Below, piece by piece: positions 1 to 61,679 of a stretch of DNA of 61,679 nt (the stretch's first letter is position 1; every line of letters begins with the position of its first letter). Location of the stretch: contig JAYFQW010000059.1 of NCBI GenBank assembly GCA_034926675.1, positions 1 through 61,679 on the forward strand, given 5' to 3'. Under the pieces are notes generated by a model. The model was given only the letters and a program-made list of their open reading frames with translations. It had not been told where the DNA came from and did no database searches. The translations under genes were made by a program, and so were the position numbers. The DNA comes from Clostridia bacterium. Lineage in GTDB: Bacteria; Bacillota; DTU025.

Positions 1-362
1 ATCCACTCCATGCTACACTCATCAAGCCCCACAACCCCAGCAAGAGAATGTATTGCCTGCGTTATTCCCAGGTTCCGGCACGCCCGGACCCGTGCTAATT
101 CCGTATTGTCAATTTGTGGAGCGTAATGTCATGTCGTCAGTTGGCCTATTGCGCCCAACGATGGCAATCTGGGCAGGGTACGTCGAGTTCCCCCTATCTC
201 TCAAGTCGCAGAGCGTGCTGTATTGCATTATTTGGCTTCATTCCCAAGTAGTTAAGTCTGACATGCACAAATTAGCAGGAATTCGCCAATGTGCATCGAA
301 TCACCACCTCTGGATAGCACAGGAGGCATCAGCTTGCTCAATGACGTGCGGAGGTGAACTAC
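1..362. other. Left-edge stretch without a supported gene
   Basis: No frame here has both a credible start with an SD site and protein-like composition. A short open frame on the minus strand runs off the left edge without a start codon. The stretch is somewhat richer in A and T than the genes around it and probably contains the promoter of the CstA-like gene, but I could not pick a convincing -35/-10 pair. Confidence 0.4.
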
Positions 363-2000
363 GTGAATTCTCTCTTGGTGATGGTTGTGACGTTCGTCCT
401 GTACATCCTGGCGTACAACCTCTACGGGAAGAAGCTCGGCTCAAAGGTATTCGAACTGGCGACCAATAACATCACGCCTGCTGAGAAACACAACGACGGC
501 GTGGACTACGTGCCCACCAACAAGTTCATCCTTGCCGGTCACCACTTCACATCTATCGCCGGCACCGGCCCGATCGTCGGCCCAGTGCTAGGGGTGATAT
601 GGGGATGGGTGCCCGCCCTGCTGTGGGTGGTCTTCGGATCAATCTTCGCAGGAGCGGTGCACGACCTCGGAGCTCTGGTTATCTCAATGCGCCACGACGG
701 GCGATCCATTGGCGACATCACGGGATCAGTTGTGAATCCGCGCACAAGGTCACTGTTCTTCCTGATCATCTTCTTCTCCCTGTGGATCGTGATAGCGATA
801 TTCGCGATCCTCATGGCAAACCTGTTTGTCCAGTATCCTCAGTGCGTCTTCCCAATCTGGATCGAGATTGCGATAGCCATGACGCTCTCGTGGTACCTCT
901 ACAACAAGAAAGGAAGCCTGCTCCTGGGGTCCATCGCGGCGATCATCGCCATGTACTTCACGATCTGGGTTGGGCTGTTCATCCCGGTCAGCCTCTCCAA
1001 GCCTGTGTGGCTCATCATAATAATGGTCTATATCTTCTTCGCCTCCACGATGCCTGTCCAGCGTCTGCTGCAGCCGCGCGACTACATTAACGCGCTGGAG
1101 CTTGGAGTGGCCATGGTGCTGCTGATGATAGGAATCATCATCAAGCCCATGCCCATGGTGGCGCCTGCGGTTGTGTCCGCGCCCGCCGGTGCGCCTCCTA
1201 TGTTCCCGTTCCTGTTCATAACCATAGCCTGCGGCGCGATATCCGGCTTCCACAGCCTGGTGTCGAGCGGAACTAGCTCCAAGCAGATCGACAAGGAGCC
1301 CAGCGCGTTGGCGGTGGGATATGGAGGCATGCTCCTCGAGGCCGCTCTGGCCACACTGGTCATCATCTCGGTCACTACGGGAATGTCCAAAGAGGCATGG
1401 CTCACTACGTATGCGAACTACGCGAAAATTCCCGCACTTCCCACATTTGCCGAGGGAGGCGCTAGGATTGTCGAGTCCGTGGGCATTTCCAATGCGCTGG
1501 CACTCAACATACTGGCGGTCTTCATGGTCAGCTTCGCGAGCACAACTATCGACACCGCCACGCGCCTACAACGCTACGTGATCTCCGAGTTTGGCGACAG
1601 TGTTGGGCAGAAGTGGCTCGACAACAAGTACATCGCCGCCGGCATCGCAACCGTCACCGCCTACTTAATGGCTTTCCATGGCAGCGCCAACGTGCTATGG
1701 CCTCTGTTCGGAGCCACTAACCAGTTGCTCGCAGGCCTGGCGTTGCTCACCATTACAGTGTATCTGGCGAAGAACCACAAGCCCATCCATTACACTCTGA
1801 TCCCGATGGTGTTCATGGTGATCATGACCACATGGGGCATGGTAGCCAACTTCCTCAACTACCTCGCGAAGGGTAATGTGCTCCTGGTCGTGATAGACGG
1901 GATCATCATGGTGTTGGAAGTTTGGATGATCGTAGAGGCAATAAGCGTGCTCAGCAAGGTGAGGCAGGGGAAGCTTGCCCATACCGACATGAAAGCCTGA
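363..2000 (+). CDS. cstA: CstA-family peptide/pyruvate transporter
   Basis: Polytopic inner-membrane protein of 545 residues, almost entirely hydrophobic helices. The N-terminal part has the CstA-type segments AGHHFTSIAGTGPIVGP and GAVHDLGALVISMRHDGRSI, and the C-terminal half has FGATNQLLAGLALL. CstA proteins import peptides and/or pyruvate during carbon limitation. The length matches the shorter class of the family; E. coli CstA is about 700 residues. I chose the GTG at 363 because GGAGG at 350-354 lies 8 nt upstream; an in-frame GTG at 354 overlaps that SD. It stands alone, convergent with the acyl-CoA synthetase, with hairpins between them. The family is clear; the substrate here is not shown by sequence. 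Confidence 0.92.
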   Translation: MNSLLVMVVTFVLYILAYNLYGKKLGSKVFELATNNITPAEKHNDGVDYVPTNKFILAGHHFTSIAGTGPIVGPVLGVIWGWVPALLWVVFGSIFAGAVHDLGALVISMRHDGRSIGDITGSVVNPRTRSLFFLIIFFSLWIVIAIFAILMANLFVQYPQCVFPIWIEIAIAMTLSWYLYNKKGSLLLGSIAAIIAMYFTIWVGLFIPVSLSKPVWLIIIMVYIFFASTMPVQRLLQPRDYINALELGVAMVLLMIGIIIKPMPMVAPAVVSAPAGAPPMFPFLFITIACGAISGFHSLVSSGTSSKQIDKEPSALAVGYGGMLLEAALATLVIISVTTGMSKEAWLTTYANYAKIPALPTFAEGGARIVESVGISNALALNILAVFMVSFASTTIDTATRLQRYVISEFGDSVGQKWLDNKYIAAGIATVTAYLMAFHGSANVLWPLFGATNQLLAGLALLTITVYLAKNHKPIHYTLIPMVFMVIMTTWGMVANFLNYLAKGNVLLVVIDGIIMVLEVWMIVEAISVLSKVRQGKLAHTDMKA

Positions 2001-2056
2001 TTGCCCTGACGCGCATGGTCATGCTTGACCATGCTTGACCAACTAACAGCAAGCGG

Positions 2057-2099
2057 CGGCCGCCAGCGCGGGCAAGTAGGCCCGCTCTTCGGGCGGCCG
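2057..2099. terminator. Long GC-rich hairpin after cstA
   Basis: CGGCCGCC (2057-2064) pairs with GGCGGCCG (2092-2099), and an inner GCGGGC/GCCCGC stem closes on an AAGTAG loop. It sits just after the cstA stop, between convergent genes. No U-tract follows, so termination is inferred from position and stem strength. Confidence 0.5.
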
Positions 2100-2114
2100 T
2101 CGCTATGTCTTCCG

Positions 2115-2140
2115 TGTGCTCTGCCGCAAAGCAGAGCACA
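2115..2140. terminator. Perfect 10-bp hairpin between convergent genes
   Basis: TGTGCTCTGC and GCAGAGCACA form a perfect 10-bp stem around a CGCAAA loop. It directly abuts the stop codon of the acyl-CoA synthetase gene on the minus strand and could stop transcription from either side. No U-run is present. Confidence 0.55.
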
Positions 2141-4225
2141 CTACTGTGGGCAAATCCGCCGGCCCGCGATGATCCTGACGTCCACGGCGTATAGGTGGGA
2201 ACCGAAGCCCTTGATGGGGTTGAGGTCCATCTCAGTGATGTCCGGGAAGTCCGATGCCAGAAGGCCAACCCTGGCAATACAGTCGGCAACTGCCTCAATG
2301 TCGACGGCCCGCCCGCCGCGAACGCCATCGAGAAGGCGGCGGCCACGGATGGAGTTCACCATCGCGACGCACTCGTCGAGCCCGAGAGGCGCCAAGGCGA
2401 ACTTCACGTCCTTGAGAACCTCGGTGAAGATTCCACCCAGGCCGAACATGACCATAGCCCCGAACTCGCCTTCACGGGCGGCGCCGATGATCATCTCGGT
2501 TCCCTCCACCATGGGCTGAAACAGCACACCCGTGGCTCCAGCGATGGACATGAGCCTTTCCCAATTGGCGGCAGCTCGCTCCGGACCGTCCACTCCGAGG
2601 ACCACGCCGCCCACATCGGTCTTATGAATCGGCCCGATGACCTTCATGACCAGGGGGAATCCGACAGCCCTGCACGCCGCCTCCACCTCCCCGGGCAGCT
2701 GGGCCACAGCCTGGGCCGGAAGTCGGAAGCCCGCAGCCACGAGCACGCGCGCTGCGAGTTCCGGAGGGAGGGGGCCAGCGCCGGCGCCGGGCCACTCCGT
2801 GTTCAGGAGATGAGCTATGGCATCCCTATCGTAGCCGGGCAGCGTAGTCACTGGCGCTGCAGGCCGAGGTCTGTTCACCACCGCGCCCAGCGCACGGCCT
2901 AGCGCCACCTCTTCGGTGAAGAAGAACCTGCCCGAGTCGCGGAACTCCACGAGCGCATCGCGTGACATGACGGGGCACGTTGCGACCGGGATAACCGGAA
3001 TGGGGCTGCCCTGAATGGCCCTGCCCATCGCCTGGTACATCTCGCGGATGCCGCCCATCCCAGGGTCCCCCATGATTATCACTGCCACATCAATTCGGCC
3101 GCGCTCTTCCTCGGAGATGACCTTCATGGCCTGCTCGATCTGATTGGGCGTTCTGGTGGCAAGGCAGTCGATGGGATTCTTCACTGAACTGCCCGGCCAC
3201 ATGAACTCTCGTAGCCGGGCCTGAGTATGTTCGCCGAGCTCGGGCAGGTCAAGCCCCTGCCTGACCAGTTCATCTGCGAGCATCACACCTGGCCCGCCCG
3301 CGTCGGTGAGCACGCACACGTTTCGCCCGTTCAGAGCTCCTGCAGTGAGAAGGATACCGGCCACATCCACCAGCTCGGACTTGCTCTTGACCCGTATTAT
3401 CCCGGCCTTCTCGAAGAGCGCTTCCACAGCGGCATCGCTAGTCGCCATCGCCCCGGTATGGCTTGCCGCCGCCCGGGATCCGGCAGATGTCGCGCCCGAT
3501 TTCACTCCAACGATGGAGCAGCCCTTGCCTATGAGGGAGCGGGAGTGTCTCAGGAGCTTGCTGGGCTTCCTGACTGATTCCATGTATATGATCTTCACAC
3601 GCGCATCGCCCGGACCGAAGTGATCGTCCATCATCCCAAGGACATCCTCCACTCCGACCTGAGCCGCGTTTCCAACCGTAAACACATTGCTGATCGGAAG
3701 GCCGCGCTCTACCGCAATCTCCAGAAGGAAGTCGGCGGTGGCGCCAGAGCCACTGATCACATCGATCCGGCCAGGCTCGAGCTTCGGAGTGAGGCCAGCG
3801 AACACCCCCGCGTAAGCCGGAGTGAGCACACCCATGCAGTTCGGTCCGATAAGCGTCATCCCAGCCCTGCGAGCGATCTCGAGCAGGTGCTGCTCTTCGC
3901 GCTTCCCTTCCTCAGATGCCTCTCCGAACCCCGCACTGAGGATAACCGCCGCACGGGCGCCCAGAGACGCGAGTGCTTCCATGGCGCCTCGAACGGCAGG
4001 GGCAGGTATCGCGATGATCGCGAGCTCCGGCGCCGAGGGCAATTCGTCGACTGACTTGAACGTTGGAACCCCTGCGACGTGCGGATCTTTGGCGTTGACT
4101 GCCCAAAGCAGGCCTGCGAAGCCACTGGACACTATGTTGGCAATCACACGCCCGCCCGGTTTGGCCAGGTCATTGCTGGCGCCGATAACTGCAATGCTTG
4201 CCGGCCTCACGACGTGCTCATACAC
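2141..4225 (-). CDS. ADP-forming acyl-CoA synthetase, fused alpha-beta
   Basis: A 694-residue protein of the NDP-forming acyl-CoA synthetase family (acetate-CoA ligase, ADP-forming, and protein acetyltransferase Pat-like relatives). An N-terminal CoA-binding Rossmann domain starts at RPASIAVIGASN. A succinyl-CoA-ligase-like middle follows, including SHTGAMATSD with the probable phospho-acceptor His. An ATP-grasp domain fills the last third (VGFPLVMKV, HKTDVGGVVLGV). The reaction is acyl-CoA + ADP + Pi to acid + CoA + ATP, an energy-conserving step in fermenting organisms. I placed the start at GTG 4225 because the CoA-binding domain begins a few residues later and AAAGGAG lies upstream; the longer frame gives an arginine-rich, unlikely N terminus. 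It follows the ABC permease by 91 nt and may be in the same transcript. There is no GNAT domain, so a Pat function is less likely. Acid specificity cannot be read. Confidence 0.88.
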   Translation of the reverse strand: MYEHVVRPASIAVIGASNDLAKPGGRVIANIVSSGFAGLLWAVNAKDPHVAGVPTFKSVDELPSAPELAIIAIPAPAVRGAMEALASLGARAAVILSAGFGEASEEGKREEQHLLEIARRAGMTLIGPNCMGVLTPAYAGVFAGLTPKLEPGRIDVISGSGATADFLLEIAVERGLPISNVFTVGNAAQVGVEDVLGMMDDHFGPGDARVKIIYMESVRKPSKLLRHSRSLIGKGCSIVGVKSGATSAGSRAAASHTGAMATSDAAVEALFEKAGIIRVKSKSELVDVAGILLTAGALNGRNVCVLTDAGGPGVMLADELVRQGLDLPELGEHTQARLREFMWPGSSVKNPIDCLATRTPNQIEQAMKVISEEERGRIDVAVIIMGDPGMGGIREMYQAMGRAIQGSPIPVIPVATCPVMSRDALVEFRDSGRFFFTEEVALGRALGAVVNRPRPAAPVTTLPGYDRDAIAHLLNTEWPGAGAGPLPPELAARVLVAAGFRLPAQAVAQLPGEVEAACRAVGFPLVMKVIGPIHKTDVGGVVLGVDGPERAAANWERLMSIAGATGVLFQPMVEGTEMIIGAAREGEFGAMVMFGLGGIFTEVLKDVKFALAPLGLDECVAMVNSIRGRRLLDGVRGGRAVDIEAVADCIARVGLLASDFPDITEMDLNPIKGFGSHLYAVDVRIIAGRRICPQ

Positions 4226-4316
4226 TCCGCCTACAGCTCCTTTGCGCGCGACTAGTGCCTCACGGCCTGGGCCCGGGCGCAGGATTCCCCGCACAATCCC
4301 CTTCGCACAAACCCCT

Positions 4317-4982
4317 TCACGCGATCTCCTTGCGCCTGAAGAGCTCCTGCGCCACAAGCATCTCAGCAAAGTATATCGCAAGCGAGACGGCGGCGACAAT
4401 CAGTGCAGTTCGGGCGTCCGGATTGGTGATCATACGAAAGATGTCCTCAATGCTCGCGCCTTTCCTCAGGACAACTATTGGGCCGAGGTAGAAGAGCGTC
4501 ACCATGACCATGATTGCCGCTCTCGCCGCGCTCGTTCCCCACTTGAATGAGATCCCAAGCGCCACTCCAGCCTCTGCGAGGCTCACGAACATCGACATCG
4601 TGATCCCCAACATGCTCCAGGACCTGCCTTCCCACGCTGGAAACGCCTCAGCGCTCAGGGTGGATAGCCCGATGAAGGACACGGCGAGGATCGCTGTCGC
4701 GGCGAGGGTGGATACGAACTTCGATGCCACGATCTCACCCGCATTTACAGGCATGGTTCGGAGAAACCCAAGGGTGCGGTTCTTCTCTTCCAGCATCATG
4801 GAAGCAAGTGCGAAGAATGGGCCGATGAGCATCGAATAGGTTCCCATAAGCGAATCCACGAACATCAATGCGTCACTGCGACGCGAGACCACGGCGATCA
4901 CGAGCACTGCGCCAGCGAACCCAATCGGCAACAGCAGTTGCGAGCGGTTAGCGTAGAGGTCTTTCCAGGCTAGTTTCAGCAT
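4317..4982 (-). CDS. ABC-2 type permease of a YtrBC-like exporter
   Basis: A 221-residue membrane protein with about six hydrophobic segments and a short cytoplasmic loop (EEKNRTLGFLRTMPVNAGEIVASK) typical of small ABC-2 permeases. It starts one base after the ATPase stop, with GGGGAGG seven bases before its ATG, so the two are translationally linked. With the ATPase and the GntR gene it forms the regulator-ATPase-permease order of ytrABC and related Bacillota efflux or envelope-stress systems. Its substrate cannot be inferred. Confidence 0.85.
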   Translation of the reverse strand: MLKLAWKDLYANRSQLLLPIGFAGAVLVIAVVSRRSDALMFVDSLMGTYSMLIGPFFALASMMLEEKNRTLGFLRTMPVNAGEIVASKFVSTLAATAILAVSFIGLSTLSAEAFPAWEGRSWSMLGITMSMFVSLAEAGVALGISFKWGTSAARAAIMVMVTLFYLGPIVVLRKGASIEDIFRMITNPDARTALIVAAVSLAIYFAEMLVAQELFRRKEIA

Positions 4983-4983
4983 G

Positions 4984-5715
4984 TCAGGCCCTCCCCTTCA
5001 CAATCGACATCAGAATATCGTCGATTGATGCCGTAGGATTCGCGGATCGGTATCGCTCAAGCAGGCTCTCTCTGTCGTCGCTTACCGCCACTCTCCCATC
5101 CACGAGGATCGTGATGTAGTCGGCGATACGCTCAAGGTCAGGCGTTATGTGCGACGAGAACAGCACAGACCGCTCCCCATCGCCCACGAAACTCCTGAGC
5201 TCGCCGAGGAGCTCATGCCTGACCACTGGATCCAGCCCGGACGTTGGCTCATCCAGTATGAGCAGTTCCGGCCTGTGAGCCATGGCGAGAGCCACCGCGA
5301 GCTTCGCCCTGGTTCCCTTGGAGAGATCGCCCACCTTCTTCCTAGGATCGATGGAGTACTTGTCGAGCAGGGCCGCGAAGTATGCCTGATCCCACTTGGG
5401 GTAGTAGCTTCGCACGAACCCCGCAGTCCAGTTCACCGACATCTGATCGTAGAAATTGTGGTTCTCGGGAACATACCCCATGCGCCGCTTGATCTCGGTC
5501 TCGTCCCCCACGCTGTCGAGGCCGAATACTGTCACTTCCCCAGCGGAGGCCCTGGCCAGGTTGTTGATTATCCTGATTGTGGTGGTCTTGCCCGCGCCAT
5601 TCGGGCCGATCAGGCCCATGATGTAACCTCTGTGCAGCTCAAACGATACATCCTTCAGTTCAAACCCTGGGTACTTCTTCGATACGCCTGAGAGCCTAAG
5701 CAGAGTATCACTCAT
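4984..5715 (-). CDS. ABC transporter ATPase, YtrB/BcrA-like
   Basis: Nucleotide-binding subunit of 243 residues. Walker A GPNGAGKTTT is at 37-46, the signature is LSKGTRAKL at 131-139 (replacing LSGGQ, as is common in this exporter class), Walker B LLILDEP is at 151-157, and the switch His is in SSHI near 189. The start is ATG 5715, which overlaps the GntR stop by 8 nt; the upstream extension of the frame is only antisense to regulator coding. Together with the downstream permease it would form an exporter homodimer or heterodimer. The operon is probably repressed by its own GntR protein. Confidence 0.92.
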   Translation of the reverse strand: MSDTLLRLSGVSKKYPGFELKDVSFELHRGYIMGLIGPNGAGKTTTIRIINNLARASAGEVTVFGLDSVGDETEIKRRMGYVPENHNFYDQMSVNWTAGFVRSYYPKWDQAYFAALLDKYSIDPRKKVGDLSKGTRAKLAVALAMAHRPELLILDEPTSGLDPVVRHELLGELRSFVGDGERSVLFSSHITPDLERIADYITILVDGRVAVSDDRESLLERYRSANPTASIDDILMSIVKGRA

Positions 5716-6124
5716 CCCTACGACCTCCCAACGATCCCCTAAGCATTTCCCGTAGCATCCTGATGACCTGATCATCCGCGATGCCAAGCTCCCTAGACGA
5801 CTTCACCGCAGCCCGCAGATGCCCAGCCACAAGCTCAGTCTTGACACGCTCGACGGTATCTCCGCTAAGGTCGGCAACGAAGGCGCCAAGCCCAGGCCTT
5901 GTGATGATGAGCCCCTCCCTCTCAAGCTCGGAGTAGGCCCGTTTCGTCGTGATTACGCTTGCGAGCAGCTCCTCAGCGAGCTGTCGCATGGATGGAAGCG
6001 AGCCACCGGGTTGGAGCTCTCCTGAGAGGATCTTCGCCTTGATCTGGTCGACTATCTGCTGGTACAGGGGAACCGGGTTGTTCGGCGACACACTGATGTT
6101 CACAGACGGCATCCCTGCTTCCAT
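5708..6124 (-). CDS. GntR-family regulator, YtrA subfamily
   Basis: A small repressor of about 138 residues: an N-terminal GntR winged helix (PLYQQIVDQIKAKILSGELQPG, then LPSMRQLAEELLASVITTKRAYSELEREGLI) and a short C-terminal dimerisation helix pair rather than a large ligand domain, which defines the YtrA subfamily. The start is ambiguous between ATG 6124 and ATG 6112; neither has a perfect SD, and a much longer upstream frame crosses the promoter and is rejected. It is the first gene of the exporter operon, with a consensus promoter and an A/T-rich palindrome just upstream, so autorepression is likely. In known relatives, cell-envelope antibiotics are typical inducers. Confidence 0.88.
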   Translation of the reverse strand: MEAGMPSVNISVSPNNPVPLYQQIVDQIKAKILSGELQPGGSLPSMRQLAEELLASVITTKRAYSELEREGLIITRPGLGAFVADLSGDTVERVKTELVAGHLRAAVKSSRELGIADDQVIRMLREMLRGSLGGRRDE

Positions 6125-6172
6125 TCCCGGCCTACGTGTTCGTGCTCCTGTGCGAACCGAAGGCGTGGTGTG

Positions 6173-6185
6173 TATATCGTATATA
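6173..6185 (-). promoter_or_regulatory. Candidate YtrA-type operator
   Basis: TATAT-CGT-ATATA is an inverted repeat in otherwise GC-rich DNA. It lies just downstream of the -10 box, covering the predicted transcription start of the GntR-ABC operon, which is where an autorepressor would act. The link to this regulator is inferred from position. Confidence 0.55.
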
Positions 6186-6188
6186 TGC

Positions 6189-6217
6189 ACTATAGACACC
6201 GGGACTACAGGTGTCAA
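6189..6217 (-). promoter_or_regulatory. Sigma-A promoter of the GntR-ABC operon
   Basis: On the minus strand TTGACA (6217-6212) and TATAGT (6194-6189) are separated by exactly 17 nt. This is the best-matching sigma-70/sigma-A promoter in the window. It reads toward the GntR gene about 65 nt away. Confidence 0.82.
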
Positions 6218-6317
6218 GCGGAGTGTGTGAGATATGGCCGGACACACATGATGGTGCGACTGCGTATCTGGTACAAGAGATGAGCGCAGTCGAGGATGTT
6301 CAAAGGAGCGTGTGCGC

Positions 6318-6530
6318 ATGGGGCAGGCTGGCAGAAGATCCTTCCTGGAATTTGTGCGCGTGATTGGCGGCTGGATACTTGCGTTCGGCTCTTTCCTTGT
6401 GGCAGTTGCGGTCACGCTGGAGTTCATCGAATGCCCCGGCCCACCGCAGCGTGGATTCTCCGGGAGTTACACGATTGAAGTGAAGCCAACATCAGAATCA
6501 GGAGCAGGCCCACGTGTAGGAAGGGGATGA
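6318..6530 (+). CDS. Small one-helix membrane protein, hypothetical
   Basis: A 70-residue frame beginning at ATG 6318, nine bases after AAAGGAG (6302-6308). It has a basic N terminus, one hydrophobic stretch of about 22 residues (VIGGWILAFGSFLVAVAV) and a polar tail. It is divergent from the GntR operon and followed by 197 bp of apparently non-coding DNA. I do not recognise a family. A strong SD and a clean membrane segment argue for a real gene; short length and lack of homology knowledge argue against. Confidence 0.45.
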   Translation: MGQAGRRSFLEFVRVIGGWILAFGSFLVAVAVTLEFIECPGPPQRGFSGSYTIEVKPTSESGAGPRVGRG

Positions 6531-6727
6531 GTTGGCAATGCGGCTTCCCCTTCTCCACAGATCGGCGTATTCTCGTGGGCCAAGCCATTCCCCAGGCAGC
6601 GCGCCCGACCGACAGTGTCGCCTGCTACTGTACTGACACTGGCAGATGCGACTCGACGCACTCTGGGAAGGATTCGATGGATTCATGATGAATGTCTGCC
6701 CTGATTGCGGGAGAGGAGTGATCTGCA

Positions 6728-7309
6728 TTGAACACAGTCGCAGGCATCCGCAGACTGGCCGGATCGTTCGTTGTCGCGCTCATCCTCGCAGCGGTCTCCA
6801 TAGGCCCTGCTGCATTCGCGGCTGCTCCGGCGCCGAAGCCCCCTGTGTACGTCACGACTGCCGGGCGAGGCGATGATTTTGAGCGCGTCCTAGCAGCGGC
6901 TGAAGCAGCTGGGCTCAAGCCAACCTCTAGCTCAGGCGCCATCTGTTGTGACACTCTGGGGTTCAACAGCATCTTGGTCACGTTCAGCAGCAGTCCTGAT
7001 GCGTTAAAGGCTGCGAGAACCACTGAACGGGTGGAAACCGGACGCGTAATGGACCTGATGGCGAAGGCCAAAGCTCGCGGGGTTTTCCTCATAGGCGTGT
7101 ACCTTGGCGGCTCGGGGGGGCGCGATCCGTTCGAAGAGAGACTGCTGAACACCTGTTGGAAGTGGCTGACCTGCTTCATCGCCACAGCCAATAGCGACTC
7201 CGATGGTTTCATACGCGACGCCACCGGGGCGAACAACATCCCGCTCGTGATAATCGAGTCAGCCGCGGAGCTCTCAGATGCACTACGCCAGGCATTTGGC
7301 AGATCCTAA
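6728..7309 (+). CDS. Secreted DUF6305-like protein (paralogue 1)
   Basis: A 193-residue protein starting at TTG 6728, nine bases after GAGAGGAG. It has a signal peptide (charged start, hydrophobic VVALILAAVSIG, cleavage near AAFAAA). The mature part begins PPVYVTTAGRG and contains a predicted alpha/beta domain with AKARGVFLIGVYLGG and NNIPLVIIES. It matches the minus-strand protein at 44496-45146 in the order of motifs: PVxxTTxG, ILVTF/TLVLT, AKxxGxFxxG, DGDxF/SDGFI and NIPxxxxxES. It is 140 bp upstream of an ABC substrate-binding gene on the same strand. Its biochemical role is unknown. Position beside transporters suggests an extracytoplasmic accessory or receptor, which is inference. Confidence 0.75.
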   Translation: MNTVAGIRRLAGSFVVALILAAVSIGPAAFAAAPAPKPPVYVTTAGRGDDFERVLAAAEAAGLKPTSSSGAICCDTLGFNSILVTFSSSPDALKAARTTERVETGRVMDLMAKAKARGVFLIGVYLGGSGGRDPFEERLLNTCWKWLTCFIATANSDSDGFIRDATGANNIPLVIIESAAELSDALRQAFGRS

Positions 7310-7448
7310 GAGGTCACTGTGGCCTTGTGCACTGGCTTGTCGCCCTTGATTTGGATAACATCTGAAGGAACCATCCGCCCGCATGTAGAAATATACAGAA
7401 TAATGATCACTGGGCATACCGCCCAGCACTGCAGGAGGAGGCTCTCTT

Positions 7449-8447
7449 ATGAAGCGTGGTCTACTCGTTGTTCTGTCATGCCTTGCCCTCGCCGCTCTAA
7501 TGGTCGCACCGGCGATAGCAGCCGAGAAGGTCGTGGCGTACACCACTCTCGACGAACCGCTCGCACGCGAGGCGTTCGCGGCGTTCGAGAAGGACACTGG
7601 GATAAAGGTCGAGTGGGTGAGGCTCACCACCGGCGAGGCCGTGGCTAGGATGGAAGCCGAGTCCGGAAATCCACAGGCCAGCATATGGTACGGCGGTGTG
7701 GGCCTAGGCCACATCGAGGCCAAGAACAAGGGGCTGACGACGCCCTACAAGTCGGCTGCCGCCAACCACATCCCCAAGCAGTTCAGGGACAAAGACAACT
7801 ACTGGATCGGAATCTATGCAGGCCCGCTCTCCTTTGCCAGCAACATCCAGAGGCTAAAGGAGCTGAAGGTTGAGGCCCCGACCTCATGGGCCGATCTTCT
7901 CAAGCCTCAGTTCAAGAACCAGATCCAGATGGCGAACCCAGGCACGTCTGGAACTGCTTACAACATGCTGGCCACTATAGTCCAGCTGTGGGGCGAGGAG
8001 AAGGCCTTCCAGTATCTCAAGGCTCTCGATAAGAACATGTCGCAGTACACCAAATCAGGCTCAGCGCCTGGAAAGAGCGCAGCCTTGGGCGAGTGCGCAG
8101 TGGCAATCGGCTACGCCCACGATCAGGTCAAGCTTATTTCCCAAGGATACCCCATCACGATCACCTTCGCATCGGAGGGAACTGGCTTTGAGGTCGCTTC
8201 GATCTCGCTGGTCAAGGGCGGGAAGCAGCCGGAGAACGCGAAGAAGCTCTACGATTGGGGCCTCGGAGCCAGGGCGGCTGAGATCTATGCCAAGATGGGC
8301 GTTGTCCCGTTTGTAAAGGTTCAGCTCATGCCCGGCGCGATCCCGATAGATCAGGTCAACACCATTGATCAGGACGATGTGTGGGCCGCATCCCAGAAGG
8401 AGAGGCTCGTGGAACGCTGGAACAACGAGATCTACAGCAGCAGGTAG
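7449..8447 (+). CDS. ABC substrate-binding protein, AfuA/FbpA-type
   Basis: A 332-residue periplasmic-type binding protein with a signal peptide ending APAIAA. The mature part opens with VVAYTTLDEPLAREAFAAFEKDTGIKV, typical of the iron(III)/AfuA family, and contains the hinge pattern NPGTSGTAYNMLATIVQLWG. The Tyr-Tyr pair that holds iron in FbpA proteins is not obvious: the equivalent stretch reads AIGYAHDQV. Another substrate, such as a sugar phosphate, phosphonate or polyamine-like anion, is therefore possible. The SD GGAGGAGG is at 7434-7441 and a CTGGGC/GCCCAG hairpin lies just before it (7410-7426). It is the first gene of a binding protein-permease-ATPase set. Confidence 0.9.
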   Translation: MKRGLLVVLSCLALAALMVAPAIAAEKVVAYTTLDEPLAREAFAAFEKDTGIKVEWVRLTTGEAVARMEAESGNPQASIWYGGVGLGHIEAKNKGLTTPYKSAAANHIPKQFRDKDNYWIGIYAGPLSFASNIQRLKELKVEAPTSWADLLKPQFKNQIQMANPGTSGTAYNMLATIVQLWGEEKAFQYLKALDKNMSQYTKSGSAPGKSAALGECAVAIGYAHDQVKLISQGYPITITFASEGTGFEVASISLVKGGKQPENAKKLYDWGLGARAAEIYAKMGVVPFVKVQLMPGAIPIDQVNTIDQDDVWAASQKERLVERWNNEIYSSR

Positions 8448-8487
8448 TTGCCAAGCGTGCCTGAGATCTCGCATGGGAACTCATGAT

Positions 8488-8513
8488 GGGGAGGCAGCAA
8501 ACGCCGCCTCCCC
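8488..8513 (+). terminator. Hairpin between binding protein and permease genes
   Basis: GGGGAGGC (8488-8495) pairs with GCCTCCCC (8506-8513), followed by GTTTCT. It lies 40 nt after the binding-protein stop. Such stem-loops commonly act as partial terminators or mRNA 3' stabilisers that raise binding-protein level above permease level. Confidence 0.6.
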
Positions 8514-8538
8514 GTTTCTAGCTAAGGGGGGTGGATCA

Positions 8539-10254
8539 GTGGGATCAGCTACTGCTACAAGGCACGACGCGCCCCGGACCAGCAGATCACGAGAGCTATC
8601 GTCGAACCTGAGGGCGCTCGCGCGCGACCCGATGCTTCTCATCACACTCATAGCAGTGGTCATTCTCCTATTTGTCTTCGTGGTCTATCCAGTGTTCAAA
8701 GTGCTGTGGCTAAGCATCGCTCCCAAGGGCAAGCTCAGCCTCGACACGTACAGATACGTCCTCAAGCAGAGGTGGCTCCGAAAGTCGTTCACGAATAGTT
8801 TCAGGCTCGGCGCGATAGTAGCCACAACCTCAACGATAATCGGCTTCATCTTCGCATTCGGGCTCAATCGCGCCAATGCGCGGCCCGCGCAATTCCTTCG
8901 GCAGATGGCGCTTCTTCCAATCATATCTCCGCCGTTCATGTTCACCCTATCTGTGATACTCCTCTTGGGCCGAAACGGGCTGATCACAAAGCAACTTCTG
9001 GGAATTCAGGACTTCAATGTGTACGGCCTGTGGAGCCTGGTCTTTGTGCAGACTCTCGGCATGTTCCCCATCGCCTACATGGTCCTCGACGGCGTCCTCA
9101 AGGCGATCAACGCCGACCTTGAGGATGGCGCTCTGAACCTGGGCGCCTCCCGGGTTGCCGTGTTCCGGACCATAACTCTGCCGCTTGCCATGCCTGGGCT
9201 CGCAAGCTCTTGGCTTCTCGTATTCGTTACATCGCTTGCAGACTTCGCAAACCCCATGGTGCTCTCGGGTAGGTATGATGTCCTGTCGGTTCAGGCCTAC
9301 CTGCAATTCACGGGGATGTTCAACATGCCCCGAGGTTCGGCCCTGGCCATCATGCTCCTTATCCCGGCCATGATCGCGTTTGCGGTGGAAAGGTACTGGG
9401 TGTCGCGCAAGTCGTATGTGACGGTTACAGGCAAACCCAGTATGCACACCATACCCATGGTCTCACCTGGCGTAACCATGCTCTGCCAGGCGGTGTGTTG
9501 GGCAGTGTCCGTCATAACCATCATGTTCTACTCAGTGGTGATAGCCGGCGCTTTCGTTAAGCTATGGGGAGTGAACTGGACCCCGACCTTCGAGCATTTC
9601 AGATATGCGTGGGACGTAGGAAGGCAGAGCATTAGGTCCACAGTGATCATGGCTGCCGGAGCGACCCCAGTCACCGGAGTGCTCGCCATGGTTATCGCAT
9701 TTCTGCTCGTGCGCAAGGAGTTTCCTGGCAAGAGCCTGCTCGGATTCACGTCGATGCTGGGCTTCGCAGTGCCCGGAACGGTCGTGGGCATTGGGTACAT
9801 CCTTGCGTTCAACAAACCTCCGCTTCTCCTCACTGGAACCCCTTTTATAATCATGCTGTGCTTCGTGTTCCGCGAGATGCCAGTGGGCATAGAAGCGGGC
9901 GTCGCATCGCTGCAACAGATCGATCGCTCCATAGAAGAGGCATCGACGAACCTCGGAGCTGGAACGAGATACACCTTCCAGCACATCACGCTTCCGCTGG
10001 TCCGCCCTGCAATGCTGGCAGGCCTCTCATACACCTTCGTCCGCAGCATGACAGCTGTGAGCGCCGTGGTCTTCCTCGTGTCGGCCAGGTGGAATCATCT
10101 CACATGCCTTGTGCTGTCGCAGACTGAGATCATGAGGCTCGGCGCAGCCAGTGTCCTCTCCATCATCCTCATAGTCATCGTGATGGCCGCGTTCGCCATA
10201 ATGAGGGCGTTCGTGGGCGAACAGCGATCGCCAAGCGGGATGATTCCCAGGTAG
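8539..10254 (+). CDS. Fused ABC permease, FbpB/ThiP-like two-domain
   Basis: A 571-residue inner-membrane protein containing two permease modules in one chain. Each has an EAA loop: EDGALNLGASRVAVFRTITLPLAMPGL in the first half and EEASTNLGAGTRYTFQHITLPLVRPAML in the second. About twelve membrane helices are visible. I chose GTG 8539, seven bases after AAGGGGGG; the longer frame runs back through the hairpin into the binding-protein gene. This single-chain architecture is standard for iron(III)-type importers. It is followed 40 bp later by its ATPase. Confidence 0.92.
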   Translation: MGSATATRHDAPRTSRSRELSSNLRALARDPMLLITLIAVVILLFVFVVYPVFKVLWLSIAPKGKLSLDTYRYVLKQRWLRKSFTNSFRLGAIVATTSTIIGFIFAFGLNRANARPAQFLRQMALLPIISPPFMFTLSVILLLGRNGLITKQLLGIQDFNVYGLWSLVFVQTLGMFPIAYMVLDGVLKAINADLEDGALNLGASRVAVFRTITLPLAMPGLASSWLLVFVTSLADFANPMVLSGRYDVLSVQAYLQFTGMFNMPRGSALAIMLLIPAMIAFAVERYWVSRKSYVTVTGKPSMHTIPMVSPGVTMLCQAVCWAVSVITIMFYSVVIAGAFVKLWGVNWTPTFEHFRYAWDVGRQSIRSTVIMAAGATPVTGVLAMVIAFLLVRKEFPGKSLLGFTSMLGFAVPGTVVGIGYILAFNKPPLLLTGTPFIIMLCFVFREMPVGIEAGVASLQQIDRSIEEASTNLGAGTRYTFQHITLPLVRPAMLAGLSYTFVRSMTAVSAVVFLVSARWNHLTCLVLSQTEIMRLGAASVLSIILIVIVMAAFAIMRAFVGEQRSPSGMIPR

Positions 10255-10293
10255 AGCAGGTTACGGCAGAAGGTTGGCAGGAGTTGAGTTGAA

Positions 10294-11475
10294 ATGTCGA
10301 TCTCAGCAAAGAGCGTTAAGCTCGATGGCCTCACCAAGGTGTTCGTTAGCCCAGGCGGCGCTCAGGCAGCAGCCGCAGACAACGTCTGCCTCACCATCAA
10401 CGAAGGCGAGCTAGTCACCTTCCTTGGCCCCTCCGGGTGTGGGAAAACCACCACCCTCCGGATGGTCGCCGGTTTCGAGAATCCAACATCAGGCCGTGTG
10501 CTCATAGGCGACCGCGACGTGACCAATGTGGCCCCGAACAACCGCGACACCGCCATGGTGTTCCAGAGCTACGCGCTGTTCCCTCACATGACCGTTGGCG
10601 AAAATGTGGCGTACGGCCTGCGGTTCAGAAAGGCTGGCAATGCCGAGAAGCACGAACGGACGAAGCGGATGATGGAGTTGGTCGGGCTTACGGGATTCGA
10701 ATCTCGCCAGCCAGGGCAGCTATCAGGTGGGCAGCAGCAGCGCGTTGCTCTCGCTCGCGCACTGGTGGTAGAGCCTCAGGTGCTGCTGTTCGATGAACCA
10801 CTCTCGAACCTCGATGCTAAGCTCCGCGAGCAGATGCGAGAGGAGATCCGCAGAATCCAGCAGCGGCTGTCGATCACGGCTATATATGTGACTCACGACC
10901 AGTCTGAGGCGATGGCCATCTCCGACAGGATTGTGATAATGAACCGCGGTCGGATCGAGCAGGTTGGCACGCCTCGAGAGGTGTACTCCGAGCCTATTTC
11001 GAGGTTCGTGGCCGATTTCATCGGCCGTGTGAATTTCCTACCTGGCCTGATGGTTGGCTGCGTCAGGACGCCCGCCGCCCTGCCTGTCCAGCAGGCCGGC
11101 GCCGCCTCAGGGCGAGACTTCTTCAGGGTGAATCTGTTCGGGCAGGAGATCCTTGTGGAGGGTGTCGCAGGCCTAGATGAGAAGGCTTCCGAGTGCGGAG
11201 GACGTGTGCTGGTTGTGTGCAGGCCTGAGGCCGCGTCGCTTGCTCGCGCCGATACCGGCGAGGAACCTCCTGCCCATACCAGTGGGCGGGTCATCAAGGC
11301 GGTCTACTTCGGTTCCTACATGGAGTACGGACTTGAGCTTGACGGAATGGACGCCGGCAGTCCGCCCTTCACACTTATTGATCACAATCCGGCTAGGAGC
11401 ACGCCTCTTGAGGTGGGCGACACAGCTGGCATCAGGTTCGACGAGAACTCCCTGCACGTGCTGGCGGCCGAGTAG
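10294..11475 (+). CDS. ABC importer ATPase, FbpC/PotA-like
   Basis: A 393-residue ATPase. Walker A GPSGCGKTTT is at 45-54, the Q-loop is MVFQSYALFP, the signature LSGGQQQ at 143-149, Walker B VLLFDEP at 163-169 and the switch His at 201. A C-terminal TOBE-like domain of about 140 residues follows. It is the last gene of the importer operon that begins at 7449 and energises the fused permease. FbpC, PotA and CysA cannot be separated by sequence alone; the neighbouring binding protein points to the AfuA/FbpA group. Confidence 0.93.
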   Translation: MSISAKSVKLDGLTKVFVSPGGAQAAAADNVCLTINEGELVTFLGPSGCGKTTTLRMVAGFENPTSGRVLIGDRDVTNVAPNNRDTAMVFQSYALFPHMTVGENVAYGLRFRKAGNAEKHERTKRMMELVGLTGFESRQPGQLSGGQQQRVALARALVVEPQVLLFDEPLSNLDAKLREQMREEIRRIQQRLSITAIYVTHDQSEAMAISDRIVIMNRGRIEQVGTPREVYSEPISRFVADFIGRVNFLPGLMVGCVRTPAALPVQQAGAASGRDFFRVNLFGQEILVEGVAGLDEKASECGGRVLVVCRPEAASLARADTGEEPPAHTSGRVIKAVYFGSYMEYGLELDGMDAGSPPFTLIDHNPARSTPLEVGDTAGIRFDENSLHVLAAE

Positions 11476-11917
11476 TGCCGTAGGGTCCGGCCTGTGGTGA
11501 GGCGAACCCGCGACGAGTGTCGCACTGGTCATAGTGATCAGCTCCGCCTTTCTGCATGCGCAGCACGTTCTTCCTCGCCGGGGCATCGACGAGACATCCG
11601 GCAGTGAGTGACTGGACATCAGCGAAGGCTCCCAGCGGGGGCGTGCTCGTATTGCTATGCGTCCTGCGCATGGCGTGCGTGGCGCCGTTGACCGCCTGGG
11701 GGCCTTCGCGCTTCATTATGTCCGGTGGTTGCCCGGCCTTACTATCCGCACCCAAGTGCGCTGGGGAAGGCGCCCGAACCTCCCGCAACTTTCCATGATG
11801 ATCAGACAGATTAAGGTGCAATGCATGGAAATACGATCAACCGGAAGGTCAATTGCGCTGGGCACGGAATAAGCCAATATGGGCACGCCGCACAATAGTC
11901 GAAAGGAGAATGCCCTG
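11476..11917. other. Intergenic stretch upstream of the DUF1538 operon
   Basis: This 442-bp gap has no frame with a credible SD and protein-like content. It holds a small GCGAC/GTCGC hairpin at 11510-11523 soon after the ATPase gene. The region near 11800-11880 is richer in A and T and may hold the DUF1538 promoter. I could not identify one with confidence. Confidence 0.4.
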
Positions 11918-12622
11918 TTGACGTCGCCGCTATGCCAGGCGCTCATGGAAGTAATCACGGCCGTGGCTCCACTCACAATCGCCGTCGCGTCCCTCGGCGC
12001 ACTCTTCCTGGATGTGTCATGGACTGATCTGGCGCGCATCGCCATCGGCGCCTCATTCGCCGCCATTGGACTCCTCTTCTTCCTCCGTGGGACAAGAATC
12101 GCGCTTCTGCCCATGGGCGAGATCATCGGTGCAAGCCTTCCCGCACGTAGTTCCCCAGCTCTTCTGGTGATCACTGCGTTCGTGTTCAGTTTCAGCGTCA
12201 CCATCGCAGATCCGTCGCTGCACGTACTCACTGCGCAAGTGGCCTCTCTCCAAGACTCATCCCTGAGTGTGCGCATGCTGGGCGTGATGATATCCTCGGG
12301 GATGGGCTTTCTGGTGACAGTTGCGATGCTCCGCATCGTCCTGAACATCCCTTCGCGGCTCCTGTTCATCGCGGGGTATTCCATCGCGATACTGTTGTCC
12401 TTCTTCACAGTGCCTGAGCTGGCGCCGCTCTTCTTCGACTCGGGTTCGGCGGCAACCGGCCCGATGGTAGTGCCCTGCGTAATCGCTCTGGGCCTTGGGA
12501 CAGCTTCAGTTCTGCAGCGGAAGAGATCGCTTGCCGATGAGTTTGGCCTTGTGGGGCTCGCGACTCTGGGTCCTGTCCTGGTGATGATGGTCTGGGGGGT
12601 GATCGTCAGATGGACCCGATGA
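11918..12622 (+). CDS. DUF1538 membrane protein A
   Basis: A 234-residue integral membrane protein with about six helices. DUF1538 hallmarks are LFFLRGTRIALLPMGEIIG and FDSGSAATGPMVVPCVIALG. The start is TTG 11918, nine bases after AAAGGAG (11902-11908). It overlaps the next DUF1538 gene by 13 nt. DUF1538 proteins are predicted transporters of unknown substrate. In some genomes two such domains occur in one chain, so the two proteins here are probably two halves of one complex (inference). Confidence 0.85.
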   Translation: MTSPLCQALMEVITAVAPLTIAVASLGALFLDVSWTDLARIAIGASFAAIGLLFFLRGTRIALLPMGEIIGASLPARSSPALLVITAFVFSFSVTIADPSLHVLTAQVASLQDSSLSVRMLGVMISSGMGFLVTVAMLRIVLNIPSRLLFIAGYSIAILLSFFTVPELAPLFFDSGSAATGPMVVPCVIALGLGTASVLQRKRSLADEFGLVGLATLGPVLVMMVWGVIVRWTR

Positions 12623-13443
12623 TGATCGGCGCCCTTGAGGCAGCACAGGCAGCACAGGCCTGTGGAGCAGGCGGGGCGGGCGGGAGTGCGTGGGCGGCAA
12701 TGGGGCTTGCAGTCTTCAGCGGGTTTGGCGCCGTGGCGGCTGAGGTTGCTCGGACGCTCATCCCCCTCGGAGTGCTGTTCGTTGTGTTCCAGGTGCTGTT
12801 CCTGAGGCTTCCTAGAGCATTCGTGCGCAGGGTGGCCGCCGGAATGATCTCCACGTTCGTAGGACTGGCTCTGTTCCTCCAGGGCGTGAATATCGCCTTC
12901 GTCCCCATGGGGCACAGGCTCGGCGCCAAGCTGGGGCTTCTCGCGCAGCCTTGGGTTGTTGCGCCTGTTGGGTTCATCCTAGGGCTGCTGGTGGTGCTGG
13001 CGGAGCCATCAGCGCAGGTGCTGAGCGAGGAGGTTGAGAAGGCGTCAAGCGGTCACATCCGCGCAAGGACTCTCCTTCTCACCATGGCCGGAGGCGTCGC
13101 TCTTCTTGTGTCGCTCGGCTATTGCCTCATCACCCTGGGAATACCGTTGACCAGGATCATCATCCCCGGCTATCTTCTCGCACTGGGGCTGCTCCGCTGG
13201 ATCGATCCTGCATTCGTGGCGATCGCCTTCGATGCGGGCGCAGTCGCCACGGGGCCGCTCACTGTGACCTTTCTGATGTCGCTGGGCCTAGGCATCGCCG
13301 CCGCACAACGGGGAAAGCCCACACTGGATTCAGGGTTCGGGCTTGTGTGCCTCATAGCCCTTGCCTCAACACTTGCTGTTGAGGGTCTGAGTTTCGTCTA
13401 CCGGGGAAGCGCTGCTGGAAAAGATGGGAGGAATACGCCGTGA
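12610..13443 (+). CDS. DUF1538 membrane protein B
   Basis: A 277-residue paralogue of the upstream gene, with about seven helices and the same motifs: LFLQGVNIAFVPMGHRLG and FDAGAVATGPLTVTFLMSLG. The ATG at 12610 follows a GGGGGGTGA stretch and lies inside the end of gene A. Its stop overlaps the start of the PII-like gene. The N terminus carries an Ala/Gly-rich stretch encoded by short direct repeats (GGCAGCACA). Paralogy to gene A and tight spacing support a heteromeric membrane unit. Confidence 0.87.
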   Translation: MDPMMIGALEAAQAAQACGAGGAGGSAWAAMGLAVFSGFGAVAAEVARTLIPLGVLFVVFQVLFLRLPRAFVRRVAAGMISTFVGLALFLQGVNIAFVPMGHRLGAKLGLLAQPWVVAPVGFILGLLVVLAEPSAQVLSEEVEKASSGHIRARTLLLTMAGGVALLVSLGYCLITLGIPLTRIIIPGYLLALGLLRWIDPAFVAIAFDAGAVATGPLTVTFLMSLGLGIAAAQRGKPTLDSGFGLVCLIALASTLAVEGLSFVYRGSAAGKDGRNTP

Positions 13444-13769
13444 CAAAGCCTTACGACCTGATAGTGACGATAATCAACAAGGGCTGGGCAGACGAGATAG
13501 TGCAGGCCTCACGCCGCGCGGGCGCGGAGGGAGGCACAATCCTCTACGGCCGCGGAACCGGTGTACACGAACGGATGCGGTTCCTCGGCGTATTGATCGA
13601 GCCGGAGAAGGAAGTAGTGCTCACATTGATTCCACATGAGCTCACAGATCAGGTGCTGCAGGCCATCGTCGAATCAGGGCATCTGGAGAAGCCTGGAACA
13701 GGCATATCCTTTGTGCTCGATGTATCCAAAATCGCGGGAATAGTGCACATGCCCACGGATGGTGAATGA
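13440..13769 (+). CDS. PII-like signal protein linked to DUF1538
   Basis: A 109-residue protein with the ferredoxin-like PII fold: YDLIVTIINKGWADEIVQASRRAGAEGGTILYGRGTG, a short T-loop region, then a second beta-alpha-beta ending in a PTDGE tail. GTG 13440 overlaps the preceding TGA and GGGAGG lies eight bases upstream, so translation is coupled. PII proteins sense nucleotides and gate transporters or enzymes. The canonical uridylylated Tyr of GlnB's T-loop is not evident, so control would be by ligand binding only (inference). Its likely partner is the DUF1538 pair. Confidence 0.85.
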   Translation: MTKPYDLIVTIINKGWADEIVQASRRAGAEGGTILYGRGTGVHERMRFLGVLIEPEKEVVLTLIPHELTDQVLQAIVESGHLEKPGTGISFVLDVSKIAGIVHMPTDGE

Positions 13770-13799
13770 GGGGAAGGCCCACATATGGCAGCCCGTGTT

Positions 13800-14522
13800 T
13801 CACATCGCTCTGAACTCGGGCGACTCCACGAACTGCACAAGATTCTCGAACCGGCCCCTCATGTCCGGCTCCCTGCGGTCGGGCCCGCGGTCAAGCATGA
13901 AGTCCTCAACCAGGTAGGTGGTGATCCCTAAATCCCCTGCCACCATGTCTTCGAGGCAGTCGTTCCCCACCATCATGCATTCCTCAGGCGACCTGCCGAT
14001 GCGGTCGAGTATTTCCTCATAATACTCGATATTCGGCTTGCAGTAGTGTGAGGTCTCATACGATGTGACGTGCGCATAGGGCAATCCATCCACCCCGCCC
14101 CACCGCATTCTCTCGGTGATGGCCTCCATCGGGAAGACCGGGTTGGTGGCAATCACGACATCGTACCCCGTTTCGAGAAGCCCCTCGATCATCTCTCTCG
14201 CCTTGGGGTGCGGCACTACCTCCAGCGTTTGGCGCAAACTCGGGAAATCGTCGGCGTAGAAAGAGTCAAGCGCCGGCGCCAGGCCATCCACAAGCCCTAT
14301 CCGGGCCTCGAAATCCTCCCAGAACACCTGGCGAACTGTTTTGGCTGGATTCTGCGATCTCACCATCGTCTCAGTGGAGGCCAGGAGTTGCCGGATGAAC
14401 TGGCGCGGTTCAACGAAGCTCGCCACGCATAAACTAATGGCCTGGATGTACCCGTTTAGGAACCGATCGTAGTCTAGGGGCACTAGAGTCCCGTCCAAGT
14501 CGAACATGACAGTCCGAATCAC
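13800..14522 (-). CDS. HAD-superfamily hydrolase
   Basis: A 240-residue cytoplasmic phosphatase-type protein. Motif I is MFDLDGTLV (nucleophile D8, acid D10), motif II is VIATNP, motif III is probably the Lys in HYCKPN, and motif IV is MMVGNDCLEDMVAG. A four-helix cap lies between motifs I and II, as in C1-cap HADs. The start is GTG 14522 with GAGG seven bases upstream. It is convergent with the PII-like gene and 27 bp downstream of the isomerase-like gene. The substrate is unknown; sugar phosphates would fit its neighbour. Confidence 0.88.
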   Translation of the reverse strand: MIRTVMFDLDGTLVPLDYDRFLNGYIQAISLCVASFVEPRQFIRQLLASTETMVRSQNPAKTVRQVFWEDFEARIGLVDGLAPALDSFYADDFPSLRQTLEVVPHPKAREMIEGLLETGYDVVIATNPVFPMEAITERMRWGGVDGLPYAHVTSYETSHYCKPNIEYYEEILDRIGRSPEECMMVGNDCLEDMVAGDLGITTYLVEDFMLDRGPDRREPDMRGRFENLVQFVESPEFRAM

Positions 14523-14549
14523 ATGATCACCTCGGTAGCGAATTTCTGC

Positions 14550-15806
14550 TCACCGCTGGCAGTACTCTGATAGCAGCCCAGTCCAGTCGCCGGCAATCAG
14601 CAGGTGGTGATTGCCCAGAGGGCGCCGCAGCATTTGGCGGGCATCGCCTGGGAAATCGAATCTCACCGCCGCCTGCGTTCTGCACATGTCCTCCCTGGGG
14701 ATGGACCTCTCAATACTGCCGCCTGCGATGAACGCCCCATCGAGCCCGCGCCCTCCGAGGCGCAACACCGTTGCCCTCCCCGGACTGAGTTCCCCCGCTA
14801 TCCCCACCCCTATGCCCGATTCGAAATGCGAACGCAATCTGTGTCGAGCAGTCATGGTGCGGGCGATTGTACAATGGGCGAAGGTTACGACTCCACCCTC
14901 CGGGTCAATGGAGGACGGATTGGCCATGAAGCTCGGCTGATCGGCTGCCTCGTGCACCAGGAGCATCCCAATGCATGATAGCACATCTGCCTCACATGCA
15001 GCCGGGATTCCCTCCTCGTTCAGGCGAGCCAGGGCATAGCACCCAGTATTATGTACAGTATCCAGCAAATCGAAACACCTGACCGCAACCGCATCAAGCC
15101 CTTCCGAGTCCACTATGCCTCGAAGCGCGACATAGAGCGCTCCTGCCCCTGCCATGGTGTCCAGAGAAGGCTCACACACTCGCTCGGCTCTCGCCGCCAG
15201 GTCTTCCGCAGCCGCACGCGCCTCTCCCTCACCCACAGCCCGGTAAGCGTTGATCAGCGTCTCCACGGGCATCTGAACAATCGTCGGCCCCCATGCGCGC
15301 TTGACCCGGTCCTCCATCTCCCACTGAGGCATCACCTCGATATCCCTGGTCCCGATCAGACCGATCCTGGCCCTTCCGAGCCTGGAACGTACCGCGGTCA
15401 ACTGAAGCAAGGAGAGGAGTTCGGCCTGCCATCCATTGCGGATCTGCACTATCCTTCCCCGCCTGCCCTGCATGTTGGCGAAAGCAAGGATCTCCAAGGC
15501 CGCAGGCAGGGCGTTATCCGCGCAGTGGGCTAGCATCAACATGGGGTCATTGGCGCCGGCCAGGAAGGACAGGGCCTGCGCCTCAGTGCCGCCGCTCAGT
15601 ATGAGGAGCACAGTGGCATCAGGCTCTCCCTTACTCGCCATCACATGCCAACCATCGCAACGACCAGCATGTGCCCAGCTAGTTGCGTCTACCTGGAGCT
15701 GGACTCCCTCAATCCGGCTAAGCTCCGCTATGCAGTGACCGAGCCGTTCCTGCATCGCGCCGGAATCGCGCAGGCACGAAGCGAATGGCGCCACTCGGAC
15801 CAGCAT
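14550..15806 (-). CDS. Fucose-isomerase-like protein
   Basis: A 418-residue protein resembling the L-fucose isomerase-related family. Features are the acidic metal-site region EADVLSCIGMLL, PSSIDPEGGVVTFAHCTIA, and a C-terminal segment NHHLLIAGDW typical of fucose/arabinose isomerase C domains. The substrate-binding N-terminal half is divergent. ATG 15806 was chosen because GGAGGGGA lies directly upstream; the longer frame adds 19 unlikely residues. If active it would interconvert an aldose and ketose with a divalent metal. The family also contains proteins of unknown function, so the exact reaction is uncertain. Confidence 0.72.
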   Translation of the reverse strand: MLVRVAPFASCLRDSGAMQERLGHCIAELSRIEGVQLQVDATSWAHAGRCDGWHVMASKGEPDATVLLILSGGTEAQALSFLAGANDPMLMLAHCADNALPAALEILAFANMQGRRGRIVQIRNGWQAELLSLLQLTAVRSRLGRARIGLIGTRDIEVMPQWEMEDRVKRAWGPTIVQMPVETLINAYRAVGEGEARAAAEDLAARAERVCEPSLDTMAGAGALYVALRGIVDSEGLDAVAVRCFDLLDTVHNTGCYALARLNEEGIPAACEADVLSCIGMLLVHEAADQPSFMANPSSIDPEGGVVTFAHCTIARTMTARHRLRSHFESGIGVGIAGELSPGRATVLRLGGRGLDGAFIAGGSIERSIPREDMCRTQAAVRFDFPGDARQMLRRPLGNHHLLIAGDWTGLLSEYCQR

Positions 15807-15859
15807 CGAACTCCCCTCCATATTCGGACCATCGACCGCCATTCCCCCGGGGCATCTTC

Positions 15860-16654
15860 TCACTGCCCTGGAATAGGCATTGGCGCTGCTTCAGGGCCAA
15901 TGCCCGGCGGTATGGGGCAAGGCTCGATGCACGGAACGGTCCTGGCATCCTTCAGGCTGAAGCTGACGCCAAGAACTGCGACATCGTCGAACCCGACGTA
16001 GGCAGGAACAAACTCATTCTGAATGTAGAAAGCCAAGTACGACGTTGAGCCAAGTGCAGGGCATCCCAAAGAACGACCGTTCAACTGGTTTCCGTTCACG
16101 TACACATCAGCCAGCCCCAGCACCGAACTGACCGATAGCTCGTTCACGGCAGTGCCCGGGCTTATGCCCGACGCGCTTCCGCCGCTGGCGATTGGGGCAC
16201 TGGCCCACCCGCCGTCGTACTTCCTGACCTCCCATGTTTGAGCGTTAGGGTCAACGCGGAATAGGTAGAACTTGGTGTTGCTCGTTGCACCTCCGCTCCC
16301 GGTTACTCCGAATGCCAGCCCATAGGAGGCATTCGTTGCTGGCTGCTCCAGCCAAGCCTTCGCGGTAGCGCTGAAATGCTGCAGCGAGCTTACCGGGAAT
16401 CCAGCCGTGGCCGTCTTCGGGCGCCCACTCACGTCCATGTGATAGTAGCCCGACAGCCCAGAACCGACCCGGCCCCAGGACGCGGATTGATCGGGAGAAC
16501 TGCCAGAGGGCCATGGATTCGCCGCGGTGCTGAAGTCGTCGTACAGCACGCGAGTCTCCACCCTGAGCGGGCCGAAACATCCGGACAATGCCAGCGGGGC
16601 GATGAGAAGTGCGATAGCCCAAAGGCTAGCCCTGGCAAAGCGGGTCTTTCTCAT
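15860..16654 (-). CDS. Secreted lipoprotein with LamG-like fold
   Basis: A 264-residue protein starting at ATG 16654, seven bases after GGGGGG. The N terminus MRKTRFARASLWAIALL continues to the lipobox LSGC, so it should be lipid-anchored. The mature part (DDFSTAANPW, YYHMDVSGRP, SLQHFSATAKAWL, AFYIQNEF, GFDDVAVLG) has the alternating strands and closing DDV motif of concanavalin/LamG-like jelly rolls seen in extracellular carbohydrate-binding proteins. A polyproline-like tail ends it. Ligand unknown. It sits between the VanZ-like and isomerase-like genes on the same strand. Confidence 0.75.
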   Translation of the reverse strand: MRKTRFARASLWAIALLIAPLALSGCFGPLRVETRVLYDDFSTAANPWPSGSSPDQSASWGRVGSGLSGYYHMDVSGRPKTATAGFPVSSLQHFSATAKAWLEQPATNASYGLAFGVTGSGGATSNTKFYLFRVDPNAQTWEVRKYDGGWASAPIASGGSASGISPGTAVNELSVSSVLGLADVYVNGNQLNGRSLGCPALGSTSYLAFYIQNEFVPAYVGFDDVAVLGVSFSLKDARTVPCIEPCPIPPGIGPEAAPMPIPGQ

Positions 16655-16784
16655 GATGAATCCCCCCAATTCGATAACGAGTGACCAGTGGAGCAGAGCC
16701 GTCCCAGATGACTGCCCCTCCAATATGAGACGCTGCAGAACGCTGTTGGATCCAGATCCAGTGGCCAGCAGAACCCTGAGCCCG

Positions 16785-17237
16785 TTAGGGCCGGCACAGC
16801 CTGAACAGCACTCCTGCCAATATGCCCAGGAAATCGATCCCCACATCCTGCCCTGCGCCGCTCCGAAACGAGATCATCATCTGGAGACGCTCATCCAGTA
16901 TCGCAACAAAGAGAGCCAGCAGGGCGGAGATGACGACGATCCGCGAGAGATCGGCCCGTGTGTGCGGCGCCCGGCGAAGCGATAGAATTGCGTTAGTAAG
17001 TATCAATGTGAACAGGCCGTATCCAATGACATGGGCGGCCTTCCGAAGCATTGCCACGGCAAGATGCACCTGGCGGCCAGTGAGCGCTGGGAACAGATGA
17101 GCCACGAAGGCTCGGGCAGCGTCAGCGCCAAGCTCGGGGCGTGACCACGCCGCCGCAATGATAGCCAGGAAGCCCAGTGCCAGGCTCCACCACAGGACCG
17201 GGTTTGGCCGAGATGATGTCGAGTTGTGTCGGTTCAA
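16785..17237 (-). CDS. VanZ-like membrane protein
   Basis: A 150-residue membrane protein with four helices and the VanZ-family features LRKAAHVIGYGLFTLIL, ILDERLQ and RSGAGQDVGIDFLG. The start is TTG 17237 with GGAGG seven bases upstream. VanZ proteins contribute modestly to teicoplanin resistance in enterococci, but most chromosomal members have no assigned role. Its presence is one of the pointers to Bacillota. It lies 91 bp downstream of the putative outer-membrane barrel gene. Confidence 0.87.
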   Translation of the reverse strand: MNRHNSTSSRPNPVLWWSLALGFLAIIAAAWSRPELGADAARAFVAHLFPALTGRQVHLAVAMLRKAAHVIGYGLFTLILTNAILSLRRAPHTRADLSRIVVISALLALFVAILDERLQMMISFRSGAGQDVGIDFLGILAGVLFRLCRP

Positions 17238-17328
17238 GCAAGTGCCTCCAATTGTTGATGGCTGCGCATCTCAACTGAATCAAACAGGCTCCGAGCTAGC
17301 ATAGGGGTCTGCGATTCGCAGCTCACCA

Positions 17329-18588
17329 CTAGAGCAAAACCCCGACACCGACCTCGCAGTTCCACCCTGCCCAGTTCGTGCCCTCCACATGCCGGTAGTT
17401 GCCCTTGGCGGCGAACCCGATCCTGGCATTGAGCGACAGGGGGCCAACAACAGCCCATCTCCAGCCCAGGCTGGCCATGGCGGTCTTCTCGACCACGCCC
17501 GTGAGGAAGGCCTCATCCATTCCATGGCCTGGAGACCATGAATGCCCTATGTAACCCTCCCCGTGGCGTTCAACTGCACCCGATAGAGTCAGCGTCGACT
17601 TTGGCGAACAGCGATACGAGACTGTCAGGATCAGCGTGTCGGCATCTGGGCCCAATGGATGACCGAGCGGGGCATCGTGGTACGTGTAGTTGTTGATCGG
17701 ATTCTTATGGGAGTATACGAAGTTCGCAATCCCAACGTACTCGAGGTTCACGCCCAGTGCGCGCATCCCAGGGATCTCCGGAACATCGATGCCCGCCAGA
17801 ACGCCAACAAGGTACGGAGCCGGGTCGGGGTCCCACAGCAAGTGAGCGTCGTCCGCGAAGAACTCTCCGTATGCCTCTGCTTTCCTTTCCGTGCCCCGCG
17901 ATATGGGGAATTCAGCCCGGAAGTCCACCCCCATGTTAACGTTGATGTTCCGGTCCTGAACAGGGTGTTGCTTGATAGCAAGATGTTGCAGAGCGTATAC
18001 TGGCAGGCCCGGCACAGGCAAGAACAGCACTGGGGACACCTCGCCTGACACTGCGGCAGTCTCGGTGATCCCCAAGGTGAGCCATGGCCATGGACTGTAC
18101 TCGATTCTCTGCGCCATGAGAGCGCGTTTCTGTTCGCTCTCCATGGCGCCCACGAACCGCACATACTCGAGCGAACCCAGCGACAGCCGATACCCGGCTA
18201 CCGGCATGGGATCGGCGATGCCCGAGAGCACAAGCGATCCTGACCTGCCAGGACCCCACTTGAACGATGCCATCCCAACGAATGCAGCCTGCCCGTTAGC
18301 GCCCCCAGTGAGCAGCAACTCAAGCCCATCGCTGCGCAGCCCGAACGATGCAGCATCTCCCTGGTCGCCATGGCAAAGGCCGACCCCTGCCCATGCTTCA
18401 CCGGAGACAGCAATAGCGCCATAAGGGCCGAGCGTGAGCGCATACGCTGGCTTCCCGGCCGCGCTCGACCCAATGCTGGCCGCAGCGCCCGGAAGAGCCG
18501 AGCCAACCACGATTGCCAGTGCCAACGCCAATGCGAGGAAACCGGCGCCTCTGGGCCGGCGACCGCCAGAGCAAATCGATTCTTTCAA
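17329..18588 (-). CDS. Putative outer-membrane barrel, Wzi-like
   Basis: A 419-residue protein with an N-terminal signal peptide (ALALALAIVVGSALPGAAA). The mature part is rich in short amphipathic beta-strand patterns: GSLVLSGIADPMPVAGYRLSL, SLEYVRFVG, WPWLTLGITET, LGVNLEYVGI and STLTLSGAVERHGEGYIG. The pattern SLEYVRFVG followed by PWPWLTLGITE resembles capsule-assembly Wzi-type barrels. The start is TTG 18588, eight bases after GGAGGAG. If correct, it would sit in an outer membrane, expected only in diderm Bacillota. The C terminus ends GVGVLL rather than in an aromatic residue, so a secreted or S-layer-associated role remains possible. Confidence 0.6.
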   Translation of the reverse strand: MKESICSGGRRPRGAGFLALALALAIVVGSALPGAAASIGSSAAGKPAYALTLGPYGAIAVSGEAWAGVGLCHGDQGDAASFGLRSDGLELLLTGGANGQAAFVGMASFKWGPGRSGSLVLSGIADPMPVAGYRLSLGSLEYVRFVGAMESEQKRALMAQRIEYSPWPWLTLGITETAAVSGEVSPVLFLPVPGLPVYALQHLAIKQHPVQDRNINVNMGVDFRAEFPISRGTERKAEAYGEFFADDAHLLWDPDPAPYLVGVLAGIDVPEIPGMRALGVNLEYVGIANFVYSHKNPINNYTYHDAPLGHPLGPDADTLILTVSYRCSPKSTLTLSGAVERHGEGYIGHSWSPGHGMDEAFLTGVVEKTAMASLGWRWAVVGPLSLNARIGFAAKGNYRHVEGTNWAGWNCEVGVGVLL

Positions 18589-18613
18589 GGGACACACTCC
18601 TCCGAAGAAACCA

Positions 18614-18661
18614 GGTTGCACGCAACCAGCCAATGTACGGTTCTTCGCCTCCGCGAACCGT
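18614..18661 (-). promoter_or_regulatory. Twin leader hairpins before the barrel gene
   Basis: Two stems lie back to back in the 5' leader of the barrel gene: GGTTG/CAACC with a CACG loop (18614-18627) and ACGGTTC/GAACCGT (18637-18661). They may affect mRNA stability or translation. No known riboswitch motif was recognised. Confidence 0.35.
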
Positions 18662-18808
18662 AATCCTGCACATTTCGTGTTTACAGCCGACAAGCCAGGG
18701 CCATAGGCTAGCCGACCCGCCAATGGAAGCCTGAAGGAATCCTTGAACGAACGTTGAGTATACTTATGGAGCTAAGCCGCACGTCAACATGAAGGCAGGT
18801 GCAGTGCT

Positions 18809-19636
18809 GTGAGAATCTATATCTCGTGCGACATGGAGGGCGTGGCCGGGGTGGTTCACCCCGATCAGGCGGATCCAGGCGGTGAGGATTACGGCCTGAC
18901 GAGAGAGCTATTGACTGCGGAGGTGAATGCGGCGATCCGAGGCGCAAGAGCCGCCGGCGCCACGGAGATCGTGGTGAACGACTCCCACTACTACATGCGA
19001 AATCTGAGGCTCGACCTGATGGATCCGGATGTAAGGATCATCCTGGGAAGCACCAAGCAGTACAGCATGATGGAGGGCCTCGACTCCTCCTTCGACGCTG
19101 CGGCGTTCATCGGGTATCACGCGAAGGCAGGAACTGAGCGGGCAGTAATCGATCATACTTACCACTCCCCTGCCACCTGCCGTGAGATCCGCCTGAACGG
19201 CGAGAGTGTGGGGGAGACTGTGATCAATGCGGCAATAGCAGGGGTGTACGGTGTTCCGGTGGTGCTCGTCACTGGAGATGACAAGCTGGCTGCCGAGGCG
19301 CGGGCAGCGATTCCCGGAATCACAACGGCAGAGGTCAAGCAGGGGCTCGGGCGGTATGCCGCCTCCACTCTCAGCCCTGCCAGAGCATGCGCACTCATAG
19401 AGGACTCAGCCGCTCACGCGGTGCGGACCCGCGCTCGCGTGCGCCCGTTGGTCCTTACATCTCCAGTCAGCCTTCAGGTGGAACTCCCCCAGACAGCCAT
19501 GGCTGATGCAGCGCAAGACATCCCGGGCGTAAACCGCGTGGGAGGCCGCACACTGGAGTTCGCCGCGTCCGGCTATCTTGAGGTCTTCCGCGCGCTCAGA
19601 ACGATACTCCGTGTTGCTGAGACAGTCGCCAAGTAG
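18809..19636 (+). CDS. dppA: M55 D-aminopeptidase (DppA family)
   Basis: A 275-residue zinc peptidase that removes N-terminal D-amino acids, for example from D-Ala-D-Ala and cell-wall-derived peptides. The sequence opens MRIYISCDMEGVAG. The family's zinc ligands fall at the same residue numbers as in Bacillus subtilis DppA: D8, E10, H60 (NDSH), H104 (GYHA) and E133. It ends with a family-typical TRVRPL-like beta domain. The start is GTG 18809 with a weak AGGTG upstream. It is followed on the same strand by a GntR regulator and a SIS isomerase gene. In its surroundings it fits recycling of peptidoglycan peptides. Confidence 0.92.
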   Translation: MRIYISCDMEGVAGVVHPDQADPGGEDYGLTRELLTAEVNAAIRGARAAGATEIVVNDSHYYMRNLRLDLMDPDVRIILGSTKQYSMMEGLDSSFDAAAFIGYHAKAGTERAVIDHTYHSPATCREIRLNGESVGETVINAAIAGVYGVPVVLVTGDDKLAAEARAAIPGITTAEVKQGLGRYAASTLSPARACALIEDSAAHAVRTRARVRPLVLTSPVSLQVELPQTAMADAAQDIPGVNRVGGRTLEFAASGYLEVFRALRTILRVAETVAK

Positions 19637-19758
19637 ATCCCATCAGCCATGGCGAGCGAGGCAGTCTCTCTGCGCCGGGCAGGAGGAGAAGAGAGGCTGC
19701 TGTCGAATAGCTTATCATTATAACATTCTAAGCTTTGTGCGAAAGGCGGCAGTGCTCG

Positions 19759-20484
19759 ATGGCAGCGGCGAGTGGCGAGTTCACTCCCTTGTACCACCAG
19801 CTGAAGATGGCTTTACGCGGCAGAATTGAACGCGGCGACTGGCTTCCCGGCCACAGGATCCCCACTGAGCGAGAGCTGTGTGAGGAGCACGGGGTGAGTA
19901 GGCTCACGGTGCGAAGGGCCATCGCAGAGCTAGCCACCGAAGGACTGCTCGTGGGCAGGCAGGGCAAGGGCGTATTCGTCGCACAGTCGAAGCTCGAACA
20001 GACCCTATCCGCCTTCTACTCCTTCACCAGCTACATGAAGGAGAAGGGGCTTTCGCCCACGTCCGACATTCTCGGCGTGTGTGAGATGCCCTCGCCCCCA
20101 GCAGTGGCGCAACGCCTCGGAATCCCCTCGGGAGAGGCTGTTGCCCGTATCACACGCCTGCGCCGCGCCGATAGCGAGCCCATCATATACGAATCGTCCT
20201 ATCTTCCGTGCACCGTCTTTCCTGGTCTTGCAGGCGATGGCCTGGCAGAATCACCATTGTACGAGATCCTCAGGAACAGGTATGCCTGTGTCCCAGTGAG
20301 AGCCACTGAGTGGTTTGAGCCTACACTCCTCAGCAACGAGGAAGCTTCGCTGCTTGGTGTGGATGCCGGCGCCCCCGCCATGTTGCTGGAGAGGGTCACA
20401 TACACCTACGGCGATAGGCCAATCGAGTTCTGCAAAGGCGTGGTCCGCGGTGATAGATGCCGCTACTGCGTGGAGCTTAAGTAG
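19759..20484 (+). CDS. GntR/UTRA (HutC-type) regulator
   Basis: A 241-residue repressor with a GntR winged helix at about 5-70 (PLYHQLKMALRGRIERGDWLPG; ERELCEEHGVSRLTVRRAIAEL) and a UTRA ligand domain (LSAFYSFTSYMKEKGLSP through to PIEFCKGVVRGDRCRY). ATG 19759 follows AAAGGCGG. UTRA regulators of the NagR/YvoA/DasR group sense amino-sugar phosphates such as GlcN-6-P, which would suit the SIS gene 73 bp downstream. The effector is inferred, not shown. Confidence 0.9.
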   Translation: MAAASGEFTPLYHQLKMALRGRIERGDWLPGHRIPTERELCEEHGVSRLTVRRAIAELATEGLLVGRQGKGVFVAQSKLEQTLSAFYSFTSYMKEKGLSPTSDILGVCEMPSPPAVAQRLGIPSGEAVARITRLRRADSEPIIYESSYLPCTVFPGLAGDGLAESPLYEILRNRYACVPVRATEWFEPTLLSNEEASLLGVDAGAPAMLLERVTYTYGDRPIEFCKGVVRGDRCRYCVELK

Positions 20485-20557
20485 TGTGCGGCCAGCAGCC
20501 CGCACATATGCTCACTGTCGTCCAGTCATCCACTGTCACAATAGGAGGGCTCTGCAA

Positions 20558-21619
20558 ATGACACAATCCGCAACTGAACGAGACATTAGAACTCAGTTCA
20601 ACATGGTTCGCAAGGCGCTGCCCGCCACGCTCGCTAGGGAGTCGTCGATACATAAGGCCGCCGCACAGCACGGTGCAGCGGTCATATTCACAGGGTGCGG
20701 GTCCTCGTACTACATTGCCCAGTCAGGCGCTGCAGCGTTTCGGGCATTCACCCGTCATGATCGTGTGCAGGCGCTGCCCGCTTCGGAGGTCACGCTGTAC
20801 TGGCCATACTGGGCGCCGGCGGGTCCACCTCATGCATCAACGCTGATCCCCATTTCCCGTTCAGGAGACACCAGCGAGACAATAAGCGCGATACAGGCCT
20901 ACAAGGAGCGAACCCAGGGGATGGTCATGGCGGTCACCTGCGCCCAGAACGGGGAGATGGCTCGCACCCTTCCCGGGGCTATTGTCATGCCAGAGTCCGA
21001 CGAGCCGAATGTGGTGATGACTCGGTCGGCCACAAGCATGCTGTACGCTCTCACGCTCATGGGGGCGATGTGGGCCGGCGATGACGCAGCCATTAAGCGA
21101 ATGGAGTCTGTTCCGGAAGCCGCAAGGGCCGCCTTCGAAAGCAGCGAGAAGGCAATATCCCAGGCGATTGGGGATCGCATTCCCGAGAAGATAGTGTACC
21201 TGGGCGGCGGGCCGTTCTACGGGCTTGCCGAGGAAGGCAAACTCAAGGTGAAGGAGATGAGCCTCGCATCCTCTGAGGCATACCATCCCCTGGAGTTCAG
21301 GCACGGCCCGATGTCCATGGCGGATTCCGGCATGCTCATCGTGCTCATCGCCTCTGATTCGGGGCTTGCCGGGGAAGCCAAACTCATCTCTCACATGAAG
21401 TCATTCGGCGTGCGCACGCTGGTCATCCACGATAGGCCGTGCGAGGAACTAGCATGTGCAGACTACTCTGTCTTCATCAACTCCGGGCTTCCCGAGCATG
21501 AACGGCTCGCCGCCTACCTGCCAGTGCTCCAGCTGATCGCAGTGTACATAACCAAAGCGCGCGGGCTCGACCCGGACCATCCCAGGAACCTCTCGAAGGT
21601 AGTAGTGCTGAAAAGCTAG
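20558..21619 (+). CDS. Double-SIS sugar-phosphate isomerase/deaminase
   Basis: A 353-residue protein with two SIS domains, resembling the isomerase half of GlmS and AgaS/NagB-II-type deaminases. SIS1 has FTGCGSSYYIAQ and PISRSGDTSETI; SIS2 has VYLGGGPFYGLAEEGKLKVKEM and SEAYHPLEFRHGP. Such enzymes convert an aminosugar phosphate to a ketose phosphate and ammonia. No glutaminase domain is present. The ATG at 20558 has AGGAGG at 20543-20548. It converges on the class II aldolase of the large minus-strand amino-sugar locus and probably acts with it. Confidence 0.87.
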   Translation: MTQSATERDIRTQFNMVRKALPATLARESSIHKAAAQHGAAVIFTGCGSSYYIAQSGAAAFRAFTRHDRVQALPASEVTLYWPYWAPAGPPHASTLIPISRSGDTSETISAIQAYKERTQGMVMAVTCAQNGEMARTLPGAIVMPESDEPNVVMTRSATSMLYALTLMGAMWAGDDAAIKRMESVPEAARAAFESSEKAISQAIGDRIPEKIVYLGGGPFYGLAEEGKLKVKEMSLASSEAYHPLEFRHGPMSMADSGMLIVLIASDSGLAGEAKLISHMKSFGVRTLVIHDRPCEELACADYSVFINSGLPEHERLAAYLPVLQLIAVYITKARGLDPDHPRNLSKVVVLKS

Positions 21620-21679
21620 AATGCTTGCGTGGGAGGAAACCCAGATGATTCTCGCGTAAAGGTTGGCGTTCTCTGAGAA

Positions 21680-22537
21680 CTAGCTTTCCGGGTTCCACAT
21701 GCACATTCGAATCTTGTCTTGAGCGGCCAGGCGAATTCCTTCGACCACTCTTGCATGGAGCTTGCGCATGTCGGGCGCGCCCGCCCCGGAGTAGCCTGCC
21801 AGCGCCTGCAGGAGCATGTTCGCGTGAACAACCTGGAGATCGGTGGCAACGTTGAACTTGCGTATCCCTGCGTCAATCGCGCGCCTTACCATCTCGCGCG
21901 GAATATCGGACCCACCGTGCAGCACGAGAGGAACACTCACCAGATCGCGAACAGCCTCTATCAGGTCAAACCTGATGTGAGGCTCTCCTTTGTACAGCCC
22001 ATGAGACGTCCCAACCGCAGGCGCCAGAGCATCGATCCGGGTGAGGCGAACGAACTCCCGTGCTTCATCAGGATCGGCCAGGGACGCATCGCAAGCCAGC
22101 ACATCCTGGGTGTCCTCCTTTCCTCCGATCCGTCCTAGTTCAGCCTCTACCGAAATCCCGGCTGCATGGGCAACCTTCACCACTTCCTTGGTGAAGGCGA
22201 CGTTTTCGGGGAATGGAAGATGTGAACCATCGACCATCACAGAGCTGAAGCCGGCACATACCGCCTGCACTATCAGATCAAAGTCGCTGGCATGGTCTAG
22301 GTGAAGGCACAGCGGCACAGCGGCTATCTGAGCTGCCGCTCGACCAATGGCAGCCATGTAGCCAACACCTACTGACCTGGCCGTGCTCTGGCTCACCTGA
22401 ATGACCACTGGCGTGTGTTCCTCTTCGGCCGCCGCCACAATCCCTTTCAGGTCGTCGAGGTCGATGAAGTTGAATGCGGCCACAGCGCCAGGCTTGCCAA
22501 ACGCGTCTAGAAGTTCACCGAGGGCGTACAATCTCAT
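21680..22537 (-). CDS. Class II ketose-bisphosphate aldolase
   Basis: A 285-residue zinc aldolase of the FbaA/GatY/KbaY family. Zinc and catalytic motifs are CLHLDHASDFD (His and Asp), VEAELGRIGGKED, AVGTSHGLYKG and VLHGGSDIP. It cleaves a ketose 1,6-bisphosphate to DHAP and an aldehyde. Its ATG overlaps the stop of the M20 gene (ATGA), so it is the last gene of the minus-strand locus. Fructose versus tagatose preference cannot be assigned. No PfkB-type kinase lies in the window to supply the second phosphate, so that kinase would have to be encoded elsewhere. Confidence 0.9.
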   Translation of the reverse strand: MRLYALGELLDAFGKPGAVAAFNFIDLDDLKGIVAAAEEEHTPVVIQVSQSTARSVGVGYMAAIGRAAAQIAAVPLCLHLDHASDFDLIVQAVCAGFSSVMVDGSHLPFPENVAFTKEVVKVAHAAGISVEAELGRIGGKEDTQDVLACDASLADPDEAREFVRLTRIDALAPAVGTSHGLYKGEPHIRFDLIEAVRDLVSVPLVLHGGSDIPREMVRRAIDAGIRKFNVATDLQVVHANMLLQALAGYSGAGAPDMRKLHARVVEGIRLAAQDKIRMCMWNPES

Positions 22538-23679
22538 TCCAATCCCTCCTGGGCGATCGCCCTTCTGAAGGCTTCTATGAGAATCGCCGTCCCGTAAAGC
22601 AGTGCATCCTTGTGGAAGGCGGCATCCGGGTGATGCAGGCCAGGGACCAAGTTGGCGCCGAGGCCTATATATGCAGTGCGCAGCCCAGGTTTCCTCCTAG
22701 GATACACATGGAAATCCTCAGATCCTGGGGTGATGATCTTCTCGATCACTGCGCCATCTCCGAGCACCGCGGCTATGGCCTCCCGGGCCGTGCGAATCAG
22801 GCCAGCGTCATACATGGGCGCCGGCATTGTCTTCTCGCCCGCCCGTTCCACCTCGGCTCCGATGCTCCCAACTGCGCCCTTAACTGCTCGGTCCACGCTG
22901 CCCCGGAGTTCCTCAGCGTGCTCGTCGCTATCGGCGCGGATGTTGATGGTTATCTGCCCTGAGGCGGGTATCACTCCCGCCGTATCAAGCCCTGCTGAAA
23001 TGCTGACCACATTCACGGTCGCACACCTGAGCGGATCGGGCCTGATTGCGTTCACGGACACTGCCGCCGCCGCCACTGCGCTCGCCGCATTCACCCCCAG
23101 ATGAGGTCTTCCTGTGTGAGACGGAACTCCTGTAATGGAGTAGCGCAGAGTCTTGCCGGCTGAATGCCAAAGGCACGGCGTGGCTCGGCCGAGCGGACAT
23201 TCGGCCAATGGGCGAAGGTGGATGCCGAACATGGCATCTACGTCATCGATGGCCCCTGCATCCGCCATCTTCGCAGCTCCCAGTCCTGTCTCTTCAGCTG
23301 GCTGAAACACCAGCTTCAGGCGCCCGCAGGCCTCGGGAAAGGCCGCTGCCAGGATCTCACCTGCTGCGATCACCATCGCAGTGTGAGCATCGTGCCCGCA
23401 GGTGTGCCTGTAGGCGCTCACTCCATCGATCTGGAACGACAGAGCGTCCATGTCAGCTCTGAGCGCGATGACTGGCGAAGATAGCTGGCCCAACGATGCC
23501 ACGACTCCCGTGCCAGCGAGCCCGCTCTGCACATGATAGCCCGCAGCCGACAGGCGACGCGCGACATATTCGGAAGTCCTGTGCTCCTCAAATGGACCTT
23601 CCGCCAAACCGTGGAGCGACTCCCACGATGCCGTGATGTCGGCCTTGTGGGCGCACACAAGCTCGAGAATCTGGTTCAA
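22534..23679 (-). CDS. M20D-family amidohydrolase
   Basis: A 381-residue metallo-amidohydrolase of the HipO/IAA-amino-acid hydrolase group. Metal-site motifs are ALRADMDAL, TCGHDAHTAM and FQPAEETGLGA, with a dimerisation domain in the middle (GVPSHTGRPHLGVNAASA). It starts at TTG 23679, which shares TTGA with the kinase stop, so translation is coupled. M20D enzymes remove N-acyl groups or cleave amide bonds on small molecules. In this operon it may deacylate an N-acyl amino sugar or a peptide-sugar conjugate; no NagA-type deacetylase occurs in the window. That role is inference. Confidence 0.9.
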   Translation of the reverse strand: MNQILELVCAHKADITASWESLHGLAEGPFEEHRTSEYVARRLSAAGYHVQSGLAGTGVVASLGQLSSPVIALRADMDALSFQIDGVSAYRHTCGHDAHTAMVIAAGEILAAAFPEACGRLKLVFQPAEETGLGAAKMADAGAIDDVDAMFGIHLRPLAECPLGRATPCLWHSAGKTLRYSITGVPSHTGRPHLGVNAASAVAAAAVSVNAIRPDPLRCATVNVVSISAGLDTAGVIPASGQITINIRADSDEHAEELRGSVDRAVKGAVGSIGAEVERAGEKTMPAPMYDAGLIRTAREAIAAVLGDGAVIEKIITPGSEDFHVYPRRKPGLRTAYIGLGANLVPGLHHPDAAFHKDALLYGTAILIEAFRRAIAQEGLE

Positions 23680-24725
23680 GCGTGTTCACCGACCTTCCTG
23701 GATTCGGCTTTCTTCCACGAACGCTGTAGGTTCTCGATGACGCGCCCGCCGGGATCGAGGCGGTCGAGCCTTTTGATGGCAAGTATCAATGCGCCTATCA
23801 CCGGCGGGAACATAGGCTCGGCGACTCGGGCGCCCGGGGTCAGCCTGCCCAGTTCTGCGCGGAAGGGATCGATGAGGACCTCCCCAGCCATGAACGCGCT
23901 TCCGCACGGGGCGACGGCGAACTGGGCTTCAGGCATCCCGACGGACCGTGCTGCTGCCCACGCTGCCGCAGCAAGCTCGCGGCCTGCATGCTCCATGATG
24001 TCCATCGCCACCCGGTCGCCGCCTAGAGCCTCGTGAACCACGGCCGGGCAGAAGGAGGCGATGTCGCGAAGCGCGCACGCTGATCCAGGGCCATCCCGGT
24101 ACAGGACACTTCTCAGGTCATCCGGGCTTTCCAGGCCGAAGTGCTTCATTGCAGCATCAACAAGCGATGTGGCCGGACCCCGCCCATCATGCGCCCTGCT
24201 TACGGCGGTGAGGCCGCGCACTGCGATATCGTAACCGCTGCCCTCGTCGCCGATCCGGTATCCCCAACCCCCGGCGCGCCCACGCCTGCCATCGGGAGAT
24301 ATCGCCACCGCGATGCTTCCAGTGCCAGCGATCACGACTACCCCTTCGGCTCGCCCGTTGGCTCCGGCAAGAGCGGCCACCGCATCGTTTTCCAGGACTA
24401 TATCACCTACTGGAAGCGCAGTTCGCGCCGCGTTCATCATGCGATCGGACACGCCTGAGAGCCCCACTCCAGCCAGAGCAAGGCAGGCCACACTTATGCG
24501 GCTAAGGTCATCACAGCCCAGATGGCCAGCCTTTCTGGCCTGGGCCAGCGCCTCCTCGGCCCCGCGCCGAACTGCCTGTGCGGCCTCCTGTGCACCTCCT
24601 GGCCCCCGAAGGTGATTGGAAGGGCCTGCTGCTCCGAATCCCAAAACGTTTCCCCGAGCGTCCGCCACAGCACAGGCGGTCTTCGTTCCGCCGCCGTCCA
24701 CACCCAGAACTAGCTTGTTGTCCAT
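23676..24725 (-). CDS. BadF/BcrA-type ATPase, probable GlcNAc kinase
   Basis: A 349-residue kinase of the BadF/BadG/BcrA/BcrD family, which includes N-acetylglucosamine kinases. The phosphate-1 motif is LGVDGGGTKTACAVAD near the N terminus, phosphate-2 is VVIAGTGSIAVA, and GWGYRIGDEGSGYDIA is the typical connecting loop. The start is ATG 24725, chosen because the VDGGGTKT motif normally lies about ten residues in; GGAGG is close upstream. It overlaps the M20 gene and follows the ROK kinase. In context it would phosphorylate imported GlcNAc or MurNAc-type sugars. Confidence 0.88.
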   Translation of the reverse strand: MDNKLVLGVDGGGTKTACAVADARGNVLGFGAAGPSNHLRGPGGAQEAAQAVRRGAEEALAQARKAGHLGCDDLSRISVACLALAGVGLSGVSDRMMNAARTALPVGDIVLENDAVAALAGANGRAEGVVVIAGTGSIAVAISPDGRRGRAGGWGYRIGDEGSGYDIAVRGLTAVSRAHDGRGPATSLVDAAMKHFGLESPDDLRSVLYRDGPGSACALRDIASFCPAVVHEALGGDRVAMDIMEHAGRELAAAAWAAARSVGMPEAQFAVAPCGSAFMAGEVLIDPFRAELGRLTPGARVAEPMFPPVIGALILAIKRLDRLDPGGRVIENLQRSWKKAESRKVGEHA

Positions 24726-24786
24726 TCTCCTCCACACCATCCATCAGGGCCGCCGCGCCTTTCCACGCAGCTGGAAGACCCGGCGC

Positions 24787-25716
24787 CTACCTGAGAGCCT
24801 CGTAAGCTTCGGTGAACTGGCTAGCCGCGCCGATAATCCCAGAGTCATCTCCGAACCGCGCCGCCCGGATATGAATCGACTCCACATAGGGTGAGCAAGA
24901 TAGGATTTTCACCTTTTCCACCAGCGGCTCAACTATGAGATCGCCCACGCGCGAGAGCCCGCCTCCGATGACGATCACCTCGGGGTCCAGCAGGCTGATG
25001 GCATTGGCCAGGCCGATCGCGAGGCGTTGAACTGCCTTGTCGATTGCGTCCCGTGCACTCGGGTCGCCGCGGCGAGCCGAGTGCACGGCTGCCTCGGCGC
25101 TCATGCCTGCCATCTCCGCGATGGCAGGACCGGCGGCCATCAGCTCAATGCATCCGAACATCCCACAGCTGCAGCTTGGTCCATGCATGTCAATGATGGT
25201 GTGTCCGAGCTCATAGGCGTCGTTATGGGCGCCGCGCATGATCCTGCCGCCTGTAATGCAGCAACTCCCGACCCCCGTTCCCAGGCTCACATATAGGAAA
25301 CTGGAGCTTCCTCGGAATTCGCCGAAAAGGTACTCGCCGATGGCGCCTGCTGCCACGTCATTCTCCATTCTCACGGGAATGCCTAGCCTCTGCTCCAACA
25401 TCTGACCCACCCGCAGCCTGACCTTTCCCCTCGCCCACGGCACGTTGACCGCTCCGACCACGGCGCGGTCCGCATAATCGACACGCCCGGGAGCGCCTAC
25501 TCCGATGCCTCTCACCTGAGCTGGTCGAAGGCCACTATCAGCCATCAGATCCAGAATCGCCCTCGATACCATGTCCATCGCGGCTTCAGGCTGCATTTGT
25601 GGGTCCCATCCGCGATGCCTCGCCACATTCAGGATCTCGCACCCGCGGACGATGGCCGCCCGTAGATTGGTCCCGCCTATATCGACTCCCACAGCAAACT
25701 GCTCATCTACCGCCAC
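24787..25716 (-). CDS. ROK-family sugar kinase
   Basis: A 309-residue ROK protein without a DNA-binding domain, hence probably a kinase. The ATP motif is VGVDIGGTNLRAAIV, the catalytic Asp is in MENDVAAGAIGE, and the structural zinc motif is CSCGMFGCIE. The start is GTG 25716, nine bases after GGAGGAGG. Next to a second sugar kinase of a different fold, it suggests that two hexosamines or a hexose and a hexosamine are handled (inference). Glucose, GlcNAc and ManNAc kinases all belong here; the choice cannot be made by eye. Confidence 0.9.
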   Translation of the reverse strand: MAVDEQFAVGVDIGGTNLRAAIVRGCEILNVARHRGWDPQMQPEAAMDMVSRAILDLMADSGLRPAQVRGIGVGAPGRVDYADRAVVGAVNVPWARGKVRLRVGQMLEQRLGIPVRMENDVAAGAIGEYLFGEFRGSSSFLYVSLGTGVGSCCITGGRIMRGAHNDAYELGHTIIDMHGPSCSCGMFGCIELMAAGPAIAEMAGMSAEAAVHSARRGDPSARDAIDKAVQRLAIGLANAISLLDPEVIVIGGGLSRVGDLIVEPLVEKVKILSCSPYVESIHIRAARFGDDSGIIGAASQFTEAYEALR

Positions 25717-25794
25717 CGCAGAGTGCCTCCTCCAGCGGCCTTCCACAATCCGATTCAGCGACACACCTGGTCAGAACCTGCCACCGTCGACCGA

Positions 25795-26964
25795 CTAGTT
25801 ATGGCCCGCCACATCTTGAACGCCAGTCCATATGTCATCGTTCATGGCGCCGAACTGGAAAAACACAAGCCCGTCGGCGCCTGCGGCAAGGCCTATCTTG
25901 GAGGCTTCGGCCACAGTCTTGCCTGTAGCATCCTTGCCGTACGCCTGAATCCCGGCCCACACAGGAATCGCTCCCTTTGTCTGCTTAATCGCGCCGCAAA
26001 CGACGTCTCCCACCCACGACGCGGGCTCTCCGTAATCCTGATGGTACGACATAGTGCATATGAAGTCGTATATTGCTGCTGCATCGGAGTAGCTCTGGCT
26101 GTAGTGGCACGTGCCGGACGCGCGGGACGCCTCGACTGCCTGGTCCGGCATGAGGCTTGCGGAGAACTGGATTCCGGGTTTCACTGACTTTGCCACGTCC
26201 TTCATGCTCTGAGCAGCCTCTCTGATCTCCTGCTGCCGCATAGCGACCCATGCCGCTACGTCGGGATCGCCAGATTCGTATGCCTCGAAATAGGCATTCG
26301 GGTTGGCCGGCGTCGCGTAGAATGTGTCGAATATCACCTTTCTGACGCGTTCGATGTCGATGCCAAGCCTCGCTGCTTTCTCAACATGCTTAGGACAGAA
26401 GCAGTAGACGACGTGCCCATAGCGGATGTAGTCCAAGTGAATCCCGTCCACATCGTAGTTGGTGACGACTTCCCTGATCATGTCGTTAGTGTAGGCGAGG
26501 TGCTCTTTCGAATCGGGGCACACTCTGCCATCGGTTATCGCATACGGTTTGAACTCGCTTGCAGCTTTTCCGTGATGCCATATCTGATCCTCGGGGTGAA
26601 CGTCGGCGTACGCCTTGTCCTGGTTGAACACGAACCACGCGTGAACCTTGATTCCCGCTGGATGACACGCGGCGATCATCTCGCCGAGAGCGTCGCGTCC
26701 CTCCTCAGCAGCCGGCGCAAACGCGCTCTTGTACTCGGCCTTCCCGGAGGTTCCCCTCACCAGCAGTAGAACGTCGGTTACGTGATTCTCCACAAGCGTT
26801 TTGGCAATGGCCGGCGCGCCATTCGACCGGACAGTGCTCCCCCACATCCACACCGCTAACGGACGTCCTGCCGCCGCGCCACATGGAGCAAGGACAACGA
26901 AACCCAGAACAAAGACCGCGCAGAGATAAACCGATACTAGCCGTGCATTCCTGTGCATGGTCAA
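25795..26964 (-). CDS. Secreted GHL10-type glycoside hydrolase
   Basis: A 389-residue protein with a signal peptide (VYLCAVFVLGFVVLAPCGAAA) and a TIM-barrel like the GHL10/DUF187 family. Typical segments are GIKVHAWFVFN, DGIHLDYIRYGHVVYCF, a Met/His-rich YDFICTMSYHQDYG strand, and IPVWAGIQAYG near the end. Family members act on cell-surface glycans; some are peptidoglycan- or exopolysaccharide-cleaving enzymes. It may start at TTG 26964 (five bases after GGAGG) or ATG 26958. It is exported, unlike the flanking kinases, so it would release sugar outside the cell for the ABC importer of the same locus. Confidence 0.82.
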   Translation of the reverse strand: MTMHRNARLVSVYLCAVFVLGFVVLAPCGAAAGRPLAVWMWGSTVRSNGAPAIAKTLVENHVTDVLLLVRGTSGKAEYKSAFAPAAEEGRDALGEMIAACHPAGIKVHAWFVFNQDKAYADVHPEDQIWHHGKAASEFKPYAITDGRVCPDSKEHLAYTNDMIREVVTNYDVDGIHLDYIRYGHVVYCFCPKHVEKAARLGIDIERVRKVIFDTFYATPANPNAYFEAYESGDPDVAAWVAMRQQEIREAAQSMKDVAKSVKPGIQFSASLMPDQAVEASRASGTCHYSQSYSDAAAIYDFICTMSYHQDYGEPASWVGDVVCGAIKQTKGAIPVWAGIQAYGKDATGKTVAEASKIGLAAGADGLVFFQFGAMNDDIWTGVQDVAGHN

Positions 26965-27009
26965 CTAGGCCTCCCTATGCATATTCACGGGGACAAACCC
27001 CGCCTTGCC

Positions 27010-28788
27010 CTATTGTGAGAAACTCATCAATCCATGTCCGCGACTGTGCAGACCGGGAATGGATACGGGAAGTCTGCCCGCAGGCTTGGCCTCTCCGAAC
27101 ATGACTTCCACGGCGGCGCGGATCGAACACGGCCGATAGCCGTATGTAGCCATGTAGGTATCCACCTGCGGATAGGCACGCAGATCGTATGGGTTCCGAA
27201 TCGCGCAGGCCACCACGGGCCTACCGGTGTCGATAAGGGCACGCACCAGCGCTCCCTGGGCTTCTTCCTGCTCTGGCGTTTTCGATGATGTAGCTGCCAC
27301 CACCAGATCGCAGGACATGGCAACGCCAATCGCTCGAGCTGTATCCTCTGCGCTCGGGAAAAGCTCAACCCCGACCTCAAACACACATGAGTCCCCGACG
27401 CGGCGCGCGATCTCCTCCCCAAGCACGCTCTCAGCATCCGCTGAGTCCTCTGCTCGGAGCCTGGGCATTGTCGACGGGTACACCACCGCAATTCGACGGC
27501 CAGAGCTGCATTGCCCGTGGCTGTGTCGCCCGTTTTTCCCCAGGGGCAGAAGGCCCGCACTGTTTCGCACGAGTGTCACTGAGGCACGAGCGATGCGCTC
27601 CTCAGCGCGGAGATGGTCGGCGCATCCGACCAGATCAAGAGGAGGCAATGGAAGGGGATGCCCGGCCCAGCCGGCTTCGCGCAGGAATTTGACCTGTTCG
27701 AGCTTCGCACGTATCACCCTGCGGCATGATTCATCCACCCGTTCGCAGCTTATGACCCCTGATCGAACCGCCTTTTCAAGCTCGTCGATGGCCCTCAACT
27801 GCAGATCCAGGGTGTGGCACATGAGCACCACATCCGCTCCGGCCGCCACTGCCTGCACTGCAGCCTGCGGCGTGCCTACCGTCTGCTGGATAGCCCCCAT
27901 CTCCAAACAGTCAGTTATCACGAGGCCGTCGAACCCCAATTCATCGCGGAGCAGCCCCGTGAGCGCCGACTGTGATAGGGTGGCCGGAACGCCAGATGCG
28001 TCTAGGGCTAGGCTCTGGATGTGAGCAGTCATGACCGCTGGCGCCCCTGCAGCTATCGCGGCCGCAAACGGCGGAAGATCGATGGCGCGGATTTGATCGA
28101 TGGATCCTGGTAGGACCGGCACACCAAGGTGCGAGTCCTGGCTCGTTCTGCCATGCCCCGGAAAGTGCTTGGCCATGCACAATACCCCGGCTGAAGCGAA
28201 TCCTTGCACGGCCCGGACTCCGAACGCTGCGACTGTCTGAGGGTCGTCGCTTGCGGCGCGCACCCCGATGATGGGATTATCGGCGTCGGTGTTGACATCC
28301 ACATCAGGCGCTGTCACAGCATTGATGCCCATCGCCAGAGACTCGAGTCCGATTATCCTGGCGGACTCGTATGCATTCTCGGGGTTTCCCGTGGCCGCCA
28401 GCGCCATGTTTCCCGGGAAAGCAGTCGTCCCTGCCGTTACCTGAAGCACAATGCCGCCTTCCTGGTCGGCCGAAATGAGCAACGGGACTGGCGCCCCCGC
28501 GGCCCTGGCAGCATCCTGAAGGCATGTGGTAAGCTCCGCCATCTCTGCAGGATCAGAGGCGTTGCGCGCGAAGATGCCCACGCCGCCTACCCCCGGGTCT
28601 TCCAGGAGAGAGAGTATCCCATCCGGAAGCTGACCGGCGAATCGCTCCGGAAAACCGACAATGGTCATCTGGCCTATCTTCTGGCGCAGACTCATTTGAG
28701 AGAGAATGCTCTCGACCATGAGGCCTAGGTTCGGACCCGGCCCTATCCCTGCTCCTGTCCCTGTTCCTGTCCCTGTTCCTGTTTCCAT
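27010..28788 (-). CDS. nagZ: GH3 beta-N-acetylhexosaminidase, NagZ-like
   Basis: A 592-residue GH3 enzyme. The NagZ signature KHFPGHGRTSQDSH (207-220) includes the Asp/His acid-base dyad (D218, H220), and the nucleophile D293 is in LVITDCLEMGAI. A second alpha/beta GH3-C-like domain of about 200 residues follows, so it is longer than short Gram-negative NagZ and like Bacillus NagZ/YbbD. It removes terminal GlcNAc, notably from GlcNAc-MurNAc fragments. No signal peptide is seen from the chosen ATG (SD GGAGGG), so it may be cytoplasmic. The N terminus begins with an odd Gly-Thr repeat from a DNA microsatellite. Confidence 0.92.
   Translation of the reverse strand: METGTGTGTGTGAGIGPGPNLGLMVESILSQMSLRQKIGQMTIVGFPERFAGQLPDGILSLLEDPGVGGVGIFARNASDPAEMAELTTCLQDAARAAGAPVPLLISADQEGGIVLQVTAGTTAFPGNMALAATGNPENAYESARIIGLESLAMGINAVTAPDVDVNTDADNPIIGVRAASDDPQTVAAFGVRAVQGFASAGVLCMAKHFPGHGRTSQDSHLGVPVLPGSIDQIRAIDLPPFAAAIAAGAPAVMTAHIQSLALDASGVPATLSQSALTGLLRDELGFDGLVITDCLEMGAIQQTVGTPQAAVQAVAAGADVVLMCHTLDLQLRAIDELEKAVRSGVISCERVDESCRRVIRAKLEQVKFLREAGWAGHPLPLPPLDLVGCADHLRAEERIARASVTLVRNSAGLLPLGKNGRHSHGQCSSGRRIAVVYPSTMPRLRAEDSADAESVLGEEIARRVGDSCVFEVGVELFPSAEDTARAIGVAMSCDLVVAATSSKTPEQEEAQGALVRALIDTGRPVVACAIRNPYDLRAYPQVDTYMATYGYRPCSIRAAVEVMFGEAKPAGRLPVSIPGLHSRGHGLMSFSQ
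28755..28778. repeat. Hexamer microsatellite in nagZ start
   Basis: Four 6-bp units CTGTYC run in tandem on the plus strand, with partial flanking copies. They are read on the minus strand as alternating Gly-Thr codons at residues 4-12 of NagZ. Unit changes would keep frame and lengthen the disordered N terminus. Confidence 0.85.
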
Positions 28789-28828
28789 GCTCAGCCCTCC
28801 ACTGCGGTCAAACCCGAAAGACCCGGCG

Positions 28829-30085
28829 TCATATGTAGTTGAGCCCGGGCACTGGAAGCGGAAGCCTACCTGAGGCATGGCTCGGCAGAAGCTCCGAGCC
28901 TGAGTTGACAACCTGTGATCCTCCGAATATCCAGCGCACAAGCTCCGGGCCGCGAAGGCCGGACCAAACGGCAGCCCGCGCGGCGTGACCAACAGCATCT
29001 TCGCGATCAGCCATGGCCCGGCCAGCGCAGGCTGCGAGCGCCTCATCGTTCAGCGACATGATCGTGTATTCAGGCAGAGTGGTTTCGCGCACGGGAATCC
29101 GTGCGGTCCGCACAAGCGCCTTCATCTCGCGATCGGACGCCGGCATGGTGAATGTGAGAAGGTCAGGTCCATACTCGACACACATACGAGCCACCATCAA
29201 CAGCACACTCCACCTAGCTCCGGCGTACTCAGCCACGTGCAGCCTCGTCCGGCCGTCATCCAGCTTACGCTTCCGGGCCACAACGTACCCTAGCATACTC
29301 GATCCTCCAGCCCCGACACCGGCCCTAGCCCCGGCATGCGAACCGGCAACACTCTGCTGCTGACCCTCAGCCTGCACACTCTCTGCCCGTTCGCACCCGT
29401 CTTGAGCTTCCGCCACCCACATGCTCTCAGTTGAGTAGAGCCGCTTCATGTCAGGCCGCCACCAGGTCAACTCCTCGAAATCCCTGACACTGCGGACATA
29501 TCGCACCGGCTCACGTCGGTAGATTGATGCCATCTCTGTTATGTCACTCCGGACAGCAGGCCGCATATTCGCCTCTGCCCACCCGGATCGTTCCGACATG
29601 ACCTCGATCAAGTTCCTAATCTGCTCCCGCTGGGCCTCCACCCTCAGGAACTCCCCGGCCTCGACAGCTCCGAGACGCTTGTACACTCCGAGATCTCCCG
29701 AGATCATCATAAGCGGGAGGCCTTCGTCGATCGCCTGCTTCATGATGCTTTGCACCAGACGCGAGGCGAGGCCCATCCCGCGGTACTCAGGCCGAGTGCA
29801 CACAGAGCCAAGCGCCGCCACTGGAACCGTGCATCCTTCGATCACCAGCTTCTGAGCAACGTACCCAGCATGCGCTGCCGGCGCTCCTGTGGCAGGATCC
29901 ACGAACAGCCTCAGCCTATGGAGATTGGACCTCCTAAACAGCTGAGGGAACTCAAGGCCCATGGTTCTGTCTTCCGGACTGAACACGGCATTCACGAGGT
30001 CAAGCACGTGATCAATCTCGGCGAGCGCGGGCGGGCGCGGCCCGTCGAGCTCACATGGCGCACCCCGGCAATCGGCAGACCCCAC
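28829..30085 (-). CDS. Eis-like GNAT acetyltransferase
   Basis: A 418-residue protein with an N-terminal GNAT domain carrying the acetyl-CoA loop VCTRPEYRGMGLASRLVQS at about 95-113 and a second, degenerate acyltransferase-like domain, the layout of Eis-type N-acetyltransferases. An Ala/Gly-rich linker (SHAGARAGVGAGGSS) interrupts the second half. The start is GTG 30085, seven bases after GGAGG. It is the first gene after the sugar permeases, so it could re-acetylate or tailor an amino sugar, but many Eis-like proteins act on amines or peptides. Substrate unknown. Confidence 0.8.
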   Translation of the reverse strand: MGSADCRGAPCELDGPRPPALAEIDHVLDLVNAVFSPEDRTMGLEFPQLFRRSNLHRLRLFVDPATGAPAAHAGYVAQKLVIEGCTVPVAALGSVCTRPEYRGMGLASRLVQSIMKQAIDEGLPLMMISGDLGVYKRLGAVEAGEFLRVEAQREQIRNLIEVMSERSGWAEANMRPAVRSDITEMASIYRREPVRYVRSVRDFEELTWWRPDMKRLYSTESMWVAEAQDGCERAESVQAEGQQQSVAGSHAGARAGVGAGGSSMLGYVVARKRKLDDGRTRLHVAEYAGARWSVLLMVARMCVEYGPDLLTFTMPASDREMKALVRTARIPVRETTLPEYTIMSLNDEALAACAGRAMADREDAVGHAARAAVWSGLRGPELVRWIFGGSQVVNSGSELLPSHASGRLPLPVPGLNYI

Positions 30086-30127
30086 TTCCGCACCTCCTGC
30101 ACACAGGCTCTGAACTACCTCTCTGTG

Positions 30128-30988
30128 CTACCCTTTCACGGCGCCCATGATTATGCCCTTCTGGAACATGTCCTGCATCGACAGGTACACGATGATCACC
30201 GGAATGGTGGCAATGGTCAGGCCCGCGCACAGAGTGCCCCACTGGGTCACATTCAGCCCTCGAAACATCGTTAAGGCCAGCGGAATCGTCTTCAGACGCA
30301 TGTCATTGATGATGAGCAAGGGCCAGAAGAAGAGATTCCACGACCACATGACTTTGAATATCATCATGGTGGCTACAACCGGCTTGGCCAGCGGCAGCAT
30401 GACCGACGCGTATGTCCTGAAGGGCGAGCATCCATCAACGCGTGCAGCGTCCTCCAGGTCCTCCGGTATGCCCTGAAAGAACTGTTTGAACATGAAGATG
30501 CCAAACCCGGAGCCCAGGAACGGCACGATCATCCCCTGGTAGCTCTCGAGCCAACCGAGCTTTCGCACCACAAGGTAGAGCGGAATTGCTATCACATAGA
30601 AAGGAATCATCATTGTGGCCAGCGCCATGTAGAACAGCAGGTCCCGACCGGGGATTCGCCGCCTGGCCAGCACGTATCCCGCGAGCGAGTCAATGAGCAG
30701 CGACGGAACCGTAATGAAGAAGCTAACGATTACGCTGTTGATGAAGAACGTTCCAAGGCTCACTTCCTCATCGAAGTTCCGCGAGAAATTCCACGCTTTC
30801 ACGTAATTCGAGAACGTAATGGCATGAGGGATCAACTTGTGCGACAGAATGACCGAATCAGGAGTAAGAGAAGTCGATATCATCCAGATGAACGGGACTA
30901 TCATTACAAAAGCTCCCACTGCGAGCAGAACATGCTTCAGAATCTCGACTCGTAGTTTCTGCCGAGCCATGTGCCGTTTCGCACTCAT
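30128..30988 (-). CDS. Sugar ABC permease, MalG/UgpE-like
   Basis: A 286-residue inner-membrane protein with six helices and the EAA motif EDLEDAARVDGCSPFRTYASVMLPLAKPV. It ends QKGIIMGAVKG, a hallmark of MalG-type permeases. ATG 30988 was chosen nine bases after GGAGG. It follows the MalF-type permease by 31 bp and completes the CUT1-class importer. No ATPase gene is in the locus, so a shared MsmX-type ATPase encoded elsewhere is needed, a common arrangement in Bacillota. Confidence 0.93.
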   Translation of the reverse strand: MSAKRHMARQKLRVEILKHVLLAVGAFVMIVPFIWMISTSLTPDSVILSHKLIPHAITFSNYVKAWNFSRNFDEEVSLGTFFINSVIVSFFITVPSLLIDSLAGYVLARRRIPGRDLLFYMALATMMIPFYVIAIPLYLVVRKLGWLESYQGMIVPFLGSGFGIFMFKQFFQGIPEDLEDAARVDGCSPFRTYASVMLPLAKPVVATMMIFKVMWSWNLFFWPLLIINDMRLKTIPLALTMFRGLNVTQWGTLCAGLTIATIPVIIVYLSMQDMFQKGIIMGAVKG

Positions 30989-31019
30989 GAGCATCCACCT
31001 CCAACCTGCTGACAAACTG

Positions 31020-31919
31020 CTAGTACACGATCTCATCCGCGCGAAACATCCGCCGCAAAGCCCAGCTCAGAGCCATAAGCCCGAGAAAAAGGGCGACTGC
31101 GAGTCCGCTGGCGTATCCCATATCGAATTCTTTGAAACCCTTGCTGTATAGAAGGTTGATCAGGGTAGTGGTGCTGTAGCCGGGTCCTCCCTCAGTCATC
31201 ACGTAGGTCTCCGTGAACACCTGAAACGAGCCCAGGATCTCCGTCACCAGAATGAAGAACGTCGTAGGACGCAGCAACGGGATCGTGATGTATCGTATGC
31301 GCTGCCACGTGGTCACGCCGTCCACGGCTCCCGCCTCGTAGAGCTCCAGCGGCACTCCCTGAAGCCCGGCGATGTATATGGTCATTACGTACCCGAGATC
31401 CTTCCACACGCCCACGACGCACACTGACGGCATCGCAAGGCGCGAATTCGCAAGCCATCCCTTGGGTGAGGCCCCAAACACCGCGAGAAACTGGTTTGCC
31501 AATCCGTCGGGGCTGGCGTTGAACACGAGTGACCACACGATCGAGGCCGCAACCATGGATGTGACAACCGGCAGGAAGTAGCATGCTCTGAAGACGTTTT
31601 TTCCGATAAGATGCTTCTGGTCCAAGAGCAGCGCAAATCCCAGGCCGAGCACGATCCGCGGCGCAACCGTGCCCAGGCTGTAGCGAAAGGTATTCCACAA
31701 TGCAATCCTGAAGACCGGGTCGGCAAACACGCGTATGTAGTTCTTGATGCCTGTGAATTTCGGGCTCGTCAACGACAATATGCTATAGTCAAAGAAACTG
31801 AGGTAGAAGGCCCATGCCACTGGAACAAAGATGAACACCAGAAAGACCATATACGCAGGCGCAACCATGGTGTACAGCTCGAGCGCTTCCCCTATCTTGT
31901 GAGTAGCCGATCTCTTCAT
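31020..31919 (-). CDS. Sugar ABC permease, MalF/UgpA-like
   Basis: A 299-residue membrane protein with six helices. The N-terminal YTMVAPAYMVFLVFIFVPVAWAF and LSFFDYS segments and the EAA motif LYEAGAVDGVTTWQRIRYITIPLLRPT are typical of CUT1 permeases; TEGGPGYSTTTL is the usual late signature. It pairs with the downstream MalG-type permease and the upstream binding protein. ATG 31919 has GGAGG ten bases upstream. Confidence 0.93.
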   Translation of the reverse strand: MKRSATHKIGEALELYTMVAPAYMVFLVFIFVPVAWAFYLSFFDYSILSLTSPKFTGIKNYIRVFADPVFRIALWNTFRYSLGTVAPRIVLGLGFALLLDQKHLIGKNVFRACYFLPVVTSMVAASIVWSLVFNASPDGLANQFLAVFGASPKGWLANSRLAMPSVCVVGVWKDLGYVMTIYIAGLQGVPLELYEAGAVDGVTTWQRIRYITIPLLRPTTFFILVTEILGSFQVFTETYVMTEGGPGYSTTTLINLLYSKGFKEFDMGYASGLAVALFLGLMALSWALRRMFRADEIVY

Positions 31920-31946
31920 CGGGTCAATTCCTCCAGGCTCTCAGCC

Positions 31947-31975
31947 GCCCGCGCCGGGATCGCCCCGGCGCGGGC
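31947..31975 (-). terminator. Perfect 12-bp hairpin in sugar ABC operon
   Basis: GCCCGCGCCGGG and CCCGGCGCGGGC pair perfectly around a 5-nt loop between the binding-protein stop and the first permease start. It has no U-tract, so it is more likely an mRNA 3'-end stabiliser or attenuator that raises binding-protein output. Confidence 0.65.
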
Positions 31976-31995
31976 TACTAGCTACATTCGGCCCA

Positions 31996-33252
31996 TTACT
32001 TACGAATTAGGTCCTCCAGGCTCTTCTGCAATGAGTTCATTGCGGCCTCAACGGTCTTGTCGCCTTCCATTGCTTGCTGGACTTCCGCCCTGACGAGCGG
32101 ACTAATCCCTCCTGCCTTGGGATGCTTGAAGTAGAAGTACCCCCCGAGCTCCATCTGCTTCGCGAACGCCCTCCGGATCGGATCGTTAAGATCAGGGTGG
32201 CTGGCAAGAGACTTCCTGGCGGGCGAGAAACCAGTCGCCTTGCAGTAAGCCGCCATGGCCTTGGGCGACACCATGCACTCAAAGAACTTCCAGGCAGCTT
32301 CCTTGTTCTTCGACTGCTTCGACATGACTATCACATCGGTGCCTCCAAATGCCGCGTGTTTCTTGTTGTGGGGCAACAGCCCGACACCGAACTTGCCGGC
32401 AAGCCCGGGTTCATTTATGAACCGCTGAGATGTATCTTCGCAGTCAAAGAAGAGAGCTACCTTGCCCTCGGCGAACATCTTCTGGATCTCCTCGAGATTG
32501 ATGGTAGTGATGCCTGGCGGGGTCACCTTGTGCTTTCGGATAAGGTCGACATAGAACTGGATGCCTTCGATTGCAGCTGGGCTGTTGGCTGTTACGATCT
32601 CTTTGTCCTCATCCATGAAATCCACGCCATTCTGCTTCACGAACGGCTGGAACTGGGACACGTACCGGCCTGAAGTGCCGAAACCATACTGGTCGATCAC
32701 ACCATCGCCATTGAGGTCGCGCGTGAGTTTCTTGGCATAGGTCACGAATTCGTCCCAAGTCCATGAGGTAGTGGGCTCGGGCACGCCTGCGGCAGCCAAT
32801 AGGTCCTTGCGGTAGAACATGGCCCTTATGGTGCCGAACCATGGCAGAGAAACCAGCTGACCGCTGAATGTGCCCCTCTCAATGAACACCGGGTAAAAGT
32901 CAGCCAACATCCCCTTTGAGGCGTATCCGTCCAGCGGTTCCAGAGCGTTGCTGGCGGCGAGCACGTGCTCAAACGGGTCTCCGACTGTGAAGACGTCAGC
33001 GATCGTGCCGCCTACTATGGCTACCTGGAATTTCACGTGCGGGTCTTCACCCCACGGAATCGCCTGGAAATTCACCTTGATATCGGGGTTTTCAGCCTCG
33101 AAGTCCTTGATGATGTCGCGAATCACTGCGCTGGACACGGCGTCGCCACCAGCCTGCCAGAAGGTGATCGTGGTCTTCTTCGCGGCGCCCACAGGCGCGA
33201 TAAGAACTGCGAGAAGCAGGAACGCCAGGATTGCCGGAATCAGCTTCCTCAT
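31996..33252 (-). CDS. Sugar ABC substrate-binding protein (CUT1)
   Basis: A 418-residue extracellular solute-binding family 1 protein. The signal peptide ends APVGAA. Domain markers are TTITFWQAGG, VNFQAIPWGEDPHVKFQVAIVGGTIADVF, LPWFGTIRAMFYRKDLLAAAG, and TSWTWDEFVTYAKKLTRDLNGDG. There is no lipobox Cys, so it is a soluble periplasm-type protein, which again suits a diderm cell or an unusual anchoring mode. ATG 33252 lies ten bases after GGGAGG. The substrate is probably an amino-sugar oligosaccharide, judged from neighbouring NagZ, GH84-like and kinase genes. Confidence 0.92.
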   Translation of the reverse strand: MRKLIPAILAFLLLAVLIAPVGAAKKTTITFWQAGGDAVSSAVIRDIIKDFEAENPDIKVNFQAIPWGEDPHVKFQVAIVGGTIADVFTVGDPFEHVLAASNALEPLDGYASKGMLADFYPVFIERGTFSGQLVSLPWFGTIRAMFYRKDLLAAAGVPEPTTSWTWDEFVTYAKKLTRDLNGDGVIDQYGFGTSGRYVSQFQPFVKQNGVDFMDEDKEIVTANSPAAIEGIQFYVDLIRKHKVTPPGITTINLEEIQKMFAEGKVALFFDCEDTSQRFINEPGLAGKFGVGLLPHNKKHAAFGGTDVIVMSKQSKNKEAAWKFFECMVSPKAMAAYCKATGFSPARKSLASHPDLNDPIRRAFAKQMELGGYFYFKHPKAGGISPLVRAEVQQAMEGDKTVEAAMNSLQKSLEDLIRK

Positions 33253-33364
33253 CTAGGTAGACCTCCCTCGTATCTTTGATTCTGTTCCAGGATGCTCCGA
33301 CAGTAAGTACGCGATCAGGAATGCCTGCTGCCCGATGCACCACCTCCGCACAGGTATTGCGGGC

Positions 33365-35065
33365 TCATAGTCCAATAGTCCCGAACAGACCTTTGGACAG
33401 ACGGGCGAAGCTCGATGCGTCTGCAAGCGCCTCGTCAGACAGGTCGTGGCGTTGAGCCTCGTCAGACAGACGAACTGTGCATCTCCACGCAGTGAAAGCG
33501 TCAGCGAAGTTGCAGAATCTCCCAAAGCCCTCCTTCAGCTCGTTGTACAGCCGTACCTCGCCTAGCTCGGCCTTGAGGGCAGGAAGCAGTTGCCGTATGG
33601 TTCGGGCTGCTTGCTGCAATCGCTCCTCCATCTGCCGAAGTGCACAGGGAGTCGCATTCGTCAATGCGCTGGCCAAGTCCATCAGGGGGTTATAGGCCCC
33701 GACATATGCTGCCACGATTGCGTACAGGATCTCTGCCGATCCGTTGTGTTCAGCGGCTACAACGGCGCAGGCCTCCTCGAGTGAAGCCTCTGGATCGTAG
33801 GCCGCTGGATCCCAGCAATACCGCCCGATACTCCACAGAGGCAGTTTCGACGCCTCCACCTGTCGCATAGGGTTCGCGATGACCCCGGTGACCGCGTTGG
33901 GAAGGCGCGTGCACCTCATAGTAGTGGGCGCCAGCACAAGACGCCAAGGTTGAGGCCTGAGGTAGTCGTTCACGGGATAATTGAGCCACAGGAACGGCTT
34001 GCGGCCTGCCAGTTCGGCGTACTCGCAGGCGTCCTCGTATGTAACTGACACCGAGTTCCAGTCAGGACCGGTCCAGAAGAGCTCCACATCATCTGGAACC
34101 CCTTCTGCGATAGCGCGCGCGTAATCCGGATACGCGCGGGCGTGATTTGTGAAATATGTGGTTGGGCACAGAGTCAGTCTGTTGTCCGAATCGATGGCAA
34201 GCAGGGCATCTCGCAGGCGCTTGGTGAAGTCAACATGCGCCTCTCCGAGATTTCGGTATGTGGCTCGGTCTTCGCTCCTCTGAAGGTCCAGGGATATGTC
34301 GTCCAGGGCAAGCGTAAAATGGCGAACGCCAAGGTCATACGATGCTCTGAGCTTATCCACCACTATCTGCAAATCCTCGTCGCCTGAGTACCTTGCAGGG
34401 GGAACACTCCTGAGCGATGGGTTCACAGCGACACACACGGTGACGAACCGCTCTTTGCAGCCCTGCACTATTCTCGCGATCGCCTCTCGATGCTCTTCGG
34501 AGTATGGATCTCTGAATCTGCGACAGTGTTCCGGCGTCATCCCGTAGCACAGCATGAGGTAGTTGAACTTGCAGGAGGGCAAGAAGTCCAGCACTGACAG
34601 GTAATCCTGAGGGTTCCAGTGGAGCCCCTTCATGCCTCGGACTGCCCACGCAGGGCTGAAGGTCTTGTCGATTACGGGGAACCCGCGGTGCAGCCGGAAC
34701 TGCGCCATGGCTTCCTCAACACCGTAGAGCAATCCGGCTTCGGCCCTGGCCGAGATGTCGATTCTCGGCAGGCCTGCCTCGTCATTCGCCCTGATGTGGA
34801 ACTCCTCTGCCTCCACCGTGTCCGGCTTATCCACCGAATGAGCCATCTCGGCGTCTGGGTCGACCGAGAGCCGCACCAATGCGGCTTGCTCCGGCCCACC
34901 CTCGGGCGCCGCGTGCGCTAGGACTGCTTCCGCATGGAGTTCGTTCTTAAGGAAACCCATTAGGACGCCACAGGCCAATGAACGCACCGTTTTGTCGGAA
35001 TCGGCTATGACCAGGAACCGGTCAATTCTCTGCGCCAACAGACTCACCTTCCTGAGGACGGACAT
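33365..35065 (-). CDS. GH84-like beta-N-acetylglucosaminidase
   Basis: A 566-residue protein with an N-terminal GH20-type accessory domain (about 1-140; VIADSDKTVRSLA to PVIDKTFSPAWAVRGMKGLHWNPQDY), a TIM barrel with the adjacent acid pair in FTLALDDISLD (D255, D256) typical of GH84 substrate-assisted catalysis, and a helical C-terminal domain. GH84 enzymes hydrolyse beta-GlcNAc using the N-acetyl group. No signal peptide is visible, so it would act on imported material. The start is uncertain: ATG 35065 has a weak SD and overlaps the SIS gene by 44 nt; TTG 35038 has AGGAAGG eight bases upstream. Confidence 0.82.
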   Translation of the reverse strand: MSVLRKVSLLAQRIDRFLVIADSDKTVRSLACGVLMGFLKNELHAEAVLAHAAPEGGPEQAALVRLSVDPDAEMAHSVDKPDTVEAEEFHIRANDEAGLPRIDISARAEAGLLYGVEEAMAQFRLHRGFPVIDKTFSPAWAVRGMKGLHWNPQDYLSVLDFLPSCKFNYLMLCYGMTPEHCRRFRDPYSEEHREAIARIVQGCKERFVTVCVAVNPSLRSVPPARYSGDEDLQIVVDKLRASYDLGVRHFTLALDDISLDLQRSEDRATYRNLGEAHVDFTKRLRDALLAIDSDNRLTLCPTTYFTNHARAYPDYARAIAEGVPDDVELFWTGPDWNSVSVTYEDACEYAELAGRKPFLWLNYPVNDYLRPQPWRLVLAPTTMRCTRLPNAVTGVIANPMRQVEASKLPLWSIGRYCWDPAAYDPEASLEEACAVVAAEHNGSAEILYAIVAAYVGAYNPLMDLASALTNATPCALRQMEERLQQAARTIRQLLPALKAELGEVRLYNELKEGFGRFCNFADAFTAWRCTVRLSDEAQRHDLSDEALADASSFARLSKGLFGTIGL

Positions 35066-35801
35066 GGGCCCCATCTGTGGGCACTCTCTCCAACACATGA
35101 ACCCACTGCCGGTCGAACTCGTCTCCCCCGTCCATGTTGGCACTAACGAACAGCGACGGCTTGATTCCCAGTGCACATAGACGCTCAACTATCTCTGCTT
35201 CCAGCATGTTGATAATGGCGGCCCCAACCACTGTGGACGTGGGACAAACCTGAGTGGACGACCCATTCACAGAGAGCACGGCGTCACCCGGCACACCGCA
35301 GTTGTCTATGACGATGTCAGCCACCTCGAAAAGGCGCTTGCCGCTGGAATGACGCGATGGCACACTCTTCGAGTGGGCGAGCGAGGTAAGAGCGATAACC
35401 GGGATCTTCTCTGCTTTTGCCGCCAGAGCCATCTCCACCGGAACAGAATTCCGCCCAGAGTTGGATATGATCATCAAGACATCGCCGGGGCAAATCCCAG
35501 AGTGATCCAGTATGATCTGCGCATATCCCTCCAGGCGCTCCATGGCTGTGGACTTGAAAGGACCGTCGTGAAGCATGAGAGCCGGTTCGAGTATCGCGTT
35601 CACCTGCACCAGCCCGCCTGCCCGGTAGAACGCCTCTTCCGCGATAATGTGAGAGTGGCCTGTGCCGAATAGATGGAGCCTGCCGCCGTTCTTGATCGTC
35701 TCGGCCACCACGCTCGCGGCTTCCTCTATCGCCTGGAGCTGGGTTTCCCCGACCTTGCTCAAGATCTGCTTGACACTGTCCAGGTAGTTCAGAGCTAACA
35801 T
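35022..35801 (-). CDS. SIS-domain protein, UPF0309-like
   Basis: A 259-residue protein with a single SIS fold: GGRLHLFGTGHSHIIAEEAFYRAGG, then VLMIISNSGRNSVPVEMALAAK, then VGAAIINMLEAEIVERL. This pattern matches the UPF0309 family, whose members occur in sugar operons and bind phosphosugars. ATG 35801 overlaps the stop of the ceramidase-like gene; an in-frame GTG lies at 35813. It may be a second isomerase or etherase-like enzyme beside the AgaS-like SIS protein. MurNAc-6-P etherase (MurQ) also has a SIS fold, but MurQ-specific motifs were not recognised. Confidence 0.83.
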   Translation of the reverse strand: MLALNYLDSVKQILSKVGETQLQAIEEAASVVAETIKNGGRLHLFGTGHSHIIAEEAFYRAGGLVQVNAILEPALMLHDGPFKSTAMERLEGYAQIILDHSGICPGDVLMIISNSGRNSVPVEMALAAKAEKIPVIALTSLAHSKSVPSRHSSGKRLFEVADIVIDNCGVPGDAVLSVNGSSTQVCPTSTVVGAAIINMLEAEIVERLCALGIKPSLFVSANMDGGDEFDRQWVHVLERVPTDGAHVRPQEGESVGAEN

Positions 35802-37186
35802 GGATCTATGCACATCCCCTTGCTCGAAAGTGTTGCTGCAACCCTGACGACTTCCGCAGTCGCCTCCGGCGCAAGATCCGACATGACCTGCTCATAGGCA
35901 TCCGGCGCCGCCCGTTCGGGCACAAGGTATCCGAAATGACCGTTGGAGTATCCGACCACCCATACGCACTCCCGAGAGCATCCACAGGAGCCCCACGGTC
36001 GGGCGCGCGCCATCGCCTCTTCCATTGCCTTCCCAGTGTCATATGGAAGCTCACCAGGTATGAGGGCCATCACCAGATCGCCCAGCCGAGCCATGCATAT
36101 CTCGGCTCGGATTGCCCCTCGAGCGGCAGCAGCGGTGATTGCCGCATCGCTCTTGGCCTCGGCCTCCGCTCGGTTCTTGGATCTGGTTAGAACGATCCTC
36201 CAAGCTGCAGCCCGGTCTTGAGCTGCTTTGACAGCCATGTGGTCGGCGCCGGACCTCACGAGTCGCTCGGCCTCCGACTCAGCCTGGCCAATGGACTCGA
36301 GCGCCCGCTCCCAACTCACGGAGGGTTTCCGGGGAAGCTGCACATGGTTGCACATGAGGCTGACTTTCGCACTGCTCGACGGCAGTGCAATCGCTGCAAG
36401 CTCAGACGCCCTGGACGCGACCTGCCTGCCCAGCCTTGCAGCCTCGTCGAAGGTCTGGGAGCGTCGCGTGTACCTTGTGCTCACATCCGCAGCGGCGCCA
36501 TTAAGGAACATTCCAAACGGGCGCTCCACTCCGGACGCTCGCATATCGTCCTCACATGAATCCACAATAAACCCCGGCAAATCCCTCGTGAGCATCAGGT
36601 TGTCCGGGCCGAGCACGGTGGGATGGCACGCAAAACTGACGATGCGTGCAACACTGCGTGCGACCCCGGCGTGGCTCTGGGCCCGCGACCGGAATTCCGC
36701 CACATACACGAACTGATCAATCGGTCCGGCTTCGCCCGTAAGCTCGCTTCGCCGGCTGGCGACCCCAGTCACCGTGCCTGAGGCATGGTATAGTTCACAC
36801 AGTTCGAGCGATGACCATGCGTCAAGAGCAGCATCCGCCGCTGCTCCAGTGATAGCGGCCACAATCGACGGATCGTGCCGACCTGAATCAGGGAAGATGC
36901 AGGCAGGCGCGGAATGTGTGTGAGTGCAACAGATCATGATCGAAGATGGATCAGCCTGTGTCGCCTTCGCCACTGCCGAGCGTATCGCACAGGCCAGGCC
37001 GGTGTCGGAGTAGAGAAGGTCGAGAGATACGACGGTGAGCGCGCGGCCCTCGCTCTCCACAGCTGCCACCCTGGCGAACAGGGGATCGTGCATGCCACAG
37101 GATGACTCCGTCCGCGCCAGGTATCCGGCAAGAGGAATCGACGTCGGCAACTGTATTCGACTGCAGCCTGATCCGACGTTGAACAT
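35795..37186 (-). CDS. Neutral-ceramidase-like amidase without signal
   Basis: A 463-residue protein related to the N-terminal zinc domain of neutral/alkaline ceramidases. Visible motifs are THTHSAP (88-94), FACHPTVLGPDN, a conserved GELPYD near the C-terminal third and VVGYSNGHFGYLVPERAAPDAYE, all with counterparts in ceramidases. It lacks a signal peptide and the C-terminal immunoglobulin-like domain, so it is a cytoplasmic short form. ATG 37186 has GGAGG eight bases upstream. Ceramidases hydrolyse an N-acyl amide. Set between an RpiR regulator and amino-sugar genes, this one may deacylate an N-acyl amino sugar (inference). Confidence 0.78.
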   Translation of the reverse strand: MFNVGSGCSRIQLPTSIPLAGYLARTESSCGMHDPLFARVAAVESEGRALTVVSLDLLYSDTGLACAIRSAVAKATQADPSSIMICCTHTHSAPACIFPDSGRHDPSIVAAITGAAADAALDAWSSLELCELYHASGTVTGVASRRSELTGEAGPIDQFVYVAEFRSRAQSHAGVARSVARIVSFACHPTVLGPDNLMLTRDLPGFIVDSCEDDMRASGVERPFGMFLNGAAADVSTRYTRRSQTFDEAARLGRQVASRASELAAIALPSSSAKVSLMCNHVQLPRKPSVSWERALESIGQAESEAERLVRSGADHMAVKAAQDRAAAWRIVLTRSKNRAEAEAKSDAAITAAAARGAIRAEICMARLGDLVMALIPGELPYDTGKAMEEAMARARPWGSCGCSRECVWVVGYSNGHFGYLVPERAAPDAYEQVMSDLAPEATAEVVRVAATLSSKGMCIDPC

Positions 37187-37231
37187 CGAAAGCGCCTCCG
37201 TTGCCTCCCTCGGCAAGTTGCCGTCGGTCGC

Positions 37232-38122
37232 TCAGTATTTCTTGTTCTTCACGGTCTCGCCCGTGCGCTCTATGAACTCTATGGCCCTGTCGTATATGGC
37301 CAGAGAGATCCCCACGAAAAGCGCATCCACCACAGATAGCTGGGCCATCATCGATGGCATCCCGCCAGAGCCGAATGGGGTCTCCTCTGAGGCTGTCCTG
37401 AGAACGATATCTGCGAGCTTCGCCACTGGAGACCGGGCGCGATTGGTAATGCACACGATATGTGCGCCACGGGACCTGGCCAGGGTGAGCACATCCACAA
37501 CATCCTTTGTGGAACCCGAGTGTGAGAATCCGATCGCTACATCGCCTGGCGAGATCAACGCAGTGGAAATGGCCTGCATGTGAGGGTCGGAGTAGAAGTT
37601 CGCGTGAATGCCCACCCGAAGAAGCTTGTAGTATGCATCCTGCGCAGCCAGAGAGGAAGTGCCGACTCCGTACAGGTACACCTGCTTCGCCCTTGAAATC
37701 TTGCTTACTGCTTCCTGCAGGGCGCCGAGGTCCAGAACATCTATCGTATCGCTTATGGCCTGGATGTTTGAGCGAAATGCCTTTCTAACCGCAACAGGCA
37801 GCGAGTCAGATGGCAGGATATCCTCATGGATGTTCCTGTCGGGCGAGACTAGCTCTCTGGCGAGCGCAATCTTCAGTTCCTGATAGCCGCTGTATCCCAG
37901 CGTGTTGCACAACCGAATGATCGTAGCATCGCTTGTGCCCGTCGCACTCGACAGCTCGGTGATGGATTGGTACACGACCTGATTCCCGTTCTCAAGGATG
38001 AATGATGCCACCTTGCGCTGTGCGGGCCGGAGTGCATCATATAGCTTTCTCAGCTTCGATAGGCAACTGGCGGTCGGAATCATCGCTTCCACGTTCGGTG
38101 CATCCGACATGACCCCCGTCAT
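37232..38122 (-). CDS. RpiR/MurR-family regulator
   Basis: A 296-residue transcription factor: an N-terminal HTH_6 domain (LSKLRKLYDALRPAQRKVASFILENG; SITELSSATGTSDATIIRLCNTLGYSGYQELK) and a C-terminal SIS effector domain (VYLYGVGTSSLAAQDAYYKLLRVG; IGFSHSGSTKDVVDVL). ATG 38122 is eight bases after GGGGAG; a longer start at 38209 is possible. It heads the minus-strand locus and probably senses a sugar phosphate, as MurR and NanR-type RpiR proteins do. It is the obvious candidate regulator of the 21680-38122 genes. Confidence 0.9.
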   Translation of the reverse strand: MTGVMSDAPNVEAMIPTASCLSKLRKLYDALRPAQRKVASFILENGNQVVYQSITELSSATGTSDATIIRLCNTLGYSGYQELKIALARELVSPDRNIHEDILPSDSLPVAVRKAFRSNIQAISDTIDVLDLGALQEAVSKISRAKQVYLYGVGTSSLAAQDAYYKLLRVGIHANFYSDPHMQAISTALISPGDVAIGFSHSGSTKDVVDVLTLARSRGAHIVCITNRARSPVAKLADIVLRTASEETPFGSGGMPSMMAQLSVVDALFVGISLAIYDRAIEFIERTGETVKNKKY

Positions 38123-38247
38123 ACGAACCGCTCCCCCCTGCGCTGGACAATACTGTTCTATGGAGTTTATCTCCACATATGCTGTTGCTTTGGTGGAGTA
38201 ATTCGCCATCAGTTGGAGAGTTCCTTCTTACTCATGCAACGATTTGT

Positions 38248-38263
38248 GGAGAAGTTCTACTCC
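38248..38263. promoter_or_regulatory. Candidate RpiR operator palindrome
   Basis: GGAGAAGTTCTACTCC is an imperfect 16-bp inverted repeat (six of eight base pairs) about 130 bp upstream of the RpiR start. A related half-site, GGAGTAATTC, lies at about 38196-38205. Assignment to this regulator rests on location only. Confidence 0.35.
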
Positions 38264-38279
38264 TGCAGATATGAGGAAG

Positions 38280-38318
38280 CCGGTGGCGCAGCGCCCGAAA
38301 GGGGTGCTGCGCCACCGG
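38280..38318 (-). terminator. Strong 13-bp hairpin after C69 gene
   Basis: CCGGTGGCGCAGC and GCTGCGCCACCGG pair perfectly, with inner pairs closing on a GAAA tetraloop. It lies 60 bp after the stop of the last gene of the C69 operon and should end or protect that transcript. No U-tract is present. Confidence 0.65.
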
Positions 38319-38378
38319 CATTCAACCAGCCAGACGGCCAGTCCGCCAGCTGGTCACGGTGCTAGTTCCGACGAAGGC

Positions 38379-39971
38379 CTACTTGCCGGCAGGAGCTACG
38401 AGCTTCTTGAAGCCCACTGCCTTCAGCCAGTTCTCTGGGTAGCCTACTGTCTTCAGGTTCATGTAGCCATCCTGGTACTTCACAGCGAGCTTATCAGCTA
38501 GCTGCCAGTAGGCCGCGACGACCCTATCCGCATTGGCGTTCGAGTAAGAGGTGAGGTACTCGATAGCGAGCTTCGGATCGACCTTGTACAGGTCGGCCGC
38601 TACCTTCTCGATTACCGGCTGCATCTGGTATGCTTCGTTCTCGAACTTGCCAGCTGCCTCCTGAATGTCCTTGATCATGTAACTGTACTTCAGATCAGCG
38701 AAGTTCGAGACGTAGTTGAACGCCCACCAAGCGGCGCCCTTGTCGAGCACATCGCGGCGGCCAATGGCGAACGACTTCGGCACCGAAGTGGCGCCGCAGT
38801 AGAACGGCACGTAAGTGGTGGAATGAGGAGCATCCTCACCGAACCAGATCACTCCGCCGATGGGGTTCGGGAGCCACGCGCGCGACTGGGTGATGATGCT
38901 GTATGAGCAGCGGAACATCGAGATCGCCCGCTCCCACTCGCCCAGAGCGCCGGAGGTAGCGTATCTGTTGGGGTTGCCGAAGGGGCCAGCAGCCATTCCC
39001 TGGGTCAGGTCGAACTCAGTTCCCTCATAGTGATCGCGCTTTATCTTTGCCAGATCAGCGACGGAGACCTTCTTGTCCGGCTTGATGGAGAATGGATAGC
39101 TCTTCGCCCAGGGGTCGAAGTTCTGCGACGGCGCTAGCAGCGAGAGGGCGCGCCACTCGCGGCGGCTGTTGTAGAACGAGTCCTTGGGGCCATAAGCAGC
39201 TGCGAAGTTGAACGGACCCTTCGCAGGATCCCACCAGCCCTGCTCCTTGGCAAACTCGAATACGTTCTTGGAGAACATGTAGTTGTCGGGATCGTTCTCC
39301 TTCAGCTCGAAGATCCTGGAGCGGTTCGCAGACACTGCGATCTCGTCATCGGGAACGCGAACAGCGGCCCATATGGCGCCCTTCTGGAAGGGGCCAGCGC
39401 CGTACACTTCGAAGAACCAGGCCTCGTTCGCGTCGGTAACGGTGAGGCATTCGCCGCCGTCGCCGTATCCGTACTTCTCAGCGGTCTCGCCCATGATCTG
39501 GACCGCTTCACGGGCAGTGCGGGCGCGCTCAAGGCCGACCCTCTCCAGTTCCCAGATAAGGAATGGGCCATTGGGGTTGTACAGCTCCCGGCGGCCGCCG
39601 ACGGTGGTCTCTCCCATCATTACCTGGTTCTCATTGGCGAAGGGGTAAGCGATGTCGTAGTATGCGAAGGTATGAGCAACCTGCGGCATCTCTCCGACCT
39701 TCTCAGCCTGAGGAAGATCAGCGCCCTCGCCTCCGCCATTCATGATCGGCCTCATGGAACCCTCCGGCCAATCCTTGGCCGGCACGAGCTTGATCTGGAA
39801 CTCGTACCTGCCGTCGCAGGTGTGCGTGGTCATGACTGACCCATCGACTGAGGCATTCTTGCCCACCAGAATCGAGGTGCACGCGAATGATGGGACTGTC
39901 CATGCTGCCAGTAGCACTGCGAGCGCCAGGACGAGGGGCGCCATGCCCTTCCTAAACAGCCTCTTCGTCAA
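38379..39971 (-). CDS. Secreted C69 (U34) dipeptidase 1
   Basis: A 530-residue Ntn-hydrolase of peptidase family C69, relatives of Lactobacillus PepD. The signal peptide (LVLALAVLLAAWTVPSFA) ends immediately before C31 of the motif CTSILVGK, the family's N-terminal nucleophile, so signal cleavage at SFA|C would create the active enzyme. Other family segments are DGSVMTTHTCDGRYE, MGETTVGGRREL, SANRSRI, DLTQGMAAGPFGNPNRY and AWWAFNYVSN. The start is TTG 39971. It is last in the operon and a close paralogue of the next gene upstream. It would cut dipeptides outside the cytoplasm. Confidence 0.92.
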   Translation of the reverse strand: MTKRLFRKGMAPLVLALAVLLAAWTVPSFACTSILVGKNASVDGSVMTTHTCDGRYEFQIKLVPAKDWPEGSMRPIMNGGGEGADLPQAEKVGEMPQVAHTFAYYDIAYPFANENQVMMGETTVGGRRELYNPNGPFLIWELERVGLERARTAREAVQIMGETAEKYGYGDGGECLTVTDANEAWFFEVYGAGPFQKGAIWAAVRVPDDEIAVSANRSRIFELKENDPDNYMFSKNVFEFAKEQGWWDPAKGPFNFAAAYGPKDSFYNSRREWRALSLLAPSQNFDPWAKSYPFSIKPDKKVSVADLAKIKRDHYEGTEFDLTQGMAAGPFGNPNRYATSGALGEWERAISMFRCSYSIITQSRAWLPNPIGGVIWFGEDAPHSTTYVPFYCGATSVPKSFAIGRRDVLDKGAAWWAFNYVSNFADLKYSYMIKDIQEAAGKFENEAYQMQPVIEKVAADLYKVDPKLAIEYLTSYSNANADRVVAAYWQLADKLAVKYQDGYMNLKTVGYPENWLKAVGFKKLVAPAGK

Positions 39972-40066
39972 TCGTCTCTCTCCCTTTTCGCCGATTTTGA
40001 TGGTCTATTGCGGTCGAGCGCAGCCTCACGTTTTCGCCTTTGACTATCCCAATTTCCGCTCGACGG

Positions 40067-41719
40067 CTATTTCTTCGGAATGGTGCTCTCGCCAAACCCA
40101 ACGGCCTTGAGCCACCAATCCGGATAGCCCACTGACTGATAATCGCCGGTGTCATCGCCGTACACGTATCCATCAGTGTACCTGCCGGCCAATTGCGAAG
40201 CGAGTTTCCAGTATGCGTCCACCACCCGATTCGCATTCGCATTCGTGTAGTTGGTGATGTAGCTCCTAGCAAGCTCCGGATCCATGGCATAAAGCGCCAG
40301 CGCGGTCTTCTCCACCGCGGGCTGCAGCGCAAAGAACTCCTTCTCGAGAGGATCGCGCACTGCGGCAATGTCCTTGATCATGTAGGAGTACTTGAGGTCA
40401 GCATAGTTGGAGACGAAGTTGAACGCCCACCATGCCGATTCCCTGCTGAACACGTCGTATGAGCCGCCCCTCATGCCAGTGTCGAACGACTTGGGCAGCT
40501 CTGTCGCGCCGCAGTAGATCGGAATGTAGCAGGTGGAGTGAGGAGCATCCCATCCAAACCACGTCAGGCCGCCTATCCAATCCGGCATTCCGCGGCGGGC
40601 GGTTACGACCGTGGAGTAGTTGGTTCGGAACATCGAGATAGCCCGTTCCCATCCGGAGCTTCCAGGAGGGTTGAACTTGCTGGATGTGGGATACCGGTTA
40701 GGCGTTCCGAACGGACCAGCCGCCATTCCCACTGTTAGGTCGAACTCGGTTCCTTCGTAGTGATCGCGCACGATCCTCATGATATCCTGCACGGATACGG
40801 GCTTGTCGGGCTTGATCGAAAACGGGTATCTCTCGGTCCGAGGGTCAAGATTGAGCGACGGCGCCAGAAGCGAGAACACCCTCCACTCTCGCCTGCCGTT
40901 GTACGCAGAGTAGGCCTTGTAACCGTAGGTCTCGTACACTTTGAACTCCTTGCCGGCCTTAGGATCCCAGAACCCTAGCTCTTCGGCAAGGGTGTACACG
41001 TTGGGCGAAGCCATGAAATGATCAGGATCGGACAGGTCGATGGCGCCGATGCGGCTACGGTTCGCCGACACGCCGACCTCGCCATCGGGAATCCTGGCGG
41101 CAACCCACACCGCTCCAGGTTCGCCGCATCCGGGCGCCCACAGCGGGCCGGGGCCCCAGACTTCGAACATCCAGGCTTCGTTAGGGTCGATGACGGTCAG
41201 GCACTCGCCGGAAACGCAGTAGCCGTACTTCTCGGCCATCTCGCCCATGACCTTGATGGCCTCGCGGGCAGTGCCGCCGCGCTCAAGGCCGATTCGCTCA
41301 AGCTCCACAAGGTCAAACCAGGCCTGGCTGTTGTAGAGCACGTTGCGGCCGCCAATCGTGGTCTCGCCCATTCCAACCTGCTTTTCGTTCTGGAATGAGT
41401 ATGAGGAGTTGACGTAGGCGTAAGTATGGGAAACCTGAGGAATCTCGCCAGACACCACAATGGGCTCAGCGATCTGCTCGTACTCGCCGTAATCGGTGTT
41501 CTTGAGCACCTTCCTCGTGGCGCCTGCGGGCCAGTCAGCCGCATGGACAATCCTCATCTGGAATGTATCGCTGCCCGAATCGTCAGTATGAGTGGTCATC
41601 GCCGAGCCATCGGCTGACGCGCCTGGAGTAACTGGGATCGACGTACAGGCAAGTGTCGTCCATGAGCCGACCACCAGGGCGGCTATTGCCACAGCCACGA
41701 TAGATAGCCTCTTTGCCAT
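40067..41719 (-). CDS. Secreted C69 (U34) dipeptidase 2
   Basis: A 550-residue paralogue of the adjacent C69 gene. The signal peptide runs to TTLA, with predicted nucleophile C25 (CTSIPV) directly after. Conserved segments are DGSAMTTHTDDSGSDTF, MGETTIGGRNVL, SANRSRIGAID, DLTVGMAAGPFGTPNRY and WWAFNFVSNYADLKYSYMIKD. ATG 41719 has GGGAG seven bases upstream. It lies 96 bp from the stop of its neighbour in the 38379-45146 operon. The tandem arrangement suggests local duplication with divergence in the substrate-binding insertions. Confidence 0.92.
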   Translation of the reverse strand: MAKRLSIVAVAIAALVVGSWTTLACTSIPVTPGASADGSAMTTHTDDSGSDTFQMRIVHAADWPAGATRKVLKNTDYGEYEQIAEPIVVSGEIPQVSHTYAYVNSSYSFQNEKQVGMGETTIGGRNVLYNSQAWFDLVELERIGLERGGTAREAIKVMGEMAEKYGYCVSGECLTVIDPNEAWMFEVWGPGPLWAPGCGEPGAVWVAARIPDGEVGVSANRSRIGAIDLSDPDHFMASPNVYTLAEELGFWDPKAGKEFKVYETYGYKAYSAYNGRREWRVFSLLAPSLNLDPRTERYPFSIKPDKPVSVQDIMRIVRDHYEGTEFDLTVGMAAGPFGTPNRYPTSSKFNPPGSSGWERAISMFRTNYSTVVTARRGMPDWIGGLTWFGWDAPHSTCYIPIYCGATELPKSFDTGMRGGSYDVFSRESAWWAFNFVSNYADLKYSYMIKDIAAVRDPLEKEFFALQPAVEKTALALYAMDPELARSYITNYTNANANRVVDAYWKLASQLAGRYTDGYVYGDDTGDYQSVGYPDWWLKAVGFGESTIPKK

Positions 41720-41814
41720 TGTGTCACTCCCATTCTGCGCACCGTTCGTGCGCCCCGCGTCGTAGCAGCAGCACCGCGCTGCTGGCAGGCGCCTTCTCAC
41801 ACCCTGTGACCGTT

Positions 41815-42981
41815 CTACTCTGTGGCTACCCTATCTGCAGGCGCGGCAAGTGGATCGAGAAGATACCTGCCAACTCCATTCGCGACCACATCATCACGAA
41901 GCGGAAGATCCGTCATGCTGATTTCCCTCTCTGGATAGAGCATGTTGTAGATCTCCAGAATCATTGCGATGGTTGAGTTGGTGCGGCCAACGCGCTCATC
42001 GATTGGCCAGCCCTTCTCATCTATCTTCTCGTATAGCAGCCCCGCCTCGCCGGCCTTCATGACGAACTCGTCCTTGCCCTCAAGGAGCAGAGCTTCGTCG
42101 GTCTTCCCCCGCACCCTATCTAGGAACGGCTCGGGCACCTCAATTTCGAAAGGCATGGCGTTCGTGAAATCCCCAACTTCTCTATGTGAAAGCCCATGGA
42201 GAGTCTTGGGAGAGTACTCCATACCCATCTTGAAATCGCTTGAGAGTGTCATCGACGCCATGGCAGCCACTTCTGAGGCATTCTGGTGCGCCACTATCGT
42301 GCTGATAACCGAGTATTCGAGCTCCGCCTCGTGGAGGTCAATGAAGACGTCCACATTCTCCTGCTTTATCAGCTCGATGAAGGCGGCGCACGCTTGCTCA
42401 GCGACGCTGCCATTGAGCCTTCCGGGCCATGTGCGGTTGAGGTTCCTGATGTCCATGTACGCCAGGAGCTGTTTGCTTGGATAATGGATGTACACCTCAG
42501 GATCCGGCCATGAGTCGAGAGGATTCGCCCACCTGTCGCCCATTCGGAACTTCCGGGATCCAAACTCAGTGTTGATCGTGTAGTACTGCGGATACGCATC
42601 GCCAGGACGCGTCACCGTGGAGGCACTACGGTTGGCTCTAGTGGCAACGAGCAGTTTGCCTGTTGTTGGCTTTGCATTCTCGATCATGGTGACAGCTGAA
42701 AGCACGCCGGCGGGTTCTTCAGGGTGAGTGCCTCCCAACAGAAGCATGACACCGCCGGGCTCTCCGCTGTCCATAACATAGATATTGCAGTCGTTCACGG
42801 CGCCCTTGAGTGATGGCGCATAGTCGGACAGCTTCTTCACCTCAGTGACTCCAGGGCCTAGCACCACCGGTTCCTCGTAGTGACGGTGCGCGTACAGCTC
42901 CTGGCCTCCTGGAATCACGATCGCGAGCCAGAGGATGACCACGATCAGCTTCGCCGTCATTGAGCTAGTCTTGCTTGGCAT
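41815..42981 (-). CDS. Aspartoacylase/AstE-like zinc hydrolase, exported
   Basis: A 388-residue M14-related deacylase. Zinc ligands are H86 and E89 in GGTHPEEPAG and H217 in DVFIDLHEAE. The substrate motif RNLNRTWPG corresponds to the NR pair of aspartoacylases and carboxypeptidases. The N terminus has a hydrophobic signal or anchor (KLIVVILWLAIVIPGG), so the enzyme acts outside the cytoplasm, unusual for AstE/AspA, which are cytosolic. It would release an acyl group or a C-terminal residue from an N-acyl amino acid or peptide before uptake. It sits between the small membrane gene and the C69 genes. Confidence 0.85.
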   Translation of the reverse strand: MPSKTSSMTAKLIVVILWLAIVIPGGQELYAHRHYEEPVVLGPGVTEVKKLSDYAPSLKGAVNDCNIYVMDSGEPGGVMLLLGGTHPEEPAGVLSAVTMIENAKPTTGKLLVATRANRSASTVTRPGDAYPQYYTINTEFGSRKFRMGDRWANPLDSWPDPEVYIHYPSKQLLAYMDIRNLNRTWPGRLNGSVAEQACAAFIELIKQENVDVFIDLHEAELEYSVISTIVAHQNASEVAAMASMTLSSDFKMGMEYSPKTLHGLSHREVGDFTNAMPFEIEVPEPFLDRVRGKTDEALLLEGKDEFVMKAGEAGLLYEKIDEKGWPIDERVGRTNSTIAMILEIYNMLYPEREISMTDLPLRDDVVANGVGRYLLDPLAAPADRVATE

Positions 42982-43010
42982 CTGCTTATCTCGCCTCCTT
43001 CCTCAGGCTC

Positions 43011-43166
43011 TCATTTGATTCGAAGCACTCGCAGTATGAACGGCGTAAGCACCGCAGCATAGAGGATAGCCTTCTTTGTATCCTTAGCGCGAAGCAGGTT
43101 CACCGCCAGCACGGCTGCGATAACAGCAGTCATCAGATAGTAGAGAACGCTAATTGTCATCTGCAT
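43011..43166 (-). CDS. 51-residue two-helix membrane protein
   Basis: An overlooked small gene between the DctM-like permease and the AstE-like gene. It starts at ATG 43166, about 5 nt after GGGGGTGG, and ends at TGA 43011. The peptide begins MQMTISVLYYLMTAVIAA, has a first helix to about residue 24, a charged turn RAKDTKK, and a second helix AILYAAVLTPFIL ending VLRIK. Spacing is 19 bp from the permease stop and 29 bp to the next start. I know no named family. Its place matches where a small DctQ-type subunit would be in a TRAP operon, although canonical DctQ has four helices. Confidence 0.8.
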   Translation of the reverse strand: MQMTISVLYYLMTAVIAAVLAVNLLRAKDTKKAILYAAVLTPFILRVLRIK

Positions 43167-43185
43167 TACATCCACCCCCGTCCCA

Positions 43186-44472
43186 TCATCCGCGCGCCAG
43201 GAAGCCTAGCTTGGGCGCGAACAGCAAGTAGAGCGTGCCGATGGCGAGGATGAAGAGCCCAGGAACGATGCACTCCTTCAGGAATCCGCGGTAATCCCCG
43301 TCGTAGCCCGCACTCATTACCGCAGCTCTTCCCACAGGCGCAGTGGGAGGCAGGCAGTCGCCCAAAGGCCACATGGCAGCCATGCCGGCTAGCGCGATAA
43401 CAGGGTGGTATCCCTTCATGTTGAACAGGAACACAAGCGGAACCCCGAGAAGGGGCGCCGCCGCGAACTGAAACACGCCCTCAGACAGTGGAAGCACCAT
43501 CCACAGGACCGCGAACAGCACCCAAAGGGGCAGCGTGACTACGGAGAGTGAGATCAGCCCTCGGACGCCAGATAGCGCCATGATCTGAACCAGCACTCCC
43601 ACCACGGTGACCGTGCTGAGCAACGGAAGCAGATCATCGATAGTGCGCGAGAGGATCTTGATCACGGGCAGCTTCACGGGGGACAGGAGCACCACCGCAA
43701 CGGCCGATAGGGCGAACGCAAGCGGAAGCCCTAGGATCGGCATGGAGAACGGCGCAAGCCTTCCCGCAAGCACTATGCCGAAGAAAATCGCGAATGGAAC
43801 TGCCACGAGAGGCCAGGATGCGCCCTTGGGCGGCTCCGGGATCTCCCGCAGGGCTTTTGCTGCATCTATTCGCTTTCCCCCACGCGCCAGGAAGAACATG
43901 GAGAAAAGCGCGCCTGCAATGGAGATGATCGCAAGAGGCAAAGTGAAGCCAACGTATGGCATGTTAGCGCCGCCGGCGGCCATCATCGCCCAAAGGTTGA
44001 TGGGTGGCGCGGCCGCGCTCATGGCTGCACACAGAAACACGATCGCCGCTACTCGATCCTTCCGCGTGCCCATGTAGGTGAGCACTGTTCCGACGAACGA
44101 TCCGACCACAAGCACCGTGACAGTGCCAGAGCCGGTAAGGGCGCCAGGCACAAGCATGATGAGGGTCAGAAGCAGGAGCAGCGCCACTCGGTTCTTGTGA
44201 AACCGGGAGATGATGCCCCGCACGATGTAGGTGACTCCGCCCGCCTCCTTCAAGAGGTTCATGAAGAAAGTGGCGGTAATGAAGATGAAAATCACATCGA
44301 AATAGGTGAACGCGCCTTCAACGATGTGTCGGGCAGGCACTCCGGCGCCGTGCGCCAGAGCGCCCGCAATCGCTGCGAGCAGCATCGCTATCTCAGTGCC
44401 GCCTCGCAGAGCGATTACGACAACGAAGGCTGCGATCATCACCGCGAGGACTAGCCCGGCGTGTACGAACAC
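43186..44472 (-). CDS. DctM-like TRAP large permease
   Basis: A 428-residue membrane protein with about twelve helices of the DctM/ion-transporter superfamily. Recognisable parts are FIFITATFFMNLLKEAGG, a LIMLVPGALTGSGTVTVLVVGSFVGT loop, MSAAAPPINLWAMMAAGGANMPYVGF and MWPLGDCLPPTAPVGRAAVMSAG. It starts at GTG 44472 with GGTGGG seven bases upstream. No DctP receptor or normal DctQ subunit is encoded nearby. Instead a DUF6305 gene precedes it by 23 bp and a 51-residue two-helix gene follows. It probably carries an organic anion such as an N-acyl amino acid or short peptide (inference). Confidence 0.85.
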   Translation of the reverse strand: MFVHAGLVLAVMIAAFVVVIALRGGTEIAMLLAAIAGALAHGAGVPARHIVEGAFTYFDVIFIFITATFFMNLLKEAGGVTYIVRGIISRFHKNRVALLLLLTLIMLVPGALTGSGTVTVLVVGSFVGTVLTYMGTRKDRVAAIVFLCAAMSAAAPPINLWAMMAAGGANMPYVGFTLPLAIISIAGALFSMFFLARGGKRIDAAKALREIPEPPKGASWPLVAVPFAIFFGIVLAGRLAPFSMPILGLPLAFALSAVAVVLLSPVKLPVIKILSRTIDDLLPLLSTVTVVGVLVQIMALSGVRGLISLSVVTLPLWVLFAVLWMVLPLSEGVFQFAAAPLLGVPLVFLFNMKGYHPVIALAGMAAMWPLGDCLPPTAPVGRAAVMSAGYDGDYRGFLKECIVPGLFILAIGTLYLLFAPKLGFLARG

Positions 44473-44495
44473 AGCTCATCCCACCTAACTAGAGG

Positions 44496-45146
44496 TTACT
44501 TTCCAGAATTGAACAGCACAGCGAAAGCGTACTTGAAGTCCAATGATTCCACAGTCCGGATAATCGGTATGTTCCTCTGCTTTGCGGCGTTAGTGAAGAA
44601 GGCATCGCCATCTACTTCCTTGCGCACGATAAGCAGATCCGACTGGGATGATACGACCTTGTTGGACCTCTCGTCGCCCTGGTCAGTACGGCGGGCGGCG
44701 CCCTCGATCTGCGCGCCCACGACGAAGATCCCTAGCTTCTTGGCCTGTGTCACAAGTGCGTTGCAGCGGGCTATCTCCGCATCAATATCAACGCCGGCGC
44801 CGCCCATGCCCTTGCCGCTGGTGCCCATGGTAAGGACGAGAGTTTTGAACGCAGTCGACGGGTTCTTGCTCGCAGCGACCAGATCATTGGGGCTCAGCAT
44901 GTCTTCCATGGTGGAAGGAATCTTGAGGCCCTTGAGAAGCACATTGACCCACGACGCTCCAGGCGCCTGACCAATTGTGGTGATTGCAACCGGCCCCTTG
45001 AGCTGCGGAAGCTTAGCCGGGATTTCGATTCCGGCAGGCTTGGGGATTGTGACCTCGCCGGATGCCACCCCAGCCAGCAGGATTACACCGATGAGGGCGA
45101 CCATAGCAGTCCTCCCCAGAATGCGGTGTGCACTGATTCTGAACAT
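44496..45146 (-). CDS. Secreted DUF6305-like protein (paralogue 2)
   Basis: A 216-residue protein with a signal peptide (TAMVALIGVILLAGVASG). The mature part starts PVAITTIGQAPGASW and contains FKTLVLTMGTSGKGMGG, AKKLGIFVVGAQIEG, SDLLIVRKEVDGDAFF and RNIPIIRTVES. These motifs align in order with the plus-strand protein at 6728-7309. ATG 45146 or the adjacent GTG 45149 may start it. The repeated GTSGKGMGG glycine-rich loop suggests a ligand pocket. It precedes a DctM-like permease, and I infer that it replaces the missing DctP receptor. No direct evidence of binding exists. Confidence 0.8.
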   Translation of the reverse strand: MFRISAHRILGRTAMVALIGVILLAGVASGEVTIPKPAGIEIPAKLPQLKGPVAITTIGQAPGASWVNVLLKGLKIPSTMEDMLSPNDLVAASKNPSTAFKTLVLTMGTSGKGMGGAGVDIDAEIARCNALVTQAKKLGIFVVGAQIEGAARRTDQGDERSNKVVSSQSDLLIVRKEVDGDAFFTNAAKQRNIPIIRTVESLDFKYAFAVLFNSGK

Positions 45147-45206
45147 CACTTAAGCACCCCCGATGATTGCATTGCAGAGCCGAATTGGCGTTCATCTGCT
45201 GTTAAC

Positions 45207-45347
45207 CTATTTCTTCGGTGCGAGTTCAACTCCTCCCATCATGTGGTACTGATTTTCATCCCAGGCAGGAACGACCTGCACATCGTAGAATACCGGCCCT
45301 CGATGAGGGCGGCTGTTCGCCTCTGCGCTAGGGATTTCGCCATCGTA
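45207..45347 (-). pseudogene. Possible remnant of a coding C terminus
   Basis: On the minus strand a 46-codon frame without a start runs from after a TGA to TAG 45207. Its translation looks protein-like, with PVFYDVQVVPAWDENQYHMM and then GGVELAPKK at the end. An overlapping frame upstream (GRVGLDTMAKSLAQRRTAAL) also looks coding. This could be a frameshifted relic between the divergent DUF6305 and C69 genes. I could not assign a family. The stretch also has to hold both divergent promoters. Confidence 0.3.
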
Positions 45348-45436
45348 TCAAGGCCAACGCGCCCGCGGAGGAGCATGGCGAGATGGGCAGAGTCCGGACC
45401 AGAGCCCGCTCAGTAATAGCTGGAGGTGCCCGCGTG

Positions 45437-46990
45437 ATGAGATCAAGGATCAGGTTCAGCGCCATCGTCCTAATTCTCGTGGCGATCCTAACCGTTGCGA
45501 TCCCTGCCTACGCCTGTACATCCATTCCGGTGGAGAAGGCGGCCTCGGCGGACGGCTCGACCATGACTGCACACACCTGTGACGGATGGTACGATGCCAG
45601 AACCTTCGTGGTGCCCGGCAAGAAGCATCAGCCAGGAGATACCTTCCCATGCTATAGTGGGCTTCTTCACTCCGACCGCAAGGCCCCTGTGAAGATCGGC
45701 GAAATCCCAGAGGCCGAAGAGACCTACACTTACTTCTACGCAGCATATCCGTACATGAACGAGCACCAGGTGATCATGGGCGAGACGACCATAGGCAACC
45801 GCAGGGAGCTAACCTCCGGCGAAGGCCTCATGTTCATCGAGACCCTGCAGATCCTCGGCCTGCAGCGTGCCAAGACCGCCCGCGAGGCCGTGAAGGTAAT
45901 GGGCGAGCTGGCTGAGAAGTACGGCTACATCGACAGCGGCGAGTGCCTCACCGTTGGCGATCCCAATGAGATCTGGTTCTTCGAAGTGATGCCTCCGGGC
46001 GCATTCAAGAAAGGCGCAGTCTGGGCGGCAGTTCGGCTTCCCGAGGGACACGTAAGCGTTTCCGCAAACCGCAGCCGCATCGGCGCGATCGATCCGAAGG
46101 ACACCGAGAACTTCATGGCGTCCTCAAACGTGTTCGATCTGGCCATTGAGAACGGCTGGTGGGATCCTCAGTCGAGCGATCCGTTCCTCTTCTACAAGGC
46201 CTATGGCTTCAGCAACTCCCAGGGAAGCCGCAGGCGTGAGTGGAGAGTGCTGTCGTGGGCAGCCCCATCCCTGAAGCTCGACTCCACAGCAGAGCGGTAT
46301 CCCTTCTCGGTGAAGGCCGAGAGGCCCATCACCGTGCAGGACATGATGACCATCTACCGCGACACCTACACTGGCACCATCTACGACAAGGCCAACGTGA
46401 ACGACTGGTACGTGCCGGATGGAAAGGGCGGCTTCTACAAGAGCCCCTTCGCCACTCCAGATGTGTCATCCGAATTCGCGAAGCTCGTTGACGCTCCGTC
46501 GGAGCGCAACATATCCATCCCCGGCTGCTCCTACTTCACCATCATCCAGGCCCGCGGATGGCTCCCGAGCGCCATCGGCGGACTCGCCTGGTTTGGGCTT
46601 AACAGCACTGACACCTCCGTCTATGTACCGGTGTACGCTGGCGTAAGGAACCTGCCTGCCAACTACGCCGTGAACGACAGGACCAAGTTCAACCTGGACA
46701 ACTACAAGGAATCTGCCTGGTGGGCGTTTGACTTCATGGATAACCTCGTTAACCGCCGCTACCAGGACATGATCAAGGACCTTGTGGCTGTGCGCGACCC
46801 CTTCGAGGCTGAGCAGTTCGCGCTTCAGCCAGCGATCGAGAAGACCGCGGCCGAGCTCTACAAGACCAACCCCGAGCTCGCGGTGAGCTTCCTGACCCAG
46901 TACACCAACTCCCGGTGTGAAAAGGCCGTGGACCTGTACTGGAGAACCGCAGAGCAGCTGATTACCAAGTACGACGACAAGGGGTTCTAG
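45437..46990 (+). CDS. Secreted C69 (U34) dipeptidase 3
   Basis: A 517-residue third paralogue, divergent from the operon. The signal peptide ends AIPAYA with nucleophile C27 (CTSIPV) directly after; AYA is an ideal signal-peptidase I site. Family segments are DGSTMTAHTCDGWYDARTF, MGETTIGNRREL, SANRSRIGAID, a longer insertion around VNDWYVPDGKGGFY, and WWAFDFMDNLVNRRYQDMIKD. GGAGG at 45422-45426 serves ATG 45437 or the adjacent GTG 45434. It is followed by a strong hairpin. Its sequence is further from the other two than they are from each other. Confidence 0.92.
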   Translation: MRSRIRFSAIVLILVAILTVAIPAYACTSIPVEKAASADGSTMTAHTCDGWYDARTFVVPGKKHQPGDTFPCYSGLLHSDRKAPVKIGEIPEAEETYTYFYAAYPYMNEHQVIMGETTIGNRRELTSGEGLMFIETLQILGLQRAKTAREAVKVMGELAEKYGYIDSGECLTVGDPNEIWFFEVMPPGAFKKGAVWAAVRLPEGHVSVSANRSRIGAIDPKDTENFMASSNVFDLAIENGWWDPQSSDPFLFYKAYGFSNSQGSRRREWRVLSWAAPSLKLDSTAERYPFSVKAERPITVQDMMTIYRDTYTGTIYDKANVNDWYVPDGKGGFYKSPFATPDVSSEFAKLVDAPSERNISIPGCSYFTIIQARGWLPSAIGGLAWFGLNSTDTSVYVPVYAGVRNLPANYAVNDRTKFNLDNYKESAWWAFDFMDNLVNRRYQDMIKDLVAVRDPFEAEQFALQPAIEKTAAELYKTNPELAVSFLTQYTNSRCEKAVDLYWRTAEQLITKYDDKGF

Positions 46991-47043
46991 TCGCGCGATC
47001 CCAAGAGCACCCTCCGCGGGCAGCAATGTGAGCACTGCGAAAG

Positions 47044-47073
47044 GAGCCGCAGAACCTTACGGTTCTGCGGCTC
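47044..47073. terminator. Perfect 13-bp hairpin after C69 gene 3
   Basis: GAGCCGCAGAACC and GGTTCTGCGGCTC pair perfectly around a TTAC loop, 54 nt after the C69 stop. It lies between convergent transcripts and can serve either. No U-tract follows. Confidence 0.7.
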
Positions 47074-47076
47074 ACG

Positions 47077-47124
47077 CGTGTCATCGTCATCCTCGTGTCA
47101 TCCTCGTGTCATCCGCGTGTCATC
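47077..47124. repeat. 11-bp tandem repeat, four cores
   Basis: The core CGTGTCATC occurs four times at 47077, 47094, 47105 and 47116. The last three are spaced exactly 11 bp apart. It lies directly after the terminator hairpin in non-coding DNA. Confidence 0.85.
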
Positions 47125-47191
47125 CGCGCCCGCGGCGACTATTGCATCAAATCAGACCCTGCATTCCCGTGCCGCCTGCATCGCTAGGCCA

Positions 47192-47917
47192 TCAGTTCAA
47201 AACGCATCTGCTCTCGTGCGAGTCATCGCCCGTGTGCGCGATGTGCGCGTCGCCGCCTTCCAGGGCACTGAGAATCGTCTCCAGAGAACGCCTGGTGTGG
47301 CGCCTGGCGGCCGCCTCTGCCTCAACCGCGTCCCCCTCCGACAGATGCAACAGGATCTCTTCGTGTCCACGATTGGAGTCCAGCATGCGGCCTGGTTTCT
47401 GGAAGCCTACCCTCGTGAACCTGCGCAGGTAGGCGCGGACATCCGACAGCAGACGCGTGAGGCGAGGGCTATTCGCCGCCATGTATATCCTCTCATGAAA
47501 GGCCAGATTCCATTTCCCCCATTCCTCTTCATCGCCCATCAGGGCGGAGGAGTCCATGTGGCACAGGGCAGCAGTCAGCGCCTCAAGATCCGACTCGGTG
47601 CGACTTACGGCCGCCTGCCCAGTGGCCAGCCCCTCAAGCACCTCACGGATTGTGAATATCTCTATGGCGTCGGCTGGCGATACCTCGGTGACCGTGAGTC
47701 CGCCGTCGCGCGAGCGGCAGACGAGCCCCTCTGACTCAAGCCTCTTCAGAGCCTCGCGAACTGGTGTACGGCTCACATAGAACTGCTCCGCGAGCCTCCG
47801 TTCAACAAGGCGGGATCCTGGAGGGATCTCTCCATCGAGAATCATGGTTCGCACACGCCGGAAAACCTCGCAGGCCACTGGCTGCGAACCGTCGCAATCC
47901 TCTAGCAGCAGTCTCAT
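47192..47917 (-). CDS. GntR regulator, FadR/FCD type
   Basis: A 241-residue regulator: an N-terminal winged helix (FRRVRTMILDGEIPPGSRLVERRLAEQF; SRTPVREALKRLESEGLV) and an all-helical FCD domain with the metal-site pattern EIFTIREVLEG, NLAFHERIYMAA and HEEILLHLSEGDAVEAE. ATG 47917 was chosen with GAGG five bases upstream; the longer frame crosses A/T-rich leader. It is downstream of larA on the same strand but separated by 192 bp, and a GGTATACC palindrome at 47974-47981 could be its operator. FCD regulators often sense hydroxy- or keto-acids, which would fit the racemase. Confidence 0.9.
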   Translation of the reverse strand: MRLLLEDCDGSQPVACEVFRRVRTMILDGEIPPGSRLVERRLAEQFYVSRTPVREALKRLESEGLVCRSRDGGLTVTEVSPADAIEIFTIREVLEGLATGQAAVSRTESDLEALTAALCHMDSSALMGDEEEWGKWNLAFHERIYMAANSPRLTRLLSDVRAYLRRFTRVGFQKPGRMLDSNRGHEEILLHLSEGDAVEAEAAARRHTRRSLETILSALEGGDAHIAHTGDDSHESRCVLN

Positions 47918-47973
47918 GGCAGCCTCGCGTTCCTCCAGATCATGAATTTGCATCCAGTATGCATGCGGCTTCT

Positions 47974-47981
47974 GGTATACC
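47974..47981. promoter_or_regulatory. GGTATACC palindrome upstream of FadR-type gene
   Basis: A perfect 8-bp palindrome in an A/T-richer leader 57 bp upstream of the regulator start. FadR/FCD operators are usually short palindromes of this kind with a TNGT-type half-site. The assignment is tentative. Confidence 0.3.
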
Positions 47982-48109
47982 GAGCGTGGTTCCACGTCGC
48001 TGCCACAATTCCTGCTATCCAATTGCAGAGGAATGAAGAGATAAATGGCACAAATTCGAGTACCGCAAAGCTTGTGTCCGGGCGCCGCGCCTGGCATGCC
48101 ATTCCCGCG

Positions 48110-49396
48110 CTATGAGCCTAGCAACTGGTCAACGTAGGGGATTGTCTGCGGTCCCTCAGGCAGGACGCAGATGCGTGCGTCTGGTCCGTACTCTGTAAGC
48201 AGCTCATGCAGGGTGTGTTCTATACTCACGCAGGGTATGAGCATCGCGGCGCGAATCTCATCCTCCGAAAGTCCAGCAGTGTGCAGGTAGATCTTTGCCC
48301 TAAGCTGTGTCCTGGCCTGAAGCTGAACCTGCCATTGATCGGGCATGGTGAATCCAGGTGATGATATGAGCCTCATTGCACCCTCAGGGGTGCGCGCCAT
48401 TGCGAGGAGTTGCTGGTAAGGGCTGCCTTTCGGCGCCCCGTCGATGCACTCCGCTGCCGCGATTATGGCGCCTCCATCTCGCACGATGCCGACCGCAGCC
48501 GACATTCCCTTGACCGTTTGGTACAGATTTCGATCAAGAGGGTAGCCGCTGTTCGTAGTGATCACGATGTCGAACTCGTGTGGGACAGCGCGCATCGCAG
48601 ACTCTCGGACGTACTCAATGCCTGCTGCGTGCGCCTGCCTAAGAGCGCCTGCGAACACTCCAGTGATCTCCTTATACCTGTTCAACGTCACATTCACAAT
48701 GAAGGTGGGCTTTGTAAGCTCCGCGGCCTCCGTGACAAGCTCGAACACAGGATTGCCATGGGTTATGCCCCAGGTCGATCTGGGATCCGCGATTATCCCA
48801 TACCCATGGGCGTCCATCACATTCTCCATGCTGGCCACGCCTGGCAACACGAGCTTCCCGCCTCCGCTGAACCCTGCAAAGAAATGGGGCTCTATGAATC
48901 CCACCAAGATCCTCACTGAGGCATTCAGATACTCTCTGTTAACCCGGACTTCTCGCCCTGACCTGAGTGTGCCCGCCAACGCCATCCCAGCCTGATCGTG
49001 GCAATCGTGCTGGACAATGCGGTAATCCTCCACAATCTCCTCCCCCAGCATCTCCACTAGCTCCCGGTGGGGGCTGGTTCGATGGGTTCCCAGCGCGTTT
49101 ACCAGCACGATTCTATCGCGCGCCACGCCAGCCAGAGCCAGCTCAGCAAGGATTAGGGGAAGGATTGTCCGGTTCGGCGCCGGCCTAGTAGCATCGCAAA
49201 ACACGATTGCAACCGCATCGGAGCTATCGACAAGGCTCTGCAATGGCCCAACGCCTATCGGATTGCGAAGGCTCTCCACTATTGCGCTTTCGGGGTTGTG
49301 AAGCCCCGGGGTGAACACCGGCTCAACGACTGTGACGTTCCTATCTGGAACATCACAGTCAAACCCGGCCTTTCCGTAGGCCAGTTTGATCCGCAT
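48110..49396 (-). CDS. larA: LarA-family nickel-pincer racemase
   Basis: A 428-residue protein of the lactate racemase family. The residues that hold the nickel-pincer cofactor and do catalysis in Lactiplantibacillus LarA (H108, H174, K184, H200) are all present with constant spacing here as H105 (GTHRTSP), H171 (EPHFFAGF), K181 (GGGK) and H197 (DAHG). The start is ATG 49396 after GGAGG at 11-nt spacing; about 97 upstream codons are repeat DNA. LarA homologues racemise or epimerise various alpha-hydroxy acids, so D/L-lactate is only one option. Cofactor genes larB, larC and larE are not in the window. Confidence 0.9.
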   Translation of the reverse strand: MRIKLAYGKAGFDCDVPDRNVTVVEPVFTPGLHNPESAIVESLRNPIGVGPLQSLVDSSDAVAIVFCDATRPAPNRTILPLILAELALAGVARDRIVLVNALGTHRTSPHRELVEMLGEEIVEDYRIVQHDCHDQAGMALAGTLRSGREVRVNREYLNASVRILVGFIEPHFFAGFSGGGKLVLPGVASMENVMDAHGYGIIADPRSTWGITHGNPVFELVTEAAELTKPTFIVNVTLNRYKEITGVFAGALRQAHAAGIEYVRESAMRAVPHEFDIVITTNSGYPLDRNLYQTVKGMSAAVGIVRDGGAIIAAAECIDGAPKGSPYQQLLAMARTPEGAMRLISSPGFTMPDQWQVQLQARTQLRAKIYLHTAGLSEDEIRAAMLIPCVSIEHTLHELLTEYGPDARICVLPEGPQTIPYVDQLLGS

Positions 49397-49426
49397 TTGA
49401 ATGCAGTCCTCCATAGCTATAGCATT

Positions 49427-49530
49427 GTTGATGTGATCGTGTCCGTGCGACCGTTGATGCGATTCTGTCCGTGCGACCGTTGATGCGATTGTGTCCGTGC
49501 GACCGTTGATGCGATTCTGTCCGTGCGATT
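49427..49530. repeat. Four 26-bp tandem repeats in larA leader
   Basis: Four head-to-tail copies, at 49427, 49453, 49479 and 49505, of a unit beginning GTTGATGCGAT and ending GTGCGACC. Copies differ at only a few positions; the last ends GTGCGATT. They fill the gap between the aminotransferase stop and larA. There are no unique spacers, so this is not a CRISPR array. Confidence 0.95.
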
Positions 49531-49542
49531 TATGATCTCCCG

Positions 49543-50718
49543 CTACGACAAGGATTCGCCGAGAGCTCGGAGCCCCGCGCCTACATCCACCTTGCACCCG
49601 CGCCTGTGCAGGATCTGACCTATGGCGGCAATGACCAGCGTTGCGTTGGCAAGTGTGCAGGACTCCCCCATGAGCCCTATGCGCCATATTCTGCCCTTGA
49701 GCTCACCGAGCCCGCCCCCGATCTCGATCCCGTATTCCAAGAGGAGCTCCTTCCTTACTCCTGCCTCGTCGATTCCCTCCGGCGTAATCACGCATGCAAG
49801 CATGGGAGTTCGGAACTCCTTCGGAACCAGCAGCGCCAGCCCCATGGCCTCCACGGCACACGCAAATCGTGCGCTAATCGAAGAATGCCTGCATGCCCTT
49901 GCGTCGAGCCCCTCCTCTGACACTGCCAGGAGCGCCTCATGAAGGGCATACACCATGTTGATTGGGGCTGTGTGATGGTAGAACCTCTCCGACCCCCAGT
50001 AGCGGTTGATCATGGAAAGATCCAGGTACCAACTCTGCACTGGTGATTTGCGTCCCATCACAACGGTGGTCGCCCTATCGTTAAGCGTAATGGGCGCCAT
50101 GCCAGGCGGGCAGCTCAGGCACTTCTGGCTTCCACTGTAGGCAACATCGACCAGGTTATCATCCACGCCCACGTGGGTCCCGGCCAGGGACGTGACCATA
50201 TCCGCCACAAACATGGCGCCAGCTTCCCTGCAGGCCTTCCCGATTTCTCGAAGCGGCTGCAATACCCCAGTGGATGTCTCCGCATGGACGATAGCCACCA
50301 CCTTCGGGTGCTTCTCGCGAATGGCCCGAATCACATCGGCAGGATCGAAGGCATGGCCCCATGGTGCGGATATGGTTGTGAGCTCACCACGACAGCGCTG
50401 CACGATATCGGCCATCCTCAGGCCGAAGAAGCCGTTGATCGCCACGAGCACGCGATCGCCGGGCTCAACGACGTTCACGAGGGCAGCCTCCATTCCTGCG
50501 CTTCCAGTGCCTGATATGGGGATCGCGAGGGAGTTGCCGGTCTCGAATGCCTCTCTTAGCAGCACGGCAGTATCGTTCATCACGGCGAGAAACTCAGGAT
50601 CGAGGTGCCCTATGGTCGGCATCGCCATGGCCTGTAGGACCCGTGGGCTCACGCTCGACGGCCCTGGGCCCATCAACAAGCGTTTCACCGAAGGCCTCGG
50701 CGAATTTGCTGCGTTCAT
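49543..50718 (-). CDS. Class V aminotransferase, AGXT/serine-glyoxylate type
   Basis: A 391-residue PLP enzyme. The N terminus KRLLMGPGPSSVSPRVLQAM and GHLDPEF are typical of alanine-glyoxylate and serine-pyruvate transaminases. SGTGSAGMEAAL lies in the PLP site, HAETSTGVLQPL and VADMVTSLAG follow, and the Schiff-base Lys is in YSGSQKCLSCPPGM. ATG 50718 has AAGGGGGA nine bases upstream. It is 146 bp upstream of larA on the same strand, with the 26-bp repeats between. Joint transcription would link a hydroxy-acid racemase with amino-acid/keto-acid exchange. Confidence 0.92.
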   Translation of the reverse strand: MNAANSPRPSVKRLLMGPGPSSVSPRVLQAMAMPTIGHLDPEFLAVMNDTAVLLREAFETGNSLAIPISGTGSAGMEAALVNVVEPGDRVLVAINGFFGLRMADIVQRCRGELTTISAPWGHAFDPADVIRAIREKHPKVVAIVHAETSTGVLQPLREIGKACREAGAMFVADMVTSLAGTHVGVDDNLVDVAYSGSQKCLSCPPGMAPITLNDRATTVVMGRKSPVQSWYLDLSMINRYWGSERFYHHTAPINMVYALHEALLAVSEEGLDARACRHSSISARFACAVEAMGLALLVPKEFRTPMLACVITPEGIDEAGVRKELLLEYGIEIGGGLGELKGRIWRIGLMGESCTLANATLVIAAIGQILHRRGCKVDVGAGLRALGESLS

Positions 50719-51475
50719 GGCGCCAAATCCCCCTTCACGTATGCGCTGCCAGCGTTCTTCTCCATTATCGCCCCTAATCCTCCAGACATCGAACTGCGGG
50801 AGGCTGCGGCTGAAGCAGGCATCGCATCACGGCGGGGGTGCGGGTGCGGGTGCGGGTGCGGGTGGTCCCCAGAGAGCGCGCGCATATGCCGTGACGCGCT
50901 GGGCGGGGCGGGCGGGTGCGGGCGCGGGTGCGGGTGGTCCCGGAGTGTCCATCCCCTGGACACTGGTTCTCCAACCAGCCGCCTTCCGATGGCCGATTCC
51001 CGTCCATCCCCCCACCGCCACGACGGCCGATATCAGATACGCCGATGGGAACGGCCTCGAGTGGTACAGGGCAGCACCGGCGCATCAACGATAAGACCAG
51101 CTAGATGCAGGAGCTGATGGTCGGCTTGACGGCTCAATGCCAACCTGTAAGCGCCTGGCTTGTCGTGGTGTTTCTCCTCGTGCAGACAGCTAGGCCAGAC
51201 AGCTGGGGTGGTCAGAAGCAGTCCATCTATGGGTTAAGGCTGCGCATTTCCGGTTCAGTGGTTGGACTGAAACGATCCAGCCCGCAACGTTGAGCGAAGT
51301 CGGTGAATGTGGGTGAACCCGAGGCAAGCGGAAATCGCCCAAAAGGGCTATGGAACATAATGGCATAAGTGTAGTACAGTGTATCTCGTAGGCGCCGCGC
51401 AGCCAGGCTACGTCTCCGCTCTCCCTCATCGTGATGTCGTGCGGCGCCCAACAATACATGGCGGGAGTGTCCCCA
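50719..51475. other. Gene-free 757-bp stretch
   Basis: No frame has an SD-supported start and protein-like content. The left half holds G-rich tandem repeats described separately. The right half (about 51300-51475) is closer to average composition and probably contains the promoter of the winged-helix gene. It is the longest stretch without a gene in the window. Confidence 0.5.
50834..50938 (+). repeat. G-rich hexamer repeats, G-quadruplex-like
   Basis: GGGTGC runs four times in tandem at about 50836-50862 and again, degenerate, at 50901-50938, each run ending GGGTGGTCC. With four or more GGG blocks separated by 3 nt, each run fits an intramolecular G-quadruplex pattern on the plus strand. 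Both runs lie upstream of the aminotransferase, on the strand opposite its coding strand. Confidence 0.85.
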
Positions 51476-52222
51476 ATGGTAATCCCTGCACTCGGCTCAA
51501 CCATTACGTACTCGGACTTCGCCTTAGACCGACACCTCGGCTCCACTGCCAAGGAAGTGTACCTCCTTATAGCCTTCACGAGACCCACCTCCATATCCGA
51601 GCTCAGCAGGAATTCCGGAATGAGCCGGGGGACCATTAGGCAAGCATGCGAGATCTTGCTAGAGAGTGGGTGGCTGGTCCAGACGGCCAGTGGTGCGAAG
51701 GGAGCAGTGTACGCTGCAACCATCCCACGGTCTGTGCAGAAAGTGCTGGCCAGGCAGATAGAGGCCGACAGGTGGGCAGCCGCATACGCAGGCGAACACC
51801 TGATGCGTCTGTGGCTCGACTGGCTGGTAGATTCCCGTGAATTCCTTGACAACGCCAGGCCGCGATTCCTCGTGAACCCGTCGACCGGCAGGCCGCTGGA
51901 GGTAGACCGTCTCTATCACGTTGGCGTGGGTTTCGAATTCCAGGGGTGGCAGCATTTCGCCAAGACAGAACTGTACCCGGATGACGAAAGACTCGCACAC
52001 CGCCAGACACTTGACCTGGTCAAGGCCGGGCAGTGTGCGAGGCATGGGATCCAACTGGTGGAGGTGGTTGAGACCGATCTCTCACTCCAAGGTATGGTGG
52101 CCAAGGTCCCCCCACCCCTCACGCTGAGGTACTACGAAGCGAACAGCCCCATAATGCAGGCACTATCGAACCTCAGCGAAAACTACGCATCGAATTCCAG
52201 GAGGCTGCGAGGCGGCAGCTAG
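51476..52222 (+). CDS. Winged-helix protein with nuclease-like C terminus
   Basis: A 248-residue protein. Residues about 15-75 form a winged helix (TAKEVYLLIAFTRPTSISELSRNSG; RGTIRQACEILLESGWL). The C-terminal half has NPSTGRPLEVDRLYHVGVGFEFQGWQHF and then LDLVKAGQCARHGIQLVEV, a layout seen in small PD-(D/E)XK or VSR-like nucleases (acid, ExQ, and a final K/R-H helix before a strand). ATG 51476 was chosen, eight bases after GGGAG. It stands alone. I do not know a named family; nuclease activity is inferred from the pattern only. Confidence 0.65.
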   Translation: MVIPALGSTITYSDFALDRHLGSTAKEVYLLIAFTRPTSISELSRNSGMSRGTIRQACEILLESGWLVQTASGAKGAVYAATIPRSVQKVLARQIEADRWAAAYAGEHLMRLWLDWLVDSREFLDNARPRFLVNPSTGRPLEVDRLYHVGVGFEFQGWQHFAKTELYPDDERLAHRQTLDLVKAGQCARHGIQLVEVVETDLSLQGMVAKVPPPLTLRYYEANSPIMQALSNLSENYASNSRRLRGGS

Positions 52223-52239
52223 AAGCACCACGATGCTAG

Positions 52240-52305
52240 CCCCCTCGCATCGCGGCGCCACCGCTCACCTACCCCCCTCGCATCGCGGCGCCACCGCTCA
52301 CCTAC
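52240..52305. repeat. 33-bp tandem duplication
   Basis: Two identical 33-bp copies (52240-52272 and 52273-52305) with the core CTCGCATCGCGGCGCCACC. The second copy covers the stop codon and last codons of the DUF3343 gene. Both lie between convergent genes. Confidence 0.9.
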
Positions 52306-52609
52306 CCGACACCTGCCCCTCCAGAAGCAGTTCAGGCCGCTTGCCCATGGCGAGCATGTAAATCCCCTCGAAGTCGATTCTGTTCTCATCGAGGGATGCC
52401 TGAAGCTCGCCGAGGGCCATCCCCTTGACCTCCGCGGCTAGGCCGCAGCTGGAGCTGATCCGCCTCGGAACTGGAACGAGGTGCAAGTCAATTCCGCACG
52501 GCTTGAGAAGAGCCTCCGATTTGAGCGCCTGGTGCACAGATGGAAAGGTCACCACAAGCCCTCTGCCGCTTGGATTACCTGCGGGATTGCTTGTCGATGT
52601 GAATGACAT
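52298..52609 (-). CDS. DUF3343 putative selenium/sulfur carrier
   Basis: A 103-residue protein of the DUF3343 family. Typical pattern: GLVVTFPSVHQALKSEALL, LHLVPVPRRISSSCGLA with the conserved Cys, and a short C-terminal tail. ATG 52609 has GAGGAG seven bases upstream inside the TusA-like gene, overlapping its end by 35 nt. DUF3343 occurs in selenium-utilisation clusters beside YedE and YedF and is suspected to carry selenium or sulfur on its Cys. Its tail reads into a 33-bp tandem duplication. Confidence 0.85.
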   Translation of the reverse strand: MSFTSTSNPAGNPSGRGLVVTFPSVHQALKSEALLKPCGIDLHLVPVPRRISSSCGLAAEVKGMALGELQASLDENRIDFEGIYMLAMGKRPELLLEGQVSGR

Positions 52610-52868
52610 AACAATTCTCCTCAGTGTCGTTCACGTCAACTATACACCCTTCGTGCCTGGCAAAACGCATCACGTTCTCCTTGGCAACCACATTATCCAC
52701 TAGCACATCGAGCCTCCCCGATTCGATGTTGCCTAATGCGTTCCTGGTAAGCACCACTGGCTGAGGGCAGGAGAGGCCTCTGGCGTCAATCGTCTGCGCC
52801 ACTCCGTGCCCGCTCGCTCCGGCGCCATTCCCTGAGGCCATCATTGCATCGTCCTGTTTACGCTGCAT
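52575..52868 (-). CDS. TusA/YedF-like sulfur or selenium carrier
   Basis: A 97-residue protein with the TusA fold: IDARGLSCPQPVVLTRNAL with the carrier Cys at 34, then VLVDNVVAKENVMRFARHEG. It is preceded by a Gly/Ser-rich stretch (ASGNGAGASGHG). The SD GGGAG lies six bases before ATG 52868, which overlaps the end of yedE by 11 nt. In selenium clusters the YedF protein usually fuses a TusA domain to a DsrE-like domain. Here the TusA part is alone, followed by separate DUF3343. Confidence 0.88.
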   Translation of the reverse strand: MQRKQDDAMMASGNGAGASGHGVAQTIDARGLSCPQPVVLTRNALGNIESGRLDVLVDNVVAKENVMRFARHEGCIVDVNDTEENCYVIHIDKQSRR

Positions 52869-53976
52869 CTGCTGCTCCCTCCTCCCGGTTGGCTCGCTTC
52901 GCCCCTGCTCGTTTTGCCCGTGCATCGGCCTTGGATGGCACGCTCACGCAGCCTATCAGCGCCATGGCGGCAAGGCCAATCACAACTCCAATCTTGCCAT
53001 TTAGTGGCGCCCCGGCAGCCGATGCCGCAGTTCCGAAGTTGTGGGCGAATGCCCCGCCCATGAGCATCCCAAGCAGCGTCACGCCAGCATCGGCATCACC
53101 CTCGCCAGCAAGAACGCACTGGCGAAGCGGGCACCCGCCGAGAAGCACAGCGGCCAAACCAACCAGAGACATGCCCAGGAAGTTCCACAGTCCATCTGTG
53201 TGGGCAATTGGCTGCCCCGCGAATCCGAGCTTGAACCCGCCCGTAAGTAGGTTTAGAGCAAGCGCCACAACGAATATGCCCACGAACCCGCGGAACAGGT
53301 GCGCATCGTGGATCAGGAAGAGATCCCTTATGCCCCCGGCCATGCACAAACGCGCACGCTGTGCCAGCGCTCCCACGATGAGCCCGGCAGCGAGGGATGC
53401 GAGTATGGGTGCATGAGCCGAACCAGGTCCTTTGGCGCTGAAGTATATGAAAGCCGGCGCCGTAGCCACGGCAATCAGCAGTCCAACTGATAGCACAGGC
53501 ATCACGGCCCCGTTAGCAAGCGTAGCACTTCCGCTCCTGCCCAGGCTGAAGCCACGGCGCAGGAAGGCGATTCCGGCTAGTATCCCAGCGGAGAAGCCAA
53601 GAAGGCCAACCAGCGCGTTCAGGTCGCCAGCGGCAAGGCGCAGCACCATGCGCAGCGGACACCCAAGGAACACGAGCGCCCCAATCATCAGGAAGAAGCC
53701 CATGACGAATCTGAGCAGGGGCGAGGCGCCGCCGCGGGCTTTGAACTCCCTAGTCGCAAGAGCGACTATCATTGATCCAAGTATGAACCCTGGTGCCTCA
53801 GGCCTGATGTACTGCACTGCCTCAGCTCTGTGGAGCCCGAGCCCTCCCGCGATGTCACGAATAAAGCAGGCGACACATATTCCCATGTTGGCCGGGTTTC
53901 CTAGCTTAACAAGGCCGACGGAAAGCCCTCCGATCACCGCTCCGGCTGCGATTACGGTCCATCTGTTGTCGCGCAT
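52858..53976 (-). CDS. yedE: YedE-type selenium/sulfur membrane transporter
   Basis: A 372-residue membrane protein with about nine to ten helices of the YeeE/YedE family. Duplicated Cys motifs GCPLRMVLRLAAGDLNALVG and GGCPLRQCVLAGEGDADAG mark the two halves, and further Cys lie in NMGICVACFIRD and ARLCMAGGIRD. Selenium-linked YedE proteins have this size and cluster with TusA-like and DUF3343 genes. The Cys residues probably relay thiosulfate, sulfide or selenium compounds across the membrane. It starts at ATG 53976 and is divergent from LysR. Confidence 0.9.
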   Translation of the reverse strand: MRDNRWTVIAAGAVIGGLSVGLVKLGNPANMGICVACFIRDIAGGLGLHRAEAVQYIRPEAPGFILGSMIVALATREFKARGGASPLLRFVMGFFLMIGALVFLGCPLRMVLRLAAGDLNALVGLLGFSAGILAGIAFLRRGFSLGRSGSATLANGAVMPVLSVGLLIAVATAPAFIYFSAKGPGSAHAPILASLAAGLIVGALAQRARLCMAGGIRDLFLIHDAHLFRGFVGIFVVALALNLLTGGFKLGFAGQPIAHTDGLWNFLGMSLVGLAAVLLGGCPLRQCVLAGEGDADAGVTLLGMLMGGAFAHNFGTAASAAGAPLNGKIGVVIGLAAMALIGCVSVPSKADARAKRAGAKRANREEGAADAA

Positions 53977-54105
53977 CTGACCTCGAACCCCTTCCAGTGG
54001 CCGTAGGCTGGCCCGGACCTGATTGATGCCGGAGCCATGGCCGTTAGTTCATGCCTTCACATATGGCGCTGCAAAGCCTCACCTGAAACGCCGTCTACGA
54101 CCTGC

Positions 54106-54135
54106 ATTATACTGTCAAGCAGCGCTGTTGATCAA
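54106..54135 (-). promoter_or_regulatory. Promoter of the yedE operon
   Basis: On the minus strand TTGATC (54135-54130) and a perfect TATAAT (54111-54106) are separated by 18 nt, about 130 bp upstream of yedE. The -35 element overlaps the putative LysR inverted repeat. Confidence 0.7.
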
Positions 54136-54157
54136 ATACGAATCATTAATGTTTGAT
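54131..54157. promoter_or_regulatory. Candidate LysR operator
   Basis: ATCAAA (54131-54136) and TTTGAT (54152-54157) form an inverted repeat with a 15-bp A/T-rich centre, a dyad of the size bound by LysR-type regulators. It lies between the divergent yedE and lysR genes and overlaps the yedE -35 box. Activation or repression cannot be told. Confidence 0.55.
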
Positions 54158-54238
54158 ATGGATCCCATAACCTGCGTGCATACCTAATTGACGTGCACCC
54201 TTCAGAGATGGGATACTGGTGACATGGAGGTGTTCGCG

Positions 54239-55171
54239 GTGGACCTCAGGCAGCTCACCATATTCATGAGCGTGGCGAATCACGGCTCTTTCACTGAAGC
54301 CGCCAGGGCGCTTTTCATCTCCCAGCCGACCATCAGTGTCCAGATAGCCTCCCTTGAGAGAGAGCTTGGGGTGGCCATCGTGCAGCGGCAGAGCCGCGGG
54401 GTTGCTCTTACCCCAGCCGGTCAGATCCTGAAACGATACGCCGCTGACATGCTGATGCTGCGCGACCAGGCAATCTCAGCCGTGGACCAGTATAGATGCG
54501 AGATATGTGGGAACGTGAAGGTGACCGCAAGCACCGTTCCGGCGGATTACGTACTGCCCCGTCTGGTCTCACTATTCCTTCAGATTCACCCCAAAGTCAT
54601 GATCGCTCTATCTCGAGCTCCCTCACAGGAAGTGTGGAAAAGGGTGCTGAATTACGAGGCTGAACTCGGCGTCGTCGGCACACTAGGCCCCGATTCCGAC
54701 ATTGATCACACCGCCATAATGGAAGATGAGATCGTCCTTATCGCCCAGGCTACAGGCAAGTATTCTGACTGGGATCCCACGATGAGCCTCGATCGCATTA
54801 TCGCAGAACCGATGGTGTGCCGCGGCGCCGGGTCAGGCACGCAGAAAACGTTCGAAGACGCCCTGCGAAGAGCGAACGTTGACCCTGAAACATTGAACAT
54901 CCGCGCCCGTCTGGAAAGCCCCGAGGCCATCAGGGAAACGGTGGCCCGTGGAACCGGCCTTGCAGTCATGTCGCAACTGGCAGTAGCACGCGATGTGGCC
55001 TCTGGATCCTTGAGGGAAATAAGGATCAGAGGCCTTGATCTCAGGCGCAGCTTCTATATGATCACACACCGCAAGAAGGTGTTGTCCCCCGCAGTGGATG
55101 AGTTCCGACGTTTCACAATTGGGCAGCTTGGAGGCAGCCAGGATGAACCGAACCATAGCTTACTTGGATAA
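54239..55171 (+). CDS. LysR-type regulator of the selenium cluster
   Basis: A 310-residue regulator: an N-terminal HTH (LRQLTIFMSVANHGSFTEAARALFISQPTISVQIASLERELG) and a periplasmic-binding-like effector domain resembling the CysB/CysL group. GTG 54239 was chosen eight bases after GGAGG; this gives the canonical start MDLRQL. The longer frames add an unusual N terminus. It overlaps the following desulfurase-like gene by 29 nt, and is divergent from yedE, so it likely controls both sets. Its ligand may be a sulfur or selenium metabolite (inference). Confidence 0.92.
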   Translation: MDLRQLTIFMSVANHGSFTEAARALFISQPTISVQIASLERELGVAIVQRQSRGVALTPAGQILKRYAADMLMLRDQAISAVDQYRCEICGNVKVTASTVPADYVLPRLVSLFLQIHPKVMIALSRAPSQEVWKRVLNYEAELGVVGTLGPDSDIDHTAIMEDEIVLIAQATGKYSDWDPTMSLDRIIAEPMVCRGAGSGTQKTFEDALRRANVDPETLNIRARLESPEAIRETVARGTGLAVMSQLAVARDVASGSLREIRIRGLDLRRSFYMITHRKKVLSPAVDEFRRFTIGQLGGSQDEPNHSLLG

Positions 55172-56303
55172 CGCAGCAACATCAAATCCGAAACCTCCCG
55201 CGGTATGGCAGGCCATGCAGCACTATATGACCAATGTGTGTGCTAGCCCTGGGCGGGGCGGGTACAGCCTGAGCCTCGACGCGGGCAGGATTGAGTATCA
55301 TGCCCGGGAAGGCATTCAGGCGCTTTTTCACGCCCCCTCAGAGGAACAGGTAGTGTTCACCCTGAACGTCACCCACGCCCTGAACTGCGCAATGCGCGGC
55401 CTTCTCTCCGCGGGCGATCACGTGTTGACCAGCAGTATGGAGCATAACTCGGTGATCCGTCCGCTCCGGCTAATGCAGGAGCGTGTGGGCATAGATGTGA
55501 CTGTCGTAGGCTGCGACAGCCGTGGCCTGCTGGACCCGGACGACATGCGCAAGGCCCTTCGCCCCAATACGAAGATGATCATCCTCACCCATGCTTCTAA
55601 CGTGGCGGGCAGCATACTGCCAATCGAGGCTGTAAGCGGGATAGCTCACGATGCCAATGCCTACTTCGTTGTCGACACCGCGCAAACAGCCGGGTTCCTA
55701 GATATCGACTTCGCGCAACTGAACCCGGACGTTCTGGCATTCACCGGGCACAAGTCATTATTGGGCCCGCCTGGGACAGGCGGGTTCATCGTCAACACGA
55801 AGACCGCAGAACGGTTCGCGCCGATGGTCGCCGGAGGCACTGGGAGCAAGTCTGATGACGAGCATCAGCCGAGTTTCCTACCGGACAAGTTCGAAGCTGG
55901 GACCCCCAACACGGTGGGAATCGCCGGCCTGGCGGCAGGAGTGGCATTCGTTATGGAGACAGGCATCAAAACCATCCGCGCCCATGAGATGAGCCTTGCA
56001 GGGCAGTTCATTGATGGAGTCAAGGCGATTCCGAAAATAAGGGTGTATGGCCCGGAGGACATGGCAAGAAGAGTCGCGACGGTATCGATCACCATGGCCG
56101 ATCTCGATTTGGCAGAGATAGCCTATAGGCTCGACGTGGAGTATGGGATCATGGTCCGCTCCGGCCTGCACTGCTCGCCACTGGCGCACAAGACCATCGG
56201 CACATTCCCCGAGGGCGCCCTGAGGTTCAGCTTCGGCTGGTTCAACACGAAGGCGGACGTTGCCCGAGCCGTGGACGCCCTGAGCAGGCTGGCGGCGGCG
56301 TAG
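55143..56303 (+). CDS. Cysteine desulfurase/selenocysteine lyase-like enzyme
   Basis: A 386-residue class V PLP enzyme. IAYLDNAATSNPKPPAVWQAM opens the chain; the Schiff-base Lys is K204 in FTGHKSLLGPPGTGG, and the persulfide-type Cys is in RSGLHCSPLAH near the C terminus. The pattern and neighbours match the desulfurase-like aminotransferases found in selenium-dependent hydroxylase clusters. It would release S or Se from (seleno)cysteine for the TusA-like and DUF3343 carriers. ATG 55143 is eight bases after GGAGG, inside the end of lysR. Its 3' end overlaps the convergent nrdG gene by 62 bp. Confidence 0.9.
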   Translation: MNRTIAYLDNAATSNPKPPAVWQAMQHYMTNVCASPGRGGYSLSLDAGRIEYHAREGIQALFHAPSEEQVVFTLNVTHALNCAMRGLLSAGDHVLTSSMEHNSVIRPLRLMQERVGIDVTVVGCDSRGLLDPDDMRKALRPNTKMIILTHASNVAGSILPIEAVSGIAHDANAYFVVDTAQTAGFLDIDFAQLNPDVLAFTGHKSLLGPPGTGGFIVNTKTAERFAPMVAGGTGSKSDDEHQPSFLPDKFEAGTPNTVGIAGLAAGVAFVMETGIKTIRAHEMSLAGQFIDGVKAIPKIRVYGPEDMARRVATVSITMADLDLAEIAYRLDVEYGIMVRSGLHCSPLAHKTIGTFPEGALRFSFGWFNTKADVARAVDALSRLAAA

Positions 56304-57003
56304 GCGCTCCATGGGAGCGCGGGCGCCACAGCACTGGACGCCCAGTCCGCATAGATGCCTGGGCATCGAGTATTCGCTGGTTGCATGACCCTCGCCAGGC
56401 AAGCCCGGGGTCACGCAAGGCCTCCACGTATGGACCGTCGATTAGGATATCCGTTGCCAGCAGCAGTCCGCTTACGTCCGCGTCATCGATGGCGGAGAGC
56501 GCCTCCCACGTGTAACCGGTGTAGACCACCACTGGCGCCTCCGTTGAAGCCACAGTTGAAGCCACAGCTGAAGCCGCAGCTGAAGCCACAGCTGAAGCCA
56601 CACCATAGTCTCTAGAACCACACTGCGCTGCGTTAATAGGAAGTACGCGGCGAACCAAACTCGCGAGGATCTCGAATGCCCGGGCCTGGGCGAACGGCTC
56701 CCCTCCACTGATGGTGATGCCTGAAAGCATCGGATTCGCCGTCAGGCTCTCCAGGATATCGTCAAGGGAAACGTCATCGCCCCCACGGAAATCCCACGTC
56801 CCAGGGTTGTGGCAGCCCGCGCAATGATGAGGGCAGCCCTGCGCAAAGACCACCAGTCGTACACCTGGACCATCTACTACACTCTCGCCAATCAACCCCG
56901 CAAGCCGCACATGGCCGTTCGCGTTCGCGAGCACAAGGCGCTCGCCACTCCCACTCGCTTCATCCAGCCCGAAGGGCCTGGCGTTCATTCCTTCACCACT
57001 CAT
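56242..57003 (-). CDS. nrdG: Anaerobic RNR-activating radical SAM protein
   Basis: A 253-residue radical SAM activase with the cluster motif CPHHCAGC (C57, C61, C64; CxxxCxxC), preceded by ESVVDGPGVRLVVFAQG, then ISGGEPFAQA, VVVYTGYTWEAL and the final NQRILDAQ. It installs the glycyl radical on NrdD. ATG 57003 overlaps the nrdD stop by 11 nt. Odd features: a roughly 20-residue Val/Ala/Ser-rich insert at 135-154 from a 12-bp tandem repeat, and a C-terminal extension of about 27 residues that runs antisense through the end of the desulfurase-like gene. The tail may reflect loss of an earlier stop. Confidence 0.92.
   Translation of the reverse strand: MSGEGMNARPFGLDEASGSGERLVLANANGHVRLAGLIGESVVDGPGVRLVVFAQGCPHHCAGCHNPGTWDFRGGDDVSLDDILESLTANPMLSGITISGGEPFAQARAFEILASLVRRVLPINAAQCGSRDYGVASAVASAAASAVASTVASTEAPVVVYTGYTWEALSAIDDADVSGLLLATDILIDGPYVEALRDPGLAWRGSCNQRILDAQASMRTGRPVLWRPRSHGAPTPPPACSGRPRLGQRPPSC
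56544..56603. repeat. Five 12-bp tandem repeats inside nrdG
   Basis: Five copies of a 12-bp unit (YTGAAGCCACAG on the plus strand) run from 56544 to 56603. Read on the minus strand they encode repeated Val-Ala-Ser-Ala/Thr in NrdG. Twelve is a multiple of three, so copy changes keep frame. Confidence 0.92.
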
Positions 57004-58810
57004 GGGACTCTCTGTCGGCGAGTTCCGCTCGCTTCGCATCGTTGAACCGATCCACCGTAGAGAGGTATCCGGTTATGCGCCTTATGCGGCTGATATCGGC
57101 CGATTGGCACACCGGACATGCTGCGCCAATGATGCCCGAGTGGCCGCATGCACGGCATTCATCGATAGGAAAGTTGATCCCGCCATAACCCATGTCGGCT
57201 GCAGCCATGGCCCGCACGATGGACTCCACAGCGTCGACGTTGTGTATGGGCGGCGAATCGAGCTCAACGTAGCTTATGTGCCCGGCGTTCGTGAGCTTGT
57301 GATACCTTCCCTCCAAGGCAATCTTGTTCCAGATTGTCGTGTGGAGCCCGACGGGAAGATGGAAGCTATTGGTGTAGTAGGCCTTGTCAGTTACACCCTG
57401 CATTAGCCCGAATCTATCCCGGTCCATGGTGACGAATCTTCCCGATAGACCCTCGGCAGGAGTGGCGAGAAGAGTGAAATTCAGGTCATATGATTCCGCA
57501 TATTGGTCGATACGCCTGCGCATGAACGATACGATGTCGTAGCCCAGCGAATCATGGACACTTCGGTCCGCGCATGGGCCTATCAGCGCCGTCAGGGTCT
57601 CCGCAAGCCCGATGAACCCGATTGACAGTGTCCCGTGGACAATGACCTCCCCGATCTCGTCATTTCCTCCTAGCGACTCCGAGCCCATGTAGATACCCTG
57701 TCCCATTAGGAAAGGCATCTCTTTCACGTGAAGCCGCGATTGCACTGAATACCGATGAAGCAACTGCCTGGCGCACATGTCCATCACATCGCCTAGCAGC
57801 GCTAAGAACCGGTCACGGTCACCACAAGCTCTGATAGCGAGTCGCGGAAGGTTCACAGTGGTGAAGGAGAGATTCCCTCTGCCGGTGCTCACCTCGGGTC
57901 CCCGTCGGTTCGCCATCACTCTGGTGCGACAGCCCATGTAGGCTGCTTCGGAACCATAGGGGGCGTTGAAGGACGAATCCATGAAACTGAAGGTCGGGTT
58001 CATACGTCTCGCAGCAACGCGACACGCAAGCCGAAAGAGATCGTAGTTGGGGTCGCCTGGGTCGCGGTTTACTCCCGCTTTCACCTTAAAGATGATGTTT
58101 GGGAAAACCGGCGTCTCCCCCCTGCCCAGTCCTGCTTCATATGCCTCCAGAAGGCGCCTGCTGGCAAGCCTGCCGCCTTCAGATGTATCACATCCGAGGT
58201 TGATACTTGAAAATGGAACCTGTGCTCCTGCTCTACTGTGCATTGCATTGAGGTTGAAAACCAAGCCCTCCATGGCCTGGTACACCTCATCCTCGCCAAA
58301 GCCCTCCATGAATGGAGCGATGTCCGCATCGAACTGCGCGTAGGACTGACCTCCGTGCATGTCATTCTGGCAGCTCTGCATTATGATAGCTGCTAGGGCT
58401 GCCGCTGATGCGGGCCGCTTCGGAGGGCGAACGCAGCCGTGCCCGGTGTTGAACCCCTGGGATAGAAGACGCCCGAGGGGTATCTGCACACAGGTGAGGG
58501 TCTTGCCGTAGAAGTCCAGGTCGTGGATGTGAATGTCGCCAGCTACATGCGCACGGGCGATGTCGGCAGGGATGACCCGGCTAAGGTAGTAGGCTCTGCT
58601 CGCCGCAGAGCCAATCTGGAGCATCTTGGCTGACGGAGAATTGCCTACGTTCGCATTCTCCCTGCTCGTCTCGGACAGGGTCGCAGCAATACCATCCATG
58701 AGTTGTGTCCACGAGTCCTGGAATTGCGGCGCGGTTCTCGGGCGAAACAATGAGCGCCGGGATCCCCCGGCGCGATCAAAGCGGCCCATGCCACGGCATG
58801 CAGTGCCCAT
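56993..58810 (-). CDS. nrdD: Class III (anaerobic) ribonucleotide reductase
   Basis: A 605-residue glycyl-radical enzyme that reduces ribonucleoside triphosphates under anoxia. The glycyl radical site is G581 in RRITGYLS and the zinc site is C553/C556/C566/C569. HIHDLDFY and the NDMHGGQSYAQFD region are typical of NrdD. No ATP-cone precedes the catalytic domain, so allosteric activity control by dATP/ATP is probably absent; E. coli NrdD has about 710 residues. ATG 58810 lies seven bases after AAAGGGAGG. The leader carries a cobalamin riboswitch; the longer frame would translate through it and is rejected. Confidence 0.94.
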   Translation of the reverse strand: MGTACRGMGRFDRAGGSRRSLFRPRTAPQFQDSWTQLMDGIAATLSETSRENANVGNSPSAKMLQIGSAASRAYYLSRVIPADIARAHVAGDIHIHDLDFYGKTLTCVQIPLGRLLSQGFNTGHGCVRPPKRPASAAALAAIIMQSCQNDMHGGQSYAQFDADIAPFMEGFGEDEVYQAMEGLVFNLNAMHSRAGAQVPFSSINLGCDTSEGGRLASRRLLEAYEAGLGRGETPVFPNIIFKVKAGVNRDPGDPNYDLFRLACRVAARRMNPTFSFMDSSFNAPYGSEAAYMGCRTRVMANRRGPEVSTGRGNLSFTTVNLPRLAIRACGDRDRFLALLGDVMDMCARQLLHRYSVQSRLHVKEMPFLMGQGIYMGSESLGGNDEIGEVIVHGTLSIGFIGLAETLTALIGPCADRSVHDSLGYDIVSFMRRRIDQYAESYDLNFTLLATPAEGLSGRFVTMDRDRFGLMQGVTDKAYYTNSFHLPVGLHTTIWNKIALEGRYHKLTNAGHISYVELDSPPIHNVDAVESIVRAMAAADMGYGGINFPIDECRACGHSGIIGAACPVCQSADISRIRRITGYLSTVDRFNDAKRAELADRESHEW

Positions 58811-58851
58811 ATCGGCGCCTCCCTTTCTCCTCGAAGGTGGCTTCCACCAGT

Positions 58852-59052
58852 ACCGGGCAGGTCTCCTGGCTCCCAGATCATCGCCGCGCTGCGTCTTCCC
58901 CCTTCTAGAGCAGGAGTGACATGTGCAGTGCATCACAGCTATCTGGTTACAGTGGCGGGACCGCGGGCTTTGCAGGCTGGCCTTCGCCATGCCCTGCTGC
59001 CTCTTCCCTATTCTCTCCCACGCTCGCCTGCGCGCGCGCAAGAGCACCCGGT
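58852..59052 (-). promoter_or_regulatory. Cobalamin riboswitch upstream of nrdD
   Basis: About 200 nt of leader with the classical B12-box AGCCAGGAGACCTGCC near the 3' end (58857-58872 region) and the CCCGCCACTGTAA core near 58945-58957. The closing P1 stem pairs ACCGGG (59052-59047) with CCCGGT (58857-58852). GAGAATAGGGAAG matches the conserved J6/3-side purines. A GGTGG/CCACC hairpin and the nrdD SD follow within 40 nt, suggesting translational control. Cobalamin binding should shut off nrdDG. This implies a B12-dependent class II reductase elsewhere. Confidence 0.93.
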
Positions 59053-59077
59053 TTGGTTCACCTGTTCAATTGCGGCA

Positions 59078-59098
59078 AGAACAGCATGTGGCTGTTCT
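59078..59098 (-). other. Leader hairpin before the riboswitch
   Basis: AGAACAGC and GCTGTTCT pair perfectly (8 bp) around a 5-nt loop at the start of the predicted nrdD transcript, 25 nt upstream of the riboswitch. Its likely role is protection of the 5' end. Confidence 0.5.
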
Positions 59099-59108
59099 CG
59101 ACAGGCTA

Positions 59109-59136
59109 ACTATACCACATGATCTGCTCATGTAAC
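59109..59136 (-). promoter_or_regulatory. Extended -10 promoter of nrdDG with dyad
   Basis: TATAGT (59114-59109) is preceded by TGG, giving an extended -10, with GTTACA (59136-59131) 16 nt upstream. An inverted repeat GATCTG/CAGATC (59121-59126 and 59136-59141) spans the spacer and -35 and may bind a regulator. The site does not match the NrdR box consensus known to me. Confidence 0.6.
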
Positions 59137-59200
59137 AGATCATCCGTGAGATCCGCGAAATCGGCAAGGTCGGCGGCGAGGTTCGCCATCGGGATTGTCG

Positions 59201-59280
59201 GCGCATCAGGGGTCAGCGCATCAGGGGTCAGCGCATCAAAGGTCAGCGCATCAAAGGTCAGCGCGTCAGGGGTTAGCGCA
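59201..59280. repeat. Five 15-bp tandem repeats at serine-hydrolase 3' end
   Basis: Copies of GCGCATCAGGGGTCA start at 59201, 59216, 59231, 59246 and 59261, plus a 5-bp partial copy. Two copies carry AAA for GGG. The last copy contains the TAA stop of the serine hydrolase gene, so the array began at or invaded the gene end. Confidence 0.93.
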
Positions 59281-60493
59281 CTGCAGAGAATACCGCATTC
59301 AGGAACAGACGGCGCACCCTCCCGATCTGCTCATTCGACCTTGTGAACTGCAGTCTGTTCGTGAGGAGCACGATCACGAGACCGTTCTCGGGGTCAATCC
59401 ACAGGCCGGTTCCGGTAAACCCAGTGTGGCCGAAACAGCTCAGCGGTGCAAAATCGCCGAACGACGTATCCCGGGACGGCAGTTGCCAGCCCAGTCCGCG
59501 GTCGTCATCACCGAGTCCTGCAGTTTGACTCCTCCTAGCCATCCTCACAGTAGCATGGCTCAGTATGGGTCTGCCATTGTACACCCCTCCGTCGAGCCAC
59601 ATCTGCCCGAACTTGAGTAGATCCTCAGCGGTAGAGAAGACCCCTGCGTTTCCCGATACCCCTCCGAGCCACGCGGCGTTCTCATCGTGAACCACGCCAC
59701 ACGCGATGTCGCCTGCGAGATGGCGCGAAAACCACTCCTCCTCACTCCAGCGCTTGGCTATCCCGTGCACAGCCATAAGATCGCGGCCCCGCTCGGCCGT
59801 GCTCCTTGGCTCGGTGGGAATCAGCCGCCCCCGAACGCGATCAGGCAGGGGCGCGCTCAGTGGAAGGTAGGACGTGTCGCGCATTTCGAGAGGTTCGAAT
59901 ACACTCTCATTCACGAAACGATCCAGAGGGTAACCAGTTGTCACCTGGATGAGCCTGCCAAGTATGATGAACCCTGCACAGCTGTACTGCACATGCGATC
60001 CCGGAGCCCAGGCAAGAGGGGCGCGCCCTATGACTGTCACAGGGTCCTCGTCTGGCGCGCCAGCCATGAACAGCACTGTCGATTCGGCGAAACCCGCAGT
60101 GTGGGTCAGAAGGTTCCACACCCGTGCCTGCCCGAGCGGAACTGTCCGGAGCTGCGGGAAGAAGAGATCAAGAGTATCATCCCCCGACAGCTCGCCCTGC
60201 TCCATAAGCATGAGAGCCGCCATGGTGGTTGCGACAGGCTTGGTGAGAGAGGCCACATCGAAAAGGCTATCCCACTGCATGGGAGCGCCTGCGCAAACCG
60301 AGAGCGGTGAGGCCGGGTCCGACTCTGTGGACCCGATTCTGCCAGCGCCAGCCACCTGCTTCAGGATTATCTCACCATCCTTCGCCACGGCAGCCACGGC
60401 GCCTGGGTACGCATTCCTGAGCGGATCGCTCCCGCACCACCTCTCCACAACGTTCGCCGCCCCGTACATGCCTGGGTCGCAGATTAGGTTCAT
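59273..60493 (-). CDS. Serine hydrolase, beta-lactamase/PBP4* family
   Basis: A 406-residue protein of the class C beta-lactamase-like family. The nucleophile motif is SLTK (S82-K85 in FDVASLTKPVATT), the second motif is YSC (Y170) where YSN is usual, and the third is HTGFTG in CFGHTGFTGTGLW. No signal peptide is seen from ATG 60493 (GAGG eight bases upstream), so it is probably cytoplasmic. Such proteins are D-aminopeptidases, esterases or peptidoglycan-peptide hydrolases rather than true beta-lactamases. It follows nrdD's regulatory region and is divergent from the GNAT gene. Confidence 0.88.
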   Translation of the reverse strand: MNLICDPGMYGAANVVERWCGSDPLRNAYPGAVAAVAKDGEIILKQVAGAGRIGSTESDPASPLSVCAGAPMQWDSLFDVASLTKPVATTMAALMLMEQGELSGDDTLDLFFPQLRTVPLGQARVWNLLTHTAGFAESTVLFMAGAPDEDPVTVIGRAPLAWAPGSHVQYSCAGFIILGRLIQVTTGYPLDRFVNESVFEPLEMRDTSYLPLSAPLPDRVRGRLIPTEPRSTAERGRDLMAVHGIAKRWSEEEWFSRHLAGDIACGVVHDENAAWLGGVSGNAGVFSTAEDLLKFGQMWLDGGVYNGRPILSHATVRMARRSQTAGLGDDDRGLGWQLPSRDTSFGDFAPLSCFGHTGFTGTGLWIDPENGLVIVLLTNRLQFTRSNEQIGRVRRLFLNAVFSAVR

Positions 60494-60740
60494 GACCAAT
60501 ACCTCACAATTCCGGCGCCTCCACAGCGGCCTAGCATCGTCGAAAGCATCTGGAGAGCGGAAGCCACATGCAATGGTGTATCCTGCCGCGGCGGTGAACA
60601 CTATCCGCCTCCGCCCATCATTCTCCACCCGTTATTCCTTCGCCTCTGAGGGCGATACCCCCTTCTCCCACGCCGCTCCATCGTGTAAGCTTAATGGAAG
60701 TGCCATCACAGCTCATTGGGTGGGCGCGGAAGGAGAACCC

Positions 60741-61343
60741 ATGGACGTCAGCACTGTAAGCAGCAGGAACCACGAGCAAGCCGATTGGGAACCTCAAGAT
60801 GGAGCCAGGATTCCGACTGGACTTGGATGGCTCTACATTGTCCGAGCAGGTGAAGACGATGTGGATGGGGCCTTCGATATCATGGTGGATACCATGAAGT
60901 GGGTATGCTCAATTGGAGTTCCCCAGCCCGAATGGCTCTTCACTGAGGAGGGCCGAGCACACATACGAAAGGCCGTAACATATCGCGAGTTCTACCTTGC
61001 GTTTTGCGGCAGCGAGCCTGTAGCCAGCCTGTGGATCAGCCCGGCAGACCCTCCTAACTGGGGCGAGAGCATTGGAAACGATGGCCTCGCAGGCTACATC
61101 CACGGATTCGGCGTGAAGCGCGCGTTCGCAGGCAACGGCATCGGCCGAGCTCTGCTCGACTGGGCAAGCGCCCGCATTGCTGAACTGGGGCGGAAGTATG
61201 TGAGGCTCGACTGTGACGGTGAGAACCCCGGAATCTGCAGATACTACGAGAGCCTTGGATTCCGCGAACGCGGATCCGTTCCGAATCGTGGCAGCTTCAA
61301 CAGGCTTTTCGAGAGAGCGACCAAGCGCGTTTCGCAGGTGTAG
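60741..61343 (+). CDS. GNAT-family acetyltransferase
   Basis: A 200-residue protein with one GNAT domain: a VRAGEDDVDGAFDIMVDTMKW start, a central AGYIHGFGVKRAFAGNGIGRALLDWASARIAELG with the acetyl-CoA loop, and YVRLDCDGENPGICRYYESLGFRERG near the end. ATG 60741 lies five bases after AAGGAG; the longer frame crosses the divergent serine hydrolase. The substrate is unknown. Its stop codon lies in the loop of the following hairpin. Confidence 0.9.
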   Translation: MDVSTVSSRNHEQADWEPQDGARIPTGLGWLYIVRAGEDDVDGAFDIMVDTMKWVCSIGVPQPEWLFTEEGRAHIRKAVTYREFYLAFCGSEPVASLWISPADPPNWGESIGNDGLAGYIHGFGVKRAFAGNGIGRALLDWASARIAELGRKYVRLDCDGENPGICRYYESLGFRERGSVPNRGSFNRLFERATKRVSQV

Positions 61344-61353
61344 GCCTGCGAAA
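61330..61353 (+). terminator. Hairpin overlapping the GNAT stop codon
   Basis: TTTCGCAGG and CCTGCGAAA pair perfectly; the TAG stop (61341-61343) lies in the loop. No U-tract follows. A ribosome at the stop would melt it, so it may act only after translation ends. Confidence 0.5.
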
Positions 61354-61554
61354 CCGTCATTCTGGAGGCGGATTCCCAGCGAATGTGGCGCCGGGGCGCA
61401 CCCGCTCCATTCCAGGAACGCCGCCACGGATCACTTCCTACCAGCCTGGCGCTGCGATCCTCGGGGCGTGCCCGTGAGGCGTGCCCGTGAGGCGCCCGGC
61501 GCCGGCGAAATCGACGAGTTTCTCAATAATGAGCGTGGACCCGCCTCGAACACC

Positions 61555-61679
61555 TCAGTTTTGAGCAATTGATGGCGGTGCGATGCTCATAAATGAGAAT
61601 TCGATATTGCCTCGCGAATCCGCTGTGGCCGGTGTCTGCCCTATGTGTCGGAACTTGCCCACGCTGTAGATGTCGAAGT
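61555..61679 (-). CDS. 3' end of an unidentified gene (partial)
   Basis: The minus strand is open from the right edge to TGA 61555, giving 40 residues that begin FDIYSVGKFRHIGQTPATAD and end in PPSIAQN. Composition is protein-like and another frame of the same stretch is less so. There is no start in the window. I cannot assign a family. A 211-bp gap separates it from the convergent GNAT gene and contains only a duplicated GTGCCCGTGAGGC. Confidence 0.4.
   Translation of the reverse strand, partial: FDIYSVGKFRHIGQTPATADSRGNIEFSFMSIAPPSIAQN

Follow-up and report, generated by a model that had tools for sequence, protein, structure and literature searches.

The three genes at positions 11,918 to 13,769 of the window (the whole 61,679-nucleotide stretch of Clostridia bacterium DNA that was analysed) are best read, with a probability that we put at about 0.7, as an operon for a monovalent cation/proton antiporter of the UmpAB type equipped with its own PII-fold regulatory subunit, which would answer a signal other than nitrogen. 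A PII-gated transporter made of DUF1538 proteins had been proposed in the first-pass annotation, and the near-absolute genomic linkage between the two types of genes makes a PII-controlled transporter of two DUF1538 subunits the best reading of the locus. Linkage is no proof of contact between PII and transporter, and it is by interpretation that we infer the docking, the gating, the ligand, and an UmpAB-like activity of the pair in the window.

Organisation of the operon

All three genes are on the forward strand. They encode the DUF1538 protein A (11,918 to 12,622; 234 amino acids from TTG 11,918; PF07556, E 5.2e-53), the DUF1538 protein B (12,610 to 13,443; 277 amino acids; PF07556, E 3e-59; model pLDDT 86), and the PII-fold protein (13,440 to 13,769; 109 amino acids from a GTG start; model pLDDT 83). 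The overlaps between A and B (13 bases) and between B and the PII gene (4 bases) are ordinary stop/start overlaps within an operon. A longer reading frame of A is possible from ATG 11,879. Since the starts of homologues align instead with TTG 11,918, and since an AGGAG resembling a ribosome-binding site (11,904 to 11,908, forward strand) ends 9 bases 5' of it, this TTG is most likely the start, as initially annotated. ATG 12,700 is a second candidate start of B and likewise fits the N-terminus of homologues. The GTG of the PII gene is preceded by GGGAGGA (13,426 to 13,432, forward strand), which, like the AGGAG, was read from the sequence as resembling a ribosome-binding site.

Upstream (7,449 to 11,475) lies an ABC transporter set resembling those for 2-aminoethylphosphonate uptake, with matches to the phnS2 and PhnT2 models below cut-off, and downstream a HAD-type hydrolase gene (13,800 to 14,522, minus strand) is convergent with the PII gene. 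Given these neighbours, the operon most likely consists of the three genes A, B, and PII. Next to the hydrolase, a 437-residue protein (14,550 to 15,863, minus strand) has no Pfam match and weakly matches the NCBIfam sulfoquinovose isomerase model (52.5 bits, for a cut-off of 700). The Rfam search of positions 10,000 to 15,000 gave no RNA element at E<=1, no known ion or c-di-AMP RNA element reached the gathering score in the loci of 15 relatives, and the promoter and terminator scans yielded no more than shuffled sequence.

Linkage of DUF1538 and PII across genomes

We surveyed 398 genomes of the phylum of the window, detecting PII with a profile of the type found there (A1). DUF1538 was present in 138 genomes, A1 PII in 149, and both in 136 (Fisher p 3e-88, a value overstated by the relatedness of the genomes). 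Both genomes with DUF1538 only have an explanation. In one (G305), the contig ends right behind the DUF1538 gene. The other (G066, C1:2161174-2161630; L204, L205) carries a remnant of DUF1538 with six internal stops and has no A1 PII match, as if transporter and regulator had been lost together. Among the 13 genomes with A1 PII only, 12 give a strong match to the CPA-type PII (see below), and the remaining genome, G366, has the type linked to CitMHS.

The linkage is also local. The PII gene is directly downstream of DUF1538 in 71 of the 72 distinct DUF1538 loci that were read, and the remaining one runs off its contig; an order so constant indicates a gene set far beyond chance. These 72 loci include 24 that are the window or were found by the PII search and 48 found by DUF1538, 47 of which have the PII gene; the count excludes the four loci with PII and no DUF1538 (L017, L018, L107, L116) as well as further copies of a place already counted. 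Among the matches listed, at least 127 of 150 for DUF1538 have a listed PII match within 2.5 kb, and at least 109 of 150 for PII are accompanied by DUF1538. Nine places were checked among the 23 listed DUF1538 matches that have no listed PII: at eight, a PII of two domains follows directly downstream, and the ninth is the contig end of G305.

The association extends to plasmids and to other lineages. Searches of 72,556 plasmid records with the two proteins gave the identical 9 records, and four annotated plasmid examples belong to Alphaproteobacteria and Clostridia. Further named loci were found in Halalkalibacter, Evansella, Rubrobacter, and Desulfurivibrio. RefSeq already carries the gene-level annotation of these neighbours, and the NCBI name for the relatives of the PII protein is 'P-II family nitrogen regulator'. 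In the conjugative plasmid NZ_CP120363.1 of Chelativorans (L171:2621-3959), the first DUF1538 gene is annotated with 273 bases and is perhaps truncated, with the second DUF1538 gene and the PII gene intact.

The architecture of the 72 loci is variable, but in a regular manner. The window is of the kind with two DUF1538 genes and a single PII gene (18 loci, plus 3 cut). In others, the two DUF1538 genes come with either a tandem PII of two domains (15 loci, and 4 more whose DUF1538 part is cut) or a pair of PII genes (9). A fused DUF1538 gene is accompanied by a tandem PII in 15 loci, and in 4 more that are cut, and by a pair of PII genes in 1. Three arrangements were seen once: three DUF1538 and two PII genes, a single DUF1538 with a single PII, and a fused DUF1538 at a contig end. 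Wherever the PII beside a fused DUF1538 pair can be read, which is the case in 20 loci (4 of them cut), there are two PII domains. The locus with three DUF1538 genes, in Rubrobacter (L009:3534-6421), has the order DUF1538, DUF1538, PII, DUF1538, PII, so that the third DUF1538 gene has a PII of its own.

The DUF1538 pair and its relation to UmpAB

Both membrane proteins match PF07556 over the full length of the profile (A 179.9 and B 200.3 bits, for a gathering score of 22.6), and they are paralogues with 30% identity, so the initial description of two paralogous membrane proteins and a PII-like gene in overlapping frames is borne out. So is the motif FDxGxxxTGP reported for both: its D, T, G, and P occur without exception in the 29 DUF1538 proteins aligned, and the invariant Asp and TGP of each half are candidates for the ion site. 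Structure comparisons gave little. Foldseek with the DUF1538 model returned no match at E<=0.001, and the profile search of PDB sequences returned no DUF1538 match. The VIA comparison, for residues of approximately 100 to 267 of the model of B, placed membrane domains of the Mg2+ channel MgtE near the top, tied with unrelated helical proteins, and these matches are weak (Z 5.6, 5.4, 5.3, and 4.6; rmsd 3.4-3.7; 108-110 residues aligned). In these comparisons, no solved structure is convincingly like DUF1538.

The first-pass annotation had left the substrate unknown, which is too weak a statement. The DUF1538 pair UmpAB of Halomonas zhaodongensis was described as a heterodimer, shown by co-immunoprecipitation, that exchanges Na+, Li+, or K+ for H+, and co-expression of UmpA and UmpB rescued E. 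coli KNabc (PMC5484666). The activity is documented there by complementation and vesicle assays from one laboratory. The clone functional in E. coli had four described ORFs, none of them a PII in the available text, which suggests that PII is not needed for transport (PMC5484666). The window proteins remain far below the cut-offs of 490 and 500 of the NCBIfam models for UmpA and UmpB (NF041627 and NF041628: A 91.3 and 87.5 bits, B 76 and 70.2 bits); they are DUF1538 relatives whose function, at such scores, is not certain to be that of UmpAB. DUF1538 also appears in a table of genes linked to optimal growth pH in a 2026 paper (PMC13255231).

A tree of 64 of the 131 sequences separates DUF1538 proteins of the first position from those of the second, each as a clade (SH-aLRT 100), and the halves of fused proteins fall on the matching sides; A and B are ancient paralogues. 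To compare their orientations, we counted K+R in alternate loops of a seven-helix frame drawn from hydropathy, the positive-inside rule being that the charge bias of loops predicts orientation in the membrane. With the termini included, the bias is negative in 42/42 A proteins and 21/21 N-terminal halves of fused proteins, and positive in 44/47 B proteins and 21/21 C-terminal halves. Without the termini, it is still negative in 39/42 A and positive in 41/47 B proteins. The bias is stronger with loops widened by 2 or 4 residues and weaker with loops narrowed by 2 (A negative in 29/42). A is below zero and B above it in 35 of 42 separate pairs and in all 21 fused pairs, and the window proteins follow the trend (A -5, B +2). 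Under the positive-inside rule, these opposite biases predict a C-terminus outside for A and inside for B, the two being probably oppositely inserted halves of one antiporter. With an odd number of helices, a fused protein can join such halves without an extra helix. The heterodimer suggested at first pass gains support from this opposite bias and from the co-immunoprecipitation of the homologous pair (PMC5484666).

The PII-fold protein

The product of the third gene belongs to the P-II family by its PF00543 score (31.3 bits for a cut-off of 25, E 2.7e-7), and the best fold matches of its model are PII structures (Z 11.2, rmsd 2.7, 86 residues aligned). We compared 115 DUF1538-linked PII domains with E. 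coli GlnB and 16 canonical PIIs from relatives, 17 controls in all, at Tyr51, which we take to be the uridylylation site of E. coli GlnB, and at Gln39, Lys90, Arg101, and Arg103, which we take to be the canonical residues for 2-oxoglutarate and ATP. The canonical controls keep them in 12, 16, 17, 17, and 17 of 17 cases, respectively. The window protein has L, H, I, G, and V at these positions and thus lacks the residues typical of GlnB and GlnK. None of the 115 linked domains has Tyr51, which agrees with the earlier remark that an obvious uridylylation Tyr is missing, and none has Gln39 or Lys90; Asp88 and Arg101 are each found in one (with Gly in 105 at the latter position) and Arg103 in 9. 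The T-loop is approximately five residues shorter than in canonical PIIs. Lys58 is kept in 106/115, and high conservation persists at the equivalents of the canonical cleft (G39~G35, K57~K58, G88~G89, G100~R101), which suggests a ligand pocket that was kept and remodelled. The C-terminal R-loop with a Cys pair of SbtB (PMC10117731) is absent, there being no Cys in the window protein, a weak criterion because some SbtB proteins may lack the motif. The tree gives no supported placement of the single PII of the window with respect to the first or the second PII of paired loci.

The genome of the window, 97.27% complete, contains no match to Amt (PF00909), which is matched in 14/14 control genomes, and no canonical PII, there being no second PF00543 match at E<=0.001. 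We rejected a canonical PII acting in nitrogen control on these residues (Gln39, Lys90, Arg101, Arg103, and Tyr51) and on genome content.

PII genes beside other transporter families

The PIIs found without DUF1538 adjoin permeases of the CitMHS/ArsB type in 4/4 loci (L017:3515-7167, L018:4893-6770, L107:4658-6592, L116:4994-6858), one of which (L018) has a cobalamin riboswitch upstream of PII. The CitMHS family includes non-antiporters too. These PIIs, which are of the type of the window, have a T-loop shortened by a further three residues, and they fall in the tree among DUF1538-linked PIIs in a branching that is not resolved. We also took ten other places with weak PF00543 matches, chosen for the absence of DUF1538 alongside. 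All are beside a transporter-like gene: nine neighbours match Na_H_Exchanger (PF00999), and the one other neighbour, at a contig end, is a fragment of 76 residues. A search of the phylum with these CPA-type PIIs found the exchanger gene adjacent in all of the 30 best loci, approximately ten of which were already among the earlier places. The genome of the window has such a PII as well (contig 6, 61,914 to 62,258; L186:253-1860), directly before a Na_H_Exchanger (PF00999) gene and with a PF00543 score of 19.5 bits, below the cut-off of 25. CPA-type PIIs join the tree inside the DUF1538-type radiation via a branch of length 4.26 with support 81/24, and with this weak support we claim no common origin of the two types. 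PII-fold genes accompany three transporter families unrelated by Pfam, and their position beside CitMHS-type and Na_H_Exchanger genes is an independent pointer to ion exchange.

Discussion

In the mechanism that we propose, A and B would be homologous seven-helix subunits that are inserted in opposite orientations and together make one inverted-repeat antiporter, with the invariant Asp of FDxGxxxTGP in each half as a candidate ion or proton site. The PII-like protein would, presumably as a trimer, dock on the cytoplasmic face of A and B and switch transport with its shortened T-loop. Its input would come from the cytoplasm and differ from the canonical one of ATP, 2-oxoglutarate, and uridylylation; our guesses are the ion itself or an adenine nucleotide or dinucleotide (AMP or c-di-AMP, for example). 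The mode of action may resemble that of SbtB on SbtA (PMC10117731), with a different partner and signal.

Could the pair instead carry a nitrogenous or organic solute, with PII signalling nitrogen status as GlnK does on AmtB? Membership of the P-II family and the NCBI name 'P-II family nitrogen regulator' would be in favour of it, but we consider it quite unlikely, because the canonical residues are almost entirely lost from the 115 linked domains, because neither Amt nor a canonical PII was found in the nearly complete genome, and because the homologous pair is described as a cation/proton antiporter (PMC5484666). The same loss of ligand residues could mean that PII is a constitutive structural subunit or an assembly factor of the DUF1538 complex rather than a ligand-driven switch, and the two PII domains beside fused pairs look as if copy numbers were matched. 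This is unlikely in our view, since the conserved cleft-equivalent positions argue for an altered pocket, many loci combine two DUF1538 genes with a single PII gene, and UmpAB is active without any PII described in the text available (PMC5484666). That PII serves other cytoplasmic targets, with the co-expression of the antiporter being incidental, has a precedent in the several partners of SbtB (PMC10117731) and of canonical PIIs; it seems very unlikely given a linkage nearly without exception across several phyla and plasmids, and given that the pseudogenised DUF1538 locus coincides with the absence of A1 PII.

A PII-controlled antiporter in the window may be one case of a general class, a proposal for which we see the chances as evenly balanced. 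PII-fold proteins would be subunits of cation/proton antiporters of the DUF1538-pair type (often with two PII domains), of a CitMHS/ArsB offshoot, and of a separate Na_H_Exchanger/CPA type, with a remodelled cleft sensing ion, pH, or energy state rather than nitrogen, and the DUF1538 pair would be an antiparallel inverted-repeat antiporter spread over two genes.

PII proteins are mostly treated as sensors of carbon and nitrogen. If our reading is true, a widespread branch of them ties PII signalling to the control of pH, salt, and membrane energy, and a weakly characterised antiporter gains a topology model as well as a regulator, whose ligand becomes a testable question, in a logic that extends to CPA antiporters. 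The genes are small and adjacent, so binding and gating are directly testable. In the open-access literature, a scope outside which most subscription papers lie, we found no report linking DUF1538 or UmpAB to PII, or PII to an antiporter. Pairs of PII and transporter were already known; what is new here, as far as we could see, are DUF1538 and CPA antiporters as the partners.

One of these pairs is that of GlnK and AmtB, a PII-fold protein with a membrane transporter. The operon shares this composition and differs from the GlnK-AmtB system, which is named in PMC10117731, in that its genome has no Amt and its PII has no uridylylation Tyr and none of the 2-oxoglutarate/ATP residues. The Na+/HCO3- symporter SbtA and SbtB, a PII-like regulator that binds adenine nucleotides, has a Cys R-loop, and acts from the cytoplasmic side via its T-loop (PMC10117731), are likewise a transporter encoded in one operon with a PII-fold protein, although SbtA is from another family and the window PII has no Cys and other cleft residues. 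PsmrAB, a paired antiporter of the small multidrug-resistance kind as presented in PMC5484666, differs in having three transmembrane segments rather than seven, no sequence identity, and no PII gene described, and is alike in that two homologous membrane proteins are jointly required for Na+/H+ antiport. The text available of the UmpAB paper contains neither PII nor 'topolog' nor 'inverted' (PMC5484666). The window pair, far below the NCBIfam cut-offs for UmpA and UmpB, resembles UmpAB in its adjacent overlapping DUF1538 genes, in approximately seven transmembrane segments for each protein, and in the hydrophilic C-terminus of the second.

What the first reader, a model, noticed from the sequence alone, without database searches (positions are those of the whole stretch)
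38379..46990. Possible non-canonical TRAP-like uptake system tied to secreted peptidases
One strand carries, with short gaps, DUF6305 (secreted), a DctM-like permease, a 51-residue two-helix membrane protein, an exported aspartoacylase-like hydrolase and two secreted C69 dipeptidases; a third C69 gene is divergent. Canonical TRAP systems need DctP and DctQ, and neither is present. The order suggests that DUF6305 replaces the receptor and the small protein replaces DctQ, with the hydrolases making the substrate. Sequence shows the gene order and motifs; the functional link is inference.
Basis: partly seen in the sequence, partly recalled or inferred. Interest (0 to 1): 0.8.

Follow-up and report, generated by a model that had tools for sequence, protein, structure and literature searches.

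The report
TRAP-like importer tied to polyglutamate system
This gene cluster is one copy of a widespread, undescribed bacterial transport system, a TRAP-type membrane pump without the usual TRAP partners, which occurs almost only in bacteria that also carry genes for making poly-gamma-glutamate and so probably takes up glutamate-containing fragments cut loose outside the cell.

Summary
On the minus strand lie DUF6305, a permease, a 51-aa two-helix protein, an anchored AspA-like zinc hydrolase and two C69 dipeptidases; a third C69 gene is divergent. It belongs to a conserved four-gene module.

Of 132 distinct homologous permeases from about ten phyla, 128 have the small protein directly downstream, 124 the hydrolase and 118 DUF6305 nearby; 95 of 105 complete sets share one order. 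The four proteins co-evolve (Mantel r 0.76-0.86). The permease has the TRAP M-subunit fold (IseQM TM 0.74; profile E 1.5e-12 against DctM) but forms a separate clade. No DctP/DctQ gene was found nearer than 3.9 kb, and four genomes with the module lack both families.

The usual partner enzyme is gamma-glutamyltranspeptidase; C69 marks one derived clade, which includes this window. And the module tracks a poly-gamma-glutamate system: TIGR04332 occurs in 22/22 permease-positive versus 2/376 negative genomes, and in 36/36 genomes from the global scan.

Best reading: a TRAP-like importer for glutamate or gamma-glutamyl fragments. Direction, substrate and the roles of DUF6305 (not a Venus-flytrap fold) and the small protein are inferred. 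Novelty: new variant of a known kind.

The parts
44496..45149 (-). DUF6305 protein, 217 aa, signal peptide plus a single alpha/beta domain; proposed extracytoplasmic ligand-binding component
   Evidence: PF19823 5.2e-37; AlphaFold model pLDDT 90.8; invariant G60, Q61, E125, R128 and near-invariant D182, most of them at the C-terminal ends of the parallel strands
43186..44472 (-). TRAP M-subunit-like elevator permease, 428 aa
   Evidence: no Pfam/NCBIfam hit itself; family profile hits only IseQM 9pym in the PDB, E 3.7e-4; fold TMq 0.74 to IseQM, 0.71 to SiaQM; hhalign vs canonical DctM prob 97.7, E 1.5e-12
43011..43166 (-). 51-aa two-helix membrane protein (GTG start at 43175 also possible); family signature invariant Tyr, Pro, Arg and C-terminal Lys/Arg: IPxxLRxLxIK-end
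   Evidence: 128 of 132 homologous permeases have it directly downstream; alignment; no curated family
41815..42981 (-). AspA/AstE-like zinc hydrolase with an N-terminal membrane anchor, presumed to face outward
   Evidence: PF24827 2.3e-7; H86, E89, H217, E281, N180, R183 conserved in 100% of 142 homologues; N-terminal hydrophobic stretch in 98%
40067..41719 (-). secreted C69 dipeptidase
   Evidence: PF03577 3.2e-62; the Cys nucleophile of the family is invariant
38379..39971 (-). secreted C69 dipeptidase
   Evidence: PF03577 6.1e-74; Cys31 invariant in 46 homologues
45383..46990 (+). divergent secreted C69 dipeptidase, same partner set
   Evidence: PF03577 8.6e-62; divergent C69 upstream of DUF6305 also in L047 and L062

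Best explanation
The locus encodes a TRAP-like secondary uptake system built from four constant parts. (1) An elevator-type permease homologous to the TRAP M subunit moves the substrate through the membrane (fold and homology shown; ion coupling inferred). (2) A 50-aa two-helix protein always encoded next to it acts as its small membrane subunit in place of DctQ (obligate linkage shown; role inferred). (3) Secreted DUF6305 binds the ligand and hands it to the permease; in other genomes it pairs with a sensor kinase instead (linkages shown; binding and role inferred). (4) A membrane-anchored AspA-like zinc hydrolase cuts substrate at the outer face (conserved catalytic residues shown; reaction inferred). 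The constant parts work with secreted N-terminal-nucleophile hydrolases, usually gamma-glutamyltranspeptidase and in this clade C69 dipeptidases. They occur in genomes that encode a PgsB-PgsC-TIGR04332 poly-gamma-glutamate-type system. The most likely job is to recover glutamate or short gamma-glutamyl or dipeptide fragments released outside the cell from such polymers and peptides.
For: Conserved module: 128/132 permeases with the small protein, 124 hydrolase, 118 DUF6305, 114 GGT or C69; order DUF6305-permease-small-hydrolase in 95/105 complete sets; co-evolution r 0.76-0.86 against a shuffled maximum of 0.14; fusions DUF6305-AspA in three genomes and TIGR04332-AspA in one. TRAP-M homology. 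Independence from DctP/DctQ: four genomes with the module have neither family. Glutamate and polymer link: TIGR04332 in 22/22 permease+ vs 2/376 permease- genomes (Fisher 4e-34), 36/36 genomes elsewhere; PgsB 21/22 vs 12/376, next to a module in 18 of the 21; own genome PgsB-PgsC-TIGR04332 at C46. D-glutamate cyclase-like genes recur nearby (5 of 105 sampled neighbours). B. subtilis GGT removes single units from poly-gamma-glutamate (PMC4497714) and a TAXI-TRAP receptor binds glutamate (PMC11574862). Partner switch GGT to C69 falls on one permease clade.
Against: DUF6305 is not bilobed like known TRAP receptors; its PDB matches are weak (TM at most 0.48) and generic, led by SGNH hydrolases, so it could be an enzyme or a chaperone. 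No transport, binding or polymer has been measured. The window copy has C69, not GGT, and its genome's PgsB is on another contig. A pure scavenger would not need the cell's own PgsB-PgsC-TIGR04332, yet the co-occurrence is nearly perfect, which leaves room for a role in polymer export or remodelling.
Confidence: 0.55

Rival explanations
1. The module is part of the poly-gamma-glutamate synthesis and export machine: DUF6305, the small protein and the AspA-like hydrolase handle, trim or anchor the growing polymer, and the permease exports it or a building block.
For: Near-perfect co-occurrence with TIGR04332 and adjacency to PgsB in 18 of 21 genomes; TIGR04332-AspA fusion in L160; GGT-family CapD anchors polymer elsewhere (PMC4497714).
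Against: One PgsB operon but several module copies per genome (own genome: three modules, one PgsB; G008: nine DUF6305 hits); many copies lie far from PgsB; C69 dipeptidases replace GGT in one clade; TRAP-type M proteins are importers of small molecules and cannot obviously pass a polymer.
Confidence: 0.2
2. General peptide and amino-acid scavenging importer: C69, GGT and AspA-like enzymes cut assorted peptides and N-acyl amino acids, and the permease imports carboxylated products without any tie to polyglutamate.
For: The window copy has three C69 genes and no Pgs genes nearby; hydrolase partner varies.
Against: Does not explain why 58 of 58 permease-positive genomes checked (22 + 36) carry TIGR04332.
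Confidence: 0.17
3. DUF6305 is the sensing or regulatory part rather than the receptor: it reports ligand to a kinase or gates the permease, which transports without a binding protein like other ion-transporter-superfamily carriers (VcINDY). This rival concerns one part and can hold together with the others.
For: 24 of 36 DUF6305 loci outside the class have an adjacent histidine kinase and response regulator; the fold is single-domain; VcINDY is among the best fold matches.
Against: DUF6305 precedes the permease in 95 of 105 complete modules and co-evolves with it (r 0.83).
Confidence: 0.2
4. Canonical DctP/DctQ encoded elsewhere in the genome serve this permease.
For: The window's genome has canonical TRAP genes on other contigs.
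Against: G003, G004 (97% complete), G116 (98%) and the Neofamilia massiliensis genome carry the module and have no DctP or DctQ match; both DctQ genes in the own genome sit beside their own DctM.
Confidence: 0.03

Closest known systems
TRAP transporters DctPQM / SiaPQM / IsePQM
   Same: M-subunit fold and distant sequence homology over the whole length; separate secreted component; carboxylate-rich substrate context
   Different: No DctP receptor, no DctQ (50-aa two-helix protein instead), constant AspA-like hydrolase, separate clade on a long branch
TAXI-TRAP (TIGR02123 fused permease)
   Same: Closest NCBIfam model for two module permeases tested (3e-10 and 2.5e-8, below cut-off); a TAXI receptor for glutamate is known (PMC11574862)
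   Different: No Q domain fused to the permease; no TAXI receptor noted in the module
TAXI-GltS (PMC12344293)
   Same: Another case in which a binding protein is newly paired with an elevator-type carrier
   Different: There a TAXI receptor pairs with GltS; here DUF6305 pairs with a TRAP-M homologue plus a small protein and a hydrolase
Poly-gamma-glutamate systems PgsBCA/CapBCAD and PgsB-PgsC-TIGR04332
   Same: Co-occurrence and frequent adjacency; GGT-family hydrolase partner
   Different: The four core proteins are not described Pgs/Cap components; profile comparison shows no relation of the small protein to PgsC or TIGR04332, nor of DUF6305 to TIGR04332

Membership tests
TRAP transporter (tripartite) | large membrane subunit of DctM type | tested here: met
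   (profile and fold); paralogue on C36 passes the PF06808 cut-off with 37 bits
TRAP transporter (tripartite) | DctQ-type small subunit (about four helices, separate or fused) | tested here: not met
   no PF04290 at the locus; the 51-aa two-helix protein shows no homology to a profile of six DctQ (prob 0.6)
TRAP transporter (tripartite) | DctP or TAXI bilobed receptor | tested here: not met
   no DctP nearer than 3.9 kb in 132 loci; DUF6305 is a single alpha/beta domain; no TAXI-specific search was run
TRAP transporter (tripartite) | Na+ or H+ driven, receptor-dependent uptake | not testable with these tools
   needs reconstitution
Peptidase family C69 | N-terminal catalytic Cys after signal removal | tested here: met
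   A30-C31-T32 invariant in 46 homologues; PF03577
AspA/AstE-like zinc hydrolases | HxxE...H zinc ligands and catalytic Glu | tested here: met
   H86, E89, H217, E281 in 100% of 142 homologues; PF24827 above cut-off
AspA/AstE-like zinc hydrolases | aspartoacylase or desuccinylase activity | not testable with these tools
   no NCBIfam equivalog reached its cut-off
Poly-gamma-glutamate system | PgsB-PgsC-type synthase in the genome | tested here: met
   G000:C46:191-3101, PgsB-PgsC-TIGR04332, on a different contig from this locus
Poly-gamma-glutamate system | polymer made and turned over by these genes | not testable with these tools
   no chemistry available

The most novel reading that the evidence does not exclude
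A bacterial gamma-glutamyl cycle: the cell exports a gamma-glutamyl polymer through PgsB-PgsC-TIGR04332, surface GGT (or C69 in derived copies) uses it as donor to form or free gamma-glutamyl amino acids, and DUF6305-permease-small protein brings them in, with glutamate recovered inside (D-glutamate cyclase in some loci). Polymer and importer would be one transport economy rather than a capsule plus a scavenger.
Probability: 0.08. Interest if true: 0.92.

Novelty: new variant of a known kind. Interest (0 to 1): 0.72.

Why it matters
A TRAP-M-type carrier that has exchanged both its usual partners, and carries a hydrolase as a constant neighbour, shows that the tripartite TRAP plan is not the only way to build such an importer. 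It gives testable roles to DUF6305 and to an undescribed 50-aa membrane protein family in hundreds of genomes, many of them anaerobic amino-acid users, and it ties both to poly-gamma-glutamate, whose turnover and reuse outside Bacillus are poorly known.

Tried and rejected
Sequence searches of the PDB with DUF6305 gave only chance hits. The DUF6305-permease fusion in L076 was considered as proof of interaction and set aside: its DUF6305 part lacks about 40 residues, so it may be decayed or an assembly effect. DUF6305 as an SGNH hydrolase: best fold matches are such enzymes, but TM is at most 0.48 and the motif serine is Ala in the window copy, so not adopted. Small protein related to DctQ, PgsC or TIGR04332: rejected at profile level. 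DUF6305 related to a domain of TIGR04332: rejected. My first DUF6305 profile was contaminated by ORFs overlapping AspA and was rebuilt. Literature: no held paper names DUF6305, PF19823 or TIGR04332; the phrase 'poly-gamma-glutamate system protein' occurs in one unrelated paper.

Full report
Observation. On the minus strand: DUF6305 (44496-45149), permease (43186-44472), 51-aa protein (43011-43166), AspA-like hydrolase (41815-42981), two C69 dipeptidases (40067-41719, 38379-39971); a third C69 gene (45383-46990) is divergent. Pfam confirms DUF6305, the C69 genes and the AspA-like domain. The permease and the small protein have no Pfam match at E<=0.1 and no NCBIfam match of note, so 'DctM-like' had to be tested by other means.

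The permease is a TRAP M-subunit homologue. A paralogue in the same genome (C36), also beside DUF6305, passes the Pfam DctM cut-off with 37 bits, and two relatives hit the TAXI-TRAP fused-permease model at 3e-10 and 2.5e-8, below its cut-off. The profile of 70 relatives finds exactly one sequence in the PDB, the isethionate TRAP permease, aligned over its M domain (E 3.7e-4). Profile-profile comparison with eight canonical M subunits gives 97.7% and E 1.5e-12, while seven other pairings of module and control profiles gave at most 0.6%. The AlphaFold model (pLDDT 94.3) matches IseQM (TM 0.74) and SiaQM (0.71) best, with VcINDY and other members of the same superfamily behind. On a tree the module permeases fall on one side of a long branch from the canonical M subunits (support 99).

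The module is conserved. The class holds 12 genomes; 11 have DUF6305, in 42 places. Nearly all lie with the permease and hydrolase. One scan of 84,980 genomes with the permease profile gave at least 524 relatives; the best 80 loci come from Bacillota, Fusobacteriota, Synergistota, Spirochaetota, Calditrichota/KSB1, Aminicenantes, Bipolaricaulota, SAR324, Thermodesulfobacteriota and Gemmatimonadota (neighbours). Over 132 distinct permeases, 128 have the small protein directly downstream, 124 the hydrolase within 1.6 kb and 118 DUF6305; most of the DUF6305 exceptions are near contig ends, the rest include a fusion and unexplained cases. Of 105 complete sets, 95 share the order DUF6305-permease-small-hydrolase, with median gaps around the small protein of 8 and 11 nt. 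Distances among the four proteins correlate at 0.76-0.86, shuffled maximum 0.14. Some of this correlation reflects shared ancestry of the host genomes.

The small protein is a clean family of about 50 residues with invariant Tyr, Pro and Arg and a C-terminal Lys or Arg, reading roughly IPxxLRxLxIK at the end. It shows no relation to DctQ, PgsC or TIGR04332 (the DctQ profile had only six members). The hydrolase keeps the zinc ligands and catalytic residues in 142 relatives and carries an N-terminal hydrophobic anchor.

DctP and DctQ. Searching 30 genomes with the module, 26 have DctP and DctQ somewhere, but G003 (87% complete), G004 (97%), G116 (98%) and the Neofamilia massiliensis genome have none. 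Across 132 loci a DctP- or DctQ-like gene is never nearer than 3.9 kb, and only five loci have one within 12 kb; in at least two of those a canonical DctM sits beside it (my DctP/DctQ profiles for this step were small). In the window's own genome the two DctQ genes adjoin canonical DctM genes on other contigs. So the permease does not need them.

DUF6305. The model is confident (pLDDT 90.8): one alpha/beta domain. The best PDB matches are SGNH hydrolases and other Rossmann-like folds with TM at most 0.48, so it is not a Venus-flytrap receptor. The most conserved residues (G60, Q61, E125, R128, D182) lie mostly just after the parallel strands, where such folds bind ligands (reading of the secondary structure, not of coordinates). 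In 36 loci outside the class, DUF6305 sits with the permease in 12 and with a histidine kinase and response regulator in 24, three having both. A binding or sensing role fits both settings; this is inference.

Partner enzymes and the polyglutamate link. Gamma-glutamyltranspeptidase (GGT) lies near 94 of 132 permeases, C69 near 29. On the tree the C69-only loci group in one well-supported clade nested among GGT loci, and the window belongs to it; counted as C69-only against GGT-only, one change suffices. In the phylum sample of 398 genomes, TIGR04332 (poly-gamma-glutamate system protein) is in 22 of 22 permease-positive and 2 of 376 negative genomes (Fisher 4e-34, and 5e-21 outside the class; genomes are related, so these are not independent draws). 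PgsB is in 21 of 22 against 12 of 376, and by coordinates lies within roughly 10 kb of a DUF6305 module in 18 of the 21. Of 36 genomes reached from the global loci, all 36 have TIGR04332, and none of 14 control genomes does. The window's genome has PgsB-PgsC-TIGR04332 together at C46:191-3101. DUF6305-AspA and TIGR04332-AspA fusions exist, and D-glutamate cyclase-like genes recur among neighbours. B. subtilis GGT is known to remove single units from poly-gamma-glutamate, and the zinc peptidase PghP cleaves it too (PMC4497714); Fusobacterium nucleatum is reported to make polyglutamate (PMC3815933).

Mechanism. I take the module to be an uptake system. Surface enzymes (GGT or C69, and the anchored AspA-like hydrolase) release glutamate or small gamma-glutamyl or dipeptide fragments; DUF6305 captures them; the permease with its 50-aa partner imports them. 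Shown: the unit, its homologies, its co-occurrences. Inferred: direction, substrate, the receptor role, the small-subunit role, and which bond each enzyme cuts. The strongest argument against simple scavenging is that the module goes so strictly with the cell's own polymer genes; a role in polymer export or remodelling, or a shared gamma-glutamyl economy, stays open.

Membership. It works like a TRAP transporter, and its permease is an M-subunit homologue, but two defining parts of the TRAP family were tested and not met, so I do not file it as a TRAP transporter. It is best called a TRAP-related system with different partners. No paper in the held library names DUF6305, so I cannot say more than that it appears undescribed there.

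Noticed in passing
window 6728-7309 (+): A second DUF6305 gene, upstream of an ABC transporter (SBP_bac_6 receptor 7449-8447, permease and ATPase to 11475), with no module permease.
   Followed up: partly
L101-L136: DUF6305 directly followed by a histidine kinase and a response regulator in 24 of 36 loci outside the class; by gene size several continue with what look like oligopeptide ABC transporter genes.
   Followed up: partly
L076:7929-9683 (-): DUF6305 and permease in one frame, but the DUF6305 part lacks about 40 residues; real fusion or assembly effect unclear.
   Followed up: partly
L103, L106, L108; L160:1188-3110: DUF6305-AspA fusion proteins in one family of genomes, and a TIGR04332-AspA fusion in another.
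   Followed up: partly
L171, L181, L205 and similar Calditrichota/KSB1 loci: PorV-type outer membrane proteins and type IX sorting-tail proteins are among the sampled neighbours of the module.
   Followed up: no
window 17329-18723 (-) and 18809-19636 (+): A Wzi-type capsule assembly (outer membrane) protein beside an M55 D-aminopeptidase, which suggests a two-membrane cell.
   Followed up: no
window 33365-38209 (-): GH84-type beta-N-acetylglucosaminidase, ceramidase-like protein and a MurR/RpiR regulator, with ABC-transporter-like genes further on: looks like an amino-sugar cluster.
   Followed up: no
window 48110-50718 (-): Nickel-dependent LarA-type racemase next to a class V aminotransferase, with a GntR regulator at 47192-48097.
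   Followed up: no
window about 50800-50960: Short GC-rich tandem repeats that read as Pro-Ala or Arg-Thr runs in several frames.
   Followed up: no
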